A stretch of 64,000 nucleotides of DNA from a virus. This document shows, in pieces, positions 1 to 64,000 of the stretch (its first letter is position 1; each line of letters starts with the position of its first letter). Location of the stretch: positions 47,692 through 111,691 of IMG/VR virus record IMGVR_UViG_3300017917_003607. One strand, 5' to 3'. Made by a program: the position numbers and the translations under genes. The notes under the pieces were generated by a model. The model had not been told where the DNA came from. It searched no databases and was given only the letters and a program-made list of their open reading frames with translations.

Positions 1-803
1 TGTTTTCCAAATTCCTTATTTAAAAATTCTTTAACCTTTTCTATATTTTTTAAGTCGTCATCGGAAAACCCTATTTTTGGAATCACAAAATTATTGGTCA
101 CGTCATTTTTAAACAACACTTTACCCCCAATTTGTTGTGATAGTTGTTTTACATATCCGATAAATTCACGAAGTGCGTTTATTTTACCCTCTTCAGGATT
201 TGCTTCAGCACCTGTACCAAATGACACAGGATAAAACCTACACATATCCAAATAGTCCGAAATCATTGTGTCATCACCTTTCATCTCTTCACCAGCGATT
301 TCTCTATAATCTTTTAATGATTGAACTAATTTTTCTTGGTCAATACCTCCTATATCATTTTTGATTAAAATATAGACTGCTTGTTTAAGTGTGTTTGGGT
401 TGTGTCCACGAGCGGTGATGATTGAAAAAATCGACCCACCATTAATACACTCAACAAAATCGTCCCACGATGGACCGAAACTAGCTAATAATACGTCTTT
501 TAAAAATTGTTGGTCACCACCCTCTCTGAAAAATCTAAAAGGACCTTCAGCATACCCGACAATATTTTTTCCATCATAGACAAATGGTTCTTTACCTAAA
601 ATGTGTCTATACTCAGCAAAATCTTCAGTAGACAGACCAACCTCTGTACCGTTTTCATCTACTACCATTATTTTTGTTGGCATGTTCATTATGTTATCAT
701 CCCAATCAAATGCATAGTATTTGTGGTCTGGTATTTTATTAGGGTCCAAACCTTCGTTTACTAAACTTAATAAATTTTGACGTACAATCTTGTGTAGAGA
801 CAT
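1..803 (-). CDS. HAD-superfamily-like protein, C-terminus cut by window edge
   Basis: An open minus-strand frame starts at ATG 803-801 and runs off the left edge, giving about 267 residues. Near residue 33 it has F-D-W-D-D-N, matching HAD motif I (DxD). About 100 residues later S-I-I-T-A-R-G-H fits motif II (S/T), and near the truncated end G-F-S-D-D-D could be motif III. HAD proteins of this kind are usually phosphatases or phosphotransferases acting on small phosphorylated substrates or nucleic acid ends; the substrate here is unknown. Its start overlaps the stop of the upstream 47-codon gene by one base (TAATG), so the two are translationally coupled. Assignment rests on motifs only. Confidence 0.6.
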   Translation of the reverse strand, partial: MSLHKIVRQNLLSLVNEGLDPNKIPDHKYYAFDWDDNIMNMPTKIMVVDENGTEVGLSTEDFAEYRHILGKEPFVYDGKNIVGYAEGPFRFFREGGDQQFLKDVLLASFGPSWDDFVECINGGSIFSIITARGHNPNTLKQAVYILIKNDIGGIDQEKLVQSLKDYREIAGEEMKGDDTMISDYLDMCRFYPVSFGTGAEANPEEGKINALREFIGYVKQLSQQIGGKVLFKNDVTNNFVIPKIGFSDDDLKNIEKVKEFLNKEFGK

Positions 804-946
804 TATTTCTTTTTGGACAATTTAGCAATTATTCTTTCTAATTGTGATTCAGTTACAATAACCGACTGCGGTTTTTCAGAAAACGTTTTTAAACCACTTA
901 ATTTAACGTTCAAATTTTCGAGTAAAACTTTTTTTTCGAATTTCAT
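803..946 (-). CDS. small hypothetical protein, 47 aa
   Basis: Short minus-strand frame from ATG 946 to TAA 803: a lysine-rich 47-residue peptide beginning MKFEKKVLLENLNV and ending LAKLSKKK-like. The TAATG overlap with the downstream HAD-like gene and an A-rich leader without Shine-Dalgarno support it as a real coupled gene. No domain recognised; a short amphipathic helix is likely in the C-terminal half. It lies just downstream of the tail sheath gene, separated by a GC-rich hairpin. Confidence 0.55.
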   Translation of the reverse strand: MKFEKKVLLENLNVKLSGLKTFSEKPQSVIVTESQLERIIAKLSKKK

Positions 947-964
947 GATATTTTTTTTTAATTT

Positions 965-987
965 GGGGGTAGGAATGACCTACCCCC
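965..987. other. GC-rich hairpin between sheath gene and small ORF
   Basis: Perfect 9-bp inverted repeat GGGGGTAGG / CCTACCCCC with a 5-base loop, immediately after the sheath stop in the minus direction. Unlike the other hairpins in this window it has no T-run following it on either strand (minus-strand RNA continues in A's), so it is not a classical intrinsic terminator. It may be an mRNA 3'-end stabiliser, a processing site or an attenuator. Confidence 0.6.
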
Positions 988-1001
988 GTTTATAATATGT
1001 A

Positions 1002-4000
1002 TTAGATATTTTCAAAAGAAGCACCTGTTGGAGTAATTAAGAATTCAATATCTATAAATTCAAGTGCTTTAGTTGGTTTAAGGTAAATTTTACCTGTTAA
1101 AGTATTTCTGTCTAAGTCTTCAGGTGTATTTGTTACAACAACTCTAAAGTCAATCAAACCTCTATCTCTTCTTATTGAATCCAAAATTGGGTTAACAGAA
1201 TCCAAGAAGTCCTGTCTAACTTTATCGTCGTTTTGTTCAAACAACAACCTTACAGCCACAGCCGAAATCAATTTACGAGCTTGTAACAACAATCTTCTTA
1301 CGTTGATTCTATCAAGAGCTGATTGTGCAACTTGTGTTGTTTTATTACCCCAAATCAAAGTTCCCACATCAGAGAAAGTTGCAATTGGGTTAATTCTTCC
1401 TTGATAAAGTGTATCTCTATCATCTTGTGTAAGTTTTTTACGTGCTTTGATTGAACTTACGATACCTCTTGTGTAACCCGCAGATGCGAACCATGGGAAA
1501 GAAATATTATCAGTTAACGCTAAGTTTTTACAAACCTCAGCAGTTGGAGGTAAATAAATCTGTGTATTGTTTACTGTATCTCTTGTTAATACCCAAGGAT
1601 AATAAGTTGCGGTGTAATTTGAATCTATACCCGCAGTATCTAAGTTGTCTACCGCTTCTGTTGGGTAAATCAAATCAGTTGCTGGTGTTGTTGAGGTAGG
1701 TGCAAATAAATCATAATCAGGACATGTCATGATGTATAATGAATCCGCTCTTTGAGATTCAATCATATCAATAGCATCTGCAACTAAATTAGAGTTATTA
1801 ACAAAATCAATACCTGGAGTAACAAAAACGTTGATATTTGTAGCTTCAGGATTTGCAAATGTTTCTTGTCCTAAAAGATATGCGTAATAGTCTGTGTTTG
1901 CCCAATCAGTTGCGTTGTTGTTTATTACTATTCTTTTGAATGCTCCCCAACCTGTCGCGTCAGGAAACTGAGATGAAGGTGCCGCTCCTTTTTTATAGTT
2001 ACCACCACCTAAAACATAATCATCACCATTAGTTCTATATTTTCTGTAGATATCCCATCCGTCAAAACCACCATTTACAAATAGAGTAAATTTACGTGAT
2101 TGTAATCTGTAGTAAGGGTCTGTAGAACTTGTTGGGTCAGAGGTAAAAGACGCAGCTCCAACCTCAAACGCCGAAGTTCCTGAAGTACTAAATGACGATG
2201 AAATAGTTACAACTGTTGCCCCACTATCCATATGGAAACCTTTAGATTTGTAATCCCAAGGTGTTGAGGTTGTTGCCTCTGCAATATCACTAGGTGTTTG
2301 TTTACCCTTATAGTCAAAAAACTCAGAGTCATAACCTATTGTATCTGAAAGACCTAAGAAAGTTCTATTTATTTTATCACCCGAACTTCTTTGTACTGAA
2401 GAAAATGGTGGTTGGAAAGTAATTTCACCAGCGGTAAAATATTTAGTTTTGTATGTTGGGAAAGGAGTTAAAGCTCCATTATAATTTCTCATTGAGTATC
2501 CTTCAAAACCACAAGGTAGTGCGTCTACAGGTGCTTCAGGATTAATTTCCAACATTACAAACTTAGACCTCTGTTGATATTCGCCATCACTTGTTCCTAT
2601 TTTTACACCCACAAAACTGTTTGAATTTGGGTTCATAGAACAATTTGTAAATTTCTCCAAATATACAGGGTTAGCGTCAGTGTCGTTGAAAGCTCTAATA
2701 CCAACATCAAAAGTTCCGTTGTTAAATGATATGTTGAGTATTGATATTTTTATTTCTTGGTTTGCTGCGTTACCGTCAGATATTGAAATAAATTTAAATA
2801 ATTGATAAACTTTATTACCTCTCAATTCTGAAACCAAATAAGGTGTTTCAGGAGTTTGGTATTGTTCTAAGTACCAACCAATTGATGTAAGCGTTCCATT
2901 ATCGTCTTGTGCAGAAGGTAAAGAGGTCAAGTTAGAACTTATACCTCTAATATAACCTTTCTTATAACCGTAGTTTAATAAATTACTAAATTCTTCTTCA
3001 ACAAATAAAGGTACTTGTTCACTTGGTTTTGCAAAGTTTGAAAGACCTAAAACTCTAGAAATGTAATTACTATCTGTCGAGTCCATAGAAACTTTAAACT
3101 CAAATGAAGTTCCGTTATTTGAAACCCCTGATATGCCAAATGGTGAATAAGGACTAAAAGTCGCTGCTGAATATACGCTATTAAAATCTAAAGTAACATC
3201 ACTTGTTCCCGATACAACCCAAACAGGATTTACCGAAGATGTGTATGTAGAAACACCTCTTGAGCGAAGTGTTGCAACTACCACATTATTATACTCAGTA
3301 AATGCAGTACCGATTTGTGTGAAACCTGAAACAGAAACTGAACCTGAGAATTGTCCTGCGACACCATAAGTAGTTCCTGACAAAGTATTTACCCTTGAAA
3401 TAAACGAGTAACCTGAATAAGCGTTTCCTGTTGTAGGTTTAAATTGTGCGTAATACCAAGCGTCGTTATCTCTACTACCATAAGTGGTCAAACTATCTTT
3501 AACACTTGGTACATTATATACGTTAGTAATTCCTGTCCATCCCGCACCTGTTAGGGCATCATATCTTGCATCTGGAACCGTACCGAAAACATATGCTGAT
3601 GTACCACTTGTTGCAGGTGTTGCAAATACACCACTTAGTAAAGATTTTAATTTAGCCGAAATACTTGTTGAAGTACCATTATTTAAACTTAATACTCTAT
3701 TCAAATCAGAATTAAATATTGCGGAAGAAGTTGAGCCAAGCTCAATTGTTGAGGTTCCGCCAGTTGTTCCTGTAAATGTTACGATTACTTCAGTGAGTGA
3801 AGAATTCTGAGAAACAGAACCACCACTTACGTTTGCTATTGTTTTGATTGACCAAGAAGGTCCCGCATCATAACCCGAAAGTCCTAATACTCTTGTAACA
3901 AACAATTGATTAGATTGTTGTAAATAAGCCTTTGCAATATAGGCCGCTTCGTATTTAGGGATTTGTGTTTCCACGAATTTTTCAGGAGTTGTTCCACCAA

Positions 4001-4175
4001 ACACTGTTTGGAATTGGTCAAAATCTGAAATGAAAATAGGTTCAAATGCTGGTCCCTTTAAGGTTTCACCAACAATGCCCAAAGTTGTAACACCTACACT
4101 TTGTGCTACGAATGATAAATCACGTTCTGAAGTATAAACTCCAGGTGAAACGAATACTTTATTGGATGTTGCCAT
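1002..4175 (-). CDS. 18: contractile tail sheath protein (T4 gp18-like)
   Basis: The 1057-aa product starts M-A-T-S-N-K-V-F-V-S-P-G-V-Y-T-S-E-R-D, the typical sheath N-terminus. It ends in a sheath C-terminal domain: N-V-R-R-L-L-L-Q-A-R-K, F-E-Q-N-D, then D-F-R-V-V and I-E-F-L-I-T-P. Sheath subunits polymerise around the tail tube and contract to drive DNA injection. T4 gp18 has about 660 residues, so this one carries roughly 400 extra, mostly Ser/Thr/Gly-rich beta-type sequence in residues 100-650, probably exposed insertion domains. The ATG at 4175 follows an A-rich leader with a TATTTAT element 38 bases upstream. Family call secure; surface role of the insertions inferred. Confidence 0.95.
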   Translation of the reverse strand: MATSNKVFVSPGVYTSERDLSFVAQSVGVTTLGIVGETLKGPAFEPIFISDFDQFQTVFGGTTPEKFVETQIPKYEAAYIAKAYLQQSNQLFVTRVLGLSGYDAGPSWSIKTIANVSGGSVSQNSSLTEVIVTFTGTTGGTSTIELGSTSSAIFNSDLNRVLSLNNGTSTSISAKLKSLLSGVFATPATSGTSAYVFGTVPDARYDALTGAGWTGITNVYNVPSVKDSLTTYGSRDNDAWYYAQFKPTTGNAYSGYSFISRVNTLSGTTYGVAGQFSGSVSVSGFTQIGTAFTEYNNVVVATLRSRGVSTYTSSVNPVWVVSGTSDVTLDFNSVYSAATFSPYSPFGISGVSNNGTSFEFKVSMDSTDSNYISRVLGLSNFAKPSEQVPLFVEEEFSNLLNYGYKKGYIRGISSNLTSLPSAQDDNGTLTSIGWYLEQYQTPETPYLVSELRGNKVYQLFKFISISDGNAANQEIKISILNISFNNGTFDVGIRAFNDTDANPVYLEKFTNCSMNPNSNSFVGVKIGTSDGEYQQRSKFVMLEINPEAPVDALPCGFEGYSMRNYNGALTPFPTYKTKYFTAGEITFQPPFSSVQRSSGDKINRTFLGLSDTIGYDSEFFDYKGKQTPSDIAEATTSTPWDYKSKGFHMDSGATVVTISSSFSTSGTSAFEVGAASFTSDPTSSTDPYYRLQSRKFTLFVNGGFDGWDIYRKYRTNGDDYVLGGGNYKKGAAPSSQFPDATGWGAFKRIVINNNATDWANTDYYAYLLGQETFANPEATNINVFVTPGIDFVNNSNLVADAIDMIESQRADSLYIMTCPDYDLFAPTSTTPATDLIYPTEAVDNLDTAGIDSNYTATYYPWVLTRDTVNNTQIYLPPTAEVCKNLALTDNISFPWFASAGYTRGIVSSIKARKKLTQDDRDTLYQGRINPIATFSDVGTLIWGNKTTQVAQSALDRINVRRLLLQARKLISAVAVRLLFEQNDDKVRQDFLDSVNPILDSIRRDRGLIDFRVVVTNTPEDLDRNTLTGKIYLKPTKALEFIDIEFLITPTGASFENI

Positions 4176-4213
4176 TATTTTTAATTTTTCTTTTTACGGT
4201 TTTATTTTTATAC

Positions 4214-4220
4214 ATAAATA
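4214..4220 (-). promoter_or_regulatory. TATTTAT late-promoter-like element (tail sheath)
   Basis: Sense-strand TATTTAT (plus-strand ATAAATA) ending 38 bases before the sheath ATG. Member of the recurrent element described in the findings. Confidence 0.5.
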
Positions 4221-4256
4221 TTGTTGATTTTTTCAAAAAACTTTGTAACGCATTTA

Positions 4257-4263
4257 TATTTAT
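4257..4263 (+). promoter_or_regulatory. TATTTAT late-promoter-like element (56-aa gene)
   Basis: Plus-strand TATTTAT followed by A, ending 37 bases before the ATG of the small gene at 4301. The overlapping TATTTATA at 4257-4264 reads TATAAATA on the other strand, so direction is ambiguous here. Confidence 0.35.
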
Positions 4264-4300
4264 AAAGTGGTGGGAATAAATTCTGCCTTTTTTCTACCAT

Positions 4301-4471
4301 ATGAAAAAAACACCCAAGAAGATAAAAAACATAAAGATTTCTATAGAATCACATCAGATTCTTAAAGATTACTGTAATAAAAAAGGATATAAGATATACG
4401 GTTTTTTAGAAGAACTTATTAAGAATAATTGTAAAATAAAAACCGACCTATATGGTGACCCATTAGATTAA
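4301..4471 (+). CDS. small basic protein, 56 aa, possible ribbon-helix-helix
   Basis: Plus-strand frame ATG 4301 to TAA 4471. The product begins MKKTPKKIKNIKISIESHQI and continues with L-K-D-Y-C-N-K-K-G-Y-K-I-Y-G-F-L-E-E-L-I. A lysine-rich N-terminus, a short strand (I-K-I-S-I), then two helices with E-S-H-Q-I-L-K-D-Y and F-L-E-E-L-I resemble the layout of small RHH/CopG-type DNA-binding proteins (K-I-s-I..., L-k.y....g....f.e.li). It ends convergently with the structural gene at 4463, overlapping it by 9 bases, which is normal for this compact genome. RHH assignment is a pattern guess; the coding call is better supported than the function. Confidence 0.55.
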   Translation: MKKTPKKIKNIKISIESHQILKDYCNKKGYKIYGFLEELIKNNCKIKTDLYGDPLD

Positions 4472-5506
4472 ATCTACTTTAAATAGAATATTTGCATCTT
4501 GTCCGACAACTTCTTTTGTTACATTAATTCTTAAAGTGTCATTAGTATTAATTTGAAAATAAGTTAAATCGTTCCCAATCAAATTACCATTAATTAAAAC
4601 TTCATAAGTCAAAACATTTTCTGTTTTTACTAAATGATAATCGTAGTTAGCACTTACCAAATCAATTAAAGAATTGTTAGAACCTAAAAACTGAAAATTA
4701 CCAACTATTGTATTTTCGTTTGGTTGTAATGATGTTGCTTGTCTAGCTCTTGTTTTGGTAGATATATCATACATCGTTAAAACTCTTGAAACCGCAGGAG
4801 ACACCTCAAATTGTTCTTCATCTAACAAAATACCCAACATCTTAAAAGTGTAGTTTTGTATGTAGTATCTTCTTTTTTGTAATTCAACAACGGATTCATC
4901 AGAAATCGAATCCATTATTATTGGTATGTATCTTCCTTTTATTAATGTATATGCTTGTCTTGAAGAAAATTTTTCCAACACTTTTTTATTGAATGAATTT
5001 ATTTCTCTCATTCTATTACAAAAGATTTTAACTTCATATGTTATATCTACAGGAATTGGTTGTGGTATTTTATATACATCATATCCATTTCTTGTACCAT
5101 CAAAATTAGGGACCAATGAGTATTGAAAAAGTGGTCTACCTGGAATTCTATAAGCATTTGCACCTTGATTTGTACCATATGGTGTCTCAGGTTTTCTTAT
5201 AGTCGCAACAAATGGTGGAGAAATATTATTATCCAAATCATTAAAATTCCAAGTTTGAGTAAACTGAGCCCAGTTTTGTGTGGTAATCAAAACGTCAACC
5301 GTGTTAACTTTTTTTCCGTCAACGGATATACCAAGGTCATCTTTTACAAAATCTAACATTCCCCTATCTAAATCCGCATGATAAATACCCTTAGGTAAAT
5401 AAGTACCATCCTTTTGTATTTGTTCTAAAAGCTCTTCTCTTCTCTGTTGTAGAATTTTAGGAGAAGTTAAATTAATCGTTTTTAAAAGTTTTTTTGGAGT
5501 TGCCAT
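4463..5506 (-). CDS. putative tail completion / sheath-terminator structural protein
   Basis: The 347-aa product begins MATPKKLLKTINLTSPKILQ and contains a long conserved-looking core, P-V-D-I-T-Y-E-V-K-I-F-C-N-R-M-R-E-I-N, followed by S-S-R-Q-A-Y-T and R-R-Y-Y-I-Q-N-Y-T-F-K-M-L-G. This looks like the tail-terminator or completion proteins that cap the sheath in T4-like phages (gp15 class), and it sits directly upstream of the sheath gene in the same direction. The last ~90 residues look like an added beta domain. Its ATG overlaps the stop of the preceding gene by one base (TAATG). I do not have a decisive motif, so the gp15 relation is an inference from position and composition. Confidence 0.5.
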   Translation of the reverse strand: MATPKKLLKTINLTSPKILQQRREELLEQIQKDGTYLPKGIYHADLDRGMLDFVKDDLGISVDGKKVNTVDVLITTQNWAQFTQTWNFNDLDNNISPPFVATIRKPETPYGTNQGANAYRIPGRPLFQYSLVPNFDGTRNGYDVYKIPQPIPVDITYEVKIFCNRMREINSFNKKVLEKFSSRQAYTLIKGRYIPIIMDSISDESVVELQKRRYYIQNYTFKMLGILLDEEQFEVSPAVSRVLTMYDISTKTRARQATSLQPNENTIVGNFQFLGSNNSLIDLVSANYDYHLVKTENVLTYEVLINGNLIGNDLTYFQINTNDTLRINVTKEVVGQDANILFKVDLI

Positions 5507-6018
5507 TATATACCTCTAAACTCATCTTCACTTACTGGTGTACAAATAAATGTTTTATAAAACGGTTTATAACCACCATAAGTATGTTTATTGTCCGAAA
5601 CAATCCTACCATCATCAGCAACAGAATAATATCTCATTCTACTTTCAGTTTCAGCATAACCAATATAATCACCATATTGTACTTGAACATTTAATTCTTC
5701 CAAATGATGTAAATACACACTAAACTTCATGTTACCAGGTTCTGTTTGAGTTAATCTAGAATTCCCAAACGTAGGATTTTCGGGTGCTAATATTTGAAGG
5801 AACCCTTTAACCTCAACAGGAGGTAAAAAACTAATTGAGTCTTTTAATGCCTCACCATACACATCGTCTTGATTTGTTTTTGACCTATCTATTCGATATA
5901 GTACTACACTAAAATTCATATCTCCAAATAACCATTCTTCACCCAAAGAAATATTTAATTGAAAATCTTTCTCTCCAAAAAACCTTGAAATTCGCGTAAT
6001 TGGGACTTTGTTACTCAT
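5506..6018 (-). CDS. putative neck / head-tail connector structural protein
   Basis: 170-aa product beginning MSNKVPITRISRFFGEKDFQ. It is rich in beta-prone, aromatic segments (W-L-F-G-D-M-N-F-S-V-V-L-Y-R-I, Q-V-Q-Y-G-D-Y-I-G-Y) and has no catalytic motif. An in-frame ATG at 6033 exists, but that start would place the TATTTAT element inside the coding sequence. ATG 6018 lies 5 bases after the element and is chosen. Translational coupling to the downstream probable tail completion gene suggests a neck or connector role; this is context only. Confidence 0.5.
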   Translation of the reverse strand: MSNKVPITRISRFFGEKDFQLNISLGEEWLFGDMNFSVVLYRIDRSKTNQDDVYGEALKDSISFLPPVEVKGFLQILAPENPTFGNSRLTQTEPGNMKFSVYLHHLEELNVQVQYGDYIGYAETESRMRYYSVADDGRIVSDNKHTYGGYKPFYKTFICTPVSEDEFRGI

Positions 6019-6023
6019 TATTG

Positions 6024-6030
6024 ATAAATA
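6024..6030 (-). promoter_or_regulatory. TATTTAT late-promoter-like element, 5-base spacing
   Basis: Sense-strand TATTTAT ends 5 bases before ATG 6018 and decides the start of that gene. Confidence 0.6.
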
Positions 6031-6060
6031 CACTAAAATTGATTATTATTATAAGGATTA

Positions 6061-7830
6061 ATGTCAGATAATTCACCAATAGAATTAGTTTCACTTGTTG
6101 AACAAAAAGCTCTGAATGTTTTAGAGAACTATAACGGTGCAAATAACTATATACTGAAACTTAAAAATATATACGGACCTAATAAAAAAGGTATTCCAAC
6201 GAGAAGTCAATCTGATTATATTATAACCTATCAAAATACAGTTCCAAAAATAGCTCGTAAGTGGGTAGAATTAGATAGTTATTTTTCTGAAAAAATCGCA
6301 AACGAAAAATTATACACCGAACCCCCAAAACAAGTTTGGGTAGAAAAGTTATTAGTTGAAAAAGACAAATCATATCATGTGTGGGGTAAATTCCTCGAGA
6401 GTGAACAACTATCAGAATTTTGGATTCCAAAAGTTGCGATTATTAAAAACCCCGAACAATACTATAAAGAAATAGATTTTTCAAAGTATTCACATAGACC
6501 ATTATTATCACATCAAATAGAAGCGGTAAACAAACTTGTAAGAACAAAAAGATTTATATTAGCGGATGATATGGGATTGGGAAAAACTACATCAACTGTG
6601 GTTGCTGCGTTAGAAACCGAAGCCAAAAAAGTTTTGGTAATTTGTCCTGCATCGTTAAAGATAAATTGGCAAAGAGAAATACAAAACTATACAGATAGAC
6701 CAACTTTTATTTGTGATGGAAAAAAATATGAAGATACTGATTTTGTAATAATTAACTATGATATCATTAAAAATTTTCATGACCCCGAAAATGAAAAAGA
6801 ATCTTTAATATTAAAAAGTAAATTTGATTTAATAATAATTGATGAGGCACATTACATACAGAATAAATCAGCACAAAGAACAAAATTAATCAATAGTTTT
6901 GTTAAAGATGTTGATAGATTGTGGTTACTAACAGGTACACCAATGACCTCAAGACCCATGAATTATTATAATCTTTTAAATCTTGTTGAATCACCCGTGG
7001 CGGCAAATTGGATGGCTTACGTTAGAAGATATTGTAATGGATACCAATTCAAAGTCGGAAATAGAAAAATATGGAACGTCACGGGCGCATCAAATTTAGA
7101 AGAACTAAGAGACAGAACATCAAAACAAGTTTTACGTAGATTAAAAACTGAAGTGTTAGACTTACCTGATAAGATTATAACACCTGTATATTTGAGATTA
7201 AAATCAAAAGAATATGAAAATTTAATGGGTGAATATTATGATTGGTATGATAAAAATCCCGATGAAAGTACATCACTAACCGTCCAATTTACAAAACTTA
7301 CAAAAATAAGACAGGTAATCGCAAGTGAAAAAATAAACTCAACAATAGAATTAATTGAAAACATTTTAGAACAAGATAAAAAAGTAATAGTTTTTACAAA
7401 CTTTACAGAGACATTACACACAATACATTCACACTTTGGAAAAAAATCGGTTTATCTTGATGGTTCTTGTAGTCCAAAACAAAGACAGGACGCGGTAGAC
7501 AATTTTCAAAACAATGAAGAAATTAGAGTGTTTGTCGGAAACCTGAAAGCCGCGGGTGTTGGTATTACACTAACCGCGGCTGAGGCTGTTATTATGAATG
7601 ACTTATCATTTGTACCATCAGACCATTCACAAGCTGAAGACAGAAGTTATAGATACGGACAGAAATCAAATGTTTCTGTTTATTATCCAATATTTGAAAA
7701 TACAATCGAAGGAGTTATATACGATATACTAAATCATAAGAAAAATATTTTTGAGACTGTAATGGGTGATAATCAATCAAGAGCGGATGTTGTACAAGAA
7801 ATAATGAGTCGAATTAATGAACGAATGTAA
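6061..7830 (+). CDS. SNF2-type DNA helicase/translocase
   Basis: 589-aa superfamily 2 ATPase. Motif I is A-D-D-M-G-L-G-K-T, motif II D-E-A-H-Y-I-Q-N, motif III L-T-G-T-P, and motif VI Q-A-E-D-R-S-Y-R-Y-G-Q, the SNF2 form. Residues 1-150 are a phage-specific N-terminus, followed by the two RecA-like lobes. Such proteins remodel DNA branches or anneal strands; in phages this position is often filled by UvsW or SMARCAL1-like enzymes, supporting replication and recombination. An AAGGA sequence lies 5 bases before the ATG, one of few Shine-Dalgarno-like sites here, and no TATTTAT element precedes it, suggesting early or middle expression. Divergent from the neck gene at 6018. Confidence 0.9.
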   Translation: MSDNSPIELVSLVEQKALNVLENYNGANNYILKLKNIYGPNKKGIPTRSQSDYIITYQNTVPKIARKWVELDSYFSEKIANEKLYTEPPKQVWVEKLLVEKDKSYHVWGKFLESEQLSEFWIPKVAIIKNPEQYYKEIDFSKYSHRPLLSHQIEAVNKLVRTKRFILADDMGLGKTTSTVVAALETEAKKVLVICPASLKINWQREIQNYTDRPTFICDGKKYEDTDFVIINYDIIKNFHDPENEKESLILKSKFDLIIIDEAHYIQNKSAQRTKLINSFVKDVDRLWLLTGTPMTSRPMNYYNLLNLVESPVAANWMAYVRRYCNGYQFKVGNRKIWNVTGASNLEELRDRTSKQVLRRLKTEVLDLPDKIITPVYLRLKSKEYENLMGEYYDWYDKNPDESTSLTVQFTKLTKIRQVIASEKINSTIELIENILEQDKKVIVFTNFTETLHTIHSHFGKKSVYLDGSCSPKQRQDAVDNFQNNEEIRVFVGNLKAAGVGITLTAAEAVIMNDLSFVPSDHSQAEDRSYRYGQKSNVSVYYPIFENTIEGVIYDILNHKKNIFETVMGDNQSRADVVQEIMSRINERM

Positions 7831-7845
7831 AGTTTTGTGGAACTC

Positions 7846-7856
7846 TATTTATTTAT
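7846..7856 (+). promoter_or_regulatory. overlapping double TATTTAT late-promoter-like element
   Basis: TATTTATTTAT contains two overlapping copies, the second ending 15 bases before the ATG of the SOD-fusion gene. It suggests late expression of that gene. Confidence 0.5.
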
Positions 7857-7871
7857 AATAAAAGTAGAGAC

Positions 7872-9434
7872 ATGAAATTGAAAAAGTTAGAATCCGAAAT
7901 TGAAGAACTACAAAGTATAATCGAAGGTACCGAAAACACACAAGAAATACTTCAAGAGCAACAAAAAGAAATTATTAACGAAATGAAGAAAATAGGTATT
8001 GAAAAATTACCTTACTCTTATTCTTCACTCCAACGATTCATTGACCCAAAAACAATGAATATCCACTATAACAAACATTACAAAGGATATGTGGATAAAC
8101 TAAACAAAGCATTAGAAAAACAAAAAGACAACGATTTAGACCTCGAAGAGATAGTTAAAGGTATTTCTCGTTTTAGTAAAACCGTTAGAAATAATGCTGG
8201 TGGGGCTTTTAACCACGCATTGTTTTGGAAAATGTTAACACCAAAAAAACAAAAGATTAAAGGTGAAATTTTAGAAAAAATCATTAAAGATTTTGGTTCA
8301 TACGAAGAATTTAAAAAACAGTTCATTGAAAAATCAAAATTAAATTTTGGTTCAGGTTGGTGTTGGTTGGTTATTACAAAAACAGGTAAATTAAAAATTG
8401 TAACCACGCCAAATCAAGACAATCCATTAATGAATGTTATTAAAGATGGCGGATACCCACTTTTGGGGTTAGACCTTTGGGAACACGCATATTATCTTAG
8501 ATATCAAAACAAAAAAGATGAATATATTGAAAAGTTTTTTTTAGTTGTTAATTGGGAATTTGTAAATTCTCTATATACGGCAAAAACCGAGAAGAAATTA
8601 AATGAAGAAAAATTAGTATCACAAATTTTAACAGAAGAACAAAGAAGTATGGGATGTAATTCATCACAAGTGAAACAAATTAACAGATTGTTTTCAACAA
8701 ACCCACAAGTAAAATACAAGTTTATGAACACCATTAACACAATATTAAAAAGTGTTTATGCCGAATATTGGAAAGAAAAAGACGAATATGAACCAGGTTC
8801 TATGTCAGGAATATATGATTTTGGTACCAAAGGACGTTCAGTTTTAAATAAACTAAACACAAACTACAGTTCATTTTGTATTTTAATGAACGACCTCAAT
8901 ATTTTTTTAATTTCAAAAGAAAAACAACCAATTATGTTCTCTATGAACAATAAAGAACAACAACTACAAGAGGTTGAAAGATTTTGTAACTATTTGGAGT
9001 TACTCAAAGATAGAATTTTTAATTTGTCTACATCGAAAACATTCCAAGAAATTTTCAAAAAATTAAAAGAGACTGACCAAAGAGGTGAAAAAAGAGAAGA
9101 CGATACGGTAATACAACTTAAAAAAATATTCAAAACCGATAAAGTTGAAAAAATTGGTGGTCTTGGGAATGAAGAAGATATGATTTCAGGTGTAGACGCA
9201 ATTATTGATGTTAATGGTGAAAGGAAAACCGCACAAATTAAACCATTTAGTTACACTAAAGACATCTCAGATAATGAAGTTATGGTATTTGGTGCTAGTG
9301 CACCTAAAAAATACAAAACCGATTTTATTGTTTTTAATAACCCAAGTAGAACTTTGGTTTTTAAAAATCAAGGAACAAAAATATTAGACGGAAATTACGT
9401 TTTTCCAAAAGAAAGCGAAATTAAATCTGTTTAA
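7872..9434 (+). CDS. Fe/Mn superoxide dismutase fused to a predicted PD-(D/E)XK-like C-terminal domain
   Basis: 520 aa. Residues 1-45 are a predicted coiled coil. Residues about 46-236 are a full Fe/Mn-SOD: L-P-Y-S-Y, T-M-N-I-H-Y-N-K-H-Y, N-N-A-G-G-A-F-N-H-A-L-F-W, F-G-S-G-W-C-W-L, P-N-Q-D-N-P-L-M and L-G-L-D-L-W-E-H-A-Y-Y. Metal ligands His65, His115, Asp201 and His205 are all present, and Gln182 in N-Q-D plus the G-G before N-H point to the Mn or cambialistic subtype. SOD turns superoxide into oxygen and hydrogen peroxide. Residues about 240-520 are extra. Within them S-G-V-D-A-I-I (Asp442) and A-Q-I-K (Gln455, Lys457) resemble the D...(D/E/Q)xK core of PD-(D/E)XK nucleases, followed by the strand T-D-F-I-V-F. 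A late-type element and a connector gene downstream suggest it could be a virion component. SOD call firm; nuclease call tentative. Confidence 0.9.
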   Translation: MKLKKLESEIEELQSIIEGTENTQEILQEQQKEIINEMKKIGIEKLPYSYSSLQRFIDPKTMNIHYNKHYKGYVDKLNKALEKQKDNDLDLEEIVKGISRFSKTVRNNAGGAFNHALFWKMLTPKKQKIKGEILEKIIKDFGSYEEFKKQFIEKSKLNFGSGWCWLVITKTGKLKIVTTPNQDNPLMNVIKDGGYPLLGLDLWEHAYYLRYQNKKDEYIEKFFLVVNWEFVNSLYTAKTEKKLNEEKLVSQILTEEQRSMGCNSSQVKQINRLFSTNPQVKYKFMNTINTILKSVYAEYWKEKDEYEPGSMSGIYDFGTKGRSVLNKLNTNYSSFCILMNDLNIFLISKEKQPIMFSMNNKEQQLQEVERFCNYLELLKDRIFNLSTSKTFQEIFKKLKETDQRGEKREDDTVIQLKKIFKTDKVEKIGGLGNEEDMISGVDAIIDVNGERKTAQIKPFSYTKDISDNEVMVFGASAPKKYKTDFIVFNNPSRTLVFKNQGTKILDGNYVFPKESEIKSV

Positions 9435-9441
9435 TATTTAT
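9435..9441 (+). promoter_or_regulatory. TATTTAT late-promoter-like element, 5-base spacing
   Basis: TATTTATAATAAATG: the heptamer ends 5 bases before ATG 9447, overlapping the end of the SOD-fusion gene by no bases. Confidence 0.6.
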
Positions 9442-9446
9442 AATAA

Positions 9447-10574
9447 ATGGCAGTAATACAAGAACCCGAAAGAAGTAAATTATACAGACGTATCCGTAAT
9501 CTTCTTGGTGCACCTGTTAGGGGTGTTGAATTGGAGGACGAACAAATGGATGCATTGTTAGAGTTGGCTATAGGAGACTATACTCAATATGTTTTAAATT
9601 GGTTAATTGACGCTCAATGGACATCTCTTAATGGTTTGAATTTGGATGAGCGTTCAGTGGCAAATGCTTTGATTACTCGTAGTTTAGATTGGGAAACTCA
9701 ATACACATACGCTTATTCAAAAATAGTAGGGTTACAAGCTGGCGGACCATGGGTATTAAAAAAGGATTATTTTGATTTAGTCCCTAATCAACAATTATAC
9801 GAGATACCTGCTGGTAGAGAAATCAATGAGTTGTTATGGTTTCAAAGAGCCGAATTAAATGACACGTTTTTTGACCCATTTATGGGTGGATTGTATGGGT
9901 TTGGAGGTACTGGATTAGGAGGTCCTGCAGGATACTCACAGTTTGGTGTTGGTGGTAGTTATTTTATGATGCCAGCATTTGATGTTCTGTTGAGAATGGC
10001 GGACAGAAATATAAAACAGAGAATCATAATTGGTGATTTAACTTATAGAATAACCGCAGCTCCTGATGGTAAAAAAATAGTTCATTTGTACAACGTACCT
10101 GGTGGGAGATTTGATTTTTCAAACATTTCTTTTAATAAATACAGATGTTGGTATTGGTATTATGATACTACAGATGCAGATAGAGATGATTGTTTGAAAA
10201 AAAATCCAGACATTGTTAAACTACCTTCAGATGTTCCTTTGGATGAATTAAGTTGGTCTGAATTGAATACTCCCGCACAACAATGGGTGAGACGTTGGTT
10301 TACCGCCTATTGTAAAGAAACCTTATCACGAATTTGGGGTAAGTATCAAGGAAATATTAAAACACCCGATTCTGAACTTACTTTGGATTATGCATCATTA
10401 GCCACTGAGGCTAAAGATGAAAAATTAAAATTAATGGAGGATTTAACGGGTCCTGAAGGCACTCTCACAAGGCTCAGACCTGACAAAGTCATGGAAAGAG
10501 AGGCTTTAATTGCTGAAAACTTAAATAAACAACTTAAGTTTAGAGCTTTTCCTGGTAATTTTTATGTAATATAA
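9447..10574 (+). CDS. putative neck / head-to-tail connector protein
   Basis: 375 aa, beginning MAVIQEPERSKLYRRIRNLL then G-A-P-V-R-G-V-E-L-E-D-E-Q-M-D-A-L-L-E-L-A-I-G-D-Y. An N-terminal helical segment of this kind (short repeated helix, L-e-d-e-q...a..A...y) is typical of connector/neck proteins that form rings at the portal, such as the gp13 class of T4-like phages. A Gly-rich loop (residues 145-170), aromatic clusters and a charged helical C-terminus follow. The late-type element 5 bases upstream supports a structural role. The specific gp13 equivalence is not proven by any motif I can see. Confidence 0.5.
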   Translation: MAVIQEPERSKLYRRIRNLLGAPVRGVELEDEQMDALLELAIGDYTQYVLNWLIDAQWTSLNGLNLDERSVANALITRSLDWETQYTYAYSKIVGLQAGGPWVLKKDYFDLVPNQQLYEIPAGREINELLWFQRAELNDTFFDPFMGGLYGFGGTGLGGPAGYSQFGVGGSYFMMPAFDVLLRMADRNIKQRIIIGDLTYRITAAPDGKKIVHLYNVPGGRFDFSNISFNKYRCWYWYYDTTDADRDDCLKKNPDIVKLPSDVPLDELSWSELNTPAQQWVRRWFTAYCKETLSRIWGKYQGNIKTPDSELTLDYASLATEAKDEKLKLMEDLTGPEGTLTRLRPDKVMEREALIAENLNKQLKFRAFPGNFYVI

Positions 10575-10909
10575 TGGCAGTTTTACGAAGTATACCATCA
10601 AAAAAAATAGTAAATGGTCACGAGATAACCACATCAGAAAATTTACTAATATCAGAATCATTTTACAAAACAAATGGTGAATATGCAATTGTAATAAAAG
10701 GAGTTGATTTCTGTGAATTAATTTTAAATAGTGATACTTCAGACCACGTTGTTGTAAAAGCTTTGACACATGTTTTAATTAAACCCGATAAAAACAAAAT
10801 TGATGAGGAATACGATGAAGTAGAAATCAACAAAGGTGCTTGTGTCGAGTTCTACTTCATGGGTGGTTGTTGGTATATCCTTTCCTCAGACGGACTCAAA
10901 TTGAGTTAA
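10574..10909 (+). CDS. hypothetical small protein, 111 aa, probably structural
   Basis: Beta-rich product beginning MAVLRSIPSKKIVNGHEITT, with alternating hydrophobic strands (A-I-V-I-K-G-V, V-V-V-K-A-L-T-H-V-L-I) and F-Y-F-M-G-G-C-W-Y-I-L near the end. It is translationally coupled (TAATG) to the connector gene, so a small virion protein is likely. Its 3' end overlaps the convergent DNA polymerase gene by 24 bases. No family recognised. Confidence 0.5.
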   Translation: MAVLRSIPSKKIVNGHEITTSENLLISESFYKTNGEYAIVIKGVDFCELILNSDTSDHVVVKALTHVLIKPDKNKIDEEYDEVEINKGACVEFYFMGGCWYILSSDGLKLS

Positions 10910-13618
10910 CTTGTCTTCCCAACCTTCTTCAGCTAATTCGTATATGTAATTTGGTTCTAATCCTCTTTTATTCCAATATTTAACCTCATCAGGTGATATA
11001 ATCAAAACGTCTTCATCAAGTCTATCTTGGTCACCATCACCTAATGGATATCCATTCACTAATTCACATTGTTCTTTAGTGTAAAACTCTCTTTTAGTTG
11101 GGTCATCAATTAATAAAGTTTCTCTAACATCATCTTTAAAAACAACCATTAAAGGTTCTAATCTTTTGTTAAATGTAGCAACCGCTCTAGGTACATTATA
11201 CTCCCCAACCATATCGGGATTTTTTTCTAACTCATCATTTTCTAATCTGTAACAATTTATTTGAATTGTGTCACCTTTCTTTTGAACGTCACCATGAGAT
11301 GCTCTTGAGCCATTATTAACGTAATAAATCACATCCCCCAAATTAACATTAAGACCATCTCTAATTGCCAATTCCATATGTGCCATCCGAGACATCAGAT
11401 TTCCTGCTTTTGTCTTTTGAGTACATCTTGTTCTGTAATCGTCTAAACTAAGTTTTACCTTCGCTCTTGAAGCAATCAACTTAAGAGGGATTTTCATACT
11501 AACAATTTTTTCCAAATACTCATAGTAATACTCAACAAATTCTTGTCCCTTACCATTTAGTAAAAGTTTCAAACCTTTATCCAAAAATTCTTCAATATAT
11601 AGAGGTAGTTTCTTTGATTTAATTGTATTGCCAACAAGTTTGATTTTTCCTTTATCGGTCATAAGAGCGTAGTTTTTACGAGCCACGTTAATACATGATG
11701 GCCAAACACCATCGTTATCTAAAGCCATTTCACCTCTCATGAATATGTCATTATATTCGGCAATATCGGCAGCGGCTCCTGTATATTCTTTACCCTCTTT
11801 AACTTTCCAATTGTTTCCACGACCAATATACTTGCGAGTCTCAATATCAGAAGGTGCGGAGAAGTTTACACCGTCCGTGTCCATTACAAGTGGTTGATAA
11901 CCACGAGTCATGAAGAATTTAATCATTTGACGTAGGTACTGTCTACCTGTACAGGTAATTTGTTCTCCCATGTACATATCACCCCAATGAAACACCTGAG
12001 GAGCGGATAAAGCACCGAACATTGAGTTAATAAAAATCTTAATTGGTAACTGTTTGTTTGAATATGTTTCAGAAAGTTTTGGGTCTGTTTTTTCGTATTT
12101 TTCCGCCAATTCTTTATAGTGAATACGGGTGTCACGGAAATATTTTAACATTCCTTTCATTGCACCTGTTACATCACATTTTGGAAACACATCGTGAACC
12201 AATTGAATTGATGGATATAGTGAACTAAAGTCAAGTTTCAATACGTTAGTTGAGTAACCAACTTTTAGTAATCGTGACAAACCACCAACAAAGTCTGTCT
12301 TACCTTGTTTTTCAGGAATAGCCAAACCATGTTTGTAAGACCACGCAACCATCAACATTTTCCAAAGAGTTGCAGTACCCATAGTAGATACACGTTCATA
12401 AGTTGTTGGAATCATGGATGCAAGTAAGAAAGATGCTTGGTTAAATTCTTTATCAACCAACAGAGTTTCTTCCAAGTCATCATCAAGATATCTTTCAACT
12501 ATATTATCACCCGTGGTCTTAAGGTAAGTGTCACTTCTTCGAGAACAAATGTCATCAATTTTTGGGTCCAAACCAACCTTTTTGTAATTACCATTCTTAA
12601 TATTTAACCAATATTCTTCTTTCTTTTTATATAAAGAACCAATATCTGTGTGCTGAATATAAACACGGTCCTCAGCTTCGAGGTCCAAATATTGTGTAAT
12701 ATATTTCAAACCAGCGGCTTTAATGTTGGAGTTAATTGCTTGTGCTCTACGAACAGAGTGTAGGATATCAATTACATTATATCCCCAAATTGAAGTTTGT
12801 TGATAATCTTCTATTTCGTTAGCTAACTTAAGTATTTGCTTTGTTTGAGTTATACTCTTTTCAGGATTGAGTGAGTGACACACTTTTTTTATATCCAAAC
12901 CAAGAGCTTTACATCTTTCAAATATCCAATACCAGTCAAAGTTAAATGAGTTATATCCACCAATAATTGAAGGTCTAAGTTCATCAATTACTTTGAAAAA
13001 TTCAATGATACCTTCTCTTTCTTGGTCTTCTTCCATACATTCAATCACCCTGTGGTAACCCTTGTTTGTTTTTAATCCAATCATGAATATACGACCATCC
13101 TTTGGTTCAAGTGAGGTCGTTTCTAAGTCAAATACCAATCGAGTTACTTCATCGTAATCTGCAAAACCTTTGAATAATCGTTTTTCTTTCTGAACTAAGA
13201 ATTGTTCTACGGGCGGTAACATCAAGATTTTATCTTTCATTTTTTCACCCCAAGGGTCTAACCCTCCATCCCTAAAAAATTGAATTAGAGTCCTATATCC
13301 TTTGAGTGATTTAACCATAAATGTAAGACCTCTTTCAAGTCTCTCATCACCCATAGTTTCAAGTTTGTCAATTACAATACCATACTTGGTCATTGCTTCT
13401 TTTTGTAAACCTTTAGAACCTTGATAAAAGTTTAATCCTCGTAAATCACCAACCCATGCAAAAGCAACAAAAGTATCCCTTTGAATGACTTTTCCCTTAC
13501 CAGGAATTTCTTTAATTTTGTAAATGTAGTCTGATTGATAATCGAATTCTATCGATGTGATGAATTCTTCGGGGTCAGCACCCTCCAAAAACTGCTTAAT
13601 TTCTTCTTGTGATATCAT
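10886..13618 (-). CDS. 43: family B DNA polymerase (T4 gp43-like)
   Basis: 910 aa with proofreading exonuclease and polymerase domains in family B order. Exo I is F-D-L-E-T (Asp164, Glu166); Exo II includes Y-N-S-F-N-F-D-W; Exo III candidate Y-N-V-I-D-I-L. Polymerase motif A is L-D-F-S-S-L-Y-P-S-I, motif B includes K-I-F-I-N-S-M-F-G, and motif C is M-D-T-D-G, all intact. This is the replicative polymerase. It stands alone on the minus strand between plus-strand structural genes and a minus-strand fibre cluster. A 92-base leader separates it from the next minus gene and carries an AGGAAAATATG Shine-Dalgarno-like start. Confidence 0.95.
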   Translation of the reverse strand: MISQEEIKQFLEGADPEEFITSIEFDYQSDYIYKIKEIPGKGKVIQRDTFVAFAWVGDLRGLNFYQGSKGLQKEAMTKYGIVIDKLETMGDERLERGLTFMVKSLKGYRTLIQFFRDGGLDPWGEKMKDKILMLPPVEQFLVQKEKRLFKGFADYDEVTRLVFDLETTSLEPKDGRIFMIGLKTNKGYHRVIECMEEDQEREGIIEFFKVIDELRPSIIGGYNSFNFDWYWIFERCKALGLDIKKVCHSLNPEKSITQTKQILKLANEIEDYQQTSIWGYNVIDILHSVRRAQAINSNIKAAGLKYITQYLDLEAEDRVYIQHTDIGSLYKKKEEYWLNIKNGNYKKVGLDPKIDDICSRRSDTYLKTTGDNIVERYLDDDLEETLLVDKEFNQASFLLASMIPTTYERVSTMGTATLWKMLMVAWSYKHGLAIPEKQGKTDFVGGLSRLLKVGYSTNVLKLDFSSLYPSIQLVHDVFPKCDVTGAMKGMLKYFRDTRIHYKELAEKYEKTDPKLSETYSNKQLPIKIFINSMFGALSAPQVFHWGDMYMGEQITCTGRQYLRQMIKFFMTRGYQPLVMDTDGVNFSAPSDIETRKYIGRGNNWKVKEGKEYTGAAADIAEYNDIFMRGEMALDNDGVWPSCINVARKNYALMTDKGKIKLVGNTIKSKKLPLYIEEFLDKGLKLLLNGKGQEFVEYYYEYLEKIVSMKIPLKLIASRAKVKLSLDDYRTRCTQKTKAGNLMSRMAHMELAIRDGLNVNLGDVIYYVNNGSRASHGDVQKKGDTIQINCYRLENDELEKNPDMVGEYNVPRAVATFNKRLEPLMVVFKDDVRETLLIDDPTKREFYTKEQCELVNGYPLGDGDQDRLDEDVLIISPDEVKYWNKRGLEPNYIYELAEEGWEDKLTQFESV

Positions 13619-13710
13619 ATTTTCCTTTCCGAGTGGTGTATTAGCTGCCGTGGTTCACGACATTTACCTTACTCATTCATGGATAAATATAATTTGGTGA
13701 AGTTGTATTA
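13619..13710 (-). promoter_or_regulatory. DNA polymerase leader with hairpin and SD-like site
   Basis: Minus-strand leader of 92 bases. It contains a TATTTAT element (13683-13689, 64 bases from the ATG), a short inverted repeat CGTG-AAC-CACG, and GGAAAGGAAAATATG at the start codon. T4 gene 43 is known to be translationally autoregulated by polymerase binding a leader hairpin. The hairpin here is not the T4 one; whether it is an operator is speculative. Confidence 0.35.
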
Positions 13711-14091
13711 TCAACAACAGTATTGAGTTTTTATAAACGAATCTGTTACGTTTATGTATAGGTTTTCTCTTATTGGAACAATTAGTTCACCCTGAGATGT
13801 TGTCACACTAAATTCCCCTAAAAATCTACCTGTAGATTTTGTGTCTTTATCTGTGAACTGATAATAGATATAATATTCTGTTGGTGCATCAGGATTATCC
13901 AATATTTTTTCAACAATATATGCGGGTTTGGATGCAATCTTTAAAACACCATCACCTTCATTTCTCATCGAAAATGTTATAACTGCATTTTCCAAATCCT
14001 CCATAAAATTACGAAAATCATTTCTACCATCCTTAACTATTTGCATTTTAAGAATAGGAAGAGTAGCACCTTTTTTGATAAAAAATTCCAT
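13711..14091 (-). CDS. BppU-like baseplate/fibre-associated structural protein
   Basis: 126 aa. The order F-I-K-K-G-A-T-L-P-I-L-K-M-Q-I, then A-V-I-T-F-S-M-R-N-E-G-D-G, then Y-Y-Q-F-T-D-K-D-T and G-R-F-L-G-E-F-S-V resembles the N-terminal beta-sandwich of phage baseplate upper proteins (BppU class), which anchor receptor-binding modules. It lies 35 bases after the Thr-Pro fibre gene in transcription order. ATG 14091 is 5 bases after a TATTTAT element. Fold assignment is pattern-based. Confidence 0.5.
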   Translation of the reverse strand: MEFFIKKGATLPILKMQIVKDGRNDFRNFMEDLENAVITFSMRNEGDGVLKIASKPAYIVEKILDNPDAPTEYYIYYQFTDKDTKSTGRFLGEFSVTTSQGELIVPIRENLYINVTDSFIKTQYCC

Positions 14092-14096
14092 TATAT

Positions 14097-14103
14097 ATAA
14101 ATA
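14097..14103 (-). promoter_or_regulatory. TATTTAT late-promoter-like element, 5-base spacing
   Basis: Sense-strand TATTTATATATAATG; heptamer ends 5 bases before ATG 14091. Confidence 0.6.
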
Positions 14104-14126
14104 TTATGTTTTGTTAATTAAAAATT

Positions 14127-16763
14127 CTATCCAATATTTAATCTTAATGTTCCTGCGTTGGCACCACTACCCCAAGTATAGTCATATGTTCCTGTGGTTA
14201 CACCTAAGGTTGATAATGTTTTTCCTGTAAAAGTTGATTGAGTTGTTAAAGTCGTATTTGAAGTGTATCCTGAAGGAACCACTAAATAATATATTAGTCC
14301 TTGTTTAATAACACTTACTAAATCTCCGCTACCAGAATTAGCATTTGTAAGACCTGAAACACCAAAATTAGTTGGGAATGTAAGTGTTGAACCCGTGTAT
14401 AAATCAACAGGTTTTGTTGAAATACCCGTTCCTGAGCTAAGTGATGCGGTATTTGGAGTTACAAAACTATTAAAATTACCAGATTGTCTATAAGTCAAAT
14501 TAGTGAGATTAAACTTACCCGTACCCGATAATATTACATCAGAACCAGATTCAAATAACCTCATTTCAAATGAAGAACCCGACACACTTGTACTACTTGG
14601 TGTTGGAGTAATTGTGTTTGTTGGTGTCACACTGGGTGTATTGGTTGGTGTATTAGTTGGTGTATCTGTAATTGTAGGGGTTATTGAAGGAGTTACAGAA
14701 CTTGTTGGAGTATTAGTTGGTGTTTCAGTTGGCGTTACCGTAGGAGTTGGGGTTATCCCACCATTAATTGTTAAACTCACATAAACAGTTACTCCCGTAA
14801 CCCATTCGGTTGTTGCGGATTGTATTAAAATTGCACTTCCTGAAGGTGTTCCAAGAGGTGGCACTCCAATCCCTGTTCCAAACACAAATCCAGTTCCAGG
14901 AACGCCAGGAGGTGTACCTGTATTGCCCGACCAAAACTTGAATGCGTTTGTATCTCCTGAATAAATTGCTGTACTTCCTGTTTGACTTAAAGTAATTGTA
15001 ATACTTTGTCCTGTAAATCCTGAAAAATAATTAGTTCTGTCAGTATTGGTAGTATCAATTGAATTAAAGTAAAAACCGTTTCCTGTGATTGAGAATACGT
15101 TAGGGTCTGTTGTACCAGTTTGTCCACCCAATGCTTGTTCTGTCATAATTGTATTTCCTGATGATGGGAAATTATACGGAAGAACAATTAAATTATATCC
15201 ATAACCCGTTACAGGTATTGGTGTTGATGTTGGTGTTGGTGTATTGGTTGGAGTTACAGTACTCGTAGGAGTTTCTGTTACAGTTGGTGTTACAGTACTT
15301 GTAGGGGTTTCTGTCACAGTTGGAGTATTAGTTGGTGTGCTGGTTGGTGTATCTGTAATTGTAGGAGTTATAGATGGTGTTATCGAACTTGTTGGAGTAT
15401 TGGTTGGTGTATCTGTAATTGTAGGAGTTATAGAAGGTGTTATCGAACTTGTTGGGGTATTGGTTGGTGTGATGGTTGGGGTATTTGTAATTGTAGGAGT
15501 TATTGAAGGTGTTATAGAACTTGTTGGGGTAATTGTGGTTGTACTTGTTGGGGTATTTGTAATTGTGGGGGTTGCGGAAGGTGTTATAGAATTTGTTGGT
15601 GTATTGGTTGGTGTTGTTGACGGAGTTATTGTATTAGTTGGACTAACTGTTGGTGTGTTGGTTGGGGTTTGAGTTGGCGTCTTAGTTGGTGTTGGAGTTG
15701 GTGTTGGTGACGGGCACATTCCCAAATCAACAATTGTTAAAGAATTAACACCGCCAGTTCTAACAATACTATTTTTCTTAGCACATAGATAAAAATCAGG
15801 ATTTGGTCCTAATATATTACCACTGATTAGGTTACCATCACAATCTATATATGAATAAATTACACTACCTAATATTGAGTCGTTAATTAATTGGTATCTC
15901 TCACAACCTTGATAATTAATTGTAGACGTAACACTAGGTGTGATTGTTGGGGTTTGAGTTGGTGTTTTTGTTACCGTTGATGTGACTGTCTGAGTTAATG
16001 TTTGTGTCGGTGTTGGGGTTGGTGTTGGCGTAATCATTTGATTAACGGAAATACTAACATAAACTGTTTGACCTGTCACCCACTGTGTTGTTGCTGATTG
16101 TATCAAAACGGCATTTCCTGAAGGTGTATTAGATGGTGGTACACCTATTCTAGTACCGAAAACAAAACCAGATTTACCTGATGTTGACCAATATTTAAAT
16201 GAACTTGTGTCCCCTGAGTAAATCGCCACACTTCCACCTTGATTTAAAGTAATTGTAACACTTTGACCCGTAAAATTCGAGAAATAACTTGTTCTATCAA
16301 TACCATTTATATCAATACTATTAAAGTAAATTCCTCTTGAATTGGTGGCTAATATATTTGGGTTAGTACTACCTGTTGAGATACCAACCGCGTTATTCAT
16401 GAATGTATTTCCAGTTGTTGGGAAATCTATTGGTAGGGCAACAAGATTATAACCAATTGGTGAAGGTGTTGAAGTTGGTGTGCTACTTATTGTTGGTGTT
16501 ATTGTTGGTGTTACGGTTGTATTTGGTGTTGGGGTTGGAGATGGATTAACACCTGTAATATTCAGAACAAACGTTTGGTCAGTACCTGAAAAATATAAAA
16601 ATACTTTACCTTGTGGGGTACCATCGGCAGGAAAGTAATCGAATGGAATAGTTTCAGGACCTAAAATAGTTGTTTGATTTGTTGAATTATCTAAAAAACT
16701 AACAATACATGTTTTTCCACTATAGGTGTTACTTTCAACTCTAAATCCGTAATCGTTTGCCAT
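14127..16763 (-). CDS. Thr-Pro-linker modular tail fibre/adhesin
   Basis: 878 aa built from globular beta modules joined by Thr-Pro-rich linkers. Residues 1-73 form the N-terminal module. A ~140-residue module occurs twice (104-240 and 523-667), each starting Y-N-L and containing Y-F-N-S-I-D, F-T-G-Q-S, I-Y-S-G-D-T and V-F-G-T-x-I-G-V-P-P. A Cys-bearing module lies at 283-350 and a C-terminal domain at 726-878. Linkers of P-T-x-T-P-T type lie at 74-102, 244-281, 351-515 and 670-724. This is the architecture of an extended surface fibre; the mucin-like linkers could carry O-glycans. Its start overlaps the stop of the next gene upstream (TAATG). Function inferred from architecture. Confidence 0.7.
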   Translation of the reverse strand: MANDYGFRVESNTYSGKTCIVSFLDNSTNQTTILGPETIPFDYFPADGTPQGKVFLYFSGTDQTFVLNITGVNPSPTPTPNTTVTPTITPTISSTPTSTPSPIGYNLVALPIDFPTTGNTFMNNAVGISTGSTNPNILATNSRGIYFNSIDINGIDRTSYFSNFTGQSVTITLNQGGSVAIYSGDTSSFKYWSTSGKSGFVFGTRIGVPPSNTPSGNAVLIQSATTQWVTGQTVYVSISVNQMITPTPTPTPTQTLTQTVTSTVTKTPTQTPTITPSVTSTINYQGCERYQLINDSILGSVIYSYIDCDGNLISGNILGPNPDFYLCAKKNSIVRTGGVNSLTIVDLGMCPSPTPTPTPTKTPTQTPTNTPTVSPTNTITPSTTPTNTPTNSITPSATPTITNTPTSTTTITPTSSITPSITPTITNTPTITPTNTPTSSITPSITPTITDTPTNTPTSSITPSITPTITDTPTSTPTNTPTVTETPTSTVTPTVTETPTSTVTPTNTPTPTSTPIPVTGYGYNLIVLPYNFPSSGNTIMTEQALGGQTGTTDPNVFSITGNGFYFNSIDTTNTDRTNYFSGFTGQSITITLSQTGSTAIYSGDTNAFKFWSGNTGTPPGVPGTGFVFGTGIGVPPLGTPSGSAILIQSATTEWVTGVTVYVSLTINGGITPTPTVTPTETPTNTPTSSVTPSITPTITDTPTNTPTNTPSVTPTNTITPTPSSTSVSGSSFEMRLFESGSDVILSGTGKFNLTNLTYRQSGNFNSFVTPNTASLSSGTGISTKPVDLYTGSTLTFPTNFGVSGLTNANSGSGDLVSVIKQGLIYYLVVPSGYTSNTTLTTQSTFTGKTLSTLGVTTGTYDYTWGSGANAGTLRLNIG
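15219..15713 (-). repeat. Thr-Pro codon repeat tract in fibre gene
   Basis: About 495 bases of degenerate short tandem repeats encoding P-T-N-T-P-T, P-S-I-T-P and similar units (residues 351-515). On the plus strand it reads as GTTGGTGTA-like units. Units such as the block encoding S-S-I-T-P-S-I-T-P-T-I-T recur several times with near-identical DNA, so the tract is likely to vary in length by slippage or recombination. Confidence 0.85.
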
Positions 16764-18667
16764 TATGGTGCAGGTATTAATGTTACTGTAAAATCTCCAC
16801 TGTCAACAACACAAGCAGTTGTTGGACAATCAAAATTAAACAAATTATATTTATCTTTAAGTATTCTATAATTATGTTGAATCTGTGATGACACCAAAGG
16901 TTCCACATACATTCTAAATTCTGAAATACCCCCCATAAAAGTACCCCCAAAGTTTTGTTCTAAAAGTATTGGGGTTGTCAATCCTGATAAACTTGTACCA
17001 CTTAAATTATTTTCACACATGACTTCAGGGTCTTGAATATATGGACCTGTTGCGTTTGAACACCCACTAAAAGTTAAAGATTCTCTTAATCCAAAAGTAC
17101 CCCCACCCCATGAAATGTTAAATGGGACACCAATCTGTTTTTCTTTAACTTCGTCAAGTTCTCTTGGAATAATTTCCTCAAAATTTTCTATCTTCATGAA
17201 TCTTTTACCATTCACATAAAAAATTAAATCACCTAATCTGAATTTTCTTTGCTCTAACCACTTTCTCTGCAATGTAATTATTTCAACCCTACTAGGGTAG
17301 GTATTACCTGTATGTGTACTTGGTGGGGTAATTAGAGACACTGTTTTATTAATGGTAGATGCGGTGAAAATTAATTCTCTCATTCCACCTAAACCCCCCA
17401 TGTTTATTAAATCACAATCCTCTAACGTTTGATATCTACTGAAAACAACGTCTATCATGACCCATTTTTCAATACCTGTACTACCTGTTGAGCAATCGTC
17501 ATATATACCGTTTGTGGAACAAATTTCAGTAATCGTATATCCTGTTTCATATGTTTGACCTGTATTTACACAAGTTCCTGTTGTTTCACAATTACCTGTC
17601 CACAACAAATATTTTACACAAAGTCTTGGATTTGATGGGTCACCACTTAACCTAAAAGATAAGGCATTAGAATATGTATCTAATTCAGTTTCTTTTTCTG
17701 TTTGTATTACTTGTTCTGTCTCACAGCTTTTTTGAATTGTTATTGCGGAAAGAGGGTATACCGTATAACAATTTGAGTTTGTTGATGCGGTATTACTACA
17801 ACCACACGTTTCAACACAGGACCCTGATAAGGACTCTGTTACTCTTGTATAACCTGTATTCCCAGAATTTGAACTATCTGCATAGTGCCAAAATTTATTT
17901 TCACCTCTAGTCCCCATGTAGAAGAAGATTCCTGAATTATCAGGATAAACTGTATTTAATAATGTTTGACCACTATTTGGGGTGTACTCATCAACTAATC
18001 TAGGTTTTAATAATAATTCTACCGTCCAACCTTTATTCATTCTTTCGGGTAATATTTTATAATCATATCCATATAATTGATAAAAACCCTGTAAATAACC
18101 ACCATACAATTCATAATATTGACCAATTGTTGTTGCGGTTTTAGTTACCATATTATAAAGTGTTTGAGCGGTTATACCTGAGAATCTTATATTTGGACTT
18201 TGGGTGTATCCCGTGATTGGTCTCATTTTAAATCTTCGGTCATAATACAACGGATTAAACTTGTAGTCATTCCTAATACCCATAGAATAATATAATGTTT
18301 TACCCGTCATTTCATTTACTAATCCATTATCAATTCCCGTTAAACCTATATCACAAGTCCCAGTAAAAGCACTATAACAACTATCGTTTAGTAAATTATT
18401 ATTGTAATTATTTGATGAAACAAATGTATTACCCGTTTTGTAATCACCATAATTTATTGTAAAATTTTGAGAACAACCACTATCTGACAATTGAATGTTA
18501 ATTGGTAATCTTTGTCCGTCCAAGTAACCAATCAATTGATTTGAAAAAACAACTTCTTCGTCATATTGTTGTTCGTCAGCAACTAAAAACAAATCAGTAT
18601 ATTCACTGTCGTCTGTATATGCATCAAATCTTCTGAAATAATAGTTATTAATGTTCTGCGTCGCCAT
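16763..18667 (-). CDS. tail/fibre structural protein with concanavalin A-like (LamG-type) domain
   Basis: 634 aa, beginning MATQNINNYYFRRFDAYTDD. The segment around residues 230-290 (W-T-V-E-L-L-L-K-P-R then G-I-F-F-Y-M-G-T-R) and the late segment F-Y-V-N-G-K-R-F-M-K-I-E-N-F have the alternation typical of LamG/concanavalin-A-like jelly rolls. Cys- and Gly-rich loops with T-G and S-T-G repeats lie between them. Such domains bind surface glycans, so this is a plausible receptor-binding protein. It is the first gene of a coupled block with the Thr-Pro fibre gene, preceded by a TATTTAT element. No close family named. Confidence 0.6.
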   Translation of the reverse strand: MATQNINNYYFRRFDAYTDDSEYTDLFLVADEQQYDEEVVFSNQLIGYLDGQRLPINIQLSDSGCSQNFTINYGDYKTGNTFVSSNNYNNNLLNDSCYSAFTGTCDIGLTGIDNGLVNEMTGKTLYYSMGIRNDYKFNPLYYDRRFKMRPITGYTQSPNIRFSGITAQTLYNMVTKTATTIGQYYELYGGYLQGFYQLYGYDYKILPERMNKGWTVELLLKPRLVDEYTPNSGQTLLNTVYPDNSGIFFYMGTRGENKFWHYADSSNSGNTGYTRVTESLSGSCVETCGCSNTASTNSNCYTVYPLSAITIQKSCETEQVIQTEKETELDTYSNALSFRLSGDPSNPRLCVKYLLWTGNCETTGTCVNTGQTYETGYTITEICSTNGIYDDCSTGSTGIEKWVMIDVVFSRYQTLEDCDLINMGGLGGMRELIFTASTINKTVSLITPPSTHTGNTYPSRVEIITLQRKWLEQRKFRLGDLIFYVNGKRFMKIENFEEIIPRELDEVKEKQIGVPFNISWGGGTFGLRESLTFSGCSNATGPYIQDPEVMCENNLSGTSLSGLTTPILLEQNFGGTFMGGISEFRMYVEPLVSSQIQHNYRILKDKYNLFNFDCPTTACVVDSGDFTVTLIPAP

Positions 18668-18669
18668 TC

Positions 18670-18680
18670 ATAAATAAATA
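18670..18680 (-). promoter_or_regulatory. overlapping double TATTTAT late-promoter-like element
   Basis: Sense strand TATTTATTTAT, the outer copy ending 6 bases and the inner copy 2 bases before ATG 18667. Divergent from the plus-strand element at 18693. Confidence 0.6.
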
Positions 18681-18692
18681 CAAACATTATTG

Positions 18693-18699
18693 TATTTAT
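18693..18699 (+). promoter_or_regulatory. TATTTAT late-promoter-like element
   Basis: TATTTATA 19 bases before ATG 18719. With the element at 18670-18680 it makes a compact divergent pair. Confidence 0.5.
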
Positions 18700-18718
18700 A
18701 GTAAAAAGAAATTCATTG

Positions 18719-19417
18719 ATGTCACACGAATATAAAAATAGAAAAGACGCAGTTTTAAAAGCCAAAGAATTGGGTTGTATTGGTACCCATGAGATGAAAA
18801 ATGGTAAATTTATGCCATGTAAAACACATCAAAAATACTTAAGTCTTACCAAACAGAAAGAAAATGATGGTGAACTTGAGGAATTTGTGGACAAAGACGG
18901 TACAATGTTAAGCTCAAAAATACCTATTTTGGACCCACATGTTACACCTAAAAAAACAATGGACCAAACAGTATCAATGGCTAGAAATGTGTATGATATT
19001 TTTAGAATGGGATATAGAAGATATTTTTACGAAGAAGATATGAGTAAAGTTTTTGGGAGAGAAGAAGAGACAGATTTTATGTCTTATGATGAAACCGTAA
19101 ACTTCCTATCTGATTTACTTGGTATTGAAGACGCAAAATCAAAATCAAAGAAAAAAGAAATAGAATCCGATGCTGAAGAAAGAGCAAAGGAAATGGGTAA
19201 AATTCCTGGTAAAGAAAAAGTGCAAAGACTTTTTGAAAAAGAAACTGAAGTTACTGAAGATATTTTAGTAAAGAAAACTAAGTCAAATGGTGAGGTAAAC
19301 AAAAAAGAACAAATAACTTCTAAGATACTTAAAAGGAACTTGGATTTTGTAAAAAAACAAGCCGAAAGAGAAGGAGTGTCGATAAACGAATTAATTAAAA
19401 TGTTGAAGAGTGAATAA
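18719..19417 (+). CDS. conserved phage protein with Cys/His N-terminal motif
   Basis: 232 aa. The N-terminus has A-K-E-L-G-C-I-G-T-H followed by F-M-P-C-K-T-H, a C..H..C..H arrangement that recurs at the ends of many phage virion proteins and could bind a metal. The remainder is highly charged and helical, with a Lys/Glu-rich centre and a C-terminal helix V-S-I-N-E-L-I-K-M-L. A TTG three bases upstream could extend the frame, but ATG 18719 is preferred. Structural or assembly role suspected; function unknown. Confidence 0.55.
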   Translation: MSHEYKNRKDAVLKAKELGCIGTHEMKNGKFMPCKTHQKYLSLTKQKENDGELEEFVDKDGTMLSSKIPILDPHVTPKKTMDQTVSMARNVYDIFRMGYRRYFYEEDMSKVFGREEETDFMSYDETVNFLSDLLGIEDAKSKSKKKEIESDAEERAKEMGKIPGKEKVQRLFEKETEVTEDILVKKTKSNGEVNKKEQITSKILKRNLDFVKKQAEREGVSINELIKMLKSE

Positions 19418-19868
19418 AGAACTGTATGATGAGAAATTTGAGATTCCTCAACATATTTTAGAAATTTTAAGAAAGTCTCTCTCAAAATATTCTAATCAAA
19501 GTGTTGAGAATGTAAAAAGAGCTCAAGAACTCTCTGATTCAGGTTTTGCAACTTATCAACAATTAAAAAGAATAAAAAACTGGTTTGAAAATAGTGGGGA
19601 TTCTACAAGTCCTGAATTTCAAATTTTAGGAGGACATTCATTCAAAGGATGGGTTGACCAAACTTTAGACAGCTCTCGAAACGCCAAAAAACTCCCAAAA
19701 AAAATAAAAAGTGATGCGGCGATTTCAAATCAATTTATAAAAACCCACCAAAAAAACACAGACTTAAAAACTGATTTTAGACCTAAACATTCACACACAA
19801 AACATTATTTAGGTCTTACAGAAGAAATTGAACAAATAAATAAATGGTTTAAAAAATTAATATTATGA
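19410..19868 (+). CDS. hypothetical conserved phage protein, GTG start
   Basis: 152 aa starting at GTG 19410, overlapping the preceding gene by 8 bases; no in-frame ATG exists near the start, and coding character begins at once (N-K-E-L-Y-D-E-K-F-E-I-P-Q-H-I-L). Helical, basic, with a His cluster (K-H-S-H-T-K-H) near the C-terminus. No domain recognised. The gene block 18.7-21.1 kb is tightly overlapped, suggesting one mRNA. Confidence 0.5.
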   Translation: MNKELYDEKFEIPQHILEILRKSLSKYSNQSVENVKRAQELSDSGFATYQQLKRIKNWFENSGDSTSPEFQILGGHSFKGWVDQTLDSSRNAKKLPKKIKSDAAISNQFIKTHQKNTDLKTDFRPKHSHTKHYLGLTEEIEQINKWFKKLIL

Positions 19869-20167
19869 GTACACAAAATGATAAATTAGACTTTACTCAA
19901 CCTGAGGCAGATAAAAACCAAATGAGTTTTTTTGCCGAACAACAAAGAGCAAAATTGTTTCCAAGAAACGACTATAATAATAAAAATCAATATGGACCTA
20001 CAAATAAAGATGCACTTGCAGATGGTGATTCTTTAGGTAGAGGTACTGGTGGTTTTTTAGATGTTAACAATGAAAAGATTGGAACATCAGATGATATTAT
20101 GGAAAGAATTGATAACATAAAAACAAACAAATACAACAACAAAAACCCTTATACAATCCCACAATAA
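19865..20167 (+). CDS. hypothetical small protein, 100 aa
   Basis: ATGA overlap with the preceding gene. Polar, Asn/Lys-rich and probably disordered, with M-S-F-F-A-E-Q-Q-R-A-K-L-F near the start. No catalytic motif. Possibly a virion assembly or internal protein given its neighbours; function unknown. Confidence 0.45.
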   Translation: MSTQNDKLDFTQPEADKNQMSFFAEQQRAKLFPRNDYNNKNQYGPTNKDALADGDSLGRGTGGFLDVNNEKIGTSDDIMERIDNIKTNKYNNKNPYTIPQ

Positions 20168-20547
20168 TGAAGTTATTAGAAGCCATAAAAAGTTTTATAA
20201 CAGAAACAGTATCTTTTGATGACCTACAAAGGGCCATCAAAAGTAAAGATGTTATTATTATAACTTATGATGGTGATGAACCAGGTGGAAAAGGATATAG
20301 AACGGTTTATCCAGTATGTTTAGGTCGTTCCCTAAAAGGTAATTTGGTTTTAAGAGCTTACGAACCCGAAGGAGCTTCTCATAGTGTTGCAATAGGAAAA
20401 AAAGTTTTACCTGGTTGGAGATTATTTAGAGTTGATAAAACCTTTACATTTAGAAGAACTGGCGAGACATTTGATACACTACCTTCTGACTACAACCCAA
20501 ATGGTGACAAATTAATGACGACAGTATATATAAATGCAACTATATAA
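20167..20547 (+). CDS. WYL-like domain protein
   Basis: 126 aa, one-base overlap with the preceding gene. After an N-terminal helix, the core reads K-D-V-I-I-I-T-Y-D-G-D-E, G-Y-R-T-V-Y-P-V-C-L-G, G-N-L-V-L-R-A-Y-E, then W-R-L-F-R-V-D-K-T-F-T-F. This matches the plan of WYL domains: I.I.Y, R.v.P..l, l.ay and W+.F++d+i. WYL domains bind nucleic acid or nucleotide ligands and regulate transcription or defence. Here there is no attached HTH. Family call moderate; a phage role in sensing or counter-defence is speculation. Confidence 0.55.
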   Translation: MKLLEAIKSFITETVSFDDLQRAIKSKDVIIITYDGDEPGGKGYRTVYPVCLGRSLKGNLVLRAYEPEGASHSVAIGKKVLPGWRLFRVDKTFTFRRTGETFDTLPSDYNPNGDKLMTTVYINATI

Positions 20548-20553
20548 AAAAAT

Positions 20554-21147
20554 ATGAACGATTTAATGAGTAAATTAGCTTTGTCCAAAAAAATTATGGA
20601 CAGACACAATGAAATACCAAGAGGTACAAATGACGCTCCTCTAAAAAACTATTCACAACAAGTAGAATCTTTTGAGCCAATACAGGGAAATTATAATATT
20701 CCAAACGAATTCCTTTCTGAGGAAGTTAGTACAAAAGAAATTAATCAACCGATGACTCAAGATAGGATTATTAATTCTAAACTTCCTGATGAAATAAAAA
20801 AATTAATGATTGAGAACCCAATTGAAAAACCAAGTGTACCAGGATTAAACAACAGTATTTTATCTGAAGAAGTAATACAAGGTGCACAAAAGTTAATGGG
20901 TACATCACCTAAAAAACAACCTCAAGGACAATCTCAAGGACAAAATGTCCCTGGTATTGATATGAATATGTTAAAAACTATGATAAGAGACACTGTGAGA
21001 GATACAGTTAGAGATGTTGTGAGAGAAGAACTTTCTAAATCAGGTATGATTACAGAAAGCGAATCTAGAGCAAATGATATGCTACAACTTAAAGTTGGAA
21101 AACATGTATTTGAAGGAAAAGTAACGAAAATAAAAAAAATTCAATAG
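20554..21147 (+). CDS. hypothetical conserved phage protein, 197 aa
   Basis: Low-complexity and mostly disordered: Pro/Gln-rich centre (Q-P-Q-G-Q-S-Q-G-Q), a predicted coiled coil T-V-R-D-T-V-R-D-V-V-R-E-E-L, and a C-terminal beta piece (L-K-V-G-K-H-V-F-E-G-K-V-T-K-I-K-K-I). Looks like a virion or assembly protein. Last gene before the glycan operon promoter region. Confidence 0.45.
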   Translation: MNDLMSKLALSKKIMDRHNEIPRGTNDAPLKNYSQQVESFEPIQGNYNIPNEFLSEEVSTKEINQPMTQDRIINSKLPDEIKKLMIENPIEKPSVPGLNNSILSEEVIQGAQKLMGTSPKKQPQGQSQGQNVPGIDMNMLKTMIRDTVRDTVRDVVREELSKSGMITESESRANDMLQLKVGKHVFEGKVTKIKKIQ

Positions 21148-21148
21148 G

Positions 21149-21196
21149 TTGATTATTCCTGTAATATTTCTATATTTTTAGACAAGAAATATTACA
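21149..21196 (+). promoter_or_regulatory. Bacteroidota-type promoter overlapped by a 12-bp inverted repeat
   Basis: TTG (21149-21151), 19 bases, then TATATTTT (21171-21178) fits the Bacteroidota primary sigma pattern TTG-N19-21-TAnnTTTG except for the last G. A perfect 12-bp inverted repeat TGTAATATTTCT (21160-21171) / AGAAATATTACA (21185-21196) with a 13-base loop brackets the -10 and ends one base before the ATG at 21198. If transcription starts near 21185, only half the repeat is transcribed, so a DNA operator is more likely than an RNA hairpin. Confidence 0.5.
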
Positions 21197-21197
21197 T

Positions 21198-22412
21198 ATG
21201 TCCAAATTAAAAATTTTAGTATTACCTTCAGATAGAACAGGCGTTGGTAAATTTAGGTCTTTAGAACCACACATTTTTTTACAAAATGAATATCCCGAAG
21301 ATTTTCACGTGGATATTGATTATAATCCTAACATGGACGATATATCATATTGGACAAAATATGACATCGTTTGTTTTCACAGAAGTTTAAATCCTGATTA
21401 TGACAAGTCGAATACATTAATTCAAGTCTTGAATAGTCTTGGAATTATTACCGTAATGGATTTAGATGACTACTGGTTACCAACTAAGGAACATCCCGCA
21501 CATCACATGGTAGTTCAAAGTAAACTACACGAGAAAATTATTGCAAACTTAAAAGTTTCCAAATACGTAACAACAACTACTGAAATTTTTGCTAATGAGA
21601 TTAAAAAGTTTAACAAAAACGTATTTGTTTTACCAAACGCAATTAATCCAAAAGAACCTCAATTTACCGCAGAAACAAAACCATCGGATAAACTTAGATT
21701 TGGTTGGTTAGGAGGTTCTTCACATTTACATGATATAAACATACTGAAAGGGTGTACAAACGCTTTAGGTGACGACCTTAGAAGTAAATCTCAGTTTTTC
21801 TTGTGTGGATTTGATACACGTGGCACAATGACTGAAATAAATGCACAAACAGGAGAACAAAAACAACGTAACATTCTTCCTCAAGAAACTGTTTGGGCAA
21901 GATATGAAGAAACGTTCACCAATAATTACGAATACACCTCTCCAGAATATAAAGACTACCTTTTAAAATTCAAACAAGAACCTTGGGTTAATGTTGAAAA
22001 TGAATTTTATAATAGAGTTTGGACCGAACCCGTAACTTCTTACGCTAAAAATTATTCTAAGTTTGATGTTTCGTTAGCACCAATTGTCGACCACATCTTC
22101 AACAGAGTTAAATCCCAATTAAAAGTTATTGAAGCTGGTTTTTACAAAAAGGCTATCATCGCCTCAAATGTTGGTCCTTATACAATTGATTTGAAACATT
22201 GCTTACAAAATGGTAACTTTGTAGATGGAAACGCGTTATTAGTTGATGAGAAAAGAAATCATTCTGATTGGACCAAGTACATGAAAAAACTAATACAAAA
22301 TCCAAACATGGCATATGATATGGGTCAAAGGTTATATGAAACTGTTAAAGATAGATATGACTTGAATATTGTTACAAAACACAGGGCTGAATTATATAAA
22401 AGTTTAAAATAA
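21198..22412 (+). CDS. glycosyltransferase, GT-B fold (GT4-like)
   Basis: 404 aa, first gene of the glycan operon. N-terminal K-I-L-V-L-P-S-D-R-T-G-V-G-K-F-R, a V-M-D-L-D-D-Y-W segment, K-Y-V-T-T-T-T-E-I, V-L-P-N-A-I-N-P and R-F-G-W-L-G-G-S-S-H at the interdomain hinge, and a C-terminal I-E-A-G-F-Y-K-K-A-I-I-A-S donor-binding region are typical of group-1 glycosyltransferases. Transfers a sugar from a nucleotide donor; acceptor unknown. Expression likely begins at the adjacent 21.15-kb promoter, not from a TATTTAT element. Confidence 0.8.
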   Translation: MSKLKILVLPSDRTGVGKFRSLEPHIFLQNEYPEDFHVDIDYNPNMDDISYWTKYDIVCFHRSLNPDYDKSNTLIQVLNSLGIITVMDLDDYWLPTKEHPAHHMVVQSKLHEKIIANLKVSKYVTTTTEIFANEIKKFNKNVFVLPNAINPKEPQFTAETKPSDKLRFGWLGGSSHLHDINILKGCTNALGDDLRSKSQFFLCGFDTRGTMTEINAQTGEQKQRNILPQETVWARYEETFTNNYEYTSPEYKDYLLKFKQEPWVNVENEFYNRVWTEPVTSYAKNYSKFDVSLAPIVDHIFNRVKSQLKVIEAGFYKKAIIASNVGPYTIDLKHCLQNGNFVDGNALLVDEKRNHSDWTKYMKKLIQNPNMAYDMGQRLYETVKDRYDLNIVTKHRAELYKSLK

Positions 22413-23122
22413 TGTTACCATACCCAAAAACAAAATTATTATTTTTTGATTTGGAAACAGTTGGAGAGTTTCCAAACTTGTCTGAATTGGCAAAAAACAA
22501 ACCAGGTCTATACAAAATGTTTGTTAAGTATAAAGATTGGTTTATTAAAAAATTTCCTGAAGACAAAGACAAAACAATCGATGAAATATACGAAACAAGA
22601 GCGGCTTTAGTTCCTGAGTTTGCAAAGATTGTCGTTGCTAGTTTTGCATTTATAAACCAAGATGGAAAAATACAAAAACAAACTTACGCAATGGACGATG
22701 AAAAAGAACTAATCCGTAATGTGATAAAACTTTTAAACAAAGTTAACAAACTTAATTTCTTCTTATGTGGACATAACATTAAGGGATTTGATATACCAAT
22801 GTTATATAAAAGAATGATGATTAATGGATTTCAACCAGCATCAATTTTACCAACCGCAGATACAAAACCATGGGACATTAAAGCTATGGACACCAAAGAA
22901 TTTTGGAATGGTACAAACCCTTTTACAATAGCACAACTTGAGTTAATATCTATGGCGATGGATTGTACTTCATCTAAAGAAGGTCCTGTTACAGGTGGCG
23001 TTGTACATCAGGCTTATTGGGATGGTGGTATATTGGATAAAATTGCGGAATATTGTGAACAAGACGTACAAGCTTTAGTAGATTTAATAAACAAATTTGA
23101 TAATTTAGAATATGTTCAATAA
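22412..23122 (+). CDS. DnaQ-like 3'-5' exonuclease (PolB-exonuclease-related)
   Basis: 236 aa with a DEDD-type RNase H fold: motif I F-F-D-L-E-T, motif II G-H-N-I-K-G-F-D-I-P-M-L, motif III Y-C-E-Q-D-V. A stand-alone exonuclease of the kind related to the proofreading domain of family B polymerases; probably trims 3' ends in replication or repair. One-base overlap with the glycosyltransferase upstream places it inside the glycan run, an odd location for a DNA enzyme. Confidence 0.8.
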   Translation: MLPYPKTKLLFFDLETVGEFPNLSELAKNKPGLYKMFVKYKDWFIKKFPEDKDKTIDEIYETRAALVPEFAKIVVASFAFINQDGKIQKQTYAMDDEKELIRNVIKLLNKVNKLNFFLCGHNIKGFDIPMLYKRMMINGFQPASILPTADTKPWDIKAMDTKEFWNGTNPFTIAQLELISMAMDCTSSKEGPVTGGVVHQAYWDGGILDKIAEYCEQDVQALVDLINKFDNLEYVQ

Positions 23123-23708
23123 ATTAAAAGAAATAAATAAAATGATGTCTATGGTAAAAGAGATATCAGAAAATCCTGAAGGATTTAAAAACAACGATGA
23201 AATTTTCAAACATTTAGGTATTGATAAAGATTTTATTGAGAACGAATTAGGTAAACACTTTGTAAAATCTGTCGAGTTAAAATTTACAAAAATAACAGAG
23301 GATGCCGTTGTTCCAAAGTATAATTACGAGAGTGACTCAGGATTTGACTTACACTCAATTGAAAGAGTTGTTTTACCTCCCTTTGGTAGAGCCCTTGTTA
23401 AAACTGGTTTAAAATTTTCTCTACCTTTAGGTTATGAATTACAAGTAAGACCGAAAAGTGGATTGGCCCTTAAACAAGGTTTGACCGTTTTGAACACACC
23501 AGGAACGGTAGACCAAGGATACACTGGAGAAATAATGGTTATTGTTTTTAATACAAACAATTCTGAGTTTGTAATTGAAAAGGGTATGAAAATTGCACAG
23601 GGTGTGTTATGTCCCGTAGCTTCAGGAAGAAATGTGCTTTTACATGAGGTTGTTGAAATAAACGAAAAAGAAAGAGGAGAAAATGGATTCGGTTCAACAG
23701 GAATTTAA
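23112..23708 (+). CDS. dut: dUTPase (trimeric type) with N-terminal extension
   Basis: 198 aa. Motif I D-S-G-F-D-L, motif II P-K-S-G-L-A, motif III G-T-V-D-Q-G-Y-T-G-E, motif IV K-I-A-Q-G-V and motif V R-G-E-N-G-F-G-S-T-G are all present, so it should hydrolyse dUTP to dUMP, keeping uracil out of phage DNA. Residues 1-55 are a helical, charged extension not found in minimal dUTPases. Overlaps the exonuclease by 11 bases and the HAD gene by 26. Confidence 0.92.
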   Translation: MFNKLKEINKMMSMVKEISENPEGFKNNDEIFKHLGIDKDFIENELGKHFVKSVELKFTKITEDAVVPKYNYESDSGFDLHSIERVVLPPFGRALVKTGLKFSLPLGYELQVRPKSGLALKQGLTVLNTPGTVDQGYTGEIMVIVFNTNNSEFVIEKGMKIAQGVLCPVASGRNVLLHEVVEINEKERGENGFGSTGI

Positions 23709-24084
23709 TATAAGTCCCGTATTACCCAACGGTGTTAAAAATTATCTAATTGATATCGATGGGACAATAACGGAAGATGTACCAAATGAAGAGCCAGAAC
23801 GAATGGTCACATGTTTACCATATAAAGGCTCGATAGAAATGATAAACACTTGGTATAACGAAGGAAATATTATCACTTTTTTTACATCAAGAACAAATGA
23901 ACATGAAGTGGTTACTAAACAGTGGTTAGATAAACACGGGTTTAAGTATCACAATTTACTATTTAACAAACCACGTGGTGGAAATTATCATTGGATTGAT
24001 AATCACATTGTTAGAGCAACTCGTTATGACGGTAAGTGGAGTGAATTAGTAAAAAAAGAACACACAATAGAAGTATTTGAATAA
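23683..24084 (+). CDS. HAD-family phosphatase
   Basis: 133 aa. Motif I is L-I-D-I-D-G-T-I-T (nucleophile Asp), motif II F-F-T-S-R-T; a K-P-R-G-G-N region and W-I-D-N follow as motif III/IV candidates. Short, without a cap domain, as in the small HAD enzymes that dephosphorylate sugar phosphates or polynucleotide 3' ends. In a glycan operon a sugar-phosphate substrate is attractive but not shown. Confidence 0.75.
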   Translation: MDSVQQEFNISPVLPNGVKNYLIDIDGTITEDVPNEEPERMVTCLPYKGSIEMINTWYNEGNIITFFTSRTNEHEVVTKQWLDKHGFKYHNLLFNKPRGGNYHWIDNHIVRATRYDGKWSELVKKEHTIEVFE

Positions 24085-25724
24085 TGATAACAATTGGATA
24101 TAGTACAAGAAAATCAAATCCAACACTGCAAGAATATTTAAAAAAGTCTTGTGGTCACCCAAAGGTACAAATAATAGAAAAGGTCAATCCTGATGGACGT
24201 TCCTTAACAGAAGTTTACAATGAAATACTAAAAGAATCTCAAACAGATGTTGTGGTTTTATGTCACGATGATATATATTTTGAAAAAAATGGTTGGGGTA
24301 ATTATTTATTAAATCATTTTAAGAAAACAGAATATGGTATTTTAGGTGTTGCTGGTTCAACACACGTACCAAAATCAGGTATGTGGTGGGAAGACCGAAG
24401 AAAAATGGTTGGGATAGTAAATCACGAACACGAAGGAAAAAAATGGGAATCAAAATATTCAAATAGTTTGGGTAAATCAGTACAACCAACGGTAATTGTG
24501 GATGGACTTTTTTTGGTAATCAACAAACAAAGAATTAAACATAATTTTGATGAAAATGTGAAAGGTTTTCACATGTATGATGTTGATTTTTGTTTTAGAA
24601 ATTTTTTAGACGGTGTTGGAGTTGGGGTAATATACGATGTAAGAATTACACATAAATCTATTGGTATGACTAATGAAGAATGGGATAATAATAGAAAACA
24701 ATTCTCTGAAAAATTTAGTTCATCTCTACCTGTAAAAATCAAAAAAACAGTAGACAGTAAATTAAATATTTTATTATCCTGTTTGAATTTTAGAACATTT
24801 ACTGGTTCGGAGGTTTATGTATATGAACTTGCAAAAAACCTAGTTCAAAGAGGACACAACGTAAGTGTTTTATCTGAAATTGGGGGTCCTTTGACGGACA
24901 TGGCAAGAAAAAACAACATAAAATGCTTTTCATTCAAAGAACCTCCAGGATTTAAAAGGGGTGATGGTGTATGGTCATTACAGACACCAAACGGCACACA
25001 GGTGTCACAGGAAGACGCATTGTATAAAATATCGGAAACAAACTTTGATATAATACATGTACAACACGAACCAGTTACCAATTTAATATTACAATTATAT
25101 CCAAACGAAGAAAAAATCGCAACAATACATTCTGAAGTTATTGATTTAGAAAAACCAATAGTTAATGACACTATAAAAAAATACATATCAATAAGACCTG
25201 AAATTAAAAAACACATTGTTGATTTTTACGATATTCCAAGTGAAAAAGTGGAAATAATTTACAATCCTGTTGACGAAAAAAGATTTAAACCATCAAATAA
25301 ACCTTCTAAAAATTATTTGTTATTTGTTGGTACAATAGATTATTTGAGGGAAAATACAATAAGAGATTTAGTAGAATATACGAAAAAAAATTCATTGGAA
25401 CTTTATATTGTTGGGGAAAACAAGTCAGATTATTTGGATGAACTTAAACAAAATAATCATGTTAAGTGGTTTCCACCAACTTGGAATACTGAAAAATATA
25501 TTTTGGATGCAAAGGAAACCGCTGGTATATTATTAGGTAGAACAACAATTGAAAGTTGGATGTGCGGTAAAAATTCTTGGATTTACAACGTAGATAAATC
25601 TGGATACATTTTGAGTAAGGAGTTATTTGAACCCCCAAAAGATATTAATAAATTTTACGCTTCCTCAGTTTGTGATAAAATAATTGAAAGTTATATAACA
25701 GTAATAAATGAAACTATTAATTAA
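24084..25724 (+). CDS. bifunctional glycosyltransferase: GT2-like plus GT4-like
   Basis: 546 aa, two catalytic units. Residues about 1-225 are a GT-A type module (V-V-V-L-C-H-D-D-I-Y-F with acidic metal-binding pair, D-G-L-F-L-V-I, H-M-Y-D-V-D-F-C-F-R). Residues about 230-546 are GT-B/GT4-like: F-T-G-S-E-V-Y-V-Y-E-L-A-K-N-L-V-Q-R-G-H-N-V, Y-N-P-V-D, F-V-G-T-I-D and a shortened donor site with G-R-T-T-I-E-S-W-M-C-G. A fused pair can add two sugars in sequence. One-base overlap with the HAD gene. Confidence 0.8.
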   Translation: MITIGYSTRKSNPTLQEYLKKSCGHPKVQIIEKVNPDGRSLTEVYNEILKESQTDVVVLCHDDIYFEKNGWGNYLLNHFKKTEYGILGVAGSTHVPKSGMWWEDRRKMVGIVNHEHEGKKWESKYSNSLGKSVQPTVIVDGLFLVINKQRIKHNFDENVKGFHMYDVDFCFRNFLDGVGVGVIYDVRITHKSIGMTNEEWDNNRKQFSEKFSSSLPVKIKKTVDSKLNILLSCLNFRTFTGSEVYVYELAKNLVQRGHNVSVLSEIGGPLTDMARKNNIKCFSFKEPPGFKRGDGVWSLQTPNGTQVSQEDALYKISETNFDIIHVQHEPVTNLILQLYPNEEKIATIHSEVIDLEKPIVNDTIKKYISIRPEIKKHIVDFYDIPSEKVEIIYNPVDEKRFKPSNKPSKNYLLFVGTIDYLRENTIRDLVEYTKKNSLELYIVGENKSDYLDELKQNNHVKWFPPTWNTEKYILDAKETAGILLGRTTIESWMCGKNSWIYNVDKSGYILSKELFEPPKDINKFYASSVCDKIIESYITVINETIN

Positions 25725-26370
25725 ATTTCCGACCAGGAACAGAAAAGAACAATTTTTTTCTACCTTTAGAAAATATCAAGAATTCATTACTGAATCAACC
25801 ACTATGTTTTCAGTGACAATAGATATTGACGACGTTTCTATGAACAATGACTCGGTAATAAACGAACTTACATCTTACACTAATACTGAGGTTACAATAG
25901 GTTCAAGTACATCAAAAGTAGACGCAATAAATCGTGACATAGACACAACTTTAGATTGGGATATAATTCTTTTAGCGTCAGACGACATGATACCACAAAT
26001 CAAAGGTTTTGACAAAATAATCAATTCATTGATGAGCACAACATATCCCGATACTGACGGTATTCTGTTTTTCAATGACGGATTTAAAGGTAAAGAACTA
26101 AACACACTTTGTATCTTAGGTAAAAAATATTATCAAAGATTTGGTTACATTTACAATCCTGAATATAAATCAACTTGGTGCGATAATGAATTTATGATGG
26201 TTGGGGATTTACTAAATAAACAAACTTACTTTCCTATGGTTATTATTAAACATGAACATCCTGATTGGGGATATGGTAAACACGACGTTATTCATCAAAA
26301 AAATCATAAAGATTTACAGTATGATATGAATTTGTTTAACGAGAGAAAACTTAAAAATTTTTATATATGA
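25708..26370 (+). CDS. GT-A glycosyltransferase-like protein
   Basis: 220 aa with N-terminal K-F-P-T-R-N-R, typical of GT2-type enzymes, a central I-I-L-L-A-S-D-D-M acidic motif for the metal-nucleotide-sugar, and a late H-E-H-P-D-W-G-Y region. Compact GT-A fold predicted. Overlaps the previous gene by 17 bases and the next by 4. Confidence 0.65.
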   Translation: MKLLIKFPTRNRKEQFFSTFRKYQEFITESTTMFSVTIDIDDVSMNNDSVINELTSYTNTEVTIGSSTSKVDAINRDIDTTLDWDIILLASDDMIPQIKGFDKIINSLMSTTYPDTDGILFFNDGFKGKELNTLCILGKKYYQRFGYIYNPEYKSTWCDNEFMMVGDLLNKQTYFPMVIIKHEHPDWGYGKHDVIHQKNHKDLQYDMNLFNERKLKNFYI

Positions 26371-27029
26371 AAAAAATAATATCATTTTCTTTATGGGGTG
26401 ATAATCCAAAATACACACAAGGGGCGATAGAAAATGTAAAACTTTCTCAAACCATCTATCCCGATTGGATATGTAGGTTCTACATTGGAGATTCTGTTCC
26501 TGATGAAATAGTTGAAAAATTAAAAGGTTTTGAAAATACAGAGTTGGTGGAAATGGGCGAAGATGGGGATTGGACTGGAATGTTTTGGAGGTTTTTTCCT
26601 GCATCTGAAGAGGATGTTGATGTTTTTATTGTTAGAGATACCGATTCAAGACTAAGTTATAGAGAAAAAGAGGCGGTAGATGAATGGTTAGAATCCGACA
26701 AAGGATTACACATTATGAGGGACCATCCATTTCACAATAGTTTAATAATGGGTGGAATGTGGGGAATGAAAAAAGGAACTTTTCCAAAAATGAAAGAACT
26801 AATCAAAATTTATAAAGGTGGTAATTTTTGGCAGGTTGACCAAAATTTTTTAAATGTGTTTGTCTACCCTTTATGTAAAAACAATAGTATGGTACACGAC
26901 GAGTTTATGTCGTTTGAAAGTTGGAAAAAACCATTTCCAACTAAAAGAAAAGAATTAGAATTTGTTGGTGATGTATTTGATGAGTATAATGAAAGACATC
27001 CCGAATATTATAAATCAATAAAAAATTAA
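26367..27029 (+). CDS. glycosyltransferase-like protein with D-T-D motif
   Basis: 220 aa. I-I-S-F-S-L-W-G at the N-terminus, Y-P-D-W-I-C-R-F-Y-I-G-D, and V-F-I-V-R-D-T-D-S-R, a DxD motif in the right context for a retaining GT-A (GT8-like) enzyme. G-G-M-W-G-M and a final F-D-E-Y-N-E-R-H-P-E-Y region complete it. The family is uncertain, the fold likely. Confidence 0.65.
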   Translation: MKKIISFSLWGDNPKYTQGAIENVKLSQTIYPDWICRFYIGDSVPDEIVEKLKGFENTELVEMGEDGDWTGMFWRFFPASEEDVDVFIVRDTDSRLSYREKEAVDEWLESDKGLHIMRDHPFHNSLIMGGMWGMKKGTFPKMKELIKIYKGGNFWQVDQNFLNVFVYPLCKNNSMVHDEFMSFESWKKPFPTKRKELEFVGDVFDEYNERHPEYYKSIKN

Positions 27030-27032
27030 AAA

Positions 27033-27647
27033 ATGTTTAATAGTCAACAATCAGAAGATAAAATTTTATTTGAAAAATACCTAAATTATAAAGATGGTTT
27101 TTTTATAGAATTGGGTGCCATGAATGGAATAACGTACTCAAATACTCTTTTTTTTGAAAAGGTATTGAATTGGACTGGTATTTTAATTGAGCCGACAAAT
27201 CAGTATGAATCTTTAGTTTTGAATAGACCAAATTGTTTTAATTTTAATTTGGCGGTCTCTAAAAAAAGCGGTGAAGTAGAATTTGTCGGTAATCATGCAT
27301 TAGGTGGTATTAAAGACACGATGGATGATAAACATTTTTATGGTTGGGGACTCAATGAGGGACACACATATAAAGTTCAGTCCAAACCAATGTATGAAAT
27401 AATTGATGAAGTAAGAAGTAAAATAAAAATAGACAAGATTGATTTGTTATCTTTAGATGTGGAGGGTGGTGAATTAGAAGTATTGGAAACTTACAATTGG
27501 GAAATACCGACAATATTCATACTAATTGAATTAGATGGGCATAATTCTGAAAAGGACGAAAATTGTAGAAAACTACTTAGAGAAAAAAACTTTAGTTTCA
27601 TGGAAAATATTGGAATTAATGAACTTTGGAAAAACAATAATTTTTAA
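27033..27647 (+). CDS. FkbM-family methyltransferase (copy 1)
   Basis: 204 aa. S-Q-Q-S-E-D-K-I-L at the start, F-I-E-L-G-A-M-N-G as SAM-binding motif I, I-L-I-E-P as motif II, and L-S-L-D-V-E-G-G-E-L characteristic of FkbM proteins. Probably O-methylates a sugar hydroxyl using SAM. One of three FkbM genes in this operon, all different in sequence. Confidence 0.85.
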   Translation: MFNSQQSEDKILFEKYLNYKDGFFIELGAMNGITYSNTLFFEKVLNWTGILIEPTNQYESLVLNRPNCFNFNLAVSKKSGEVEFVGNHALGGIKDTMDDKHFYGWGLNEGHTYKVQSKPMYEIIDEVRSKIKIDKIDLLSLDVEGGELEVLETYNWEIPTIFILIELDGHNSEKDENCRKLLREKNFSFMENIGINELWKNNNF

Positions 27648-27649
27648 TT

Positions 27650-28324
27650 ATGGAAGAAAAAAACGATAACTTTTCACTTACAGTTTTAATTTGTGCGCAC
27701 AGTACAAACAAAGACTATGACAATCTTCTTGTTAGGTCTTTGGAGTCCTTAGAAAACCAAACATATAAAAACTTCAAATCCCTAATTGTGTTGGACGATT
27801 GTTGGTCCGAAACAAAAGAAACCATAAGTAAATTCGCTGATACTTTGAATTTGAAAATAGTTGAAAAAAAAGAAAGGTCAGGATTGTCATTTGCCAAAAA
27901 TTTGGGTCTTAGTTTTATTGATACCGAGTATGTTTGTTTTTTAGATGCCGACGATTTATACTGTGAAGAAAAGCTTGAAAGACAAGTAAAATATATGACA
28001 AAAAATAAATCGGTAGATTTTTTAGGGACTCAAACTTGGGTTATTTATAATAATAATGAAGAAAAAAAAGATGAAAGTTGTTTCCGTATTGGTCAATATG
28101 AAACACATGAGGAAATCTTAAATAGAATCACCGATGAAAATGTTCTAACTCATGGGTCTATGATGATTAGAAAAAAATGTATAGATGAGTTAGGTGGGTA
28201 CCAAAATGTTAAGGGTATGGAGGATTGGGATTTATGGAAAAGAGCGTTTGAGAAGGGATTTAAATTTTATCAAATACAAGAGAGATTATATGTCTACAGA
28301 ATAGGTAGTAGTACCGTAAGATAA
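27650..28324 (+). CDS. family 2 glycosyltransferase
   Basis: 224 aa with clear GT2 signature: V-L-I-C-A-H-S at the N-terminus, S-L-E-N-Q-T-Y-K-N-F, A-K-N-L-G-L and F-L-D-A-D-D (DxD equivalent), then G-G-Y-Q-N-V-K-G-M-E-D-W-D-L-W. Inverting GT-A enzyme, acceptor unknown. Confidence 0.88.
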   Translation: MEEKNDNFSLTVLICAHSTNKDYDNLLVRSLESLENQTYKNFKSLIVLDDCWSETKETISKFADTLNLKIVEKKERSGLSFAKNLGLSFIDTEYVCFLDADDLYCEEKLERQVKYMTKNKSVDFLGTQTWVIYNNNEEKKDESCFRIGQYETHEEILNRITDENVLTHGSMMIRKKCIDELGGYQNVKGMEDWDLWKRAFEKGFKFYQIQERLYVYRIGSSTVR

Positions 28325-28346
28325 AAAAATTTAATATAATAAGATT

Positions 28347-29159
28347 ATGAATTTTATATCAACAAATCATATGGGAGGTATATGTAACGTAATGTTTAAA
28401 TTGTCAGCAACAATAAGTTTGGCAATAGATAATGAAGTTGATTATATATTTTCTACCGAATTTTTAAGACCAATAAGTAATGAATGTCCAAAACCTGGAT
28501 ACGACCCAGACTATAGTGTATATAGTGACAATTTATTGCGTAACATTCGTTTTATAGATAAATTACCCACACCGTACAGGACACACAAAGAACCAATTAG
28601 TTTTAATTACCAACCAATAGAATACAATAAAGGTGAAAATTTATTATTGGAGGGGTATTTTCAAAGCGAAAAATATTTTATAAATAACAAAGATTATATT
28701 GTGGATTTATTTAAACCGACAGAAGATATTAAACAAACAATATTAAAATCTATACCTAATATTAATCAATCTGTTTCTATCCATATAAGGAGAGGTGATT
28801 ATTTAAACACTCCTGATTATCATCCACAACAATCTTTAGATTACTACATGAAGTCCATTGAATTGATTGGAACAAATAAAAACTATTTGATTTTTAGTGA
28901 TGATTTAAATGGGGTTAGGCCTATGTTTGATTTTTTACCTAACAAACAATTTATAAGTTTAGGTAAAGATTATTTAGATTTATACGCTATTAGTATGTGT
29001 GAACATAATATTATTTGTAATAGTACTTTTGGTTGGTGGGGAGCGTATTTGAATGAAAATTCTGAAAAAAAAGTAATTGGTCCAAACAATTGGTTTGGTC
29101 CTTCGGCCAGACATTTAAACTCATGTGACATACTACCAGTAGATTGGATAAAAATGTAA
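28347..29159 (+). CDS. family 11 glycosyltransferase (alpha-1,2-fucosyltransferase type)
   Basis: 270 aa. G-G-I-C-N-V-M-F near the start is the G-x-x-x-N-x-x-F signature, and H-I-R-R-G-D-Y is the GDP-fucose binding motif of GT11. C-N-S-T-F-G-W-W-G-A-Y-L is the C-terminal conserved block. Transfers fucose or a related 6-deoxyhexose from a GDP donor, matching the GDP-mannose dehydratase in the operon. Confidence 0.9.
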   Translation: MNFISTNHMGGICNVMFKLSATISLAIDNEVDYIFSTEFLRPISNECPKPGYDPDYSVYSDNLLRNIRFIDKLPTPYRTHKEPISFNYQPIEYNKGENLLLEGYFQSEKYFINNKDYIVDLFKPTEDIKQTILKSIPNINQSVSIHIRRGDYLNTPDYHPQQSLDYYMKSIELIGTNKNYLIFSDDLNGVRPMFDFLPNKQFISLGKDYLDLYAISMCEHNIICNSTFGWWGAYLNENSEKKVIGPNNWFGPSARHLNSCDILPVDWIKM

Positions 29160-29164
29160 AAAAA

Positions 29165-29575
29165 ATGAAAAAAATATATTCAAAAATAGATGAATCAAAA
29201 CTTCTACATATGATTGTAAGGAAGGATGAAATTTTACCAGGTCGAGAAGATATAGTATCCGAAGAAAACTTTATTCAGTGCTCAAGATTAAATCTTAATA
29301 AAGGAACTACATTTAAACCTCACAGACATATTTGGAAATTAAGAGAAAGGAACGTAATTGCTCAAGAAAGTTGGGTTGTAATACAAGGTAGTGTAAAATG
29401 CATTTTCTATGACACCGATAATTCAATACTCACAACTGAAATTCTTGAGGTTGGAGATGCGTCTTTTACTTTAGAGGGGGGTCATAATTATGAAATATTA
29501 CAAGATAACACTCTTGTATATGAATATAAAACAGGTCCATATGAAGGACAAGAATTAGACAAAATATTTATATGA
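29165..29575 (+). CDS. cupin protein, WbuC-like
   Basis: 136 aa from ATG 29165 (a TTG 21 bases upstream would only add a lysine-rich extension overlapping the previous gene). F-K-P-H-R-H is the first cupin motif, S-W-V-V-I-Q-G-S-V follows, and the second motif is G-G-H-N-Y-E-I with Y-E-Y-K-T-G-P-Y-E-G. The K-x-G-P-Y ending resembles WbuC proteins of O-antigen clusters, whose activity is not well defined. Likely a sugar-modifying or metal-binding accessory. Confidence 0.65.
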   Translation: MKKIYSKIDESKLLHMIVRKDEILPGREDIVSEENFIQCSRLNLNKGTTFKPHRHIWKLRERNVIAQESWVVIQGSVKCIFYDTDNSILTTEILEVGDASFTLEGGHNYEILQDNTLVYEYKTGPYEGQELDKIFI

Positions 29576-30210
29576 TAAGACAAGACGTTAATAGTTTGAA
29601 CATGTGGTTTGCAGATAGAGGTGACTACACCCATAATATAAACTACGAATTAAATGATGAATCTGTTATAATTGATTTAGGTGGGTATCATGGACTTTGG
29701 GTTGATGAAATTTTAAAAAAAATAAATCCTAATATTCCAAACATTTTATTAGTAGAGCCTGTACCTGAGTATTATAACTTTTTAGTTGATAAGTTTAAAA
29801 ACTACGAAAAAATTAAAGTTATTAACTTTGCGGTTTCAACCAATCAAAATGAAGAGATTAAAAAATTATTTTTATCAAATGACGGCTCATCAACAAATTT
29901 TAATATCAATTCAAGTACCTCAATTGAAATAAAAACCATACCTATTGACAAAATTCTTTCAGATAATAACCTTAATAAGGTAGATTTACTTCAAATCAAT
30001 ATTGAAGGAGATGAATACGGTTTAATGGAATATATGATAGAAACAAATTTAGTTAGTAGATTTAAAAACATACAAATACAATTTCATTTAGGGATTGAGA
30101 ACGATATTGCCAGAAGAAAAAATATTCATAGTGGTCTTTTATCGAAAGGTTTTAAAAATAAATTTGATTATCCATTTGTTTGGGAATCGTGGGAAAATTT
30201 TAATTTTTAA
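29572..30210 (+). CDS. FkbM-family methyltransferase (copy 2)
   Basis: 212 aa. V-I-I-D-L-G-G-Y-H-G (motif I), L-L-V-E-P-V (motif II), L-L-Q-I-N-I-E-G-D-E-Y (FkbM motif). SAM-dependent, most likely sugar O-methylation. ATGA overlap with the cupin gene. Confidence 0.85.
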   Translation: MIRQDVNSLNMWFADRGDYTHNINYELNDESVIIDLGGYHGLWVDEILKKINPNIPNILLVEPVPEYYNFLVDKFKNYEKIKVINFAVSTNQNEEIKKLFLSNDGSSTNFNINSSTSIEIKTIPIDKILSDNNLNKVDLLQINIEGDEYGLMEYMIETNLVSRFKNIQIQFHLGIENDIARRKNIHSGLLSKGFKNKFDYPFVWESWENFNF

Positions 30211-30212
30211 TC

Positions 30213-31157
30213 ATGAATAAACTAAAGGTATCAATAAAAGGAACCAGTTCTTATTTACCACCCAAGGTAGTTACCAATTTAGATATTTCAAAAAAAATAG
30301 ATACCACAGACGAGTGGATTTATACTAAATTAGGTATAAAAGAAAGAAGAGTTGCTCAAAATGAAAGTGTTTCAGATATGGGGTACAAATCGGCTTTATC
30401 GGCACTTTCAGACGCTAATTTAGATAAAAATGATATTGATATGATTATTGTCGCAACTTCAAGTCCTGATAAAATATCACCATCTGTTGCATGTACAATA
30501 CACGAAAAACTTAAACTCAATAAAAAAATACCAGCTTTTGATATAAACGCTGTGTGTTCTGGGTTTGTGTACGCACTAACGGTTGCCTCATCAATGATAG
30601 GTAGTAATATTTGTGATACAGTACTTGTAATTGCAACAGAAGCTTATTCAAAAAACACCAATTGGGAAGATAGACATTCCGTTTTTTTCGGTGATGGAGC
30701 GGGTGCGGTTATTTTGGGAAAATCAAAAGATGGTTGGGTTCACAGTGAGATATTAGCCGACGGTTCAGGTACTGGAATGACAGGGTTTCAACAACCATTA
30801 GACCAACCATTTATTATGAATGCTAAAGAAGTTTGGAATCAAGCAGTTTCTGTTTTACCCGATTCAATAAATAAAGTTTTATCGGATACAAATACAAACG
30901 TTAATGACATAAAAATGTTAATACCCCACCAACCAAGTATTAACATTTTAAAAATTATCGCTAAAGAAGTTGGACTACCAATGAGTAAAGTTAAAACAGT
31001 TATGGATAGATATGGTAATATTGCGGGTGCATCAATACCAATCGCACTACATGAGGCAATAATCAATAAAGAAATAACAAAAGGTGATAAAATATTATTC
31101 ACCGCAATAGGTTCTGGTTGGACTTGGGGAACTATTTTAATGAATTATGATAACTAA
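30213..31157 (+). CDS. 3-oxoacyl-ACP synthase III (KAS III / FabH-like)
   Basis: 314 aa, full-length. Catalytic Cys in A-V-C-S-G, His in P-H-Q-P, Asn in G-N-I-A-G-A-S, and the C-terminal G-S-G-W-T-W-G match KAS III. D-E-W-I-Y-T-K-L-G-I-K-E-R-R near the start is the usual signature. KAS III condenses acyl-CoA with malonyl-ACP. In a phage glycan operon, next to an acyltransferase and an aminotransferase homologue, it more likely makes a short acyl chain for a sugar substituent than membrane lipids. Enzyme call firm, role inferred. Confidence 0.92.
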   Translation: MNKLKVSIKGTSSYLPPKVVTNLDISKKIDTTDEWIYTKLGIKERRVAQNESVSDMGYKSALSALSDANLDKNDIDMIIVATSSPDKISPSVACTIHEKLKLNKKIPAFDINAVCSGFVYALTVASSMIGSNICDTVLVIATEAYSKNTNWEDRHSVFFGDGAGAVILGKSKDGWVHSEILADGSGTGMTGFQQPLDQPFIMNAKEVWNQAVSVLPDSINKVLSDTNTNVNDIKMLIPHQPSINILKIIAKEVGLPMSKVKTVMDRYGNIAGASIPIALHEAIINKEITKGDKILFTAIGSGWTWGTILMNYDN

Positions 31158-31698
31158 TATGGAAAATAAAAAAAATTTTAAAAAAATTGGTGATGATGTT
31201 AGAGTTAATGAATTGGCAATAATATCAAGACCAGAATTGGTAGAAATTGGTGACCACGTATCTATAGATATGTGGACATATATATCAACACAAGCGAGTT
31301 TAGGTAGTTACATTCACATAGCACCTAGTGTATCAATAATAGGAGGAGCTCCAGCATCAATTATAATGGAGGATTTCACAAATATTGGTTCAGGAAGTAG
31401 AATAGTATGTGCTAGTGACGATTTTATGCAAGGTCTTATTTCACCTGTTGTACCAATAGAACACAGAACAGTAATTAATAAACCTGTAACCTTTAAAAGG
31501 TATTCAACCCTGGGGGTTAACTGTACTGTACTACCAGGTGTTACTTTAGCCGAAGGTTCTATAGTAGGAGCGAATTCTGTTGTAACTAAAGACACAGAAC
31601 CGTGGACTGTATACGCTGGTTCACCAGCAAAACCAATTAAGAAAAGAGATTCTAAAAGAATATTAGAAAGTGCTAAAAAACTTATGAATTATGAATAA
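31147..31698 (+). CDS. left-handed beta-helix acyltransferase (hexapeptide repeat)
   Basis: 183 aa with repeated I-G-D-H-V-S-I and L-G-S-Y-I-H-I-A type hexapeptides and a C-terminal G-A-N-S-V-V-T-K-D then Y-A-G-S-P-A-K-P-I, as in sugar O/N-acetyltransferases of the WbbJ/NodL group. Overlaps the KAS III gene by 11 bases; ATG 31147 and ATG 31159 are both possible starts. Close coupling suggests it uses the acyl product of the KAS III. Confidence 0.85.
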   Translation: MITNMENKKNFKKIGDDVRVNELAIISRPELVEIGDHVSIDMWTYISTQASLGSYIHIAPSVSIIGGAPASIIMEDFTNIGSGSRIVCASDDFMQGLISPVVPIEHRTVINKPVTFKRYSTLGVNCTVLPGVTLAEGSIVGANSVVTKDTEPWTVYAGSPAKPIKKRDSKRILESAKKLMNYE

Positions 31699-32599
31699 TT
31701 TTAAAAAAACTAAAGACTCATTAGATATCCCTTGGATTGAGTCCCCATTTTTCGAAGACCTATTAAACGAATCTGATTTATCGGATGAACAAAAAGAAAA
31801 CTGCAGATTTTTTAACCAAAATGGTTATTTAGTGATTGATTTGTCTCTTACCGACCAAGAAATTAACTCAGTGGTTAATGACATGTATAACGCACTCCAA
31901 AATGAAAACACCACATACCACGCAGACCATTTTCAATATACGGAAAGTAAAAGAATTTTTGAACACTGGAAAAAAAGTGATTCTATTGCAAAACTAACTG
32001 TACATCCAAATATATTAAACACGTTAAGCTATCTATACGGAAAAAAACCATTTCCGTTTTCAACAATTAATTTTATAAAAGGTAGTAATCAACCACTTCA
32101 CAGTGATACAATACATTTTCATACTATACCACATTTATGGATGGTTGGTGTTTGGATTGCATTGGAAGATGTTGATGAAACAAACGGCACTCTTAGAGTA
32201 GTACCAGGTAGTCATAAGTGGCCTGTATATGAATATCACAATCTAAACTTACCTCATCCTGATACGATAGTTGATGGTGAGGCAAATAATTATAAGATAT
32301 ATGAGGATTTTTTAGTTGAACTTGTAAGAAGTAAAAAAGCATCGGAAAAAAATGTAAAATTAAAAAAAGGTCAAGCACTTATATGGGCGGCAAATATGCT
32401 ACACGGAGGTTGTAATGTTGATGGTGTTACTGACTTTGACAAAACAAGGTTAACACAGGCAAATCATTACTTTTTTGAGGGCTGCACAAAACACTACCAT
32501 CCCATGTTTTCAAGACCATTAGATGGTCAATACGCACTTAAATGGTGTGACGATAAAAATAACATTCAAACATACTTAGACAATAAAAATGAATTTTGA
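31691..32599 (+). CDS. phytanoyl-CoA dioxygenase family (PhyH) oxygenase
   Basis: 302 aa, Fe(II)/2-oxoglutarate type. H-S-D gives the HxD pair, L-H-G-G the distal His, and R-L-T-Q-A-N the co-substrate Arg; S-H-K-W-P follows the G-T-L-R-V-V-P-G motif of this family. Probably hydroxylates a sugar, acyl or amino precursor. Coupled to its neighbours by short overlaps. Confidence 0.85.
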   Translation: MNNFKKTKDSLDIPWIESPFFEDLLNESDLSDEQKENCRFFNQNGYLVIDLSLTDQEINSVVNDMYNALQNENTTYHADHFQYTESKRIFEHWKKSDSIAKLTVHPNILNTLSYLYGKKPFPFSTINFIKGSNQPLHSDTIHFHTIPHLWMVGVWIALEDVDETNGTLRVVPGSHKWPVYEYHNLNLPHPDTIVDGEANNYKIYEDFLVELVRSKKASEKNVKLKKGQALIWAANMLHGGCNVDGVTDFDKTRLTQANHYFFEGCTKHYHPMFSRPLDGQYALKWCDDKNNIQTYLDNKNEF

Positions 32600-33188
32600 G
32601 GTAGTATCTGTTTTTGAAAAAAATATTGCGGATTTTTTTGGTTCTAAGTTTGCGGTTGCCGTAGATAGTTGTACTCACGGATTAGAATTGTGTTTAAGAT
32701 ACACCAAAGAATCAAAAATAAACGTACCAAAAAGAACTTATTTGTCGGTTCCATTTTTGGCCGAAAAACTAGGGATTGATAGAGAATGGAGAGATGACGA
32801 TTGGGAAAAATATTACACAATTAATTATGGTAATAAAAGAATTATCGATGCTGCTGTATTATGGGAAAAAAATAGTTATATTCCTAATACCTTTATGTGT
32901 GTCAGTTTTCAATATCAGAAACATCTTTCATTGGGTAGAGGAGGTGTAATTTTAATGGATAATGAATCTGATTATGTTTCACTAAAAAAAATGTCCTATG
33001 ACGGAAGACTACCTAATATGCCTTGGAGAGACCAAAATATTGATACTGTTGGTTTTCACTATTATATGACACCTGAAACTGCGCAGTTAGGATTAAATAA
33101 ACTACAGGCGGCTATAGATACACAACCAAGAAAATGGGTTGTTACTGACTGGCCTGATTTAACAGAAATGCAAATCTTTAAAAAATAA
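32589..33188 (+). CDS. short DegT/DnrJ/EryC1-type aminotransferase homologue
   Basis: 199 aa against about 370 for the family. F-E-K-N-I-A-D-F-F-G-S-K-F-A-V-A-V-D-S-C-T-H-G-L-E-L matches the N-terminal PLP-fold segment, and S-F-Q-Y-Q-K-H-L-S-L-G-R-G-G holds the expected PLP lysine with the following G-G. The C-terminal domain is missing and the large domain is compacted. The open frame is clean, so this is a real short gene, not a frameshift. Could be a minimal sugar aminotransferase or an inactive relative. Confidence 0.7.
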   Translation: MNFEVVSVFEKNIADFFGSKFAVAVDSCTHGLELCLRYTKESKINVPKRTYLSVPFLAEKLGIDREWRDDDWEKYYTINYGNKRIIDAAVLWEKNSYIPNTFMCVSFQYQKHLSLGRGGVILMDNESDYVSLKKMSYDGRLPNMPWRDQNIDTVGFHYYMTPETAQLGLNKLQAAIDTQPRKWVVTDWPDLTEMQIFKK

Positions 33189-33189
33189 A

Positions 33190-34185
33190 ATGAAAAAGGC
33201 GTTTATTACAGGTATTAATGGTCAGGACGGTTCATACTTGTCAGAATATTTATTGTCCTTGGGTTATGAAGTTCACGGTATTGTTAGAAGAAATTCAGTA
33301 CCTGAACATCAACAAAGTCGTATTGAAACCATAAAAGATAGGATGTACGTTTATTATGGTGATGTGTTAGACCAAACAAATTTACAAAAATTATTGGATA
33401 AGATACAACCAGACGAGATTTATAACTTAGCAGCACAGAGTCATGTTAGAATTAGTTTTGACATACCTGAATTTACACTACAAACTAATGCTAATGGTGT
33501 TTTAAATATGTTAGAGGCGTATAGAAGAAGTTGCCCAAACGCAAAATTTTATCAAGCGTCTTCATCTGAAATGTTTGGAAATTCTGTAGACGAAGACGGA
33601 TTCCAAAGAGAAACTACCCCGATGACACCAGTCTCTCCATACGGTTGTTCTAAATTGTGCGGTTATTCATTGGTTAGAAATTATAGAAGAGCTTACGGAC
33701 TACATGCGGTAAACGGGATTTTATTTAACCATGAATCACCAAGAAGGGGTTCCAATTTTATAACTAATAAAGTAATTAAAACTGCGGTTGAGATAAAACA
33801 CGGATTAAAAGATAAATTAGTTGTTGGTAATATGGATTCTTTCAGGGATTGGGGACACTCTAAAGATTATGTTAAGGCAATGCATTTAATGTTAAATCAA
33901 GAAACACCAGACGATTTTGTAATATCAACAATGATTACTCACTCGGTTAGAGAAATGATTGATTATGTTTTTACAAAATTAGGTTTAGATTATAGAGAAT
34001 ATGTTCATCAAGACAAAGAATTTATGAGACCTGAAGAATTAAAATATCTTAAAGGAGATTCAACAAAGGCAAGAAAAATATTAGGTTGGCAACCAGAATA
34101 TTCGTTTGAGGATTTAATGGATGAAATGATTGAACATTGGGAAAAACAGGTAAAAATTAACAAAATAATATCTGAAAAACTTTGA
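33190..34185 (+). CDS. gmd: GDP-mannose 4,6-dehydratase
   Basis: 331 aa extended SDR. G-I-N-G-Q-D-G-S-Y-L is the NAD(P)-binding loop, A-A-Q-S-H-V matches Gmd, Y-G-C-S-K is the catalytic Y-x-x-x-K, and N-H-E-S-P-R-R-G the characteristic substrate motif. Produces GDP-4-keto-6-deoxymannose, precursor of GDP-fucose, GDP-perosamine and GDP-rhamnose. The window contains no GDP-fucose synthase (WcaG-type), so the next step must be by host or by the aminotransferase homologue. Confidence 0.95.
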   Translation: MKKAFITGINGQDGSYLSEYLLSLGYEVHGIVRRNSVPEHQQSRIETIKDRMYVYYGDVLDQTNLQKLLDKIQPDEIYNLAAQSHVRISFDIPEFTLQTNANGVLNMLEAYRRSCPNAKFYQASSSEMFGNSVDEDGFQRETTPMTPVSPYGCSKLCGYSLVRNYRRAYGLHAVNGILFNHESPRRGSNFITNKVIKTAVEIKHGLKDKLVVGNMDSFRDWGHSKDYVKAMHLMLNQETPDDFVISTMITHSVREMIDYVFTKLGLDYREYVHQDKEFMRPEELKYLKGDSTKARKILGWQPEYSFEDLMDEMIEHWEKQVKINKIISEKL

Positions 34186-34198
34186 TAAAATTAAAATA

Positions 34199-34801
34199 AT
34201 GAAATTTTCACAATACAACGAAGACTCTATATTGGAGTCATTTTTTAAAGGTAGGAAAGGTTTTTTAGTTGATGTTGGAGCCGCGGATGGAGTTTTAAAT
34301 TCAAACTCAAGAAAGTTAATACTTGAGGGTTGGTCCGCTGTTTTAGTTGAACCAAATAATAAAAATTTTATAAAATCATTAAGTCTTTATGAAAATAATC
34401 CTGAGGTTTCAGTTTTTAATTTAGGTTGTTCAAATAATAGCAATGATGATGTTATTTTTTATATTGACAAAAATAATCAATATGAACAATTATCAACTTT
34501 TAGTAAAGAACAAATGGAGTGGTGTAAAAACTACTTTAAATGTGATTTTGTTGAGGAAAAAGTAAAAGTTGTGAAAACATCAGAATTTTTTGAGTCATTA
34601 AAAATACAAAACATAGATTTTCTAAGTGTTGATACTGAAAGTTATGATTTTAACGTAATCGATGGAATTGATTTTGAGAAAACAAATATTGAACTTATCT
34701 GTGTCGAACATGTAAATGAAGAATTAATTAATTTATTAGAAAAGAATGGATATGTTATTGAATGTCAAGATGTTGGTAACACATTTTTCAAAAAAATATG
34801 A
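34199..34801 (+). CDS. FkbM-family methyltransferase (copy 3)
   Basis: 200 aa. S-Q-Y-N-E-D-S-I-L at the start, L-V-D-V-G-A-A-D-G (motif I), V-L-V-E-P (motif II), L-S-V-D-T-E-S-Y-D (FkbM-like, with T-E-S instead of V-E-G). SAM-dependent sugar methyltransferase; ATGA overlap with the following glycosyltransferase. Confidence 0.82.
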   Translation: MKFSQYNEDSILESFFKGRKGFLVDVGAADGVLNSNSRKLILEGWSAVLVEPNNKNFIKSLSLYENNPEVSVFNLGCSNNSNDDVIFYIDKNNQYEQLSTFSKEQMEWCKNYFKCDFVEEKVKVVKTSEFFESLKIQNIDFLSVDTESYDFNVIDGIDFEKTNIELICVEHVNEELINLLEKNGYVIECQDVGNTFFKKI

Positions 34802-35658
34802 AATTATTAATAATACAAGAAAACGGTAGACATTTAGAAAATAGAAACTACAGAGAGTGTTTTAATTTGCAAAGGGCTCTTCATCGAAAAAATATAGATG
34901 TAGTAGTTTGGGGTTTAGGTCATGATAACTTTAAACAGCCATTTAACGATATTATTAAAGACATAGACGTGATTATTCTTTTAGAAAATTATGAATCAAA
35001 TGGATGGTTACCTGATTTGAGTGGTATTAAAAAATTAAAAATATTTTGGAGTATAGATTCTCATTTAGTATTAATGAGTCATTTATCAACTGTGGTCAAA
35101 AACAAAATAGACATAGTGTTAAACTCAATCGAGTCTCACCAAATGTATTTTAAACAAAGTAAAACTTTTTATTTTCCAAACGCATACCCATCAGATTTAA
35201 TTTACCCCAAAGAAAACGTAGAAAAAAATATTTTTTTAGGTTTTTGTGGTTCTTTACTAAATCGCTCTGAAATTTTAGATAAATTAGAAAACAAATTTTC
35301 ACTTAAAAAAGACATATGGAAATTAGGTGATGAGATGGTTAAAACAATCAGCGGATATAAAATACACTTTAACAAAACTCTTTCAAACGACATTAACTAT
35401 AGGATTTTTGAAACAATGGGATGTAATACCTTGACATTAACTAACAAAACAGAAAATATAAACACATTTTTTAAAGACATGGAAAACATAGTAATTTATA
35501 ATAGTGAAAACGAACTGTTTGAAAAACTTAATTTTTTATCGTCTAACGATTCTCTAATAAGTCAGATTAGTAATTCAGGTTTTGAATTGGTTAAAAACAA
35601 TCACACTTATGATAATCGTGTGGACGTTTTACTTAAAATTATTAAAGATTACTTTTAA
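34798..35658 (+). CDS. glycosyltransferase, CgeB/GT4-like
   Basis: 286 aa. K-L-L-I-I-Q-E-N-G at the N-terminus, F-P-N-A-Y-P in the middle, L-G-F-C-G-S-L and, near the end, N-Y-R-I-F-E-T-M-G-C-N-T-L-T-L, the acceptor/donor helix seen in CgeB-type and GT4 enzymes. GT-B fold, role in the same glycan. Confidence 0.75.
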   Translation: MKLLIIQENGRHLENRNYRECFNLQRALHRKNIDVVVWGLGHDNFKQPFNDIIKDIDVIILLENYESNGWLPDLSGIKKLKIFWSIDSHLVLMSHLSTVVKNKIDIVLNSIESHQMYFKQSKTFYFPNAYPSDLIYPKENVEKNIFLGFCGSLLNRSEILDKLENKFSLKKDIWKLGDEMVKTISGYKIHFNKTLSNDINYRIFETMGCNTLTLTNKTENINTFFKDMENIVIYNSENELFEKLNFLSSNDSLISQISNSGFELVKNNHTYDNRVDVLLKIIKDYF

Positions 35659-35667
35659 TATTAAAAT

Positions 35668-36417
35668 ATGGATAATAGAAAAATCAGAAAGAAGAGTACT
35701 TCATTAAGTGGAGAAACTCAACCACAATTTAAATCAAAAAAAGAAATAATTGCGCAATTTATAAAAAAACAAACCAAAGAGAAATTTTTGACTGAAAATC
35801 AAAAACACTATTATAACATTTTAAAAGATAATCAAATTACAATATGTTCAGGACCTGCGGGTGTTGGTAAATCATATATTGCAATGAAGGCTGCGGTTGA
35901 TTTACTTCAGGACCCAAGTAACTCTTATGAAAAAATTATGATTGTTAGACCCGCGGTTGAGGCTGAAGAAAAACTTGGTTCATTACCTGGTGCTTTGGAA
36001 GAAAAATTAGACCCATATATAAGCCCTTCATATTACTTATTAAATAAATTAATAGGTAAGGAAAATAGAGAAAAATTAATCGAGTTGGATTTTATCGAAG
36101 TACAGGCATTGGCGTATATACGTGGGTGGAATATCGATAATACTATTTTGATATTTGAAGAAGCCCAAAACAGTACTCCAAAACAAATGAAGTTATTATT
36201 AACTAGAATTGGGTTTAATAGTAAATTTTTCATTTCAGGTGATTTAGAACAAACTGACAGATATAAAGATAAGACACAATCAGGTCTTTGGGATGCAATA
36301 AATAAATTCAGAGATATGGAAGATATTGGTGTTTTTGAATTTAATGAAAAAGACATAGTAAGGAATCCATTAATTACAAAAATCTTAAAAAGATACGAAG
36401 ATGAAGTTCGCTTTTGA
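35668..36417 (+). CDS. phoH: PhoH-family ATPase
   Basis: 249 aa. Walker A G-P-A-G-V-G-K-S, Walker B-like I-F-E-E-A-Q-N, and I-M-I-V-R-P-A-V-E-A-E-E-K-L-G-S-L-P-G characteristic of PhoH. Common in marine and freshwater T4-like phages, ATP-dependent, with suggested RNA or phosphate-related roles that are not settled. Overlaps the next gene by 17 bases. Confidence 0.92.
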   Translation: MDNRKIRKKSTSLSGETQPQFKSKKEIIAQFIKKQTKEKFLTENQKHYYNILKDNQITICSGPAGVGKSYIAMKAAVDLLQDPSNSYEKIMIVRPAVEAEEKLGSLPGALEEKLDPYISPSYYLLNKLIGKENREKLIELDFIEVQALAYIRGWNIDNTILIFEEAQNSTPKQMKLLLTRIGFNSKFFISGDLEQTDRYKDKTQSGLWDAINKFRDMEDIGVFEFNEKDIVRNPLITKILKRYEDEVRF

Positions 36418-37024
36418 TACTGACGAAGTTTTAAGAGACACATTATCAAAAATGAAAGCAACTTATGAAAAGTTCTTTATTGAGGACTATGTGTCTGAGG
36501 AGGGTGAAGAAGAATTTGAATACAAAATAATTGAACCCATAACAACACATAAATTTTCAGATTACTTCCTATTCCCGTCTGAAAGTGAATATATAAATTT
36601 TTTATATTTGGATTTTCCAATGAACATTTTTGGTCACTCACCATCAATGTCCGCAAATACTTTTAATACTTTTTCTGAGATACAAAAAAAAGTATTATCT
36701 AAAAGAGACAAGTTGAGTGTTATTGGTATGGGAGTTGCTAAAATAAAACCAGCATCATTATTTTTTTATTCAAAATACGGAATGGAAGTAGATAATATAC
36801 TATTCTATAATAAAAAAACAATAAAAAATATATGGTCAAAATTTGATGTTATTGTTACTGCAAATCCTGATTTGCTTAAAATCAAACCAAAAAATAAAAT
36901 AAGTATCAAAGTTTTAACTTCCTATAATGCAGAGTATGACTCTGATTTTACAATAGATTCATTGGAAGGTTTTACTTCGGTATATAATGAATTAAAATTA
37001 AAACATGTTAAAAGTATTAGGTGA
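36401..37024 (+). CDS. HAD-like protein
   Basis: 207 aa beginning M-K-F-A-F-D-T-D-E-V-L-R-D, a D-x-D motif I context as in HAD nucleotidases, but no clear motifs II-IV are visible. V-I-G-M-G-V-A-K and I-V-T-A-N-P-D could be beta strands of the same fold. Function unknown, may be a degraded or divergent phosphatase. Confidence 0.5.
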   Translation: MKFAFDTDEVLRDTLSKMKATYEKFFIEDYVSEEGEEEFEYKIIEPITTHKFSDYFLFPSESEYINFLYLDFPMNIFGHSPSMSANTFNTFSEIQKKVLSKRDKLSVIGMGVAKIKPASLFFYSKYGMEVDNILFYNKKTIKNIWSKFDVIVTANPDLLKIKPKNKISIKVLTSYNAEYDSDFTIDSLEGFTSVYNELKLKHVKSIR

Positions 37025-37271
37025 AGAATATTTCGTTGATTTTCAAAAAATCGAGGATTTGATTACAATTAAGCAAGAATTAACAGGTGATACTGAACAA
37101 AACGTTAGTATAGTAAAATTTGAACTAATTAAAACTATGTTAGACGTGGTATTAACTGAATCAACAGAATTAGATGAAAAGATGTCCATGAAAGGTAGTA
37201 ACGATTTAACAATACCATTCAAGATTGCATTTAACACTTTAATCAGATATAACATATTACAATCTTTTTAA
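37005..37271 (+). CDS. hypothetical small protein, 88 aa
   Basis: Acidic helical protein beginning MLKVLGEEYFVDFQKIEDLI. Overlaps the preceding gene by 20 bases and precedes a glycosyltransferase by 2 bases, so clearly in the operon. No domain recognised. Confidence 0.5.
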   Translation: MLKVLGEEYFVDFQKIEDLITIKQELTGDTEQNVSIVKFELIKTMLDVVLTESTELDEKMSMKGSNDLTIPFKIAFNTLIRYNILQSF

Positions 37272-37273
37272 TT

Positions 37274-38329
37274 ATGAGTACAGAACTTATCCCAAAAATT
37301 CAAGAATCAATTGAGAAACTAAAAAATAAAGAATGTAGAATTTATTTTTTAGTACAAGACACTAAAGGAAACGCTAAAGCTTCCGTAAGATTCATTTATG
37401 AAATCGCATATACATTGAGACAAAATGGTTTCAATAGTATTATTATGCATGAACAAAATGACTACAAAGGGGTATCGTCTTGGTTAAACGAAAAATACAT
37501 GACAATACCACATAAATCTATTGAAGAGCAGAGTTTGGAGCTTTCTCCTGAAGATTTTTTAGTCATACCTGAACTATATGGACACGTAATGGAACAAGTT
37601 GCAAAGTTCCCTTGTGGAAAAATAGTAATATCACAGAGCTATGATTATATATTAGAAACTTTGTCTCCTGGGGCAACATGGACACAGTATGGATTTTTCA
37701 AATGTATCACAACAAGCGAAGAACAAAAAAATTATTTGGAGCAGATTATGAAAAACGTTTCTTTTGATATTCTTACACCACAAATTAGCGAGTCTTTCAA
37801 AGAGAAAAAACTTCCACCAAAACCAATTATTTCAGTTCACACAAGAGACCAAAGAGATACCATGAAAATAATAAAAACTTTCTATTTAAAATATCCACAA
37901 TATAGATGGTTCACATTTAGAGACATGAGAGGATTGACAGAGTCTGAATTTGCAGAATTGTTAAAAGATTCGTTTGTTTCTGTTTGGGTAGATGATATAT
38001 CGTCGTTTGGTACCTTTCCCTTAGAAAGTATGAAAACAAAAACACCTGTGATAGGTAAAATCCCAAATGTAAAACCTGCTTGGATGAACGACCAAAATGG
38101 TATTTGGGTTAATGACACTTTATTAATTGTTGATGTTTTGGCTGAATTTATACAAAATTGGCTCGAAGATAATATTTCAGACCAACTGTACGACTCATCT
38201 TTGGAAACCGCAAAAAAATATTCCGATATTGAATTATTTGAAAAGGAAACTATTGAATTGTTTTCTGAATTTATAAACAAAAGACTCTCAAACTTTGATG
38301 AGCAATTACAAAAATTACAATCTAATTAA
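37274..38329 (+). CDS. glycosyltransferase, GT-B fold
   Basis: 351 aa. I-Y-F-L-V-Q-D-T-K-G-N-A near the start and A-S-V-R-F-I-Y-E-I-A-Y-T-L-R-Q-N-G-F mark the acceptor-side Rossmann unit. S-V-H-T-R-D-Q-R-D hinge and S-S-F-G-T-F-P-L-E-S-M-K-T-K-T-P-V-I-G mark the nucleotide-sugar binding unit of GT4-like enzymes. Confidence 0.75.
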   Translation: MSTELIPKIQESIEKLKNKECRIYFLVQDTKGNAKASVRFIYEIAYTLRQNGFNSIIMHEQNDYKGVSSWLNEKYMTIPHKSIEEQSLELSPEDFLVIPELYGHVMEQVAKFPCGKIVISQSYDYILETLSPGATWTQYGFFKCITTSEEQKNYLEQIMKNVSFDILTPQISESFKEKKLPPKPIISVHTRDQRDTMKIIKTFYLKYPQYRWFTFRDMRGLTESEFAELLKDSFVSVWVDDISSFGTFPLESMKTKTPVIGKIPNVKPAWMNDQNGIWVNDTLLIVDVLAEFIQNWLEDNISDQLYDSSLETAKKYSDIELFEKETIELFSEFINKRLSNFDEQLQKLQSN

Positions 38330-38331
38330 TT

Positions 38332-39141
38332 ATGGAAAATAATGTTAACATATCAGTAATCCTCCCTATTTCTTCAGCGTATGGGAAAGATTTCGACGAA
38401 CTTTTTGATAAAGCAATTGAATCACTAAAAAAACAATCTGTGGGTATTGGTGAATTAGTTATAGTTCATACAGACGAAGAAAAACTTTGTAAAAAGTTAG
38501 AAACATACAATTTTGAAAACTTGAATGTCACCAAAATATTAAACACAACAACCGAATTTGATTATGCAAGTCAAATTAATCTTGGTGTAAAAAACGCTAA
38601 AAATGATTGGGTTAGTTTTTTTGAGTATGATGATGAATATTCATTTATTTGGTTTAAAAATGTTAAAGAATATATTGATTATCATCCCGAATGTGACGGA
38701 TTCTTACCAATCGTGGTGGATGTAGATGAAAAAGGTATATTTGCAGGATATACTAACGAAGCTACCTTTGCAGCATCTTTTAACTCAGAATTGGGAATTC
38801 TTACTAATGACCTTTTAAATACATACCAAAACTTTCAGTCAAGTGGTATGGTTATTAAGAAAAGTGTTATTGAAAATTTTGGCGGTTTTAAAAAATCTAT
38901 GAAACTTACTTTTGTGTATGAGTTTTTATTAAGAGTCACTTATAATTCGGTTAGAATAATGACTATTCCAAGATTAGGTTACAAACACATCAATATGAGA
39001 GAGTCTTCTATTTTTTGGAACTATAAAAACGGAAAAACTCCAATGACAGACAACGAAGTGAAATTTTGGATTGAGACCGCAAAAAAAGAATACTTTTTTA
39101 ACTCGGACAGAAATATAAAATATGAAACAAGTAACTCTTGA
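38332..39141 (+). CDS. family 2-like glycosyltransferase
   Basis: 269 aa. I-S-V-I-L-P-I-S at the N-terminus, S-L-K-K-Q-S, A-K-N-D-W-V-S-F-F-E-Y-D-D-E-Y (metal motif), S-S-G-M-V-I-K-K and G-F-K-K-S. GT-A fold. Last glycan gene; its stop overlaps the ATG of the sigma-like gene (TGATG). Confidence 0.78.
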   Translation: MENNVNISVILPISSAYGKDFDELFDKAIESLKKQSVGIGELVIVHTDEEKLCKKLETYNFENLNVTKILNTTTEFDYASQINLGVKNAKNDWVSFFEYDDEYSFIWFKNVKEYIDYHPECDGFLPIVVDVDEKGIFAGYTNEATFAASFNSELGILTNDLLNTYQNFQSSGMVIKKSVIENFGGFKKSMKLTFVYEFLLRVTYNSVRIMTIPRLGYKHINMRESSIFWNYKNGKTPMTDNEVKFWIETAKKEYFFNSDRNIKYETSNS

Positions 39142-39899
39142 TGATTTTAGAAAGTGTCTATTCGAGTGGAAAAACAGAAGACGCTCAATCTAAACGTGGT
39201 AAGAAACCAACAACAACCACAAATTATTTTGACGTAAGAGAGGAGAACGCAGTGGTGTTATTCCTCAATGCAGAGACAATTGAAGAAAGAAATAAAATAT
39301 ATAATGAGTACCTGAAAAAGCCAATCGAAAAGATGGTTTCTTCAATTATAAGAAGGTATAAATTATATAGAAAAGATATGTCTTTTGATGAAATTCTGAA
39401 CGACACTCATTCTTTTTTAATTACCAAGTCAGATAAATTTGTACCCGATAAGAATAAGAAAGCATATTCTTATTTTGGTACAATATGTAAAAACTATCTG
39501 ATGGGGCAAATAATAAAAGACCAAAAAGACATCAATAGAAAAGTTTCTTATGAGGACATTTCATCTAATTTGGAAAATAGACCTGACATGGTTTATTATA
39601 TAGAAAACGACGCGGTTGAGAGTGATAAAATAATTCAAGACTATATTGATATGTTAAAAGAATTCATATCCAACAGTAATCTAAATGAAAATGAGATAAA
39701 GTTGGGTGAAGCGTTATTACAACTATTTGAGACATACGATGAAATATTTGTTGCAAACGACAATAAAAAGTTTAATAAAAACTTAGTTTTGTTATCTCTA
39801 AGAGAGATGACAAATCTTTCAACGAAAGAAATCAGGATAAGTATGAAAAGATACAAAAAATTATACTTTGATTTCGTAAAAAAAATAGACCTTAGATAA
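39141..39899 (+). CDS. 55: sigma-like late transcription factor (T4 gp55-like)
   Basis: 252 aa from ATG 39141 (an upstream TTG is rejected). Residues about 52-125 match sigma region 2 in layout: a helix I-Y-N-E-Y-L-K-K-P-I-E-K-M-V-S-S-I-I-R-R-Y, then F-D-E-I-L-N-D-T-H-S-F-L, F-V-P-D-K-N-K-K-A-Y-S-Y-F-G-T-I-C-K-N-Y-L, as in Y..d.dDl.Qe..l.l......fd......F.~Y~. A C-terminal helical part has T-N-L-S-T-K-E-I-R-I-S-M-K. T4 gp55 is a minimal sigma that recognises late promoters. Likely the factor reading the TATTTAT elements. Family call by pattern; promoter link inferred. Confidence 0.72.
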   Translation: MILESVYSSGKTEDAQSKRGKKPTTTTNYFDVREENAVVLFLNAETIEERNKIYNEYLKKPIEKMVSSIIRRYKLYRKDMSFDEILNDTHSFLITKSDKFVPDKNKKAYSYFGTICKNYLMGQIIKDQKDINRKVSYEDISSNLENRPDMVYYIENDAVESDKIIQDYIDMLKEFISNSNLNENEIKLGEALLQLFETYDEIFVANDNKKFNKNLVLLSLREMTNLSTKEIRISMKRYKKLYFDFVKKIDLR

Positions 39900-39911
39900 A
39901 AAAGGTCTTTT
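39887..39911 (+). terminator. intrinsic terminator closing glycan/sigma operon
   Basis: AGACCTT (39887-39893) and AAGGTCT (39902-39908) form a 7-bp stem followed by TTTT. It begins in the last codons of the sigma-like gene and precedes the TATTTAT element of the next gene. Confidence 0.65.
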
Positions 39912-39913
39912 AA

Positions 39914-39920
39914 TATTTAT
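39914..39920 (+). promoter_or_regulatory. TATTTAT late-promoter-like element, 4-base spacing
   Basis: TATTTATAGATATG; heptamer ends 4 bases before ATG 39925, right after the operon terminator, so it starts the baseplate block. Confidence 0.65.
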
Positions 39921-39924
39921 AGAT

Positions 39925-40302
39925 ATGACTAGACCAAAAAAGAAAGAAATTCTTTTAAATAAAGAATCTATATTGTCTTTGATGCAGGAAATTTACAATG
40001 AACTTGTAGAACAGAGGTCAACGGCACTTAGAATTCAAAATAAAATGCTGTCTTTAATGAAAGACGCTTCAGATATGGCAGTAATTGGTCCTATCATAAA
40101 AGAACAACAAAAAATAATAAACGATACTGTCGAAAAAAAACTTAGTCTTTCTAAACTACAATCAACAATTTGGGAAAAGTCACAACAGAAGAATAACGAC
40201 GATAACTTTTCTATGTCAGATTTTGATGATAAATTAATTCAAGATTTATTAAACAAAGATATCTCAGATAGTAACATAGACGGTTATAAACTTAATAAGT
40301 AA
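39925..40302 (+). CDS. hypothetical phage protein, 125 aa
   Basis: Charged helical protein beginning MTRPKKKEILLNKESILSLM. Residues 20-110 are likely coiled coil. First gene of the 39.9-46.5 kb tail/baseplate block. No family recognised; tail assembly or chaperone role is possible. Confidence 0.5.
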   Translation: MTRPKKKEILLNKESILSLMQEIYNELVEQRSTALRIQNKMLSLMKDASDMAVIGPIIKEQQKIINDTVEKKLSLSKLQSTIWEKSQQKNNDDNFSMSDFDDKLIQDLLNKDISDSNIDGYKLNK

Positions 40303-40310
40303 TTAATTTT

Positions 40311-42512
40311 ATGCCAAATTCAAACGAGTCAGAAAAATCAAACGAAACGTCTCAACAATACAAGACTTTAAATAAGACAATTGATTCTTACAAAAAGGCT
40401 AAGAAAATTAATGAACAACAGAAACAGTTAAGAAAAAATCCACAAAATACAAATAGTGAGACCTCAAAAGAAATAGAAAACGTTGAGAAAAAAACTAAGA
40501 AAAAAGTGGAGTTATATACAGAAAAGGTAAAAGAGTTTCCTAAAAATTTTAAATCTAATTCTAAAAATCAATTACAAGAATTAATTGATACATATATTAC
40601 ATCAAATTTTGATAATAGTTTACAAGGTAAAAGCACAGGTACCGACACAAAAAAAATTAAAGAACTTAAAGACAAAGAAAAAAAAATAGATAAGGAACTT
40701 GGTAACGCAATCATTACTAAAAATGTACCTGAAGAAAAAAGATTACGAACAGAATTAGAAGACACAAAAAAACAAATAAGAAAAGCCGAATTAAGTTTGG
40801 CAAAAACAAATATTGCAAACGACTCTATTTCAACACTGAAAAATACAATGATTCAGACTGTAAATAGAACCAAAGACGAGTTAAAAAAAATATTAGAGAC
40901 CGAATATGTTAGCGCATTAGGTTGTTCTCAAGAACAGACATACTTAGCAAAAGACTTTTATATTAAAGTAAAAAGTATCGATATTTTTGGAAAAACTTTA
41001 CAGCAAAACCCAAATCAAGTACCAGGGAAATATGTTTATGAATTTAAGCAATTTTCACCAACATCAATACCAAGGTCATTCAACAGAGAATTATGGAATA
41101 GAATACAAAACACAGAATCATACAGTGAAGAATATGTTGGTTCATATATTGGTGCTTCAGGTCAAGAACTATTTGATATAAAATTTGTAATAAATCCATC
41201 ACCTACTTTACAAGGAGAATACTTCAAAGTATCCCTAAAAGATAGAGTCGGTGGAAACACGGTAACTGAGTTTCTGTCTGACTACCTGAATACGATTGAC
41301 ATTTTAAATTTTAACGAATTATTTGCAAATGTGTTGAATCTATTAATTGGTTCTGTAAACATGAAAAATGCAATTGGGTACGACGAATTAAAAACTCAAA
41401 CTAAATTTGAGAAATTAATTCAAAGAGTGCTGGGTTTATGTTTTGATAACAAGGAAGAGGTTGATGTTTCAGGCACTGGTAAGTTAGATTCCTCTAATCA
41501 AATTGATGATAGTTTTTTTGAACTTAGTGAAGAAGATTTAGTCGAAATTGAAAATAAAGTTAAAAACATACAAGAAAAAGTAATACAGTATAGAGATTGT
41601 GGTTCTTTGTCATTACCTGTTAATGTTGATGGCTCATTGTCATTATTAGATGATTTCTTAATTGTAGATATTGATGCAACTTTAGCGGATAAAGCAGCTC
41701 AAAATCTTCTTGATGGGTTAGCAAATAATGCAGATTGGAAAATCAATTATCCACAATTTGATTTTTCCAATATAATCAATAAACAATTCATAGAGTTATT
41801 ACCAATAGCAGTTATGAATAGTGTTTTATCACCAAAACACTTATTCCCGTTGATGGTTATGGCCAAAGCATTACAAAAAGAATATGTTGATAATATAGAA
41901 AATACTGAAGATTTTTTCAGAGAGTTTAGAAAAATGGTTATAAACATATCATCTAATATTCAAGCAATTTTTGTAAAACAATTATTTTTGGCCATCAAAC
42001 AAAATCTCAGAACTCTCATGAGGAGTATTGTCCAACAACAAGTTTCTGAAATTTTGTCTAAAGAACAAAAATTATACTTGGCGGGTATTAACATTGCACT
42101 ACAAGCATTATCTGCAATTAGAGACTTCAGAAGATGTAAAAACGTATTAGACCAATTATTTAATGTGGTAAATTTGAGTATTGCTTTAAGAAACGCACTA
42201 AAGGGTAGACAAGGTAAACCATCAGGACCTATTCCCGCAATATTAAATTACGTATCCGCGGCTAGTAAGCCAGGAATGAGTCCTACCAGTATTTTAACAA
42301 AATTTATTAATAAAATGGAAGAAACTGGTGTACCCACGGGAGATATGCCAAGTGGAAAACCAAATATTGGACTTATTTTGACCAAAAGTTTTAACGACGC
42401 ATTATTAGAAGAGTTGACTGAGAATGGTTATTCTCAAACAACAATTACTGCGGTTGAGGTTGCGGACATTTCGGCTAAAGGATTTACAAGTGTAAAAGGA
42501 AACGTTTTATAA
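40311..42512 (+). CDS. large structural protein, probable baseplate component
   Basis: 733 aa. Residues 1-200 are Lys/Glu/Asn-rich coiled coil; the remainder is mixed, with a hydrophobic helical part around residues 510-620 (I-E-L-L-P-I-A-V-M-N, L-Q-A-L-S-A-I-R-D-F-R-R-C). Placed directly upstream of the OB-fold hub gene, it is most likely a baseplate wedge or hub protein. I recognise no named family. Confidence 0.55.
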   Translation: MPNSNESEKSNETSQQYKTLNKTIDSYKKAKKINEQQKQLRKNPQNTNSETSKEIENVEKKTKKKVELYTEKVKEFPKNFKSNSKNQLQELIDTYITSNFDNSLQGKSTGTDTKKIKELKDKEKKIDKELGNAIITKNVPEEKRLRTELEDTKKQIRKAELSLAKTNIANDSISTLKNTMIQTVNRTKDELKKILETEYVSALGCSQEQTYLAKDFYIKVKSIDIFGKTLQQNPNQVPGKYVYEFKQFSPTSIPRSFNRELWNRIQNTESYSEEYVGSYIGASGQELFDIKFVINPSPTLQGEYFKVSLKDRVGGNTVTEFLSDYLNTIDILNFNELFANVLNLLIGSVNMKNAIGYDELKTQTKFEKLIQRVLGLCFDNKEEVDVSGTGKLDSSNQIDDSFFELSEEDLVEIENKVKNIQEKVIQYRDCGSLSLPVNVDGSLSLLDDFLIVDIDATLADKAAQNLLDGLANNADWKINYPQFDFSNIINKQFIELLPIAVMNSVLSPKHLFPLMVMAKALQKEYVDNIENTEDFFREFRKMVINISSNIQAIFVKQLFLAIKQNLRTLMRSIVQQQVSEILSKEQKLYLAGINIALQALSAIRDFRRCKNVLDQLFNVVNLSIALRNALKGRQGKPSGPIPAILNYVSAASKPGMSPTSILTKFINKMEETGVPTGDMPSGKPNIGLILTKSFNDALLEELTENGYSQTTITAVEVADISAKGFTSVKGNVL

Positions 42513-42513
42513 A

Positions 42514-42711
42514 ATGGATATAGAAAAAATTGAAAAAATAATATTGGAGCCAAGTTCTTATTCAAACCAAGAACTCATGCAATGTATGGATATATTATCA
42601 GAAGAACATGAAAAGGTTAAAGAAGATATTATCAAATATACCTATCAATTAGATAAATTAGAATTATCCTACAACAAATTACTAAACGAATATAAAGAGA
42701 GGACTAAATAA
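42514..42711 (+). CDS. small coiled-coil protein, 65 aa
   Basis: Helical, heptad-like peptide beginning MDIEKIEKIILEPSSYSNQE, ending in a Lys/Glu coiled coil. TAATG overlap couples it to the hub gene; may be a hub-associated chaperone or spacer. Confidence 0.5.
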   Translation: MDIEKIEKIILEPSSYSNQELMQCMDILSEEHEKVKEDIIKYTYQLDKLELSYNKLLNEYKERTK

Positions 42712-44267
42712 TGATTGGTAACAATTATCAGGATTTGCCAAAAAAATACACACAGATATTCAATTTTGGTAAAGTTATAGACAACAAAGACCCTATGAAT
42801 TTAGGTCGTGTTAGATTAGAGGTGGTTCCATGGCAAAACCAAGATGTTATCAACGCATTTAAAAATCCAGTCACGGGTCAGGCTCTACAAGAAAAAGATT
42901 ATTGGACTGATATTGACCCATTGGTCTTTATGCCATTACTACCTCAATTCTTTAGTCAAGTTCCACAAGAGGGGGAGTTTGTTCATGTTGCGTTTTATAA
43001 CACGGATTTACAAGATAGAAACAGATACTACATACAAGGTATGTTCTCAAGTCCAAACGAACTTAAAGGAGAACCTTACGATTCTTCAGTTGCATTTACT
43101 TCTAAGGGTGAAAGAAACAAACTACCTAAAGATTTAAGAACCAAAGATGGAAAAATTATAAATTCAGAACAATCTGGTCTTTATCCTGAACTAAATGTTA
43201 CAGGTATACTTGGTAGATATAATTCGGACATGTTGTTACCACCAAATGCAGCAATGTTAAGAGTTAATAAACTGAATGACTCAAACTCTGGTTCCCCTAC
43301 TTTCAACAAGAAATTTTCTATGATTGGATTACAAAAATTCGACACAAGAAAAGTTGACAATGGTACTGATACTTTTATTGAAAGAGGTCAAATTGTTCAG
43401 AAAATAAAATACCTTATTGAATATGATGTTAACGGAGGTGTTGGTAGTTTGCTTGGTAAATTTTCCGCATCCGTAAGAATATATAAAATATCTGAGTACA
43501 AACCAGTTTATTCAACAAGTGCGGAAGATGGTTTTTATACATTTCCTGAAGAAAGTAAAATCGGTCCAATATACCAAAAAGATTATACTTTTGATAGTAA
43601 AGATGATATAATAAATGGTATTAATAACATTATTTCAAACTTCAATAGTGGTAACTTTACTTTGAATCCGTCGGGCTCAACAGTTAGTGATACTTTCCCT
43701 TTTGTTTTTCAACCAACAAAAAAAATGTATGATATTTGGTTACTAAACACGGAGTCCACAATTACCGAAATCACCAATGTGACTGAGTTTATACAAAAAA
43801 TATATCTAAACAAACAAGATGCAACAAGAGGTTATGGATATGTATCGGAACAAGATAGAATTGGTCCTGTTTTTTCTTCTAATAGATATAAAATACCTAA
43901 AGTTACTTACGAAGCGAACCCAATTACTTATGGTATTAATGTTGCAAATACTTTTTTTATATTGTCTCATGACAGTCAAATAGGTGTTAATAAAATTGAT
44001 TTTGATTTAATTAATTTTTCTGGTAATACAATACCGCAACAATTCATCGATGATTTTATTATGCCAAACACCAACTCAATGGTTAGAGGGGAACAATTGA
44101 TGAGTTTTTTAGAATTAATTGTGAGATTCTTAATCTCTCATGTACATCCATATCACGGTATGGCTCCTGACTCTCAGGGTTTAGATGGGACTTTGACCGA
44201 AACATTACTTACAAAATTATTTGATGCTGATAGTAAGATTTTAAATAAAAACTTACGCATTAACTAA
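42711..44267 (+). CDS. baseplate hub protein with gp5-like OB-fold
   Basis: 518 aa. The N-terminal part has F-N-F-G-K-V-I-D-N-K-D-P-M-N-L-G-R-V-R-L-E-V-V-P-W followed by L-P-Q-F-F-S-Q-V-P-Q-E-G-E-F-V-H-V-A-F, the OB-fold pattern (G.V.d..dP...GRv+v..P......P..Ge.V.v.f) of gp5 and VgrG proteins. No lysozyme domain is seen, so it is a hub rather than a tail lysozyme. C-terminal H-V-H-P-Y-H-G-M-A resembles a metal-binding tip of spike proteins. Confidence 0.75.
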   Translation: MIGNNYQDLPKKYTQIFNFGKVIDNKDPMNLGRVRLEVVPWQNQDVINAFKNPVTGQALQEKDYWTDIDPLVFMPLLPQFFSQVPQEGEFVHVAFYNTDLQDRNRYYIQGMFSSPNELKGEPYDSSVAFTSKGERNKLPKDLRTKDGKIINSEQSGLYPELNVTGILGRYNSDMLLPPNAAMLRVNKLNDSNSGSPTFNKKFSMIGLQKFDTRKVDNGTDTFIERGQIVQKIKYLIEYDVNGGVGSLLGKFSASVRIYKISEYKPVYSTSAEDGFYTFPEESKIGPIYQKDYTFDSKDDIINGINNIISNFNSGNFTLNPSGSTVSDTFPFVFQPTKKMYDIWLLNTESTITEITNVTEFIQKIYLNKQDATRGYGYVSEQDRIGPVFSSNRYKIPKVTYEANPITYGINVANTFFILSHDSQIGVNKIDFDLINFSGNTIPQQFIDDFIMPNTNSMVRGEQLMSFLELIVRFLISHVHPYHGMAPDSQGLDGTLTETLLTKLFDADSKILNKNLRIN

Positions 44268-44274
44268 TATTTAT
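44268..44274 (+). promoter_or_regulatory. TATTTAT late-promoter-like element, 5-base spacing
   Basis: TATTTATAGTTAATG; heptamer begins one base after the hub stop codon and ends 5 bases before ATG 44280. Confidence 0.6.
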
Positions 44275-44279
44275 AGTTA

Positions 44280-45773
44280 ATGTCTATACACAAATCATAT
44301 CTAAATAGAAATAATACAATTATTTATAATAGTTCTACAAACACAGGACAAAATCCTGTTACAGAACTTTTTTTTGGTAGGGTAGATAATACACTATCAA
44401 CGCCAGGATTTTCAAGATTCATATTCAATATAGATTTAACAGAACTTACAAACAAAATATCTTCAGGTGTAATATACACAGGAAGTCCAATGACACACGT
44501 ATTCAAAATGACCAATACAATTATGTATAATTATGAATTACTGAATACAACAACATCAGATGGTAGAAAAAGAGCAACAGGTTTTAATTTAAATTTACAT
44601 AGAATACCTAAATATAACCTTACAGGTTCTTCTCAAAATTGGGACGAAGGTGTTGGATATGATTATTACGATAATTCAAACATCAACTCTTCTAATGCAA
44701 GTTTAAGTTCACAAAACTATAGAGACAACGACAAATCTTACTCCAATAGACCATCTAATTGGACAAAAGCAACAACAATTAGTGGGTGGAGTGAATCAGG
44801 AATATATAACAACATAAACAGTGGTAGTTCTGTAAATTATTCAGCACTAACTTTGGTGGATACTCAATATTTTGAATTTGGAAATGAAAATATTGAGTTT
44901 GATATGACTAACGAAATAAATAGTATTTTAACAGGTGGGACTACAGGGGTTACTGGTTACATAATATCTTTTGACCCAGAACTAGAAAATATAACAGGAC
45001 TTACAGAAAATTATTCCGTTGGTTTTTTTACTCGCCACACACAAACTTTTTATGAACCATTTTTGGAAACATCATATGATGATTTAATTTTAGATAATAG
45101 AACAAGTTTTTTTGAAAAGAAAATAAATAAGTTATATCTATATTCATATATTGATGGGGTACCAACTAATTTAGATTTTAACCCTACAGTTACGATAGAA
45201 GACTCGAATGGTGATATACCTACAAACTGCACAGGATTAACTACAACATTGAGGACTGAGGGTATTTATGAGGTTTCAGTACCACCAATTACTGGTTATA
45301 CAACCCCATGTCAATTCAGTGATATTTGGAGTGGATGTACTTTGAATGGTATAAGTATTGGTAACATAACAAATGAATTTGTTTTAAGACCATACGGTGA
45401 GTATTATCAAATAGGGATTAATTCTAAAGACCCTCAGACATACGGATTTACTTTTTCAGGAATAAAACAAGATGAGAAAATTATTAATACAGACCTAAGG
45501 AAGGTTGTATTACAAATTAAACAAGCGTATACATCCAACGTAGTTTACCCCAATTTTAAAGCTTACTATAGAATCTTTGTTAAAGAAGGTAAAACAGAGG
45601 TTAACGTACAAGATTGGACAAGAATAAATCAAACATCAAATGAATATTATTTTATGTTTGACACTAAAGACAAAATACCAAATGAATATTTTGTCGATAT
45701 TAAAGTATTAACTTCAGGTGAGGTAGATATTTATAAAAGACAACTAAAATTTCAAATAGTTAATCAAAAATGA
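44280..45773 (+). CDS. tail structural protein, DNRLRE-like beta domain
   Basis: 497 aa beginning MSIHKSYLNRNNTIIYNSST. The first ~270 residues repeat the beta-sandwich pattern of DNRLRE-type domains (L-N-R-N-N-T-I-I-Y, N-F-S-x-F-I-F-N-I-D, F-D-M-T-N-E-I-N-S-I-L, F-F-T-R-H-T). The rest is beta-rich and ends F-Q-I-V-N-Q-K. Virion surface or baseplate-peripheral protein; no enzymatic motif. Confidence 0.55.
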   Translation: MSIHKSYLNRNNTIIYNSSTNTGQNPVTELFFGRVDNTLSTPGFSRFIFNIDLTELTNKISSGVIYTGSPMTHVFKMTNTIMYNYELLNTTTSDGRKRATGFNLNLHRIPKYNLTGSSQNWDEGVGYDYYDNSNINSSNASLSSQNYRDNDKSYSNRPSNWTKATTISGWSESGIYNNINSGSSVNYSALTLVDTQYFEFGNENIEFDMTNEINSILTGGTTGVTGYIISFDPELENITGLTENYSVGFFTRHTQTFYEPFLETSYDDLILDNRTSFFEKKINKLYLYSYIDGVPTNLDFNPTVTIEDSNGDIPTNCTGLTTTLRTEGIYEVSVPPITGYTTPCQFSDIWSGCTLNGISIGNITNEFVLRPYGEYYQIGINSKDPQTYGFTFSGIKQDEKIINTDLRKVVLQIKQAYTSNVVYPNFKAYYRIFVKEGKTEVNVQDWTRINQTSNEYYFMFDTKDKIPNEYFVDIKVLTSGEVDIYKRQLKFQIVNQK

Positions 45774-46510
45774 AAAAACAAATATTAAAAGAGTATGTTG
45801 ACGCTTGGTCAATGATTGGAAACTTTTTAGGTGATTTAGCACTACAAACCGCTGGTGCTGCAGACGTGTTAGGTGACCCAATAGTAATTGCCGCTTTGGT
45901 AAAAAACTTTAAAGAATTAAATGATAGTCTTGATAGATTTGAAGATTTAAAATCTAAACTATTAGGTCCTGAAATGGAATTAAATTATGAGAACCTAAAA
46001 GAAGAGATGTATGATATTAGAGAAGATTTAGAAGTAGACATTATTGACACATTTCAAAGATTGATAGAACTAACGCCTACAAGTGTTGCTGGTTCAGTAT
46101 CGTCATTAGCCGCAGGACTTCCACCACTTGTCACAAAATTAACCTTGAGTACAATTGTTGACCATATACATAGTATTGTACCAAAAGACTTGGATTTTCC
46201 TTTGGTTGGTACATTAACAGATTCTTTAAGGGCGATTTATTTTATTGATAATATCGAGAAAGTTCAACAAGAAATCAAACCACTACACGATGACCCTGAG
46301 GTTTTTTCAAAAGAAGTTATTGAAAGATTGATGGTACATGAAGGTAGAAAAAAGAGTGGAACTAAGTTATGTTCTCGTGGTAAATCAGCGGCAAAGTCTA
46401 AATTTGACGTATACCCTAGCGCGTATGCCAACGGATATGCAATTCAAGTTTGTAAAGGTAAGATTAAGGGTTTAGATGGTAAGAAAAGGTGTTCTCCACC
46501 ATATTGTTAA
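45770..46510 (+). CDS. phage protein with C-terminal Cys-rich virion motif
   Basis: 246 aa, ATGA overlap with the preceding gene. Residues 1-190 are helical with hydrophobic stretch around 95-130. The C-terminal part L-C-S-R-G-K-S-A-A-K-S-K-F-D-V-Y-P-S-A-Y-A-N then V-C-K-G-K is a motif recurrent in proteins of Bacteroidota-associated and aquatic phages. Ends in C-S-P-P-Y-C. Function unknown. Convergent with the next minus gene, overlapping by 4 bases. Confidence 0.6.
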   Translation: MKKQILKEYVDAWSMIGNFLGDLALQTAGAADVLGDPIVIAALVKNFKELNDSLDRFEDLKSKLLGPEMELNYENLKEEMYDIREDLEVDIIDTFQRLIELTPTSVAGSVSSLAAGLPPLVTKLTLSTIVDHIHSIVPKDLDFPLVGTLTDSLRAIYFIDNIEKVQQEIKPLHDDPEVFSKEVIERLMVHEGRKKSGTKLCSRGKSAAKSKFDVYPSAYANGYAIQVCKGKIKGLDGKKRCSPPYC

Positions 46511-47982
46511 TCCTTTGGTTCTTGATATAGATTATCTAATTCTTTAAACTTTTTAAAGGAGTATCTGGTAAATTTACCAATTATTTCCATAAATTTACCG
46601 TACAAATCATATCTATCAAATAAATTCATAATTTTATTTGAGGTTACTATATCGTTTTTCTCATCATAAAAAATTAACCCGTCAGGTCCTGGATATCTTC
46701 CACCTAAATAATTTTCACCAGGTCTGTTTATGTAAATTCCAAACTTTTCTGAACCTAATTTATCCTGTAATTCTTTATTTTTTATTATTAGATAAGCTAA
46801 AGAACCCATCCTATTATGTTTTTTAAACATGGTATCATCCAATGATGACGTGCACCATTTGGTATTTGCACCGTATTTACAAGACGCTGTGTGAGTTAAT
46901 GGAACAACCAATAAGAAGTTGTTGTCTTCGTACAATTTTTCCCTCTCATATGGTTCTATTTTGAATTTCTCTGCAATAACTACTTTATTAATCAAACTCT
47001 CTTTTCTTGGTTTGTACGAAGTCATTACAGGTTTTTGTCCCTTACCTCTCTGAGCGTCTTTTTTCTCAGCTCTTCTTTTCTGTGCACAGGCCGCTTTTTT
47101 CTGAGATGCTGACATTTTGCCCGCTACTCCAGCCGCTCTACATTTCGGATATGCACCTTTAGAAGTGTCGGGTCTTCCACAAGGGGGGTGTTTACCATTA
47201 ACCTTTCTACATATATTAACCCATGGACCTTTAGGTTGTTTACTACCCTTTGGTTTTTTCTTTGTACCAAACCAAACTGCTAAATCCTCAACAAGTGTTT
47301 TCTTATCATATTTACTTTCACTTGCCACATGTACGTAATGTGTTGGTATATCATATTTTCCATCTTTTCCCTTTTCCCACATTCCAACAACTTTTTTTAT
47401 ATTATTTTTTAATGTTTTATTTTTTTTATCATCATTTGATTTATGAGTCGAGGTTTCAGTAAAAGGTGATAATTCAGATGGTCTCCATTTTTTTAAACCT
47501 AATTCTGTTGGCCCTGTGTAGATACCCGAAGTAACTGAAGTATGTGTGGCCTCTTCAATGACATTTGAATTAACTTTCACATATTTAATTAAGGATTTAA
47601 TTTTTTTTATAGTTTCAGAAACATTACTATTAGCACCTGATGAATTTATACTTGTTCTTCCACCGCCTAAACCGTCATCATCTTGATTTTGTCGTTTCTT
47701 TTTTAGTTCCTTAGATATTTTAATGGCAATATGTTCTTTTGTTTTTATATTTTTACTATCCATAATACCATCATAACTATCGTACTGTAATTCTGCACTA
47801 ACATAATCAGAAACAGGTTCAATAAACGGACCCAATGAAGACTCGTCCCACGATTTTAAACCTGGAACAATTGGTACTTTATACGAACCAGACCCTAGTG
47901 TTGATGTTGTTTCATTGATGTTATCCCATAGGACGATATCTTCAGATATTATCTTATCTAATGTAACTTTATTTTTTGACAT
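46507..47982 (-). CDS. DUF5872-type protein with YGANTKWC motif and internal repeats
   Basis: 491 aa. Two related segments, G-L-K-S-W-D-E-S-S-L-G-P-F-I-E (residues about 40-56) and G-L-K-K-W-R-P-S-E-L-S-P-F-T-E (about 160-175), flank a polar region. A DUF5872-like Cys block follows (D-L-A-V-W-F-G-T, W-V-N-I-C-R-K-V-N-G-K-H-P-P-C-G, Y-P-K-C-R-A-A-G-V-A-G-K-M). The C-terminus has K-Y-G-A-N-T-K-W-C-T-S-S, a motif of phage proteins of unknown activity. TATTTAT lies 21 bases upstream. Possibly packaged in the virion; no function established. Confidence 0.65.
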   Translation of the reverse strand: MSKNKVTLDKIISEDIVLWDNINETTSTLGSGSYKVPIVPGLKSWDESSLGPFIEPVSDYVSAELQYDSYDGIMDSKNIKTKEHIAIKISKELKKKRQNQDDDGLGGGRTSINSSGANSNVSETIKKIKSLIKYVKVNSNVIEEATHTSVTSGIYTGPTELGLKKWRPSELSPFTETSTHKSNDDKKNKTLKNNIKKVVGMWEKGKDGKYDIPTHYVHVASESKYDKKTLVEDLAVWFGTKKKPKGSKQPKGPWVNICRKVNGKHPPCGRPDTSKGAYPKCRAAGVAGKMSASQKKAACAQKRRAEKKDAQRGKGQKPVMTSYKPRKESLINKVVIAEKFKIEPYEREKLYEDNNFLLVVPLTHTASCKYGANTKWCTSSLDDTMFKKHNRMGSLAYLIIKNKELQDKLGSEKFGIYINRPGENYLGGRYPGPDGLIFYDEKNDIVTSNKIMNLFDRYDLYGKFMEIIGKFTRYSFKKFKELDNLYQEPKD

Positions 47983-48003
47983 TTAGAATTATTTTTTATA
48001 TAT

Positions 48004-48010
48004 ATAAATA
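48004..48010 (-). promoter_or_regulatory. TATTTAT late-promoter-like element
   Basis: Sense-strand TATTTAT ending 21 bases before ATG 47982. Confidence 0.45.
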
Positions 48011-48018
48011 TTTGAAAA

Positions 48019-48255
48019 ATGATAAATAACAACAAAAAACTTTTTGATATGTTGAGTTATTCAACTAATGAAGAATTAGACCATATTATATCTTCATTGG
48101 GTCAAGAACAATCTTTATTTTTTATGACATTAGCGATTAAATCAGCGTTTAACAGAAACGCATTCACAATGGAAGAAACTGAGTTAATATCAAAATGTTT
48201 ACGAGTCTTACAATCACCAAATCAGGAAATAACTGAAAATAAAAAAGGGGACTAA
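48019..48255 (+). CDS. hypothetical small protein, 78 aa
   Basis: Plus-strand gene between a divergent and a convergent minus gene, with its own strong terminator. Helical, beginning MINNNKKLFDMLSYSTNEEL. Leader has no exact TATTTAT (ATATTTG only). No domain recognised. Confidence 0.6.
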   Translation: MINNNKKLFDMLSYSTNEELDHIISSLGQEQSLFFMTLAIKSAFNRNAFTMEETELISKCLRVLQSPNQEITENKKGD

Positions 48256-48268
48256 AGTCCCCTTTTTT
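48241..48268. terminator. bidirectional intrinsic terminator
   Basis: A6-GGGGACT-AA-AGTCCCC-T6: perfect 7-bp stem flanked by A and T runs, working on both strands. It starts in the last codons of the 78-aa gene and faces the 3' end of the major capsid gene. Confidence 0.9.
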
Positions 48269-48287
48269 ATTATTGGATTATGTTAGA

Positions 48288-50138
48288 TTATCTCAATTCT
48301 CTCAAATCAAATGTTCTAACACCATCAACTGTGATTTTACCGTAGAAACGGTTGTTCACCATCTTCTTAGCGTATCTTGTCATGATACCTTTGATTGGTG
48401 TAAAGTTGAATGGGTTATACATTGTTGGAGTTAATTGTAGAGGAACATATGGTGCGTATACATAACCAGTGTCCAATAGAGAATTACCTTTGTGACCCAA
48501 CAACAATGTGTTTGGTGGGAAATAAGGGTCTCTATAAACTTGGTATCTACCTGCCAAAGTACCTACTCTCTCAATACCCATGTTGTATTGGTCCTGTTCA
48601 GGAGATGCGTTTGATACGTGGAAGTATTCCAAATCATCAAAAATAGCACTGATTTCAGAAGATACAACAATCCAGTTAGCTCCACCTCTTAAGGTAGATT
48701 TGTGGATTTGTGCTGAAATTTGGTTGATAGCAGTTATCAACGTTTGATTCCAGTCTTTTTGAGTATACTGTGTTAATGGATTAGATGAAGTACCTCTCTT
48801 CCAACCATTGTAGTCCCATCTCAAAGTCCAAGCCGCACCTTTTCTAAGGTCTCTCAAGATTTCTCTATCAATTTCAGCCGCAACTTGTTCAGACAATAAA
48901 GCTGTCAATTCAGCTTCAGCATCGATGTTATGGAACGCTGCAACGTCTTGAGCCAATTCAGGTGACCACTGAGCTCTTAATTTTCTTTCAGTTACTGAAA
49001 CAGTTACAGAATTCAAATCAAAAGAAACTTCACCGATTTGGTCTTCAAATTCCAACTCTTTGTAAATCTTGTAAGTACAAGTAAAGATGTTGTTAGTTGA
49101 TGCGATTGAGTTTGTTGTGATACCTGAGTATCCGTCTAAAGAACCAGAACCAACTGAACATGGAACTTGTGTATCAATTTCCAAATAAATGTTACCTTCT
49201 TGTGAACAAATGTTATCAAAAGTACCACCGTTACCGTCTGTTGGGAAAGTAGTTGTGTAAGGAGAACCATACTGAACAATACCCTGTCCGTATTTTTGAG
49301 TTACTACTCTAAACAACAATGGACCAGTACTCAATGAATTACCAGCGGTAGTTCCTGAGAAACCGTTACGTACTTGAGCAGCAACAGCACCAGCCGCAGT
49401 GTTTTGTTGTACAGTTAATGACGCCAAGAATTCTTCAGTATCCATTTCGTTACCGTTAGGTCCGATTAGTTTACCTTCACCTGCGGTGTTGAAACCTGAC
49501 ATAACTATCAATACTTTTCTGAATTCAGTATTTGCAGGATAACCTGAAGGTGTCAAAGTAGCTCCGTCCCATACAACAGTACAAGCTGTTACTGTTCTAG
49601 CAGAGAACTGACCTTTAGAATAGTCAAACAATCCTGGAGGGTCTAAAGTCGCCTCATTACCTTCATAAAATCTATCGTAAAGATTTTTTGTTGTACTATC
49701 ATAACCTGAATCTGGTGATGTAGGACCGTTAGGTGCTCCGTAAGGACCGTAGTGTTGTCCACCATTTGTTGGGTCAACACCACTGTTGTTACCAGTTGCG
49801 TAGTTTTGAATTTTAGGTACAAAGTAGAACAATTTACCGATAGGTAAGTTCATTGCTTGTACAGAAACGATGTCGTTAGCTAACAACTTAGAGAATACTC
49901 TTCTTACGATTGGGAATACAACCGTTTCGAAAGAACCGTCTGAAGATGTGCTAGCAGCTTCGTTTATTAAGTGTGATGCTTGGTTTTCATAAAGTTGAGC
50001 GATGTTTTCTTTAACATGACCTCTCAAACCTTCTAGGAACCCTAGCTTGTCCCATTTGTTAATAGTATCTTCTTTGATAACTTTAAGGTGCTTAAGACCG
50101 ATGTTACCAACAAGACCTGATTCTAATAATGCTCCCAT
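48288..50138 (-). CDS. 23: major capsid protein (T4 gp23-like)
   Basis: 616 aa. V-V-F-P-I-V-R-R-V-F-S-K-L-L-A-N-D-I-V-S-V-Q-A-M-N-L-P followed by K-L-F-Y-F is the conserved gp23 core, and W-S-P-E-L-A-Q-D and G-N-S-L-L-D-T-G-Y-V-Y-A-P-Y near the end also fit. Residues about 100-350 hold an enlarged Gly/Thr-rich insertion, likely a surface domain (T4 gp23 has 521 aa). Expected to be cleaved at its N-terminus by the prohead protease. No TATTTAT in front; read from the scaffold mRNA or an unrecognised promoter. Confidence 0.95.
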   Translation of the reverse strand: MGALLESGLVGNIGLKHLKVIKEDTINKWDKLGFLEGLRGHVKENIAQLYENQASHLINEAASTSSDGSFETVVFPIVRRVFSKLLANDIVSVQAMNLPIGKLFYFVPKIQNYATGNNSGVDPTNGGQHYGPYGAPNGPTSPDSGYDSTTKNLYDRFYEGNEATLDPPGLFDYSKGQFSARTVTACTVVWDGATLTPSGYPANTEFRKVLIVMSGFNTAGEGKLIGPNGNEMDTEEFLASLTVQQNTAAGAVAAQVRNGFSGTTAGNSLSTGPLLFRVVTQKYGQGIVQYGSPYTTTFPTDGNGGTFDNICSQEGNIYLEIDTQVPCSVGSGSLDGYSGITTNSIASTNNIFTCTYKIYKELEFEDQIGEVSFDLNSVTVSVTERKLRAQWSPELAQDVAAFHNIDAEAELTALLSEQVAAEIDREILRDLRKGAAWTLRWDYNGWKRGTSSNPLTQYTQKDWNQTLITAINQISAQIHKSTLRGGANWIVVSSEISAIFDDLEYFHVSNASPEQDQYNMGIERVGTLAGRYQVYRDPYFPPNTLLLGHKGNSLLDTGYVYAPYVPLQLTPTMYNPFNFTPIKGIMTRYAKKMVNNRFYGKITVDGVRTFDLRELR

Positions 50139-50163
50139 TTTCTTATTTTTTTAATTTTTAAGT

Positions 50164-51477
50164 TTATTTTGTTAATTTTGACATAAGGTCCTTCATTCTT
50201 AAGAACTGAGGATTTTCATATGTCTTGTTTTCAACCAAGTTAGTTGAACCTTTAGATGGTGTTCTATCTATGTTTTCAACGATAGATTCTTTAACCACTG
50301 TATTATTCTTACTTCCCAATTCATCTTTGATTTGAGTATAAAGATTTTTTGATTCCTTGATTGTTTCGACGTTATCAAAACGTCTCATGATGTTTATTTT
50401 TTCTTGTTTGGTTGTTGTATGTTCTGTGAACAATCTTGTTGCGTAAGCCAAATTAGAATTAAATACAGCTACTTCATTCAATTTTTCTCTAAAGATGTTA
50501 AGAGCTTTTCTGTATTCTTCATTTTTTAATCTCAAAACTCTAACCTCTTCTTCTAATTTTGAATTTGTAATTGTTTTCATTTTTGGAAGACCTCTTCCTG
50601 GATAATTCCTTGAACCATTACCATAAGTTCTAGCAGCCTCTTTTGTTTCAGCGTCCTTCTCATCGTCCATTTCTTCAACTTCAGATTCTTTAAATTCGCC
50701 TTTTCTAAATTTCTTAGCTTCAGGTGCTGATTTACCTTTTGGTCCTGAATGAATGTTTTCTCCTTTGAAAGATACTTTCTTAGGTCCACTACCCATACCC
50801 ATACCAACATAAGTTTTGTCTTTTGATTCCATTACACCTTTTTCGTCATCATCTTCAGTACCTTTAGAGTCATCATCGTCATCCTCATTTGACAATTCAA
50901 TTTCGTAAACGATTTCTTCATCCATTTGGTCTTCATCACCCATGGTCATTGATAAGTCAGGCTCATCACCTTCATAATCATCATCCATAGAGAATGTCAT
51001 AGAATCAGTTTGAGTCATTTTGTCAACATCAACGTCATCACCTGATTTAGCAACGATTAATCTGTCTTCGTCACCCATACCCATAACAATTTTCATGAGT
51101 TCTTCATCAGATGCTTGCGTCATGTCCAACGGTGCAAGTTCATCATCATCTTCATCACCCATTAGGTCAGTGTCATCGAGTGAAACATTAATTTCATCAC
51201 CCATGTCATCACCAACTTCTTTGGTCATGTCGATAGTCATTGAATCTTCGTCTTCGTCTTCATACATGCTCATGTGAGCATCTTCTTTCATTTCATAAGA
51301 TTCATCTTTCATCGGTTCATCTTCAGTACCTTCTTCTAAGGACTCTTTTACCAATTCTTCGATTTCTTCCTTCATAGTAGAAGCAAGTATTCCTTTTGCG
51401 TTTTCAGAAACAACATTCTCCAAATTTTTCATCTGAAGAAGAGCCTCTTCAACTAAAGATTTTTTTTCTGTATTCAT
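50164..51477 (-). CDS. 22: prohead core/scaffold protein (T4 gp22-like)
   Basis: 437 aa from ATG 51477 (TTG 51486 rejected). Strongly acidic centre with long Asp/Glu runs and repeated M-G-D-E-D units, followed by helices (E-E-E-V-R-V-L-R-L-K-N-E-E-Y-R-K-A-L-N) as in gp22-type scaffolds. Position between protease and capsid genes is that of T4. Acidic scaffolds are cleaved during maturation. Confidence 0.8.
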   Translation of the reverse strand: MNTEKKSLVEEALLQMKNLENVVSENAKGILASTMKEEIEELVKESLEEGTEDEPMKDESYEMKEDAHMSMYEDEDEDSMTIDMTKEVGDDMGDEINVSLDDTDLMGDEDDDELAPLDMTQASDEELMKIVMGMGDEDRLIVAKSGDDVDVDKMTQTDSMTFSMDDDYEGDEPDLSMTMGDEDQMDEEIVYEIELSNEDDDDDSKGTEDDDEKGVMESKDKTYVGMGMGSGPKKVSFKGENIHSGPKGKSAPEAKKFRKGEFKESEVEEMDDEKDAETKEAARTYGNGSRNYPGRGLPKMKTITNSKLEEEVRVLRLKNEEYRKALNIFREKLNEVAVFNSNLAYATRLFTEHTTTKQEKINIMRRFDNVETIKESKNLYTQIKDELGSKNNTVVKESIVENIDRTPSKGSTNLVENKTYENPQFLRMKDLMSKLTK

Positions 51478-51509
51478 TTTTTGCAATAAAAAATTTATTT
51501 TATTTTCAT

Positions 51510-51516
51510 ATAAATA
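51510..51516 (-). promoter_or_regulatory. TATTTAT late-promoter-like element (scaffold-capsid)
   Basis: Sense-strand TATTTAT ending 32 bases before ATG 51477, just after a terminator; would drive scaffold and capsid genes. Confidence 0.5.
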
Positions 51517-51561
51517 TGCCCAATTTGAAGAAAAGTTATTTTTGGCATACTAATAAAATAA

Positions 51562-51585
51562 AAAAACCCGATTTCTCGGGTTTTT
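51562..51585. terminator. bidirectional intrinsic terminator
   Basis: AAAAACCCGA-TTTC-TCGGGTTTTT, a perfect 10-bp inverted repeat, between the DUF4494-like gene and the scaffold promoter. Confidence 0.85.
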
Positions 51586-51611
51586 AATTTAAAGTTTTTT
51601 AGTAGATTTTA

Positions 51612-51821
51612 TTATTCAAAAACTTCGTCAATTTTACTCTCAGCTACCGAAGTGATTCTCCAATCATGTTGAAAACCTTTGAACTTGTCTGTTACTTTGG
51701 CTTCAACATCGGTTACATTGTAACCTTTAACGAGTTTTTCTTCTCTGATTTTTTTAATCTTACCTGAGTTTTCGTCAATTAAATCGTACTGTACTTTCGC
51801 TACAAAAAATTTTTCGTCCAT
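51612..51821 (-). CDS. DUF4494-like small protein
   Basis: 69 aa. F-F-V-A-K-V-Q-Y-D-L then E-E-K-L-V-K-G-Y-N-V-T-D-V-E-A-K-V-T resembles DUF4494 (F.c.v.Y......k....e.YLv.a.s.tEAE.ri), found mainly in Bacteroidota and their phages. Supports the host inference. Function unknown; placed between protease and scaffold genes. Confidence 0.55.
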   Translation of the reverse strand: MDEKFFVAKVQYDLIDENSGKIKKIREEKLVKGYNVTDVEAKVTDKFKGFQHDWRITSVAESKIDEVFE

Positions 51822-51827
51822 AATGTT

Positions 51828-52541
51828 TTATCTATGACCCAAAAAATCGTTTAATTTATTCATTAAGTCAAGCGATTTTCCCAATCCACCATTAATAGTC
51901 GGTTCAGATTTTTTTTCTACGTCAATATTTTCATCATAAAGTTGTCTGTCACCTTTATCTAAATAAAGATAAGCCCCAGGTGTTGACGGATTCATAACTA
52001 AGTCAAAACAGATAATTTCAAAGTCTTCCTGAACTTCATTATGTTCACCTTTTTTAGCCAAAGAACCAACACCTCTAGAAGAAATACCCATTCTCACACC
52101 TTGTCTCATTAAATTTGCTGCAATGTCTCCTTTTGTAGAAACAACACCTCTTTCATGAAAACCAGGTGAAGTCAATAATCTCAGTTTACCCATGAGCACA
52201 TTGTCATCCCACCATATATCATCTATTATGTGTGAAACACGGTCTAAGTCAATTAACGAAGATTCAGGGTGATTTAATTCTGATGTTGATAAACCTTTTT
52301 GTATTAAAGATTTATATTTCTCAGCTTCTCTTTTTAGAATTTTTTCAGGATAAATTCTACCATTTCTATTTGGTACACCATATTTCTGAAGTGTGGCATA
52401 AAAAACAAATGGTTTAGAATGTTCCAATTGAGTTTTTGCTCCCCCATAATTTTCCGTTAAAGAATCTTTCCAAGAGATACTTCCAGCGTCATATTCTATC
52501 AATATACCCTTACCAAGTTCATTTGGTCCTAATATTTTCAT
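51828..52541 (-). CDS. 21: prohead core protease (T4 gp21-like)
   Basis: 237 aa. G-V-P-N-R-N-G-R-I-Y-P, S-E-L-N-H-P (catalytic His) and G-I-S-S-R-G-V-G (catalytic Ser) are the gp21 family hallmarks, with F-D-L-V-M-N-P-S following. Cleaves scaffold and capsid precursors inside the prohead. TATTTAT lies 14 bases upstream of ATG 52541. Confidence 0.93.
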   Translation of the reverse strand: MKILGPNELGKGILIEYDAGSISWKDSLTENYGGAKTQLEHSKPFVFYATLQKYGVPNRNGRIYPEKILKREAEKYKSLIQKGLSTSELNHPESSLIDLDRVSHIIDDIWWDDNVLMGKLRLLTSPGFHERGVVSTKGDIAANLMRQGVRMGISSRGVGSLAKKGEHNEVQEDFEIICFDLVMNPSTPGAYLYLDKGDRQLYDENIDVEKKSEPTINGGLGKSLDLMNKLNDFLGHR

Positions 52542-52555
52542 AATTCTTTTTCATT

Positions 52556-52562
52556 ATAAATA
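52556..52562 (-). promoter_or_regulatory. TATTTAT late-promoter-like element (protease)
   Basis: Sense-strand TATTTATA ending 14 bases before ATG 52541. Confidence 0.5.
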
Positions 52563-52572
52563 TAAGAATTAA

Positions 52573-53019
52573 TCAAACTTTTAATTTTTCTTTTGTCTTT
52601 GAGTATTGAATTGTAAAATACTTAGAGTTAGATAATACTTTTGTGTAAACCTCTTTAATTAAATTTGACATCTCATTAGTTAATTCTTCTGATTTGAATT
52701 CTACATTTTCTTTTGTAAATAAAGTAATTTCTAAATTTAAAAACGAAGATTTTGTTAGTTTTATACCGCTAGTTCTTAAATCCATATCGACTATGAAAAA
52801 TTCTTTAAAATATTTCTTATTAACAACTTCTAAAATTTTATGTTTTATTGTCCTTGTAATTGACCCTACCGTTGTATTCCAATTATCTTTTTCCATTTTT
52901 GGTGTTACCCACGTTTGTAATACCAAATAAATTGATTTTAATTCTGTTGTGTCCACACTACCATAGTAACACTTAGCATCCCTGAATAATTCCAATTTGG
53001 ATGTTTTTCCTTTTTTCAT
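52573..53019 (-). CDS. hypothetical protein in head module, 148 aa
   Basis: Basic N-terminus, then alternating strands and helices (F-F-I-V-D-M-D-L-R-T-S-G-I-K-L; L-E-I-T-L-F-T-K). No motif recognised. Position between portal and protease genes is where T4 has small core proteins 67 and 68, but sequence does not support that equation. Confidence 0.5.
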   Translation of the reverse strand: MKKGKTSKLELFRDAKCYYGSVDTTELKSIYLVLQTWVTPKMEKDNWNTTVGSITRTIKHKILEVVNKKYFKEFFIVDMDLRTSGIKLTKSSFLNLEITLFTKENVEFKSEELTNEMSNLIKEVYTKVLSNSKYFTIQYSKTKEKLKV

Positions 53020-53105
53020 TTTTAAATTTTTCCATTATAAAATAGTTTATTTTTTGTAAAATATAAGAAAAAAAAACTTATTAACAAATTTGAGTTTTTC
53101 TCGAG

Positions 53106-53112
53106 TATTTAT
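53106..53112 (+). promoter_or_regulatory. TATTTAT late-promoter-like element (bS21)
   Basis: TATTTAT ending 18 bases before the bS21 ATG at 53131; the leader between has no Shine-Dalgarno sequence. Confidence 0.5.
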
Positions 53113-53130
53113 TATCGTAACAACAAAAAT

Positions 53131-53325
53131 ATGATTGTAATTAAAATTGAAAAAGGGGAAAGTTTGGACAAAGCTTTAAAAAGGTATAAATATAAAGTTA
53201 TTAAAACCAAACAAATCGAACAATTGAGAGAAAGACAGGAATTTGTAAAAAATACGACAAGAAAAAGAGAAAAAATGAAAAAGGCTAAGTATGTTCAAAA
53301 AATTCAAGAAAGTAAATATCAATGA
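53131..53325 (+). CDS. rpsU: ribosomal protein bS21 homologue
   Basis: 64 aa. M-I-V-I-K-I-E-K-G-E-S-L-D-K-A-L-K-R-Y-K-Y-K, then L-R-E-R-Q-E-F and K-R-E-K-M-K-K-A-K-Y-V-Q-K-I-Q match bS21 over its whole length and resemble the Bacteroidota form (I-V-V...G-E-n-I-D-r-A-L-K-k-f-K..., R-R-q.F.kps..+r..m..A.Y.q). bS21 sits on the 30S platform next to the anti-Shine-Dalgarno. It should be incorporated into host ribosomes late in infection. Phage bS21 genes are known; this one lies inside the head module between minus-strand genes. Confidence 0.9.
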   Translation: MIVIKIEKGESLDKALKRYKYKVIKTKQIEQLRERQEFVKNTTRKREKMKKAKYVQKIQESKYQ

Positions 53326-53332
53326 TATTTAT
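53326..53332 (+). promoter_or_regulatory. TATTTAT late-promoter-like element, 4-base spacing
   Basis: TATTTATTAGTATG; ends 4 bases before ATG 53337 and follows the bS21 stop directly. Confidence 0.6.
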
Positions 53333-53336
53333 TAGT

Positions 53337-53624
53337 ATGAAAAAACTACAAAACCTTTATTCTAAAATTACGTGGTTCGTATCTGAAGTCGGTAAAATTT
53401 ACTCAAACGAAGATTCATATTTTTCAAAAAAGAGAATTGAATCGGGTATTGCGTTTATTGTAGGTCAGTGGGGTATGATTTATTTTCTTATAAAGAATAT
53501 TGCAACAATGACCGCATCAGATGTAGCAATTTGGTCTGGTGTTGAATTTGCATTAGCTGGTTATATGATTAGCCAAATCCAAAAAGAAAAAAAGACAGAG
53601 GAACCTAAAGAAGAAAACAACTAA
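53337..53624 (+). CDS. small membrane protein, two TM segments (holin candidate)
   Basis: 95 aa from ATG 53337 (upstream ATG 53322 would put the TATTTAT element in the coding sequence and is rejected). Two hydrophobic stretches, about residues 38-57 (G-I-A-F-I-V-G-Q-W-G-M-I-Y-F-L-I) and 63-82 (I-W-S-G-V-E-F-A-L-A-G-Y-M-I), then a charged tail K-E-K-K-T-E-E-P-K-E. This is holin-like topology, but no lysin is adjacent, so lysis role is only a guess. Confidence 0.65.
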   Translation: MKKLQNLYSKITWFVSEVGKIYSNEDSYFSKKRIESGIAFIVGQWGMIYFLIKNIATMTASDVAIWSGVEFALAGYMISQIQKEKKTEEPKEENN

Positions 53625-53626
53625 TA

Positions 53627-53653
53627 AAAAACCCCGACTAAATCGGGGTTTTT
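53627..53653. terminator. bidirectional intrinsic terminator
   Basis: AAAAACCCCGA-CTAAA-TCGGGGTTTTT, a perfect 11-bp inverted repeat, between the plus-strand membrane protein gene and the convergent minus-strand gene. Confidence 0.9.
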
Positions 53654-53657
53654 TATT

Positions 53658-54386
53658 TTAAAGTCCTTCGGAAAGTTTTTTAAGTTTGTAATAGGATAAT
53701 GAATCTATTTCTGTCTTTTCAATCCTATTTTTAGTTTCCTGTATTTTTATTTTAGTTTCTTCGTCAGACTCTGAAATTAAATTCAATTTTGATATAATTT
53801 CATTTTTAAGTCTTTCAATACCTTCCGTCAATTCTTCTTTAGTTAATTTTAATATAGATTTTAATTCAAAAAGTTGTGACTCTGAAAGGTTAGAATATTC
53901 ATTTGAAAATGTGTCGGCAACAACACCAAACATTTTTTCTATGGGTATATTGATTGTTTCGGTTAATGTTTTTTCTTCTTTTTTACTATTTGTTAACATT
54001 TTGTGTAGTATTTTTTTAGACTCCACAAGTTTCACAAACTCTTCAGATGTTTGGGCAAAAACCAAATCATCTAAAAGTTTATAATTGTTTTCAACTGACT
54101 CATCTAAAGTCTCAACCCAATAATCAAACTCTTGGAATTGTTTTTTGTTTTCCTTAATAGTTGTTTTGATATCGTCAATAGATAGTCTTAAAAAATCGGT
54201 TGCAACATCTTCGGTCAAACTATTTATCTTCATTATTGACCCGTAGTTTAAATATATTTTAGCAACAGCTTTGTTATCTGATACAAACTCTTTGAATTCT
54301 CTAATTACTTTTTTAAATTCATCTGTTTTATAATTTGTAACCAAAGCGTTTTCAACGATTGATTTTAATAATCCAAAATTTCTCAT
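53658..54386 (-). CDS. hypothetical helical head-module protein, 242 aa
   Basis: Mostly helical, acidic and Lys/Glu-rich, with a coiled coil near residues 180-240. Downstream of the portal gene. Could be a core or scaffold-associated protein. TATTTAT ends 4 bases before ATG 54386, so it is transcribed separately from the portal. Confidence 0.5.
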   Translation of the reverse strand: MRNFGLLKSIVENALVTNYKTDEFKKVIREFKEFVSDNKAVAKIYLNYGSIMKINSLTEDVATDFLRLSIDDIKTTIKENKKQFQEFDYWVETLDESVENNYKLLDDLVFAQTSEEFVKLVESKKILHKMLTNSKKEEKTLTETINIPIEKMFGVVADTFSNEYSNLSESQLFELKSILKLTKEELTEGIERLKNEIISKLNLISESDEETKIKIQETKNRIEKTEIDSLSYYKLKKLSEGL

Positions 54387-54390
54387 ATTA

Positions 54391-54397
54391 ATAAATA
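54391..54397 (-). promoter_or_regulatory. TATTTAT late-promoter-like element, 4-base spacing
   Basis: Sense-strand TATTTATTAATATG; ends 4 bases before ATG 54386. Confidence 0.6.
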
Positions 54398-54399
54398 TC

Positions 54400-56235
54400 T
54401 TACTTATTTAATAGTTCATCAAGTTTATTTTCAATCTCAAGTAGCGACTTTCTACCTTTAGACAAATCAATCTCCTCCATACCTGATACCATGTCATTTT
54501 CTAAAATAAGATTTAAATCTTTATCTATTTTAGATTCAGGAGCCAAACCAGGTCCGCCTTCAGGAGGTGCACCTAATTCTTCACCGCCTGGAGGAGTTGC
54601 CTCTCCACCACCAATTTCAGGAGGAGCTCCACCACCAATGTCTGAAATACCTCCACCCGCACCACCTTCAGGTGCTGGCGCTCCTGCAGGTTCTTCAGGT
54701 TTTTTACCATAAAGTTTATCTATAGTATCGAATATTCCCGTGTGTATAATAACTTCAGGAGTTTTAGTTAACTCAGCACCAACAGCCTTTTCAATCCTCT
54801 GTTGTTGTAGGTCAAGTTTAATTTCTTCATCTGAAAAACCTAAAATGTGTTTTTTAGCCCAAGTTACAGACACTGGTCCAATTCCCTCAACTGCGGTAAC
54901 CGCGTCTTTATATAGTAACATTTTTTCTTTCCAAGTATCAATTTTTAACAAATCGGCCTGAGTGGACGGATTAGTTAAACCTAAGGTAAAGTTAGTTAAT
55001 TCATCTTCAAAACCTAAAATAAATAAATGAATAATTGCAATCTTATTCAATTCTTGTATCATAGATTTTTGAATCCTATTAATTGTTCTTGCAAAACGAA
55101 TATCTTGTAATGCTAAGTTTTTACCATCACCAACAACTTCTTCAAATCCCAAAAAAGCTTTAGGTACACGAAGAGCTGTTAATAATTTCTTTTGGATGTA
55201 TTCAATATCTGCGATTTCAGATAAATTTTGAGCTCCCGCCAATGTTTCAATTGGACTTGCTTGTGCTGGGTCTCTAACAGGTATAAAGAAATCTTGGTCA
55301 ACTGCCATTTGATTCATACGTAAATCTACATTACCTGTTTTAGGGTCAACAACTTGGTCCCTTTTGAATTTGTTTGCAATTCTTTGGATATATGGCTCAA
55401 CGTCCTTATCATCCATGTTACCTACAAATATTTTAAATACTCTTCTTTCAGGTGCTCTTGATGTTCTATAAATTAACATCGCGTCTTCTGAAAGTAATAA
55501 TTGTTTCCAAACCCTTCTTGCCTTTTCCAACATAGAAGTACCATAAGGAAGTTTTCTATCATCACCTAATAATCTAAAGTGGGCGACTTCCCATGTATTA
55601 AATTCCATGTCTTTAACTTTCCAAACAAATTTAAGACCTTTGGCTTCTTCTGAGGTACTATGAGCGGGTTTTACCTTCATACCCCTCTCTAATCTTTCAA
55701 TTTCTATATTTGGTAATTGTTGACAACCAACAATACCTTTTTCAGGGTCTAATTTAAGATAGACAAAGTTATCACCATATTTACAGGTATTTCTGGTCCA
55801 CATTGGTAAATTGGTGTTAATGTCCAACCTATTATTAAAGAGGTCGGCTAAAACCCCTTTTATACGTGAAGATTCAGAATAAATTTGAAGAATAAATCCA
55901 TCTTCATTAGTAGTTGTTGATTCTTCAGCGTATATGTCAAGAGCGGCTGAAATTTCAGGGGTGTATTCCATACTCTCATAGTCATAATATGAGGCCAATC
56001 TAGTTGGTTCATAATATACCGCTTGAGTATACAAGTTATTTTCAATTTTAGACCATTGTTGACCTAAATAATAACTTTGTTGGGCTTGTAGTTTTTGTTT
56101 TTCAAACTCTTGTTTATCGTCTGTTTTTAAAAGTTCTTTTTTATCGAACTTATATACTGGCGGCTGTTGACCTAAAGTTGAGTCAGGACCAAAAACTCTT
56201 GTAAGTCGTTGCCATATTGTAAAATTATCTGCCAT
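54400..56235 (-). CDS. 20: portal vertex protein (T4 gp20-like)
   Basis: 611 aa. Y-E-S-M-E-Y-T-P-E-I-S-A-A-L-D-I-Y-A-E-E-S, W-T-R-N-T-C-K-Y-G-D-N-F, L-P-Y-G-T-S-M-L-E-K-A-R-R-V-W-K-Q, Y-R-T-S-R-A-P-E-R-R-V-F and L-L-T-A-L-R-V-P-K-A-F-L-G are gp20 hallmarks. Forms the dodecameric DNA gate and nucleates the prohead. Residues about 500-570 are a Gly/Pro/Ala-rich tail not typical of T4 gp20. Confidence 0.95.
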   Translation of the reverse strand: MADNFTIWQRLTRVFGPDSTLGQQPPVYKFDKKELLKTDDKQEFEKQKLQAQQSYYLGQQWSKIENNLYTQAVYYEPTRLASYYDYESMEYTPEISAALDIYAEESTTTNEDGFILQIYSESSRIKGVLADLFNNRLDINTNLPMWTRNTCKYGDNFVYLKLDPEKGIVGCQQLPNIEIERLERGMKVKPAHSTSEEAKGLKFVWKVKDMEFNTWEVAHFRLLGDDRKLPYGTSMLEKARRVWKQLLLSEDAMLIYRTSRAPERRVFKIFVGNMDDKDVEPYIQRIANKFKRDQVVDPKTGNVDLRMNQMAVDQDFFIPVRDPAQASPIETLAGAQNLSEIADIEYIQKKLLTALRVPKAFLGFEEVVGDGKNLALQDIRFARTINRIQKSMIQELNKIAIIHLFILGFEDELTNFTLGLTNPSTQADLLKIDTWKEKMLLYKDAVTAVEGIGPVSVTWAKKHILGFSDEEIKLDLQQQRIEKAVGAELTKTPEVIIHTGIFDTIDKLYGKKPEEPAGAPAPEGGAGGGISDIGGGAPPEIGGGEATPPGGEELGAPPEGGPGLAPESKIDKDLNLILENDMVSGMEEIDLSKGRKSLLEIENKLDELLNK

Positions 56236-56275
56236 TATCTATTAATTATAATTCATTTGGTTTATGAATAAAGAT

Positions 56276-58051
56276 TTATCTTCTTCCACTACCGAATAAC
56301 CATAAATACTTTTCATAATCACTTTTTGTTGGGTTAGTACCAAATCTATCACCATAAGATGAAGGTGACATAACAGGTAGACTTGGGTTAAAATCTATAA
56401 CATCTTTATGGTCGTTACTATTTTGCACACTCCATGAATTCAATATTGCCTTAGTTTGTTCTGTAACTTTTTCTAATTGATTATAAGAATTTTGTCCAAC
56501 ATAAAGAGCCATTGCGATTGACATAATTAAGTCATCATGATGTCCTTTCATGTGGTCAGGTCGTCCATTTATATAAACAAAAGTGTTCATTTCACTCAAT
56601 AGTCTTGGTGAATAAACCTTAAATCCATGTCTCAAACCCTCCTCAAACGCTGAAATAATCTGAACACGTTTAGCATTAAAGTTAATACCTGGTATTTTTT
56701 CCATAGCTTTTGAGTTATATTCCCAAACATTTGCGTAGTTGACACCATCAACGTATAAATTTCTATAACCCATTTCTTGTAACTTTCTTGAGGTGGAAAC
56801 ACCCATACCTCCAGTAATATCGATTACGATAAACGCATCATAGTAAACACCCCATTTATACGCAATTTCAGCGGCAACGTCAGGTGGGATTTTTCCAAGA
56901 TATTCCGCAACTTGCTCTCTCTCATCAAAATCAATTATTTGAAATGACGTGTAATCTTCTGAGTCACCTCTTGAAACGTCAATACCCATAATATATCTAT
57001 GTCCAACTACGGGTTCTTTCCAAATCCACAATTGATTTTGAACCATCTTAGTTTGTGGTTGACAAACCATCTCAGTTCTAATTTTTTCAATAATCTTACT
57101 TTCAAAAACATTATCACCCGAACCCAAGAAATTACACTCTAATTCTTGTGAAATTTTTCTTCTATCAAATTTTAATTTCTTAGCCATTTTTTCAAACCAA
57201 TCAGAATGTGGTTTGTATCCTTGGTCCATTAATTTTTTAAACTCTTCAAAATCTCTCTCACTTTGTTGAACAGTTTCAAACGAAATTGTTTCAACATCCT
57301 TATATTCGTCTCTATTCAAATAATAATGAATAATGTCTTTAACTTTTATAAATTGTAAATCTTTTGTGTATCTTGGGTCTCTCCACCAAAACATTTCAGT
57401 AATTTTAAAATTATTCATGTTTTTTAAAGATTGGTCATAGATTGGATAATAAATCGCATCGTAACCGTTAGGTGTGGAAATAACAATAACTTTACCACCC
57501 GTAGATAGTGAAGCCATACAAGCAGCCCAAAAGTCATCACCCGCTTCAATATATGCTGCCTCATCAAATATCAATACGGTGGGGGTATAACCACGAAGAG
57601 CGTCATTAGATGTTGCAACAGCTTTAACCTCACACCCGTTTGTGAGTTTCCAATGACGAGCAGCGTTTTTCTCAGTAGAAAATTCCACACTCATCCAGTT
57701 TGGCCACTGTTCTGTAAATTGTTTTATTTTATTTGCAAATTCTACAGACGTATCAAGTTTGTTTGCAATTATTAGAATTTTTTCGGGTTTTTCTTTTTTT
57801 GCAAATGCTATTTTTTTTGAAACCCAAGCGGCGGTAACTGTAGATACACCTGCCTGTCTATACTTTAAGGCTATATTTTCCTCGTAATTTTCATAGTCTT
57901 CAACCAATGTTATTTGGTCAGCAAATAAATCTAAAGGTACAAATTTTGAAACGGTGTTATCGTAAGTTTGGAGGTATGTTCTCAGCGCGTAAGGAGTACT
58001 TTTAATACATTTGGCATACTCAATAAGGGCTTGTTCTCTTGTTATACTCAT
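56276..58051 (-). CDS. 17: large terminase subunit (T4 gp17-like)
   Basis: 591 aa. Walker A variant Y-R-Q-A-G-V-S-T (residues about 64-71), Walker B L-I-F-D-E-A-A, coupling motif V-I-S-T-P-N-G, then nuclease acidic motifs G-I-D-V-S-R-G-D, F-I-V-I-D-I-T-G-G and H-H-D-D-L-I-M-S. Packages and cuts concatemeric DNA. TATTTAT lies 5 bases before ATG 58051. The small terminase is not recognised nearby. Confidence 0.95.
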   Translation of the reverse strand: MSITREQALIEYAKCIKSTPYALRTYLQTYDNTVSKFVPLDLFADQITLVEDYENYEENIALKYRQAGVSTVTAAWVSKKIAFAKKEKPEKILIIANKLDTSVEFANKIKQFTEQWPNWMSVEFSTEKNAARHWKLTNGCEVKAVATSNDALRGYTPTVLIFDEAAYIEAGDDFWAACMASLSTGGKVIVISTPNGYDAIYYPIYDQSLKNMNNFKITEMFWWRDPRYTKDLQFIKVKDIIHYYLNRDEYKDVETISFETVQQSERDFEEFKKLMDQGYKPHSDWFEKMAKKLKFDRRKISQELECNFLGSGDNVFESKIIEKIRTEMVCQPQTKMVQNQLWIWKEPVVGHRYIMGIDVSRGDSEDYTSFQIIDFDEREQVAEYLGKIPPDVAAEIAYKWGVYYDAFIVIDITGGMGVSTSRKLQEMGYRNLYVDGVNYANVWEYNSKAMEKIPGINFNAKRVQIISAFEEGLRHGFKVYSPRLLSEMNTFVYINGRPDHMKGHHDDLIMSIAMALYVGQNSYNQLEKVTEQTKAILNSWSVQNSNDHKDVIDFNPSLPVMSPSSYGDRFGTNPTKSDYEKYLWLFGSGRR

Positions 58052-58056
58052 TAAGT

Positions 58057-58063
58057 ATAAATA
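58057..58063 (-). promoter_or_regulatory. TATTTAT late-promoter-like element, 5-base spacing
   Basis: Sense-strand TATTTATACTTAATG; ends 5 bases before the terminase ATG. Confidence 0.65.
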
Positions 58064-58070
58064 TACCAGA

Positions 58071-59408
58071 TTAGTCCTTCGGCCTATCTATACCAAAATC
58101 GTCTAAGAAACTTAGGTCTGTTCCACCGTCATCATCGTCATCATCGGTAGGTAAAGTTGGGTAATCATCATCACCGTCATCAACATCTTCATAAGACCCA
58201 AGAATTTCTTCCAAATCTTGTTTGTTAAGTTGTTCCATGACATCATCGGCAATTCTTTCCATTTCCGTATACGCCGACTGGTCACCAGAATTTATTCTTT
58301 GTGCTAAAGAAATAAATCTATTTTTTGGTATTTGTGTAATTTCTCTAAATATCAAACCTTGAACTATCTTCATGTTTTCAACATCATCGAAAAGTTTCGC
58401 GGGTAACGACTCAATAAGTTTTTCCCACAGATACACACCAACAATAATATCAAATATTTCGTTAACTAACGTGTCGGCTTTTGCCTTTACCATTTGAGCT
58501 TGAATAGGTTCTTTAGGTAAAGATGGTGCTAAAATGATATCCATATAACCTTTTAATAATTCATGAACAATTATTGGGAAAATAACACCTTTAGCTTTTA
58601 CAACCATATTACCAGTTTCATTCCCTTCTTCATCTTTTTCAAAATCAACCTCTTCTTCACCGCCAATATTTTGTTGTGAACTAGCCATGGCTTCCATCAT
58701 TTCAGGTGGTAACATCCAATACAAATAGTCGTTTAGAGCCATTAAAATACCATATTTGTCAGTAATTCCAGGTTCCATTTGTTCTAACCTGTCTCTAACC
58801 AATTCAAACATAAAGTGACCTTTTTTAGCAAAACCTTGAGTTATTGCATTAAAAAATCTTCTTTTTGCTACTTTATAATTGAAGTTTTCAAAAGCATCTA
58901 AAAACTCATCAAGGTCTTCCCCATTTTCTTCGAATGCCAATTCTATATCCTCTGCACTAAATTCTTCAGGTTCGCTTTGGAAATTCTCGTTTGGTGCGTC
59001 CCCTAAATTTTTAAACTTAGCTTCAAATTTAATAAACTCTCTGTACTTTTCATCTAAAAGTTCATTTTCGGCTAATTCTACAGCCAAGTTTTCAAGCTCT
59101 CTTTCTCTACCGTTTTCAAACGATTTAACATCTCTAAAAACGCTCATCAATAACATTTGTAGACCACCTAAATTTGTAGGTACTCTTTCACCAACGTATC
59201 TTTGTAATTTTTGTATAACATCGGCAAATCTTTTGGTTGCTGCTTTTTCTTCAAAAGTCTGCCTTTCACCTTCTTTTTTCTTTGGGAAAAAAGGACTATC
59301 TGAGTATGGGGTATCTCCTCTTTCTATACTTCTTTTGAGTTCAGGGTTCATTCTAAAACCTTCTGGTTCATCAATCGGAGCTTCAAATATTCTATTTCTG
59401 TTTTTCAT
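58071..59408 (-). CDS. hypothetical acidic phage protein, 445 aa
   Basis: Helical, with acidic segments at residues 145-175 and a C-terminal Asp run ending S-F-L-D-D-F-G-I-D. Located upstream of the terminase gene. Could be an internal or scaffold-type protein. No domain recognised. Confidence 0.5.
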   Translation of the reverse strand: MKNRNRIFEAPIDEPEGFRMNPELKRSIERGDTPYSDSPFFPKKKEGERQTFEEKAATKRFADVIQKLQRYVGERVPTNLGGLQMLLMSVFRDVKSFENGRERELENLAVELAENELLDEKYREFIKFEAKFKNLGDAPNENFQSEPEEFSAEDIELAFEENGEDLDEFLDAFENFNYKVAKRRFFNAITQGFAKKGHFMFELVRDRLEQMEPGITDKYGILMALNDYLYWMLPPEMMEAMASSQQNIGGEEEVDFEKDEEGNETGNMVVKAKGVIFPIIVHELLKGYMDIILAPSLPKEPIQAQMVKAKADTLVNEIFDIIVGVYLWEKLIESLPAKLFDDVENMKIVQGLIFREITQIPKNRFISLAQRINSGDQSAYTEMERIADDVMEQLNKQDLEEILGSYEDVDDGDDDYPTLPTDDDDDDGGTDLSFLDDFGIDRPKD

Positions 59409-60274
59409 TATTTTAATCTATAACCTGCATTTATGAAAGAATTGTAACTCAACCATTCAGGACCTTTTCTTCTTGCCTTTGGACCAGGTTTTTGAGCTGG
59501 TTCTATTTTAAAAGGATTTTTTCTTTGTGGTTTTGACGGTGTCTTTGTTGGTGTTTTTACAGGTGCCTTTGCTGGCGCTCCTGTACCCGCTTCATCTAAC
59601 TCAGCTTTAGGTCCAGGTTTTTGGGATGGTTCTATTTTTAAAGGATTTTTTCTTTTTGGTTTTGACGGAGATTCCTTTTCTTTTGTTTTTTCTCCTGGTG
59701 CTTCCTTTGTTCTTGTTGATGACTCTATAAGTGACATGAGTTCTTTTTTACTGATTGACTCAGGTATATACTTTTCAATTAACTTTGTCAAGCTCTCTTC
59801 TAATTTCTTTTCAGGTAATTTTTTAAAATCAGTTTTTTTAGAAAATTCTTTAGCCCATTTACACCACTTCTTTTTAGCTTTCTCAGTTCTTGCATTATCA
59901 CACTTAGCCCAAAAAAGTCTTTGTTGTGATTTAGACTCAAATTTTTCGGACATTTCACCTTCAAACATTCCCATACCATCTTCTGTCGCATCAGGGTCAT
60001 CCACAACATTTATAGTATCATCTTCTTTCAAAGGAGTAATTGTAGTACCTCCACCTGTAGTATCAATTTCAATATCACCAACCACTGTTTTTGAATTTGG
60101 TTTAACTTTATACTTAGTTGTTGTGGTGGTTACTGGTGTTGTGTTTGGTGGTGTACCTTGTTCAATCAATCTATTATACAATAGATTAACTTGAGATTCG
60201 GATAAACCTCTTAAGGTATTGTAACTGAATCCATCAGCTATTAATCTTTCTATTTTGGTTCCAATGTTAGACAT
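59408..60274 (-). CDS. hypothetical phage protein, 288 aa, low complexity
   Basis: Contains S-K-S-Q-Q-R-L-F-W-A-K-C-D followed by W-C-K-W-A-K-E-F-S-K-K, a motif seen in phage proteins near terminase genes, then Lys/Pro-rich repeats (K-R-K-N-P-L-K-I-E-P-S-Q-K-P-G-P-K and a second copy K-N-P-F-K-I-E-P-A-Q-K-P-G-P-K). Internal repeat of about 20 residues. One-base overlap with the preceding gene's end; probably DNA-binding or virion-internal. Confidence 0.5.
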   Translation of the reverse strand: MSNIGTKIERLIADGFSYNTLRGLSESQVNLLYNRLIEQGTPPNTTPVTTTTTKYKVKPNSKTVVGDIEIDTTGGGTTITPLKEDDTINVVDDPDATEDGMGMFEGEMSEKFESKSQQRLFWAKCDNARTEKAKKKWCKWAKEFSKKTDFKKLPEKKLEESLTKLIEKYIPESISKKELMSLIESSTRTKEAPGEKTKEKESPSKPKRKNPLKIEPSQKPGPKAELDEAGTGAPAKAPVKTPTKTPSKPQRKNPFKIEPAQKPGPKARRKGPEWLSYNSFINAGYRLK

Positions 60275-60668
60275 GTGTTAGGTCTTTTTCTATTTTTATT
60301 ACGATATCTCTTTCGTATAGTTTGTCTTTTACTTCTTCTTCTGAATCACCAAAATGAAAAACTAATCTTGTTTCGTTTTCATCGTAGTATTCATTTTCAG
60401 TGTCTTCCCAAGCTAACGCAATTACATTGTCTATTGCGTCATATATGGAAAAAAAGTCAGAGTTTTGAATTACGTTTAATTTTATTCTATCGTTTTTCAA
60501 AACACCAACTTTTGATATAAAGTCTATGTGTGGTGGTTGTGGATTTCCACTTGCTGGATTAGAGTCCCAACCCTCACCATCTACTTTATCTTCAGTTGAG
60601 AAAATAAATTCATACAGATTATCTCCTTTGAAATTAGGTCCCAACTCATTTACAAAAACTAACTTCAT
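60267..60668 (-). CDS. hypothetical phage protein, 133 aa
   Basis: Beta-rich acidic protein: L-V-F-V-N-E-L-G-P-N-F-K-G-D-N-L-Y-E-F-I-F-S, P-Q-P-P-H-I-D-F, V-I-A-L-A-W-E-D and R-L-V-F-H-F-G-D-S. Overlaps neighbours by 4-8 bases. No family named. Confidence 0.5.
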   Translation of the reverse strand: MKLVFVNELGPNFKGDNLYEFIFSTEDKVDGEGWDSNPASGNPQPPHIDFISKVGVLKNDRIKLNVIQNSDFFSIYDAIDNVIALAWEDTENEYYDENETRLVFHFGDSEEEVKDKLYERDIVIKIEKDLTHV

Positions 60669-61897
60669 AAAATCACACCTTTTGGTGATATTTTAATTTG
60701 TTTTCCTTCGTTTTCAAAAACCAAATTTTTCAAATTTGTTTTACCAACAAATTTAACATTTTCGTTTTCACTTAAAATAAACTCTGCAGTTAATTCTTGT
60801 TCTATTGTTTCAGAAAGTCTTTTTATTTCATCAACAACTGTTACTTTGTTAATTTTTTTGTTAATGAAATTTTTGATTTCTTTTGTTTTTTTATTTTTCT
60901 TTTCATCTTCAGTTATTACAAAATATTTTGATAATACTTTGTCTACTTTAGATTCAAACATTCCACCCATCATTTCGTATACACCATCGTACCCTTCACC
61001 AACTTCAGGTTGTGTGGTAACTTCATCAGAACCGTCAGCACCCAAATCAGCAGGTACTTCATCTGATGATGGTTCCAAAGACGGCTCACCCATGTCACCC
61101 ATGTCTTCACCACCTTCTTCAGTACCTTCAATTTTTCCAATAATTTCTTCAACATCAGAATCTTCTAAAATAGAAAGGTCTAAAGCCGATAAAACAGAAT
61201 TTAAAACATACTTAACATCCTCAGCACTCATTTCGTTTCCTTCTTCATAAGTTCTAAGTTTTTGTCCTAATTTACCTGTTAACTTTTGTATAGTTTTAAA
61301 TGTTACTTCTTCTCCTTCATCACCAGTCGGTTCTGTACCCATGTCGTCCATTGGTTCTGCGCCAATATCGTCCATTGGTGTATCAACCGCTTCAGGAGCT
61401 GGTGCACTTAAATCCGCAGGTGGTGCACTTACTTCTGCAGCTGGTGCACTTAAATCCGCAGGTGGTGCACTTACTTCTGCAGGTGGTGTACTTACTTCAG
61501 GAGCTGGTGTACTTGTTTTAGGTCCTTTTAGTACATATTTTTTTTCTTCGCCAAATAAACTAACACCTTTTTCATTTTCTGTTAGTCTATTTATTTCACC
61601 AGCCAATAAATTAAATCTTTTAAATGCTTGTGAATACGAATTATAATATTTTCTATTATTAATTATGTCCATGTAATCCAAAGAAGATTCATTAACACCT
61701 TTTTTCAAGATGTAACCATTTCTTTCTTTTACAATACCATACACATATCCATCAGATAATGTCTTTGTGTATGAGACAGTCTCATTCAAGTTTATTTCTT
61801 CTTTAGGGGTCTCACCATATCTAGCAATTTCCATGATACGGGCAATTTTATCCATTCCTTGAAGTTTTTCGCTACCTATTGGTTTTAAATCAGCCAT
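60665..61897 (-). CDS. hypothetical phage protein, 410 aa, Ala/Pro repeats
   Basis: N-terminal 110 residues are folded-looking (Y-G-I-V-K-E-R-N-G-Y-I-L-K-K-G); residues 125-180 are Ala/Pro repeats (A-P-P-A-D-L-S and A-P-P-A-E-V-S units); then acidic stretches (G-D-M-G-E-P) and a helical C-terminus. Likely virion-internal or scaffold-type. Its repeat tract is a 42-base tandem duplication at 61401-61484. Confidence 0.5.
   Translation of the reverse strand: MADLKPIGSEKLQGMDKIARIMEIARYGETPKEEINLNETVSYTKTLSDGYVYGIVKERNGYILKKGVNESSLDYMDIINNRKYYNSYSQAFKRFNLLAGEINRLTENEKGVSLFGEEKKYVLKGPKTSTPAPEVSTPPAEVSAPPADLSAPAAEVSAPPADLSAPAPEAVDTPMDDIGAEPMDDMGTEPTGDEGEEVTFKTIQKLTGKLGQKLRTYEEGNEMSAEDVKYVLNSVLSALDLSILEDSDVEEIIGKIEGTEEGGEDMGDMGEPSLEPSSDEVPADLGADGSDEVTTQPEVGEGYDGVYEMMGGMFESKVDKVLSKYFVITEDEKKNKKTKEIKNFINKKINKVTVVDEIKRLSETIEQELTAEFILSENENVKFVGKTNLKNLVFENEGKQIKISPKGVIL
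61401..61484 (-). repeat. 42-bp tandem duplication in Ala/Pro tract
   Basis: Two adjacent 42-base units (61401-61442 and 61443-61484), identical except for one base. Each encodes a 14-residue Ser/Ala/Pro block. Recent in-frame duplication, so length may vary between isolates. Confidence 0.9.
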
Positions 61898-61916
61898 TTT
61901 ATATTTTTTTTTTAGT

Positions 61917-62117
61917 TTAAGAGTTTAGTCCGTTGAATCCCCCAATAGCAACTGCACCACATTGGAAAGCTTCTTGGGATTTGTCAGTGTATTTTGCGTT
62001 AGTCCACACTGGTTTAGGTGTTTTGAAAGTTACTATATCAGTACCACCTGTTAGGTTGTTTGCAACACCAACCACTACGGTGTTGTAATTGTTATTAGTA
62101 CAAGCTGTTGTTGCCAT
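61917..62117 (-). CDS. hypothetical small protein, 66 aa
   Basis: Beginning MATTACTNNNYNTVVVGVAN, Thr/Asn/Gly-rich, beta-like. TATTTAT is 16 bases upstream. Probably a small virion decoration or structural protein. Function unknown. Confidence 0.55.
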   Translation of the reverse strand: MATTACTNNNYNTVVVGVANNLTGGTDIVTFKTPKPVWTNAKYTDKSQEAFQCGAVAIGGFNGLNS

Positions 62118-62133
62118 CGTTTATTTTTTATAT

Positions 62134-62140
62134 ATAAATA
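62134..62140 (-). promoter_or_regulatory. TATTTAT late-promoter-like element
   Basis: Sense-strand TATTTATATATA; ends 16 bases before ATG 62117. Confidence 0.5.
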
Positions 62141-62150
62141 TACTATTTTA

Positions 62151-62924
62151 TCAAAATAATTCAGTTTCCTTGAGGGTTAACTGTTTATCTATTAGTTTAT
62201 CCTTGGCTTCTTTAAATTTTCCAATGTACCCATTTCTCCTAAGTACTTTGAAAACTAAATTTTCATATGAGTATTCTCCACCTTTTTTTAAACCCGAAGT
62301 TCTATATTTATCTAACTTATCTTCGTATTTGTCAAACAATTCTTTAACTGTTTTGATGTCTTCGTTTTCAGCTGCGTCAATTACTCCATCAATAATACTC
62401 ATCCATTGTTTTGACTTTTCTTTGACTTTATTTAAATCAATATTTGCCTTTTCGTAGATAGGAGGTTTAACCCAATCATTATTTAAGACTGAATACACAC
62501 CAGCAGAAAATCTTTCACCCGCACTATCTTCGATATATAGTTCAACATCATACCCTTTTATTGTTATGTCGTGTTTTAGATTAAACGCATTTTTTTTCAA
62601 TCTGAATAAATCACCATATAGTTCCTTATTCTTTCCATAATTGTCCAATGAAGTTATAACATGTAAATCAACATCTGAATAGTCAGACCAATTGTAATTG
62701 ACTAAAGAACCTGTCATTACAATATCATTAACAAAAAAATCTACCTTGAGTGTGTCAATAAACAACTCGGCAATTTCCAATAATCGTTTGCGTATTTCAG
62801 GTTTTAATTTGAGTTCTTTTGAATCAGAATCTTTCAAAGACTTATTTTTAGGGCTATACCAAATATCGGAAGGTAATTGGTCCTTAACTTCAAAACTACT
62901 TATAATTGTTTCGATTTTCTTCAC
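62151..62924 (-). CDS. nucleotidyltransferase-fold protein
   Basis: 257 aa. M-T-G-S-L-V-N-Y-N-W-S-D-Y-S-D-V-D-L-H-V is the GS...DxD catalytic motif, and G-Y-D-V-E-L-Y-I-E carries the third acidic residue, so the active site looks intact. The substrate could be RNA ends, a protein or an antibiotic-like small molecule; phage members of this group are uncharacterised. GTG start at 62924 is chosen because the in-frame alternative is absent and the TATTTAT element is 4 bases upstream. Confidence 0.75.
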   Translation of the reverse strand: MKKIETIISSFEVKDQLPSDIWYSPKNKSLKDSDSKELKLKPEIRKRLLEIAELFIDTLKVDFFVNDIVMTGSLVNYNWSDYSDVDLHVITSLDNYGKNKELYGDLFRLKKNAFNLKHDITIKGYDVELYIEDSAGERFSAGVYSVLNNDWVKPPIYEKANIDLNKVKEKSKQWMSIIDGVIDAAENEDIKTVKELFDKYEDKLDKYRTSGLKKGGEYSYENLVFKVLRRNGYIGKFKEAKDKLIDKQLTLKETELF

Positions 62925-62928
62925 ATAT

Positions 62929-62935
62929 ATAAATA
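62929..62935 (-). promoter_or_regulatory. TATTTAT late-promoter-like element, 4-base spacing, GTG start
   Basis: Sense-strand TATTTATATATGTG; ends 4 bases before the GTG start, in line with the other tight-spaced sites. Confidence 0.6.
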
Positions 62936-62945
62936 CACGAAACTA

Positions 62946-63188
62946 TTACAATTTCTTGTATTGATATATTTTACTGATTTTTGATGAAAAAAACTTACCT
63001 TGTGACTCGGCCATTCTGAATTGTACATATACTTCATGTGGAACATCTTTGTATTCATACTGTAAACCACTGCTAAATTTAACAGTCATGGTTTTATCCG
63101 CGGTATCATACTTACTTTCGGTAATGTTTGATGATTTAATAATATTGTGAATTACCGTACCTTTAATTTCTTCTCTTAAAATTGCCAT
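62946..63188 (-). CDS. KTSC-domain protein
   Basis: 80 aa. S-S-N-I-T-E-S-K-Y-D then L-Q-Y-E-Y-K-D-V-P-H-E-V-Y and A-E-S-Q-G-K-F-F fit the KTSC fold (S.i..i.Yd......v.f..G..Y.Y..Vp..v...l..a.S.G..fn). KTSC proteins are small and of unclear function; one group acts in RNA ligase-like or counter-defence settings. TATTTAT is 4 bases upstream. Confidence 0.75.
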   Translation of the reverse strand: MAILREEIKGTVIHNIIKSSNITESKYDTADKTMTVKFSSGLQYEYKDVPHEVYVQFRMAESQGKFFSSKISKIYQYKKL

Positions 63189-63192
63189 ACTA

Positions 63193-63199
63193 ATAAATA
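63193..63199 (-). promoter_or_regulatory. TATTTAT late-promoter-like element, 4-base spacing
   Basis: Sense-strand TATTTATTAGTATGG; same 3' sequence TATTTATTAGTATG as the membrane protein site at 53326. Confidence 0.6.
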
Positions 63200-63203
63200 C
63201 GAA

Positions 63204-63230
63204 AAAACCCCTACTTTGTGTAGGGGTTTT
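63204..63230. terminator. bidirectional intrinsic terminator
   Basis: AAAACCCCTAC-TTTGT-GTAGGGGTTTT, an 11-bp perfect inverted repeat between the UVR-domain gene and the KTSC promoter. Confidence 0.9.
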
Positions 63231-63233
63231 ACC

Positions 63234-63653
63234 TTAGGATTTTAATTTATTTAATTTGTCCCTTAATTTAATTGCCGTTTCAAAGTCCTGTTTTGAAACC
63301 ACTTCGTCTAATTGTGACTGAAGTTTTTCAAGCTCATCTCTGTTCTTTTCAAACTTTTTGATTTTGTCTCTAACTTCAGCTGCTTTTTCAAATTCTTGTT
63401 TTTCTACATACTCATCCATTTCTTTTTTCAGTTGAGTAATTGTATCATTTTCTTTAGTTGATTTTTGTTTTGGACCACCAACAGTTGTGATGATTGTGTA
63501 CTTGAACATACCATCAGGTGATGTGTAAGTTTCTTTGTTTGTTTCAACATCTTCCATAAAAGAGTCAAAGTTCATGGATTCAAAAAATCCGTCAAAGTCT
63601 TTCATCATGTCTTTGATTGAGCGTCTGTTTCTGTTAAATAAATTTTCCAACAT
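63234..63653 (-). CDS. UVR-domain protein, McsA-like adaptor candidate
   Basis: 139 aa. Two UVR motifs, about residues 73-103 (L-K-K-E-M-D-E-Y-V-E-K-Q-E-F-E-K-A-A-E-V-R-D-K-I) and 108-138 (L-Q-S-Q-L-D-E-V-V-S-K-Q-D-F-E-T-A-I-K-L-R-D-K-L). UVR motifs mediate contacts in UvrB/UvrC and in McsA, an adaptor of the ClpC unfoldase. The divergent neighbour is a Clp ATPase, so an adaptor role for that ATPase is attractive. No Cys-zinc motifs of McsA are present. Confidence 0.75.
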   Translation of the reverse strand: MLENLFNRNRRSIKDMMKDFDGFFESMNFDSFMEDVETNKETYTSPDGMFKYTIITTVGGPKQKSTKENDTITQLKKEMDEYVEKQEFEKAAEVRDKIKKFEKNRDELEKLQSQLDEVVSKQDFETAIKLRDKLNKLKS

Positions 63654-63725
63654 ATTTTTTTAATTAATTATTTTAGTTTATCTTTGTAAGACCAAATGTA
63701 CAAAAATGTGCCAAATCGTGAATAG

Positions 63726-63760
63726 TGACATTTTGTCATTATCATATGACATTTTGACAT
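63726..63760. promoter_or_regulatory. twin TGACATTTTG repeats in Clp/UVR divergent region
   Basis: TGACATTTTGTCAT (63726-63739) and TGACATTTTGACAT (63747-63760) match in 13 of 14 bases and start 21 bp apart, two helical turns. Each holds a partial or full inverted repeat (TGACA / TGTCA). They sit between the divergent UVR and Clp genes, the layout of a dimeric-repressor operator pair. No TATTTAT lies in front of either gene, consistent with early expression. Confidence 0.6.
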
Positions 63761-63798
63761 AATTGATTTTTTGGTATCAAAATTTATATTTTATACAT

Positions 63799-64000
63799 AT
63801 GATAGATTCAGAAGACCGTAATGAAAAGATGGGTGAAAAAAGACCATCTAAAGGCGAAAGTAAATCAAACACACCAGTGTTAGACAATTTTTCAAGAGAC
63901 CTTATTAAATTGGCTCAAGAAGGAAAACTTGACCCTGTAATTGGACGTGAAAACGAAATTAACAGATTGGCTCAGATTATCTCAAGAAGAAAGAAGAATA
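63799..64000 (+). CDS. Clp-type AAA+ ATPase, 5' part only (ClpA/ClpB/ClpC-like)
   Basis: ATG 63799 opens 67 codons before the window ends. After a 25-residue charged leader, [33 protein letters not shown] then I-I-S-R-R-K-K-N is the start of the first AAA+ domain of Clp unfoldases. The usual N-terminal repeat domain of ClpC/ClpA is missing, so substrate choice must come from elsewhere, possibly the UVR protein. Class (A, B or C) cannot be told from this fragment. Confidence 0.85.

What the first reader, a model, noticed from the sequence alone, without database searches (positions are those of the whole stretch)
53106..53325. Phage bS21 in a probable Bacteroidota phage
The 64-aa product is a full-length bS21 resembling the Bacteroidota type. 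In those bacteria bS21 helps hide the anti-Shine-Dalgarno of 16S rRNA, so a phage copy could set how host ribosomes choose starts. The phage genes largely lack Shine-Dalgarno sequences and many late mRNAs may be leaderless, so a late-expressed bS21 could bias ribosomes to phage late mRNAs. Phage bS21 genes are known; the link to leaderless late mRNA is new inference.
Basis: partly seen in the sequence, partly recalled or inferred. Interest (0 to 1): 0.75.

Follow-up and report, generated by a model that had tools for sequence, protein, structure and literature searches.

The report
Phage ribosomal protein bS21, late-expressed
A virus of Bacteroidota bacteria carries its own copy of ribosomal protein bS21, as an already described group of lake phages does; new here is that the phage copies lack the feedback signal of Flavobacteriaceae bS21 genes and that the phages have a late-type promoter which often sits so close to a gene that its mRNA should start at the start codon.

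Summary
Window 53131-53325 (+) encodes a 64-aa bS21 of Bacteroidota type (Pfam 2e-9; best solved match F. johnsoniae bS21; Tyr54 kept). It lies on the strand opposite to T4-like TerL, portal, protease and capsid genes. That is the arrangement reported by Chen et al. 2022, who already proposed late expression and ribosome substitution, so the core idea is not new. I add four results. (1) TATTTAT is the most enriched word upstream of start codons and has two preferred spacings: 4-6 nt from ATG (predicted leaderless) or 12-18 nt (short leader). T4 lacks the first class. This supports 'some late mRNAs are leaderless' by sequence only. (2) 43 of 45 distinct phage bS21 gene/upstream variants carry TATTTAT, in this window at 18 nt, so this bS21 mRNA itself is predicted to have a ~12-nt leader. 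(3) None of 81 phage bS21 loci has a Shine-Dalgarno, whereas Flavobacteriaceae rpsU genes carry the extended SD used for autoregulation; phage bS21 should escape that control. (4) bS21-less relatives have the same promoter, and leaderless share does not follow bS21, so the proposed bS21-leaderless link is not supported. Ribosome incorporation and mRNA bias remain untested.

The parts
53131..53325 (+). phage bS21 (64 aa, Tyr54, signature YKVIKTKQ at 21-28)
53106..53112 (+). TATTTAT promoter-like motif of bS21, 18 nt before ATG; predicted ~12-nt A-rich leader
   Evidence: motif present at clade-fixed spacing in 43 of 45 distinct phage bS21 gene/upstream variants
53326..53332 (+). TATTTAT directly after the bS21 stop codon, 4 nt before the ATG of the next gene (leaderless type)
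   Evidence: conserved in L018-L024
53337..53624 (+). small protein with hydrophobic segments, holin-like at best, downstream of bS21
   Evidence: 87% identical in L018-L025; phrog_20 holin only E 0.28
52573..53019 (-). 148-aa gene divergent from bS21; probably the 'bS21_CN' neighbour of Chen 2022 (by position, not tested by sequence)
   Evidence: orthologue beside bS21 in all 10 contigs
51828..52541 (-). prohead protease; TATTTAT at 52556-52562, d=14
53658..54386 (-). 242-aa gene; TATTTAT 54391-54397, d=4 (d 13-14 in six relatives)
54400..56235 (-). T4-like portal gp20
56276..58051 (-). terminase large subunit; TATTTAT 58057-58063, d=5
48288..50138 (-). major capsid protein gp23; no TATTTAT within 60 nt upstream
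39141..39899 (+). divergent phage sigma factor, candidate late sigma for TATTTAT
62946..63188 (-). KTSC-domain gene; intrinsic terminator, then TATTTAT (63193-63199), then ATG at d=4
39914..39920 (+). TATTTAT, d=4, of gene 39925-40302; d 4-6 in all 8 contigs that have the gene
44268..44274 (+). TATTTAT, d=5, of gene 44280-45773 (d 14-16 in six relatives)

Best explanation
The gene is a phage-borne paralogue of Bacteroidota bS21, of the kind described by Chen et al. 2022. It is transcribed from its own TATTTAT late-type promoter, probably read by a phage-coded sigma factor, as separate structural-gene promoters are. The protein most likely takes the bS21 slot on the 30S platform, left open or exchanged late in infection. 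It keeps Tyr54, so it should keep the anti-Shine-Dalgarno (ASD) folded away. Flavobacteriaceae rpsU carries an extended SD and is translated best when bS21 is missing; the phage gene has no SD, so it is made irrespective of bS21 supply. The outcome would be a supply of bS21 under phage control that keeps ribosomes in the ASD-closed state that initiates best on SD-less messages (which phage late mRNAs are) and keeps host rpsU down. Shown here: family membership, residues, synteny, motif, lack of SD. Taken from papers: function of Tyr54 and of the rpsU SD, transcription of related phage bS21 genes with structural genes. Inferred: promoter function, late timing in this phage, incorporation into ribosomes, any effect on mRNA choice.
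For: Family and residues: (Tyr54 in 39/39 distinct phage proteins). Synteny: of 51 relatives with bS21 found or with enough sequence to tell, 48 carry it downstream of TerL on the opposite strand; Chen 2022 report the same plus co-expression with structural genes, 'not transcribed as an operon'. SD contrast: dG with ASD, phage median +0.7, strongest -4.8 (n 81); Flavobacteriaceae rpsU mostly -13.5 to -17. rpsU autoregulation and Y54A/deltaC effects: PMC9976891. Motif: 29x; 73 ATGs at d 4-6 against 21.6 expected; 35 / 6 / 45 family entries at d 4-6 / 7-11 / 12-18; 294-kb relative alone: 32 / 10 / 40; p 5e-7 and 6e-4; early block 1/28 against 23/74, p 0.003. Sigma factor.
Against: No expression, ribosome or transcript-start data for this phage. 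The host is not identified; Saprospiraceae-type rpsU genes have no SD, so the escape argument holds only for Flavobacteriaceae-like hosts. bS21 is not needed for this way of life: immuto and two IMG/VR relatives show none (immuto fully read, the other two are fragments). Phage and host mRNAs are both SD-less, so closing the ASD would not by itself favour phage over host. The 'early' block was defined by gene content and strand, not by expression.
Confidence: 0.55

Rival explanations
1. One reading: phage bS21 specifically tunes ribosomes towards leaderless late mRNAs.
For: bS21 sits among late genes, and more than half of the TATTTAT promoters of this record have leaderless spacing (12 leaderless, 8 leadered).
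Against: The motif and some leaderless spacing occur in relatives without bS21; leaderless share does not follow bS21 (p 0.47); orthologous late genes switch between the two spacings among phages that all have bS21; capsid and portal genes lack the leaderless spacing.
Confidence: 0.06
2. Plain supply: the phage only tops up a loosely bound, limiting ribosomal protein late in infection; phage bS21 is functionally the same as the host's and has no selective effect.
For: Family match over the full length and Tyr54 are kept; bS21-deficient ribosomes initiate poorly on SD-less mRNA (PMC9976891).
Against: Phage proteins share a signature at positions 21-28 (YKVIKTKQ; K27 38/39, Q28 39/39) that hosts lack, as also reported by Chen 2022 for this region; pure supply would not need a separate sequence type.
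Confidence: 0.3
3. TATTTAT is not a promoter but a translation-start element in the mRNA.
For: Tight spacing to ATG in one class; A-rich starts matter for initiation in F. johnsoniae (PMC6847099).
Against: Two separated spacing classes; the A-peak 5-8 nt after the motif moves with the motif, not with ATG; leaderless-type genes often have an intrinsic terminator just upstream (10/64 against 17/570, p 1e-4); T4 shows its late motif at 15-41 nt.
Confidence: 0.08
4. Non-ribosomal use of bS21 (RNA binding elsewhere, or packaging into the virion).
For: Chen 2022 raise virion packaging; bS21 has been reported in another RNP (PMC12054373, title and abstract only).
Against: Tyr54, the ASD-contacting residue, is kept in all phage proteins.
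Confidence: 0.05

Closest known systems
bS21-encoding freshwater Bacteroidetes myoviruses, clades a-e (Chen et al. 2022, PMC9723584)
   Same: bS21 on the opposite strand among TerL, portal, protease and MCP; Tyr54; similar genome size class (IMG/VR relatives of 242-297 kb); low GC; a conserved neighbour gene
F. johnsoniae bS21 / rpsU (PDB 7jil; McNutt et al. 2023, PMC9976891)
   Same: Same family, length and Tyr54
   Different: Phage signature at residues 21-28; no extended SD; TATTTAT motif upstream
T4 late promoters TATAAATA / gp55 (gp55 and its promoter: own knowledge)
   Same: Single AT-rich -10-like element ahead of structural genes, phage sigma
   Different: Other sequence (TATTTAT); many of the promoters predicted leaderless, whereas T4 spacings were 15-41 nt
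Flavobacterium phage immuto (MW353175)
   Same: T4-like head gene order, TATTTAT upstream of genes, Flavobacterium host
   Different: No bS21; TerL 28% identical; mostly leadered spacing

Membership tests
Ribosomal protein bS21 (PF01165) | Matches the family model over its length | tested here: met
   E 2.1e-9, profile 2-54 of 55
Bacteroidota-type bS21 | Aromatic residue at position 54 that stacks on A1534 | tested here: met
   Tyr54; 39/39 distinct phage proteins Tyr, 48/50 host proteins aromatic
Bacteroidota-type bS21 | Sits on the 30S platform and hides the ASD | not testable with these tools
   needs ribosomes
bS21 phages of Chen et al. 2022 | bS21 on the strand opposite to TerL, portal, protease, MCP | tested here: met
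   same orientation to TerL in 48 relatives
bS21 phages of Chen et al. 2022 | TerL within about 70% of the described clades | not tested
   their sequences are not in the collections; IMG/VR relatives with the same layout have TerL 68-95% identical
bS21 phages of Chen et al. 2022 | Late expression with structural genes | not testable with these tools
   no RNA data for this phage
Host-type autoregulated rpsU | Extended SD before the gene | tested here: not met
   dG +0.6 in the window against about -16 in Flavobacteriaceae
T4-type late sigma (gp55, phrog_234) | Significant match of window 39141-39899 to the gp55 family | tested here: inconclusive
   8 of 9 orthologues match, best E 0.011; sigma-factor folds lead the structure matches, but mean pLDDT is 67 and no E is below 0.001
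Leaderless mRNA | -10-like signal with its first T about 12 nt before ATG (criterion of PMC3160421) | tested here: met
   12 genes of this record at d 4-6, i.e. first T at -11 to -13
Leaderless mRNA | Mapped 5' end at AUG | not testable with these tools
   needs 5'-end sequencing

The most novel reading that the evidence does not exclude
Phage bS21 is a feedback-free copy that takes the host's bS21 autoregulation out of play: made late without an SD, it fills ribosomes, keeps the ASD closed, silences SD-bearing host rpsU, and leaves a ribosome pool suited to the phage's SD-less, partly leaderless late mRNAs.
Probability: 0.25. Interest if true: 0.78.

Novelty: new member of a known kind. Interest (0 to 1): 0.5.

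Why it matters
Why phages carry bS21 more often than other ribosomal proteins is open. The contrast between SD-less phage bS21 genes and SD-controlled Flavobacteriaceae rpsU gives a concrete, testable reason: escape from a known bS21 feedback loop. The two-spacing TATTTAT motif gives a genome-wide prediction of leaderless and short-leader phage mRNAs in bacteria whose own transcripts are mostly leadered, so 5'-end mapping and ribosome profiling of one cultivated relative would test it.

Tried and rejected
Rfam and tRNA scans of the window: nothing. Reading Jha et al. 2021 for ASD contacts: not held. PDB profile search with the sigma candidate: only spurious weak hits. bS21 plus the downstream small gene as a functional pair: rejected as a general feature, because the downstream gene is found only in the nearest relatives and has its own promoter motif. 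Link of bS21 to leaderless mRNA: tested against bS21-less relatives and not supported. Exact host: not determined. Annotating the rest of the record: only partly done.

Full report
Identity and setting. The ORF at 53131-53325 (+) is a 64-aa bS21 (PF01165 E 2.1e-9). Its closest solved relative is F. johnsoniae bS21, 7jil_z. The window is part of a 111,691-bp IMG/VR virus record with one S21 gene. Around it on the minus strand lie T4-like TerL, portal, prohead protease and gp23 capsid genes. A scan of IMG/VR gave 225 bS21-encoding stretches. A TerL scan gave 80 loci of 68-95% identity; bS21 was found on the opposite strand in 48, and was absent from three with at least 5 kb after TerL. One of those three records has an S21 elsewhere (G016); the other two (G014, G015) show none.

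What is already known. Chen et al. 2022 (PMC9723584) described bS21-encoding Bacteroidetes myoviruses with this gene order and Tyr54. They reported transcription of bS21 with structural genes, and proposed substitution into host ribosomes with preference for phage transcripts. A term search of that paper's main text found no mention of promoters, leaderless mRNA or autoregulation.

Protein. 39 of 39 distinct phage proteins have Tyr54, which in F. johnsoniae stacks on A1534 and helps hide the ASD (PMC9976891). Phage proteins share YKVIKTKQ at 21-28, where hosts have mostly RKFDKTG-type sequences. This is the region Chen et al. also found divergent. dN/dS to near relatives is far below 1, with dS saturated.

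No Shine-Dalgarno. The duplex energy of the 22 nt upstream with ASD ACCUCCUUUCU has a median of +0.7 and a strongest value of -4.8 kcal/mol over 81 phage bS21 loci (many closely related). Flavobacterium and Capnocytophaga rpsU give about -13.5 to -17; most Saprospiraceae-type rpsU genes have none. McNutt et al. 2023 showed that the extended SD of rpsU is read best by bS21-deficient ribosomes, an autoregulation. Phage bS21 should be outside this loop; this is inference, and it holds only for hosts with an SD-bearing rpsU.

The TATTTAT motif. It is the most enriched 7-mer upstream of ATGs in this record (24 genes, 29-fold). I counted the distance d from motif end to ATG. Counting every motif copy in ten contigs without regard to gene calls, ATGs at d 4-6 number 73 (21.6 expected from control words), d 7-11 31 (34 expected), d 12-18 98 (50 expected). 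By gene family the counts are 35, 6 and 45. A 294-kb relative alone gives 32, 10 and 40 (p 5e-7 and 6e-4). Orthologues switch between classes without intermediates: gene 53658-54386 has d=4 in the window's clade and 13-14 in six others; gene 44280-45773 has 5 against 14-16. In the leadered class an A peak lies 5-8 nt after the motif whatever d is, which is where the A of ATG falls when d=4-6. This agrees with transcript starts about 6 nt after the motif, hence leaderless mRNA at d 4-6, by the criterion of PMC3160421. Leaderless-type genes have an intrinsic terminator close upstream more often than motif-less genes (10/64 against 17/570, p 1e-4); window 62946-63188 is the clearest case. In a 50-kb late stretch of T4 the late motif lies at 15-41 nt. 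In F. johnsoniae 87% of transcripts with a probable promoter have leaders over 10 nt (PMC6847099). Gene calls were my own longest-ATG calls, so start sites are approximate, and related contigs are not independent; family counting reduces but does not remove this.

Late character. In this record the plus-strand block of glycosyltransferase, PhoH and DNA-metabolism genes has the motif in 1 of 28 genes, the rest in 23 of 74 (p 0.003). Calling the motif 'late' rests on this and on analogy with T4. A candidate reader of the motif is the 252-aa protein at 39141-39899. It matches Sigma70_r2 weakly, and 8 of 9 orthologues match the gp55 late sigma family (best E 0.011). Its low-confidence model (mean pLDDT 67) matches mostly sigma factors, none at E below 0.001.

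bS21 and leaderless mRNA. 43 of 45 distinct phage bS21 gene/upstream variants carry the motif, at clade-fixed spacing. In the window d=18, so bS21 mRNA is predicted to have a leader of about 12 nt. Two IMG/VR relatives without bS21 and the cultivated phage immuto, in which no S21 was found, have the motif too. The ratio leaderless:leadered is 41:24 in the window's clade, 17:43 in other bS21+ relatives, 32:43 in the 294-kb bS21+ relative and 7:29 in bS21- phages. The second and last do not differ (p 0.47), while the window's clade differs from the other bS21+ relatives (p 1.5e-4). Leaderless share thus goes with clade rather than with bS21; with only three bS21- records this test is weak.

Verdict. 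A real phage bS21 of a described kind. The mechanism I favour is supply of a feedback-free, ASD-closing bS21 late in infection. Preference for phage mRNAs is possible but unshown, and a special role for leaderless mRNA is not supported by comparison.

Noticed in passing
window 53326-53624: A small gene (hydrophobic, weak holin hint) starts 11 nt after the bS21 stop, with TATTTAT exactly between; 87% identical in L018-L025, 59% in L028, not found in the other fetched relatives.
   Followed up: partly
window 39141-39899: Divergent sigma factor conserved in the compared relatives that span this region; three 242-297 kb relatives carry in addition a second, clear sigma-70 protein.
   Followed up: partly
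window 62946-63188: KTSC-domain gene with terminator, promoter motif and ATG packed within about 45 nt.
   Followed up: yes
L076, L079, L080 and L026-L041, upstream of bS21: TTGAC/GTCAA elements, some palindromic (AGTCAAAATTTGACTT), upstream of the bS21 TATTTAT; a possible operator or divergent promoter.
   Followed up: no
window 51612-51821: DUF4494 protein inside the capsid gene block; the cultivated phage immuto also encodes a DUF4494 protein.
   Followed up: no
window 21198-39141: Cassette of glycosyltransferases, methyltransferases and a nucleotide-sugar epimerase in the block without TATTTAT promoters.
   Followed up: no
L266-L268, L289 (immuto): Other words (CAATAAT, GGTATCA) rank above TATTTAT upstream of genes, pointing to a second promoter or start signal.
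   Followed up: no
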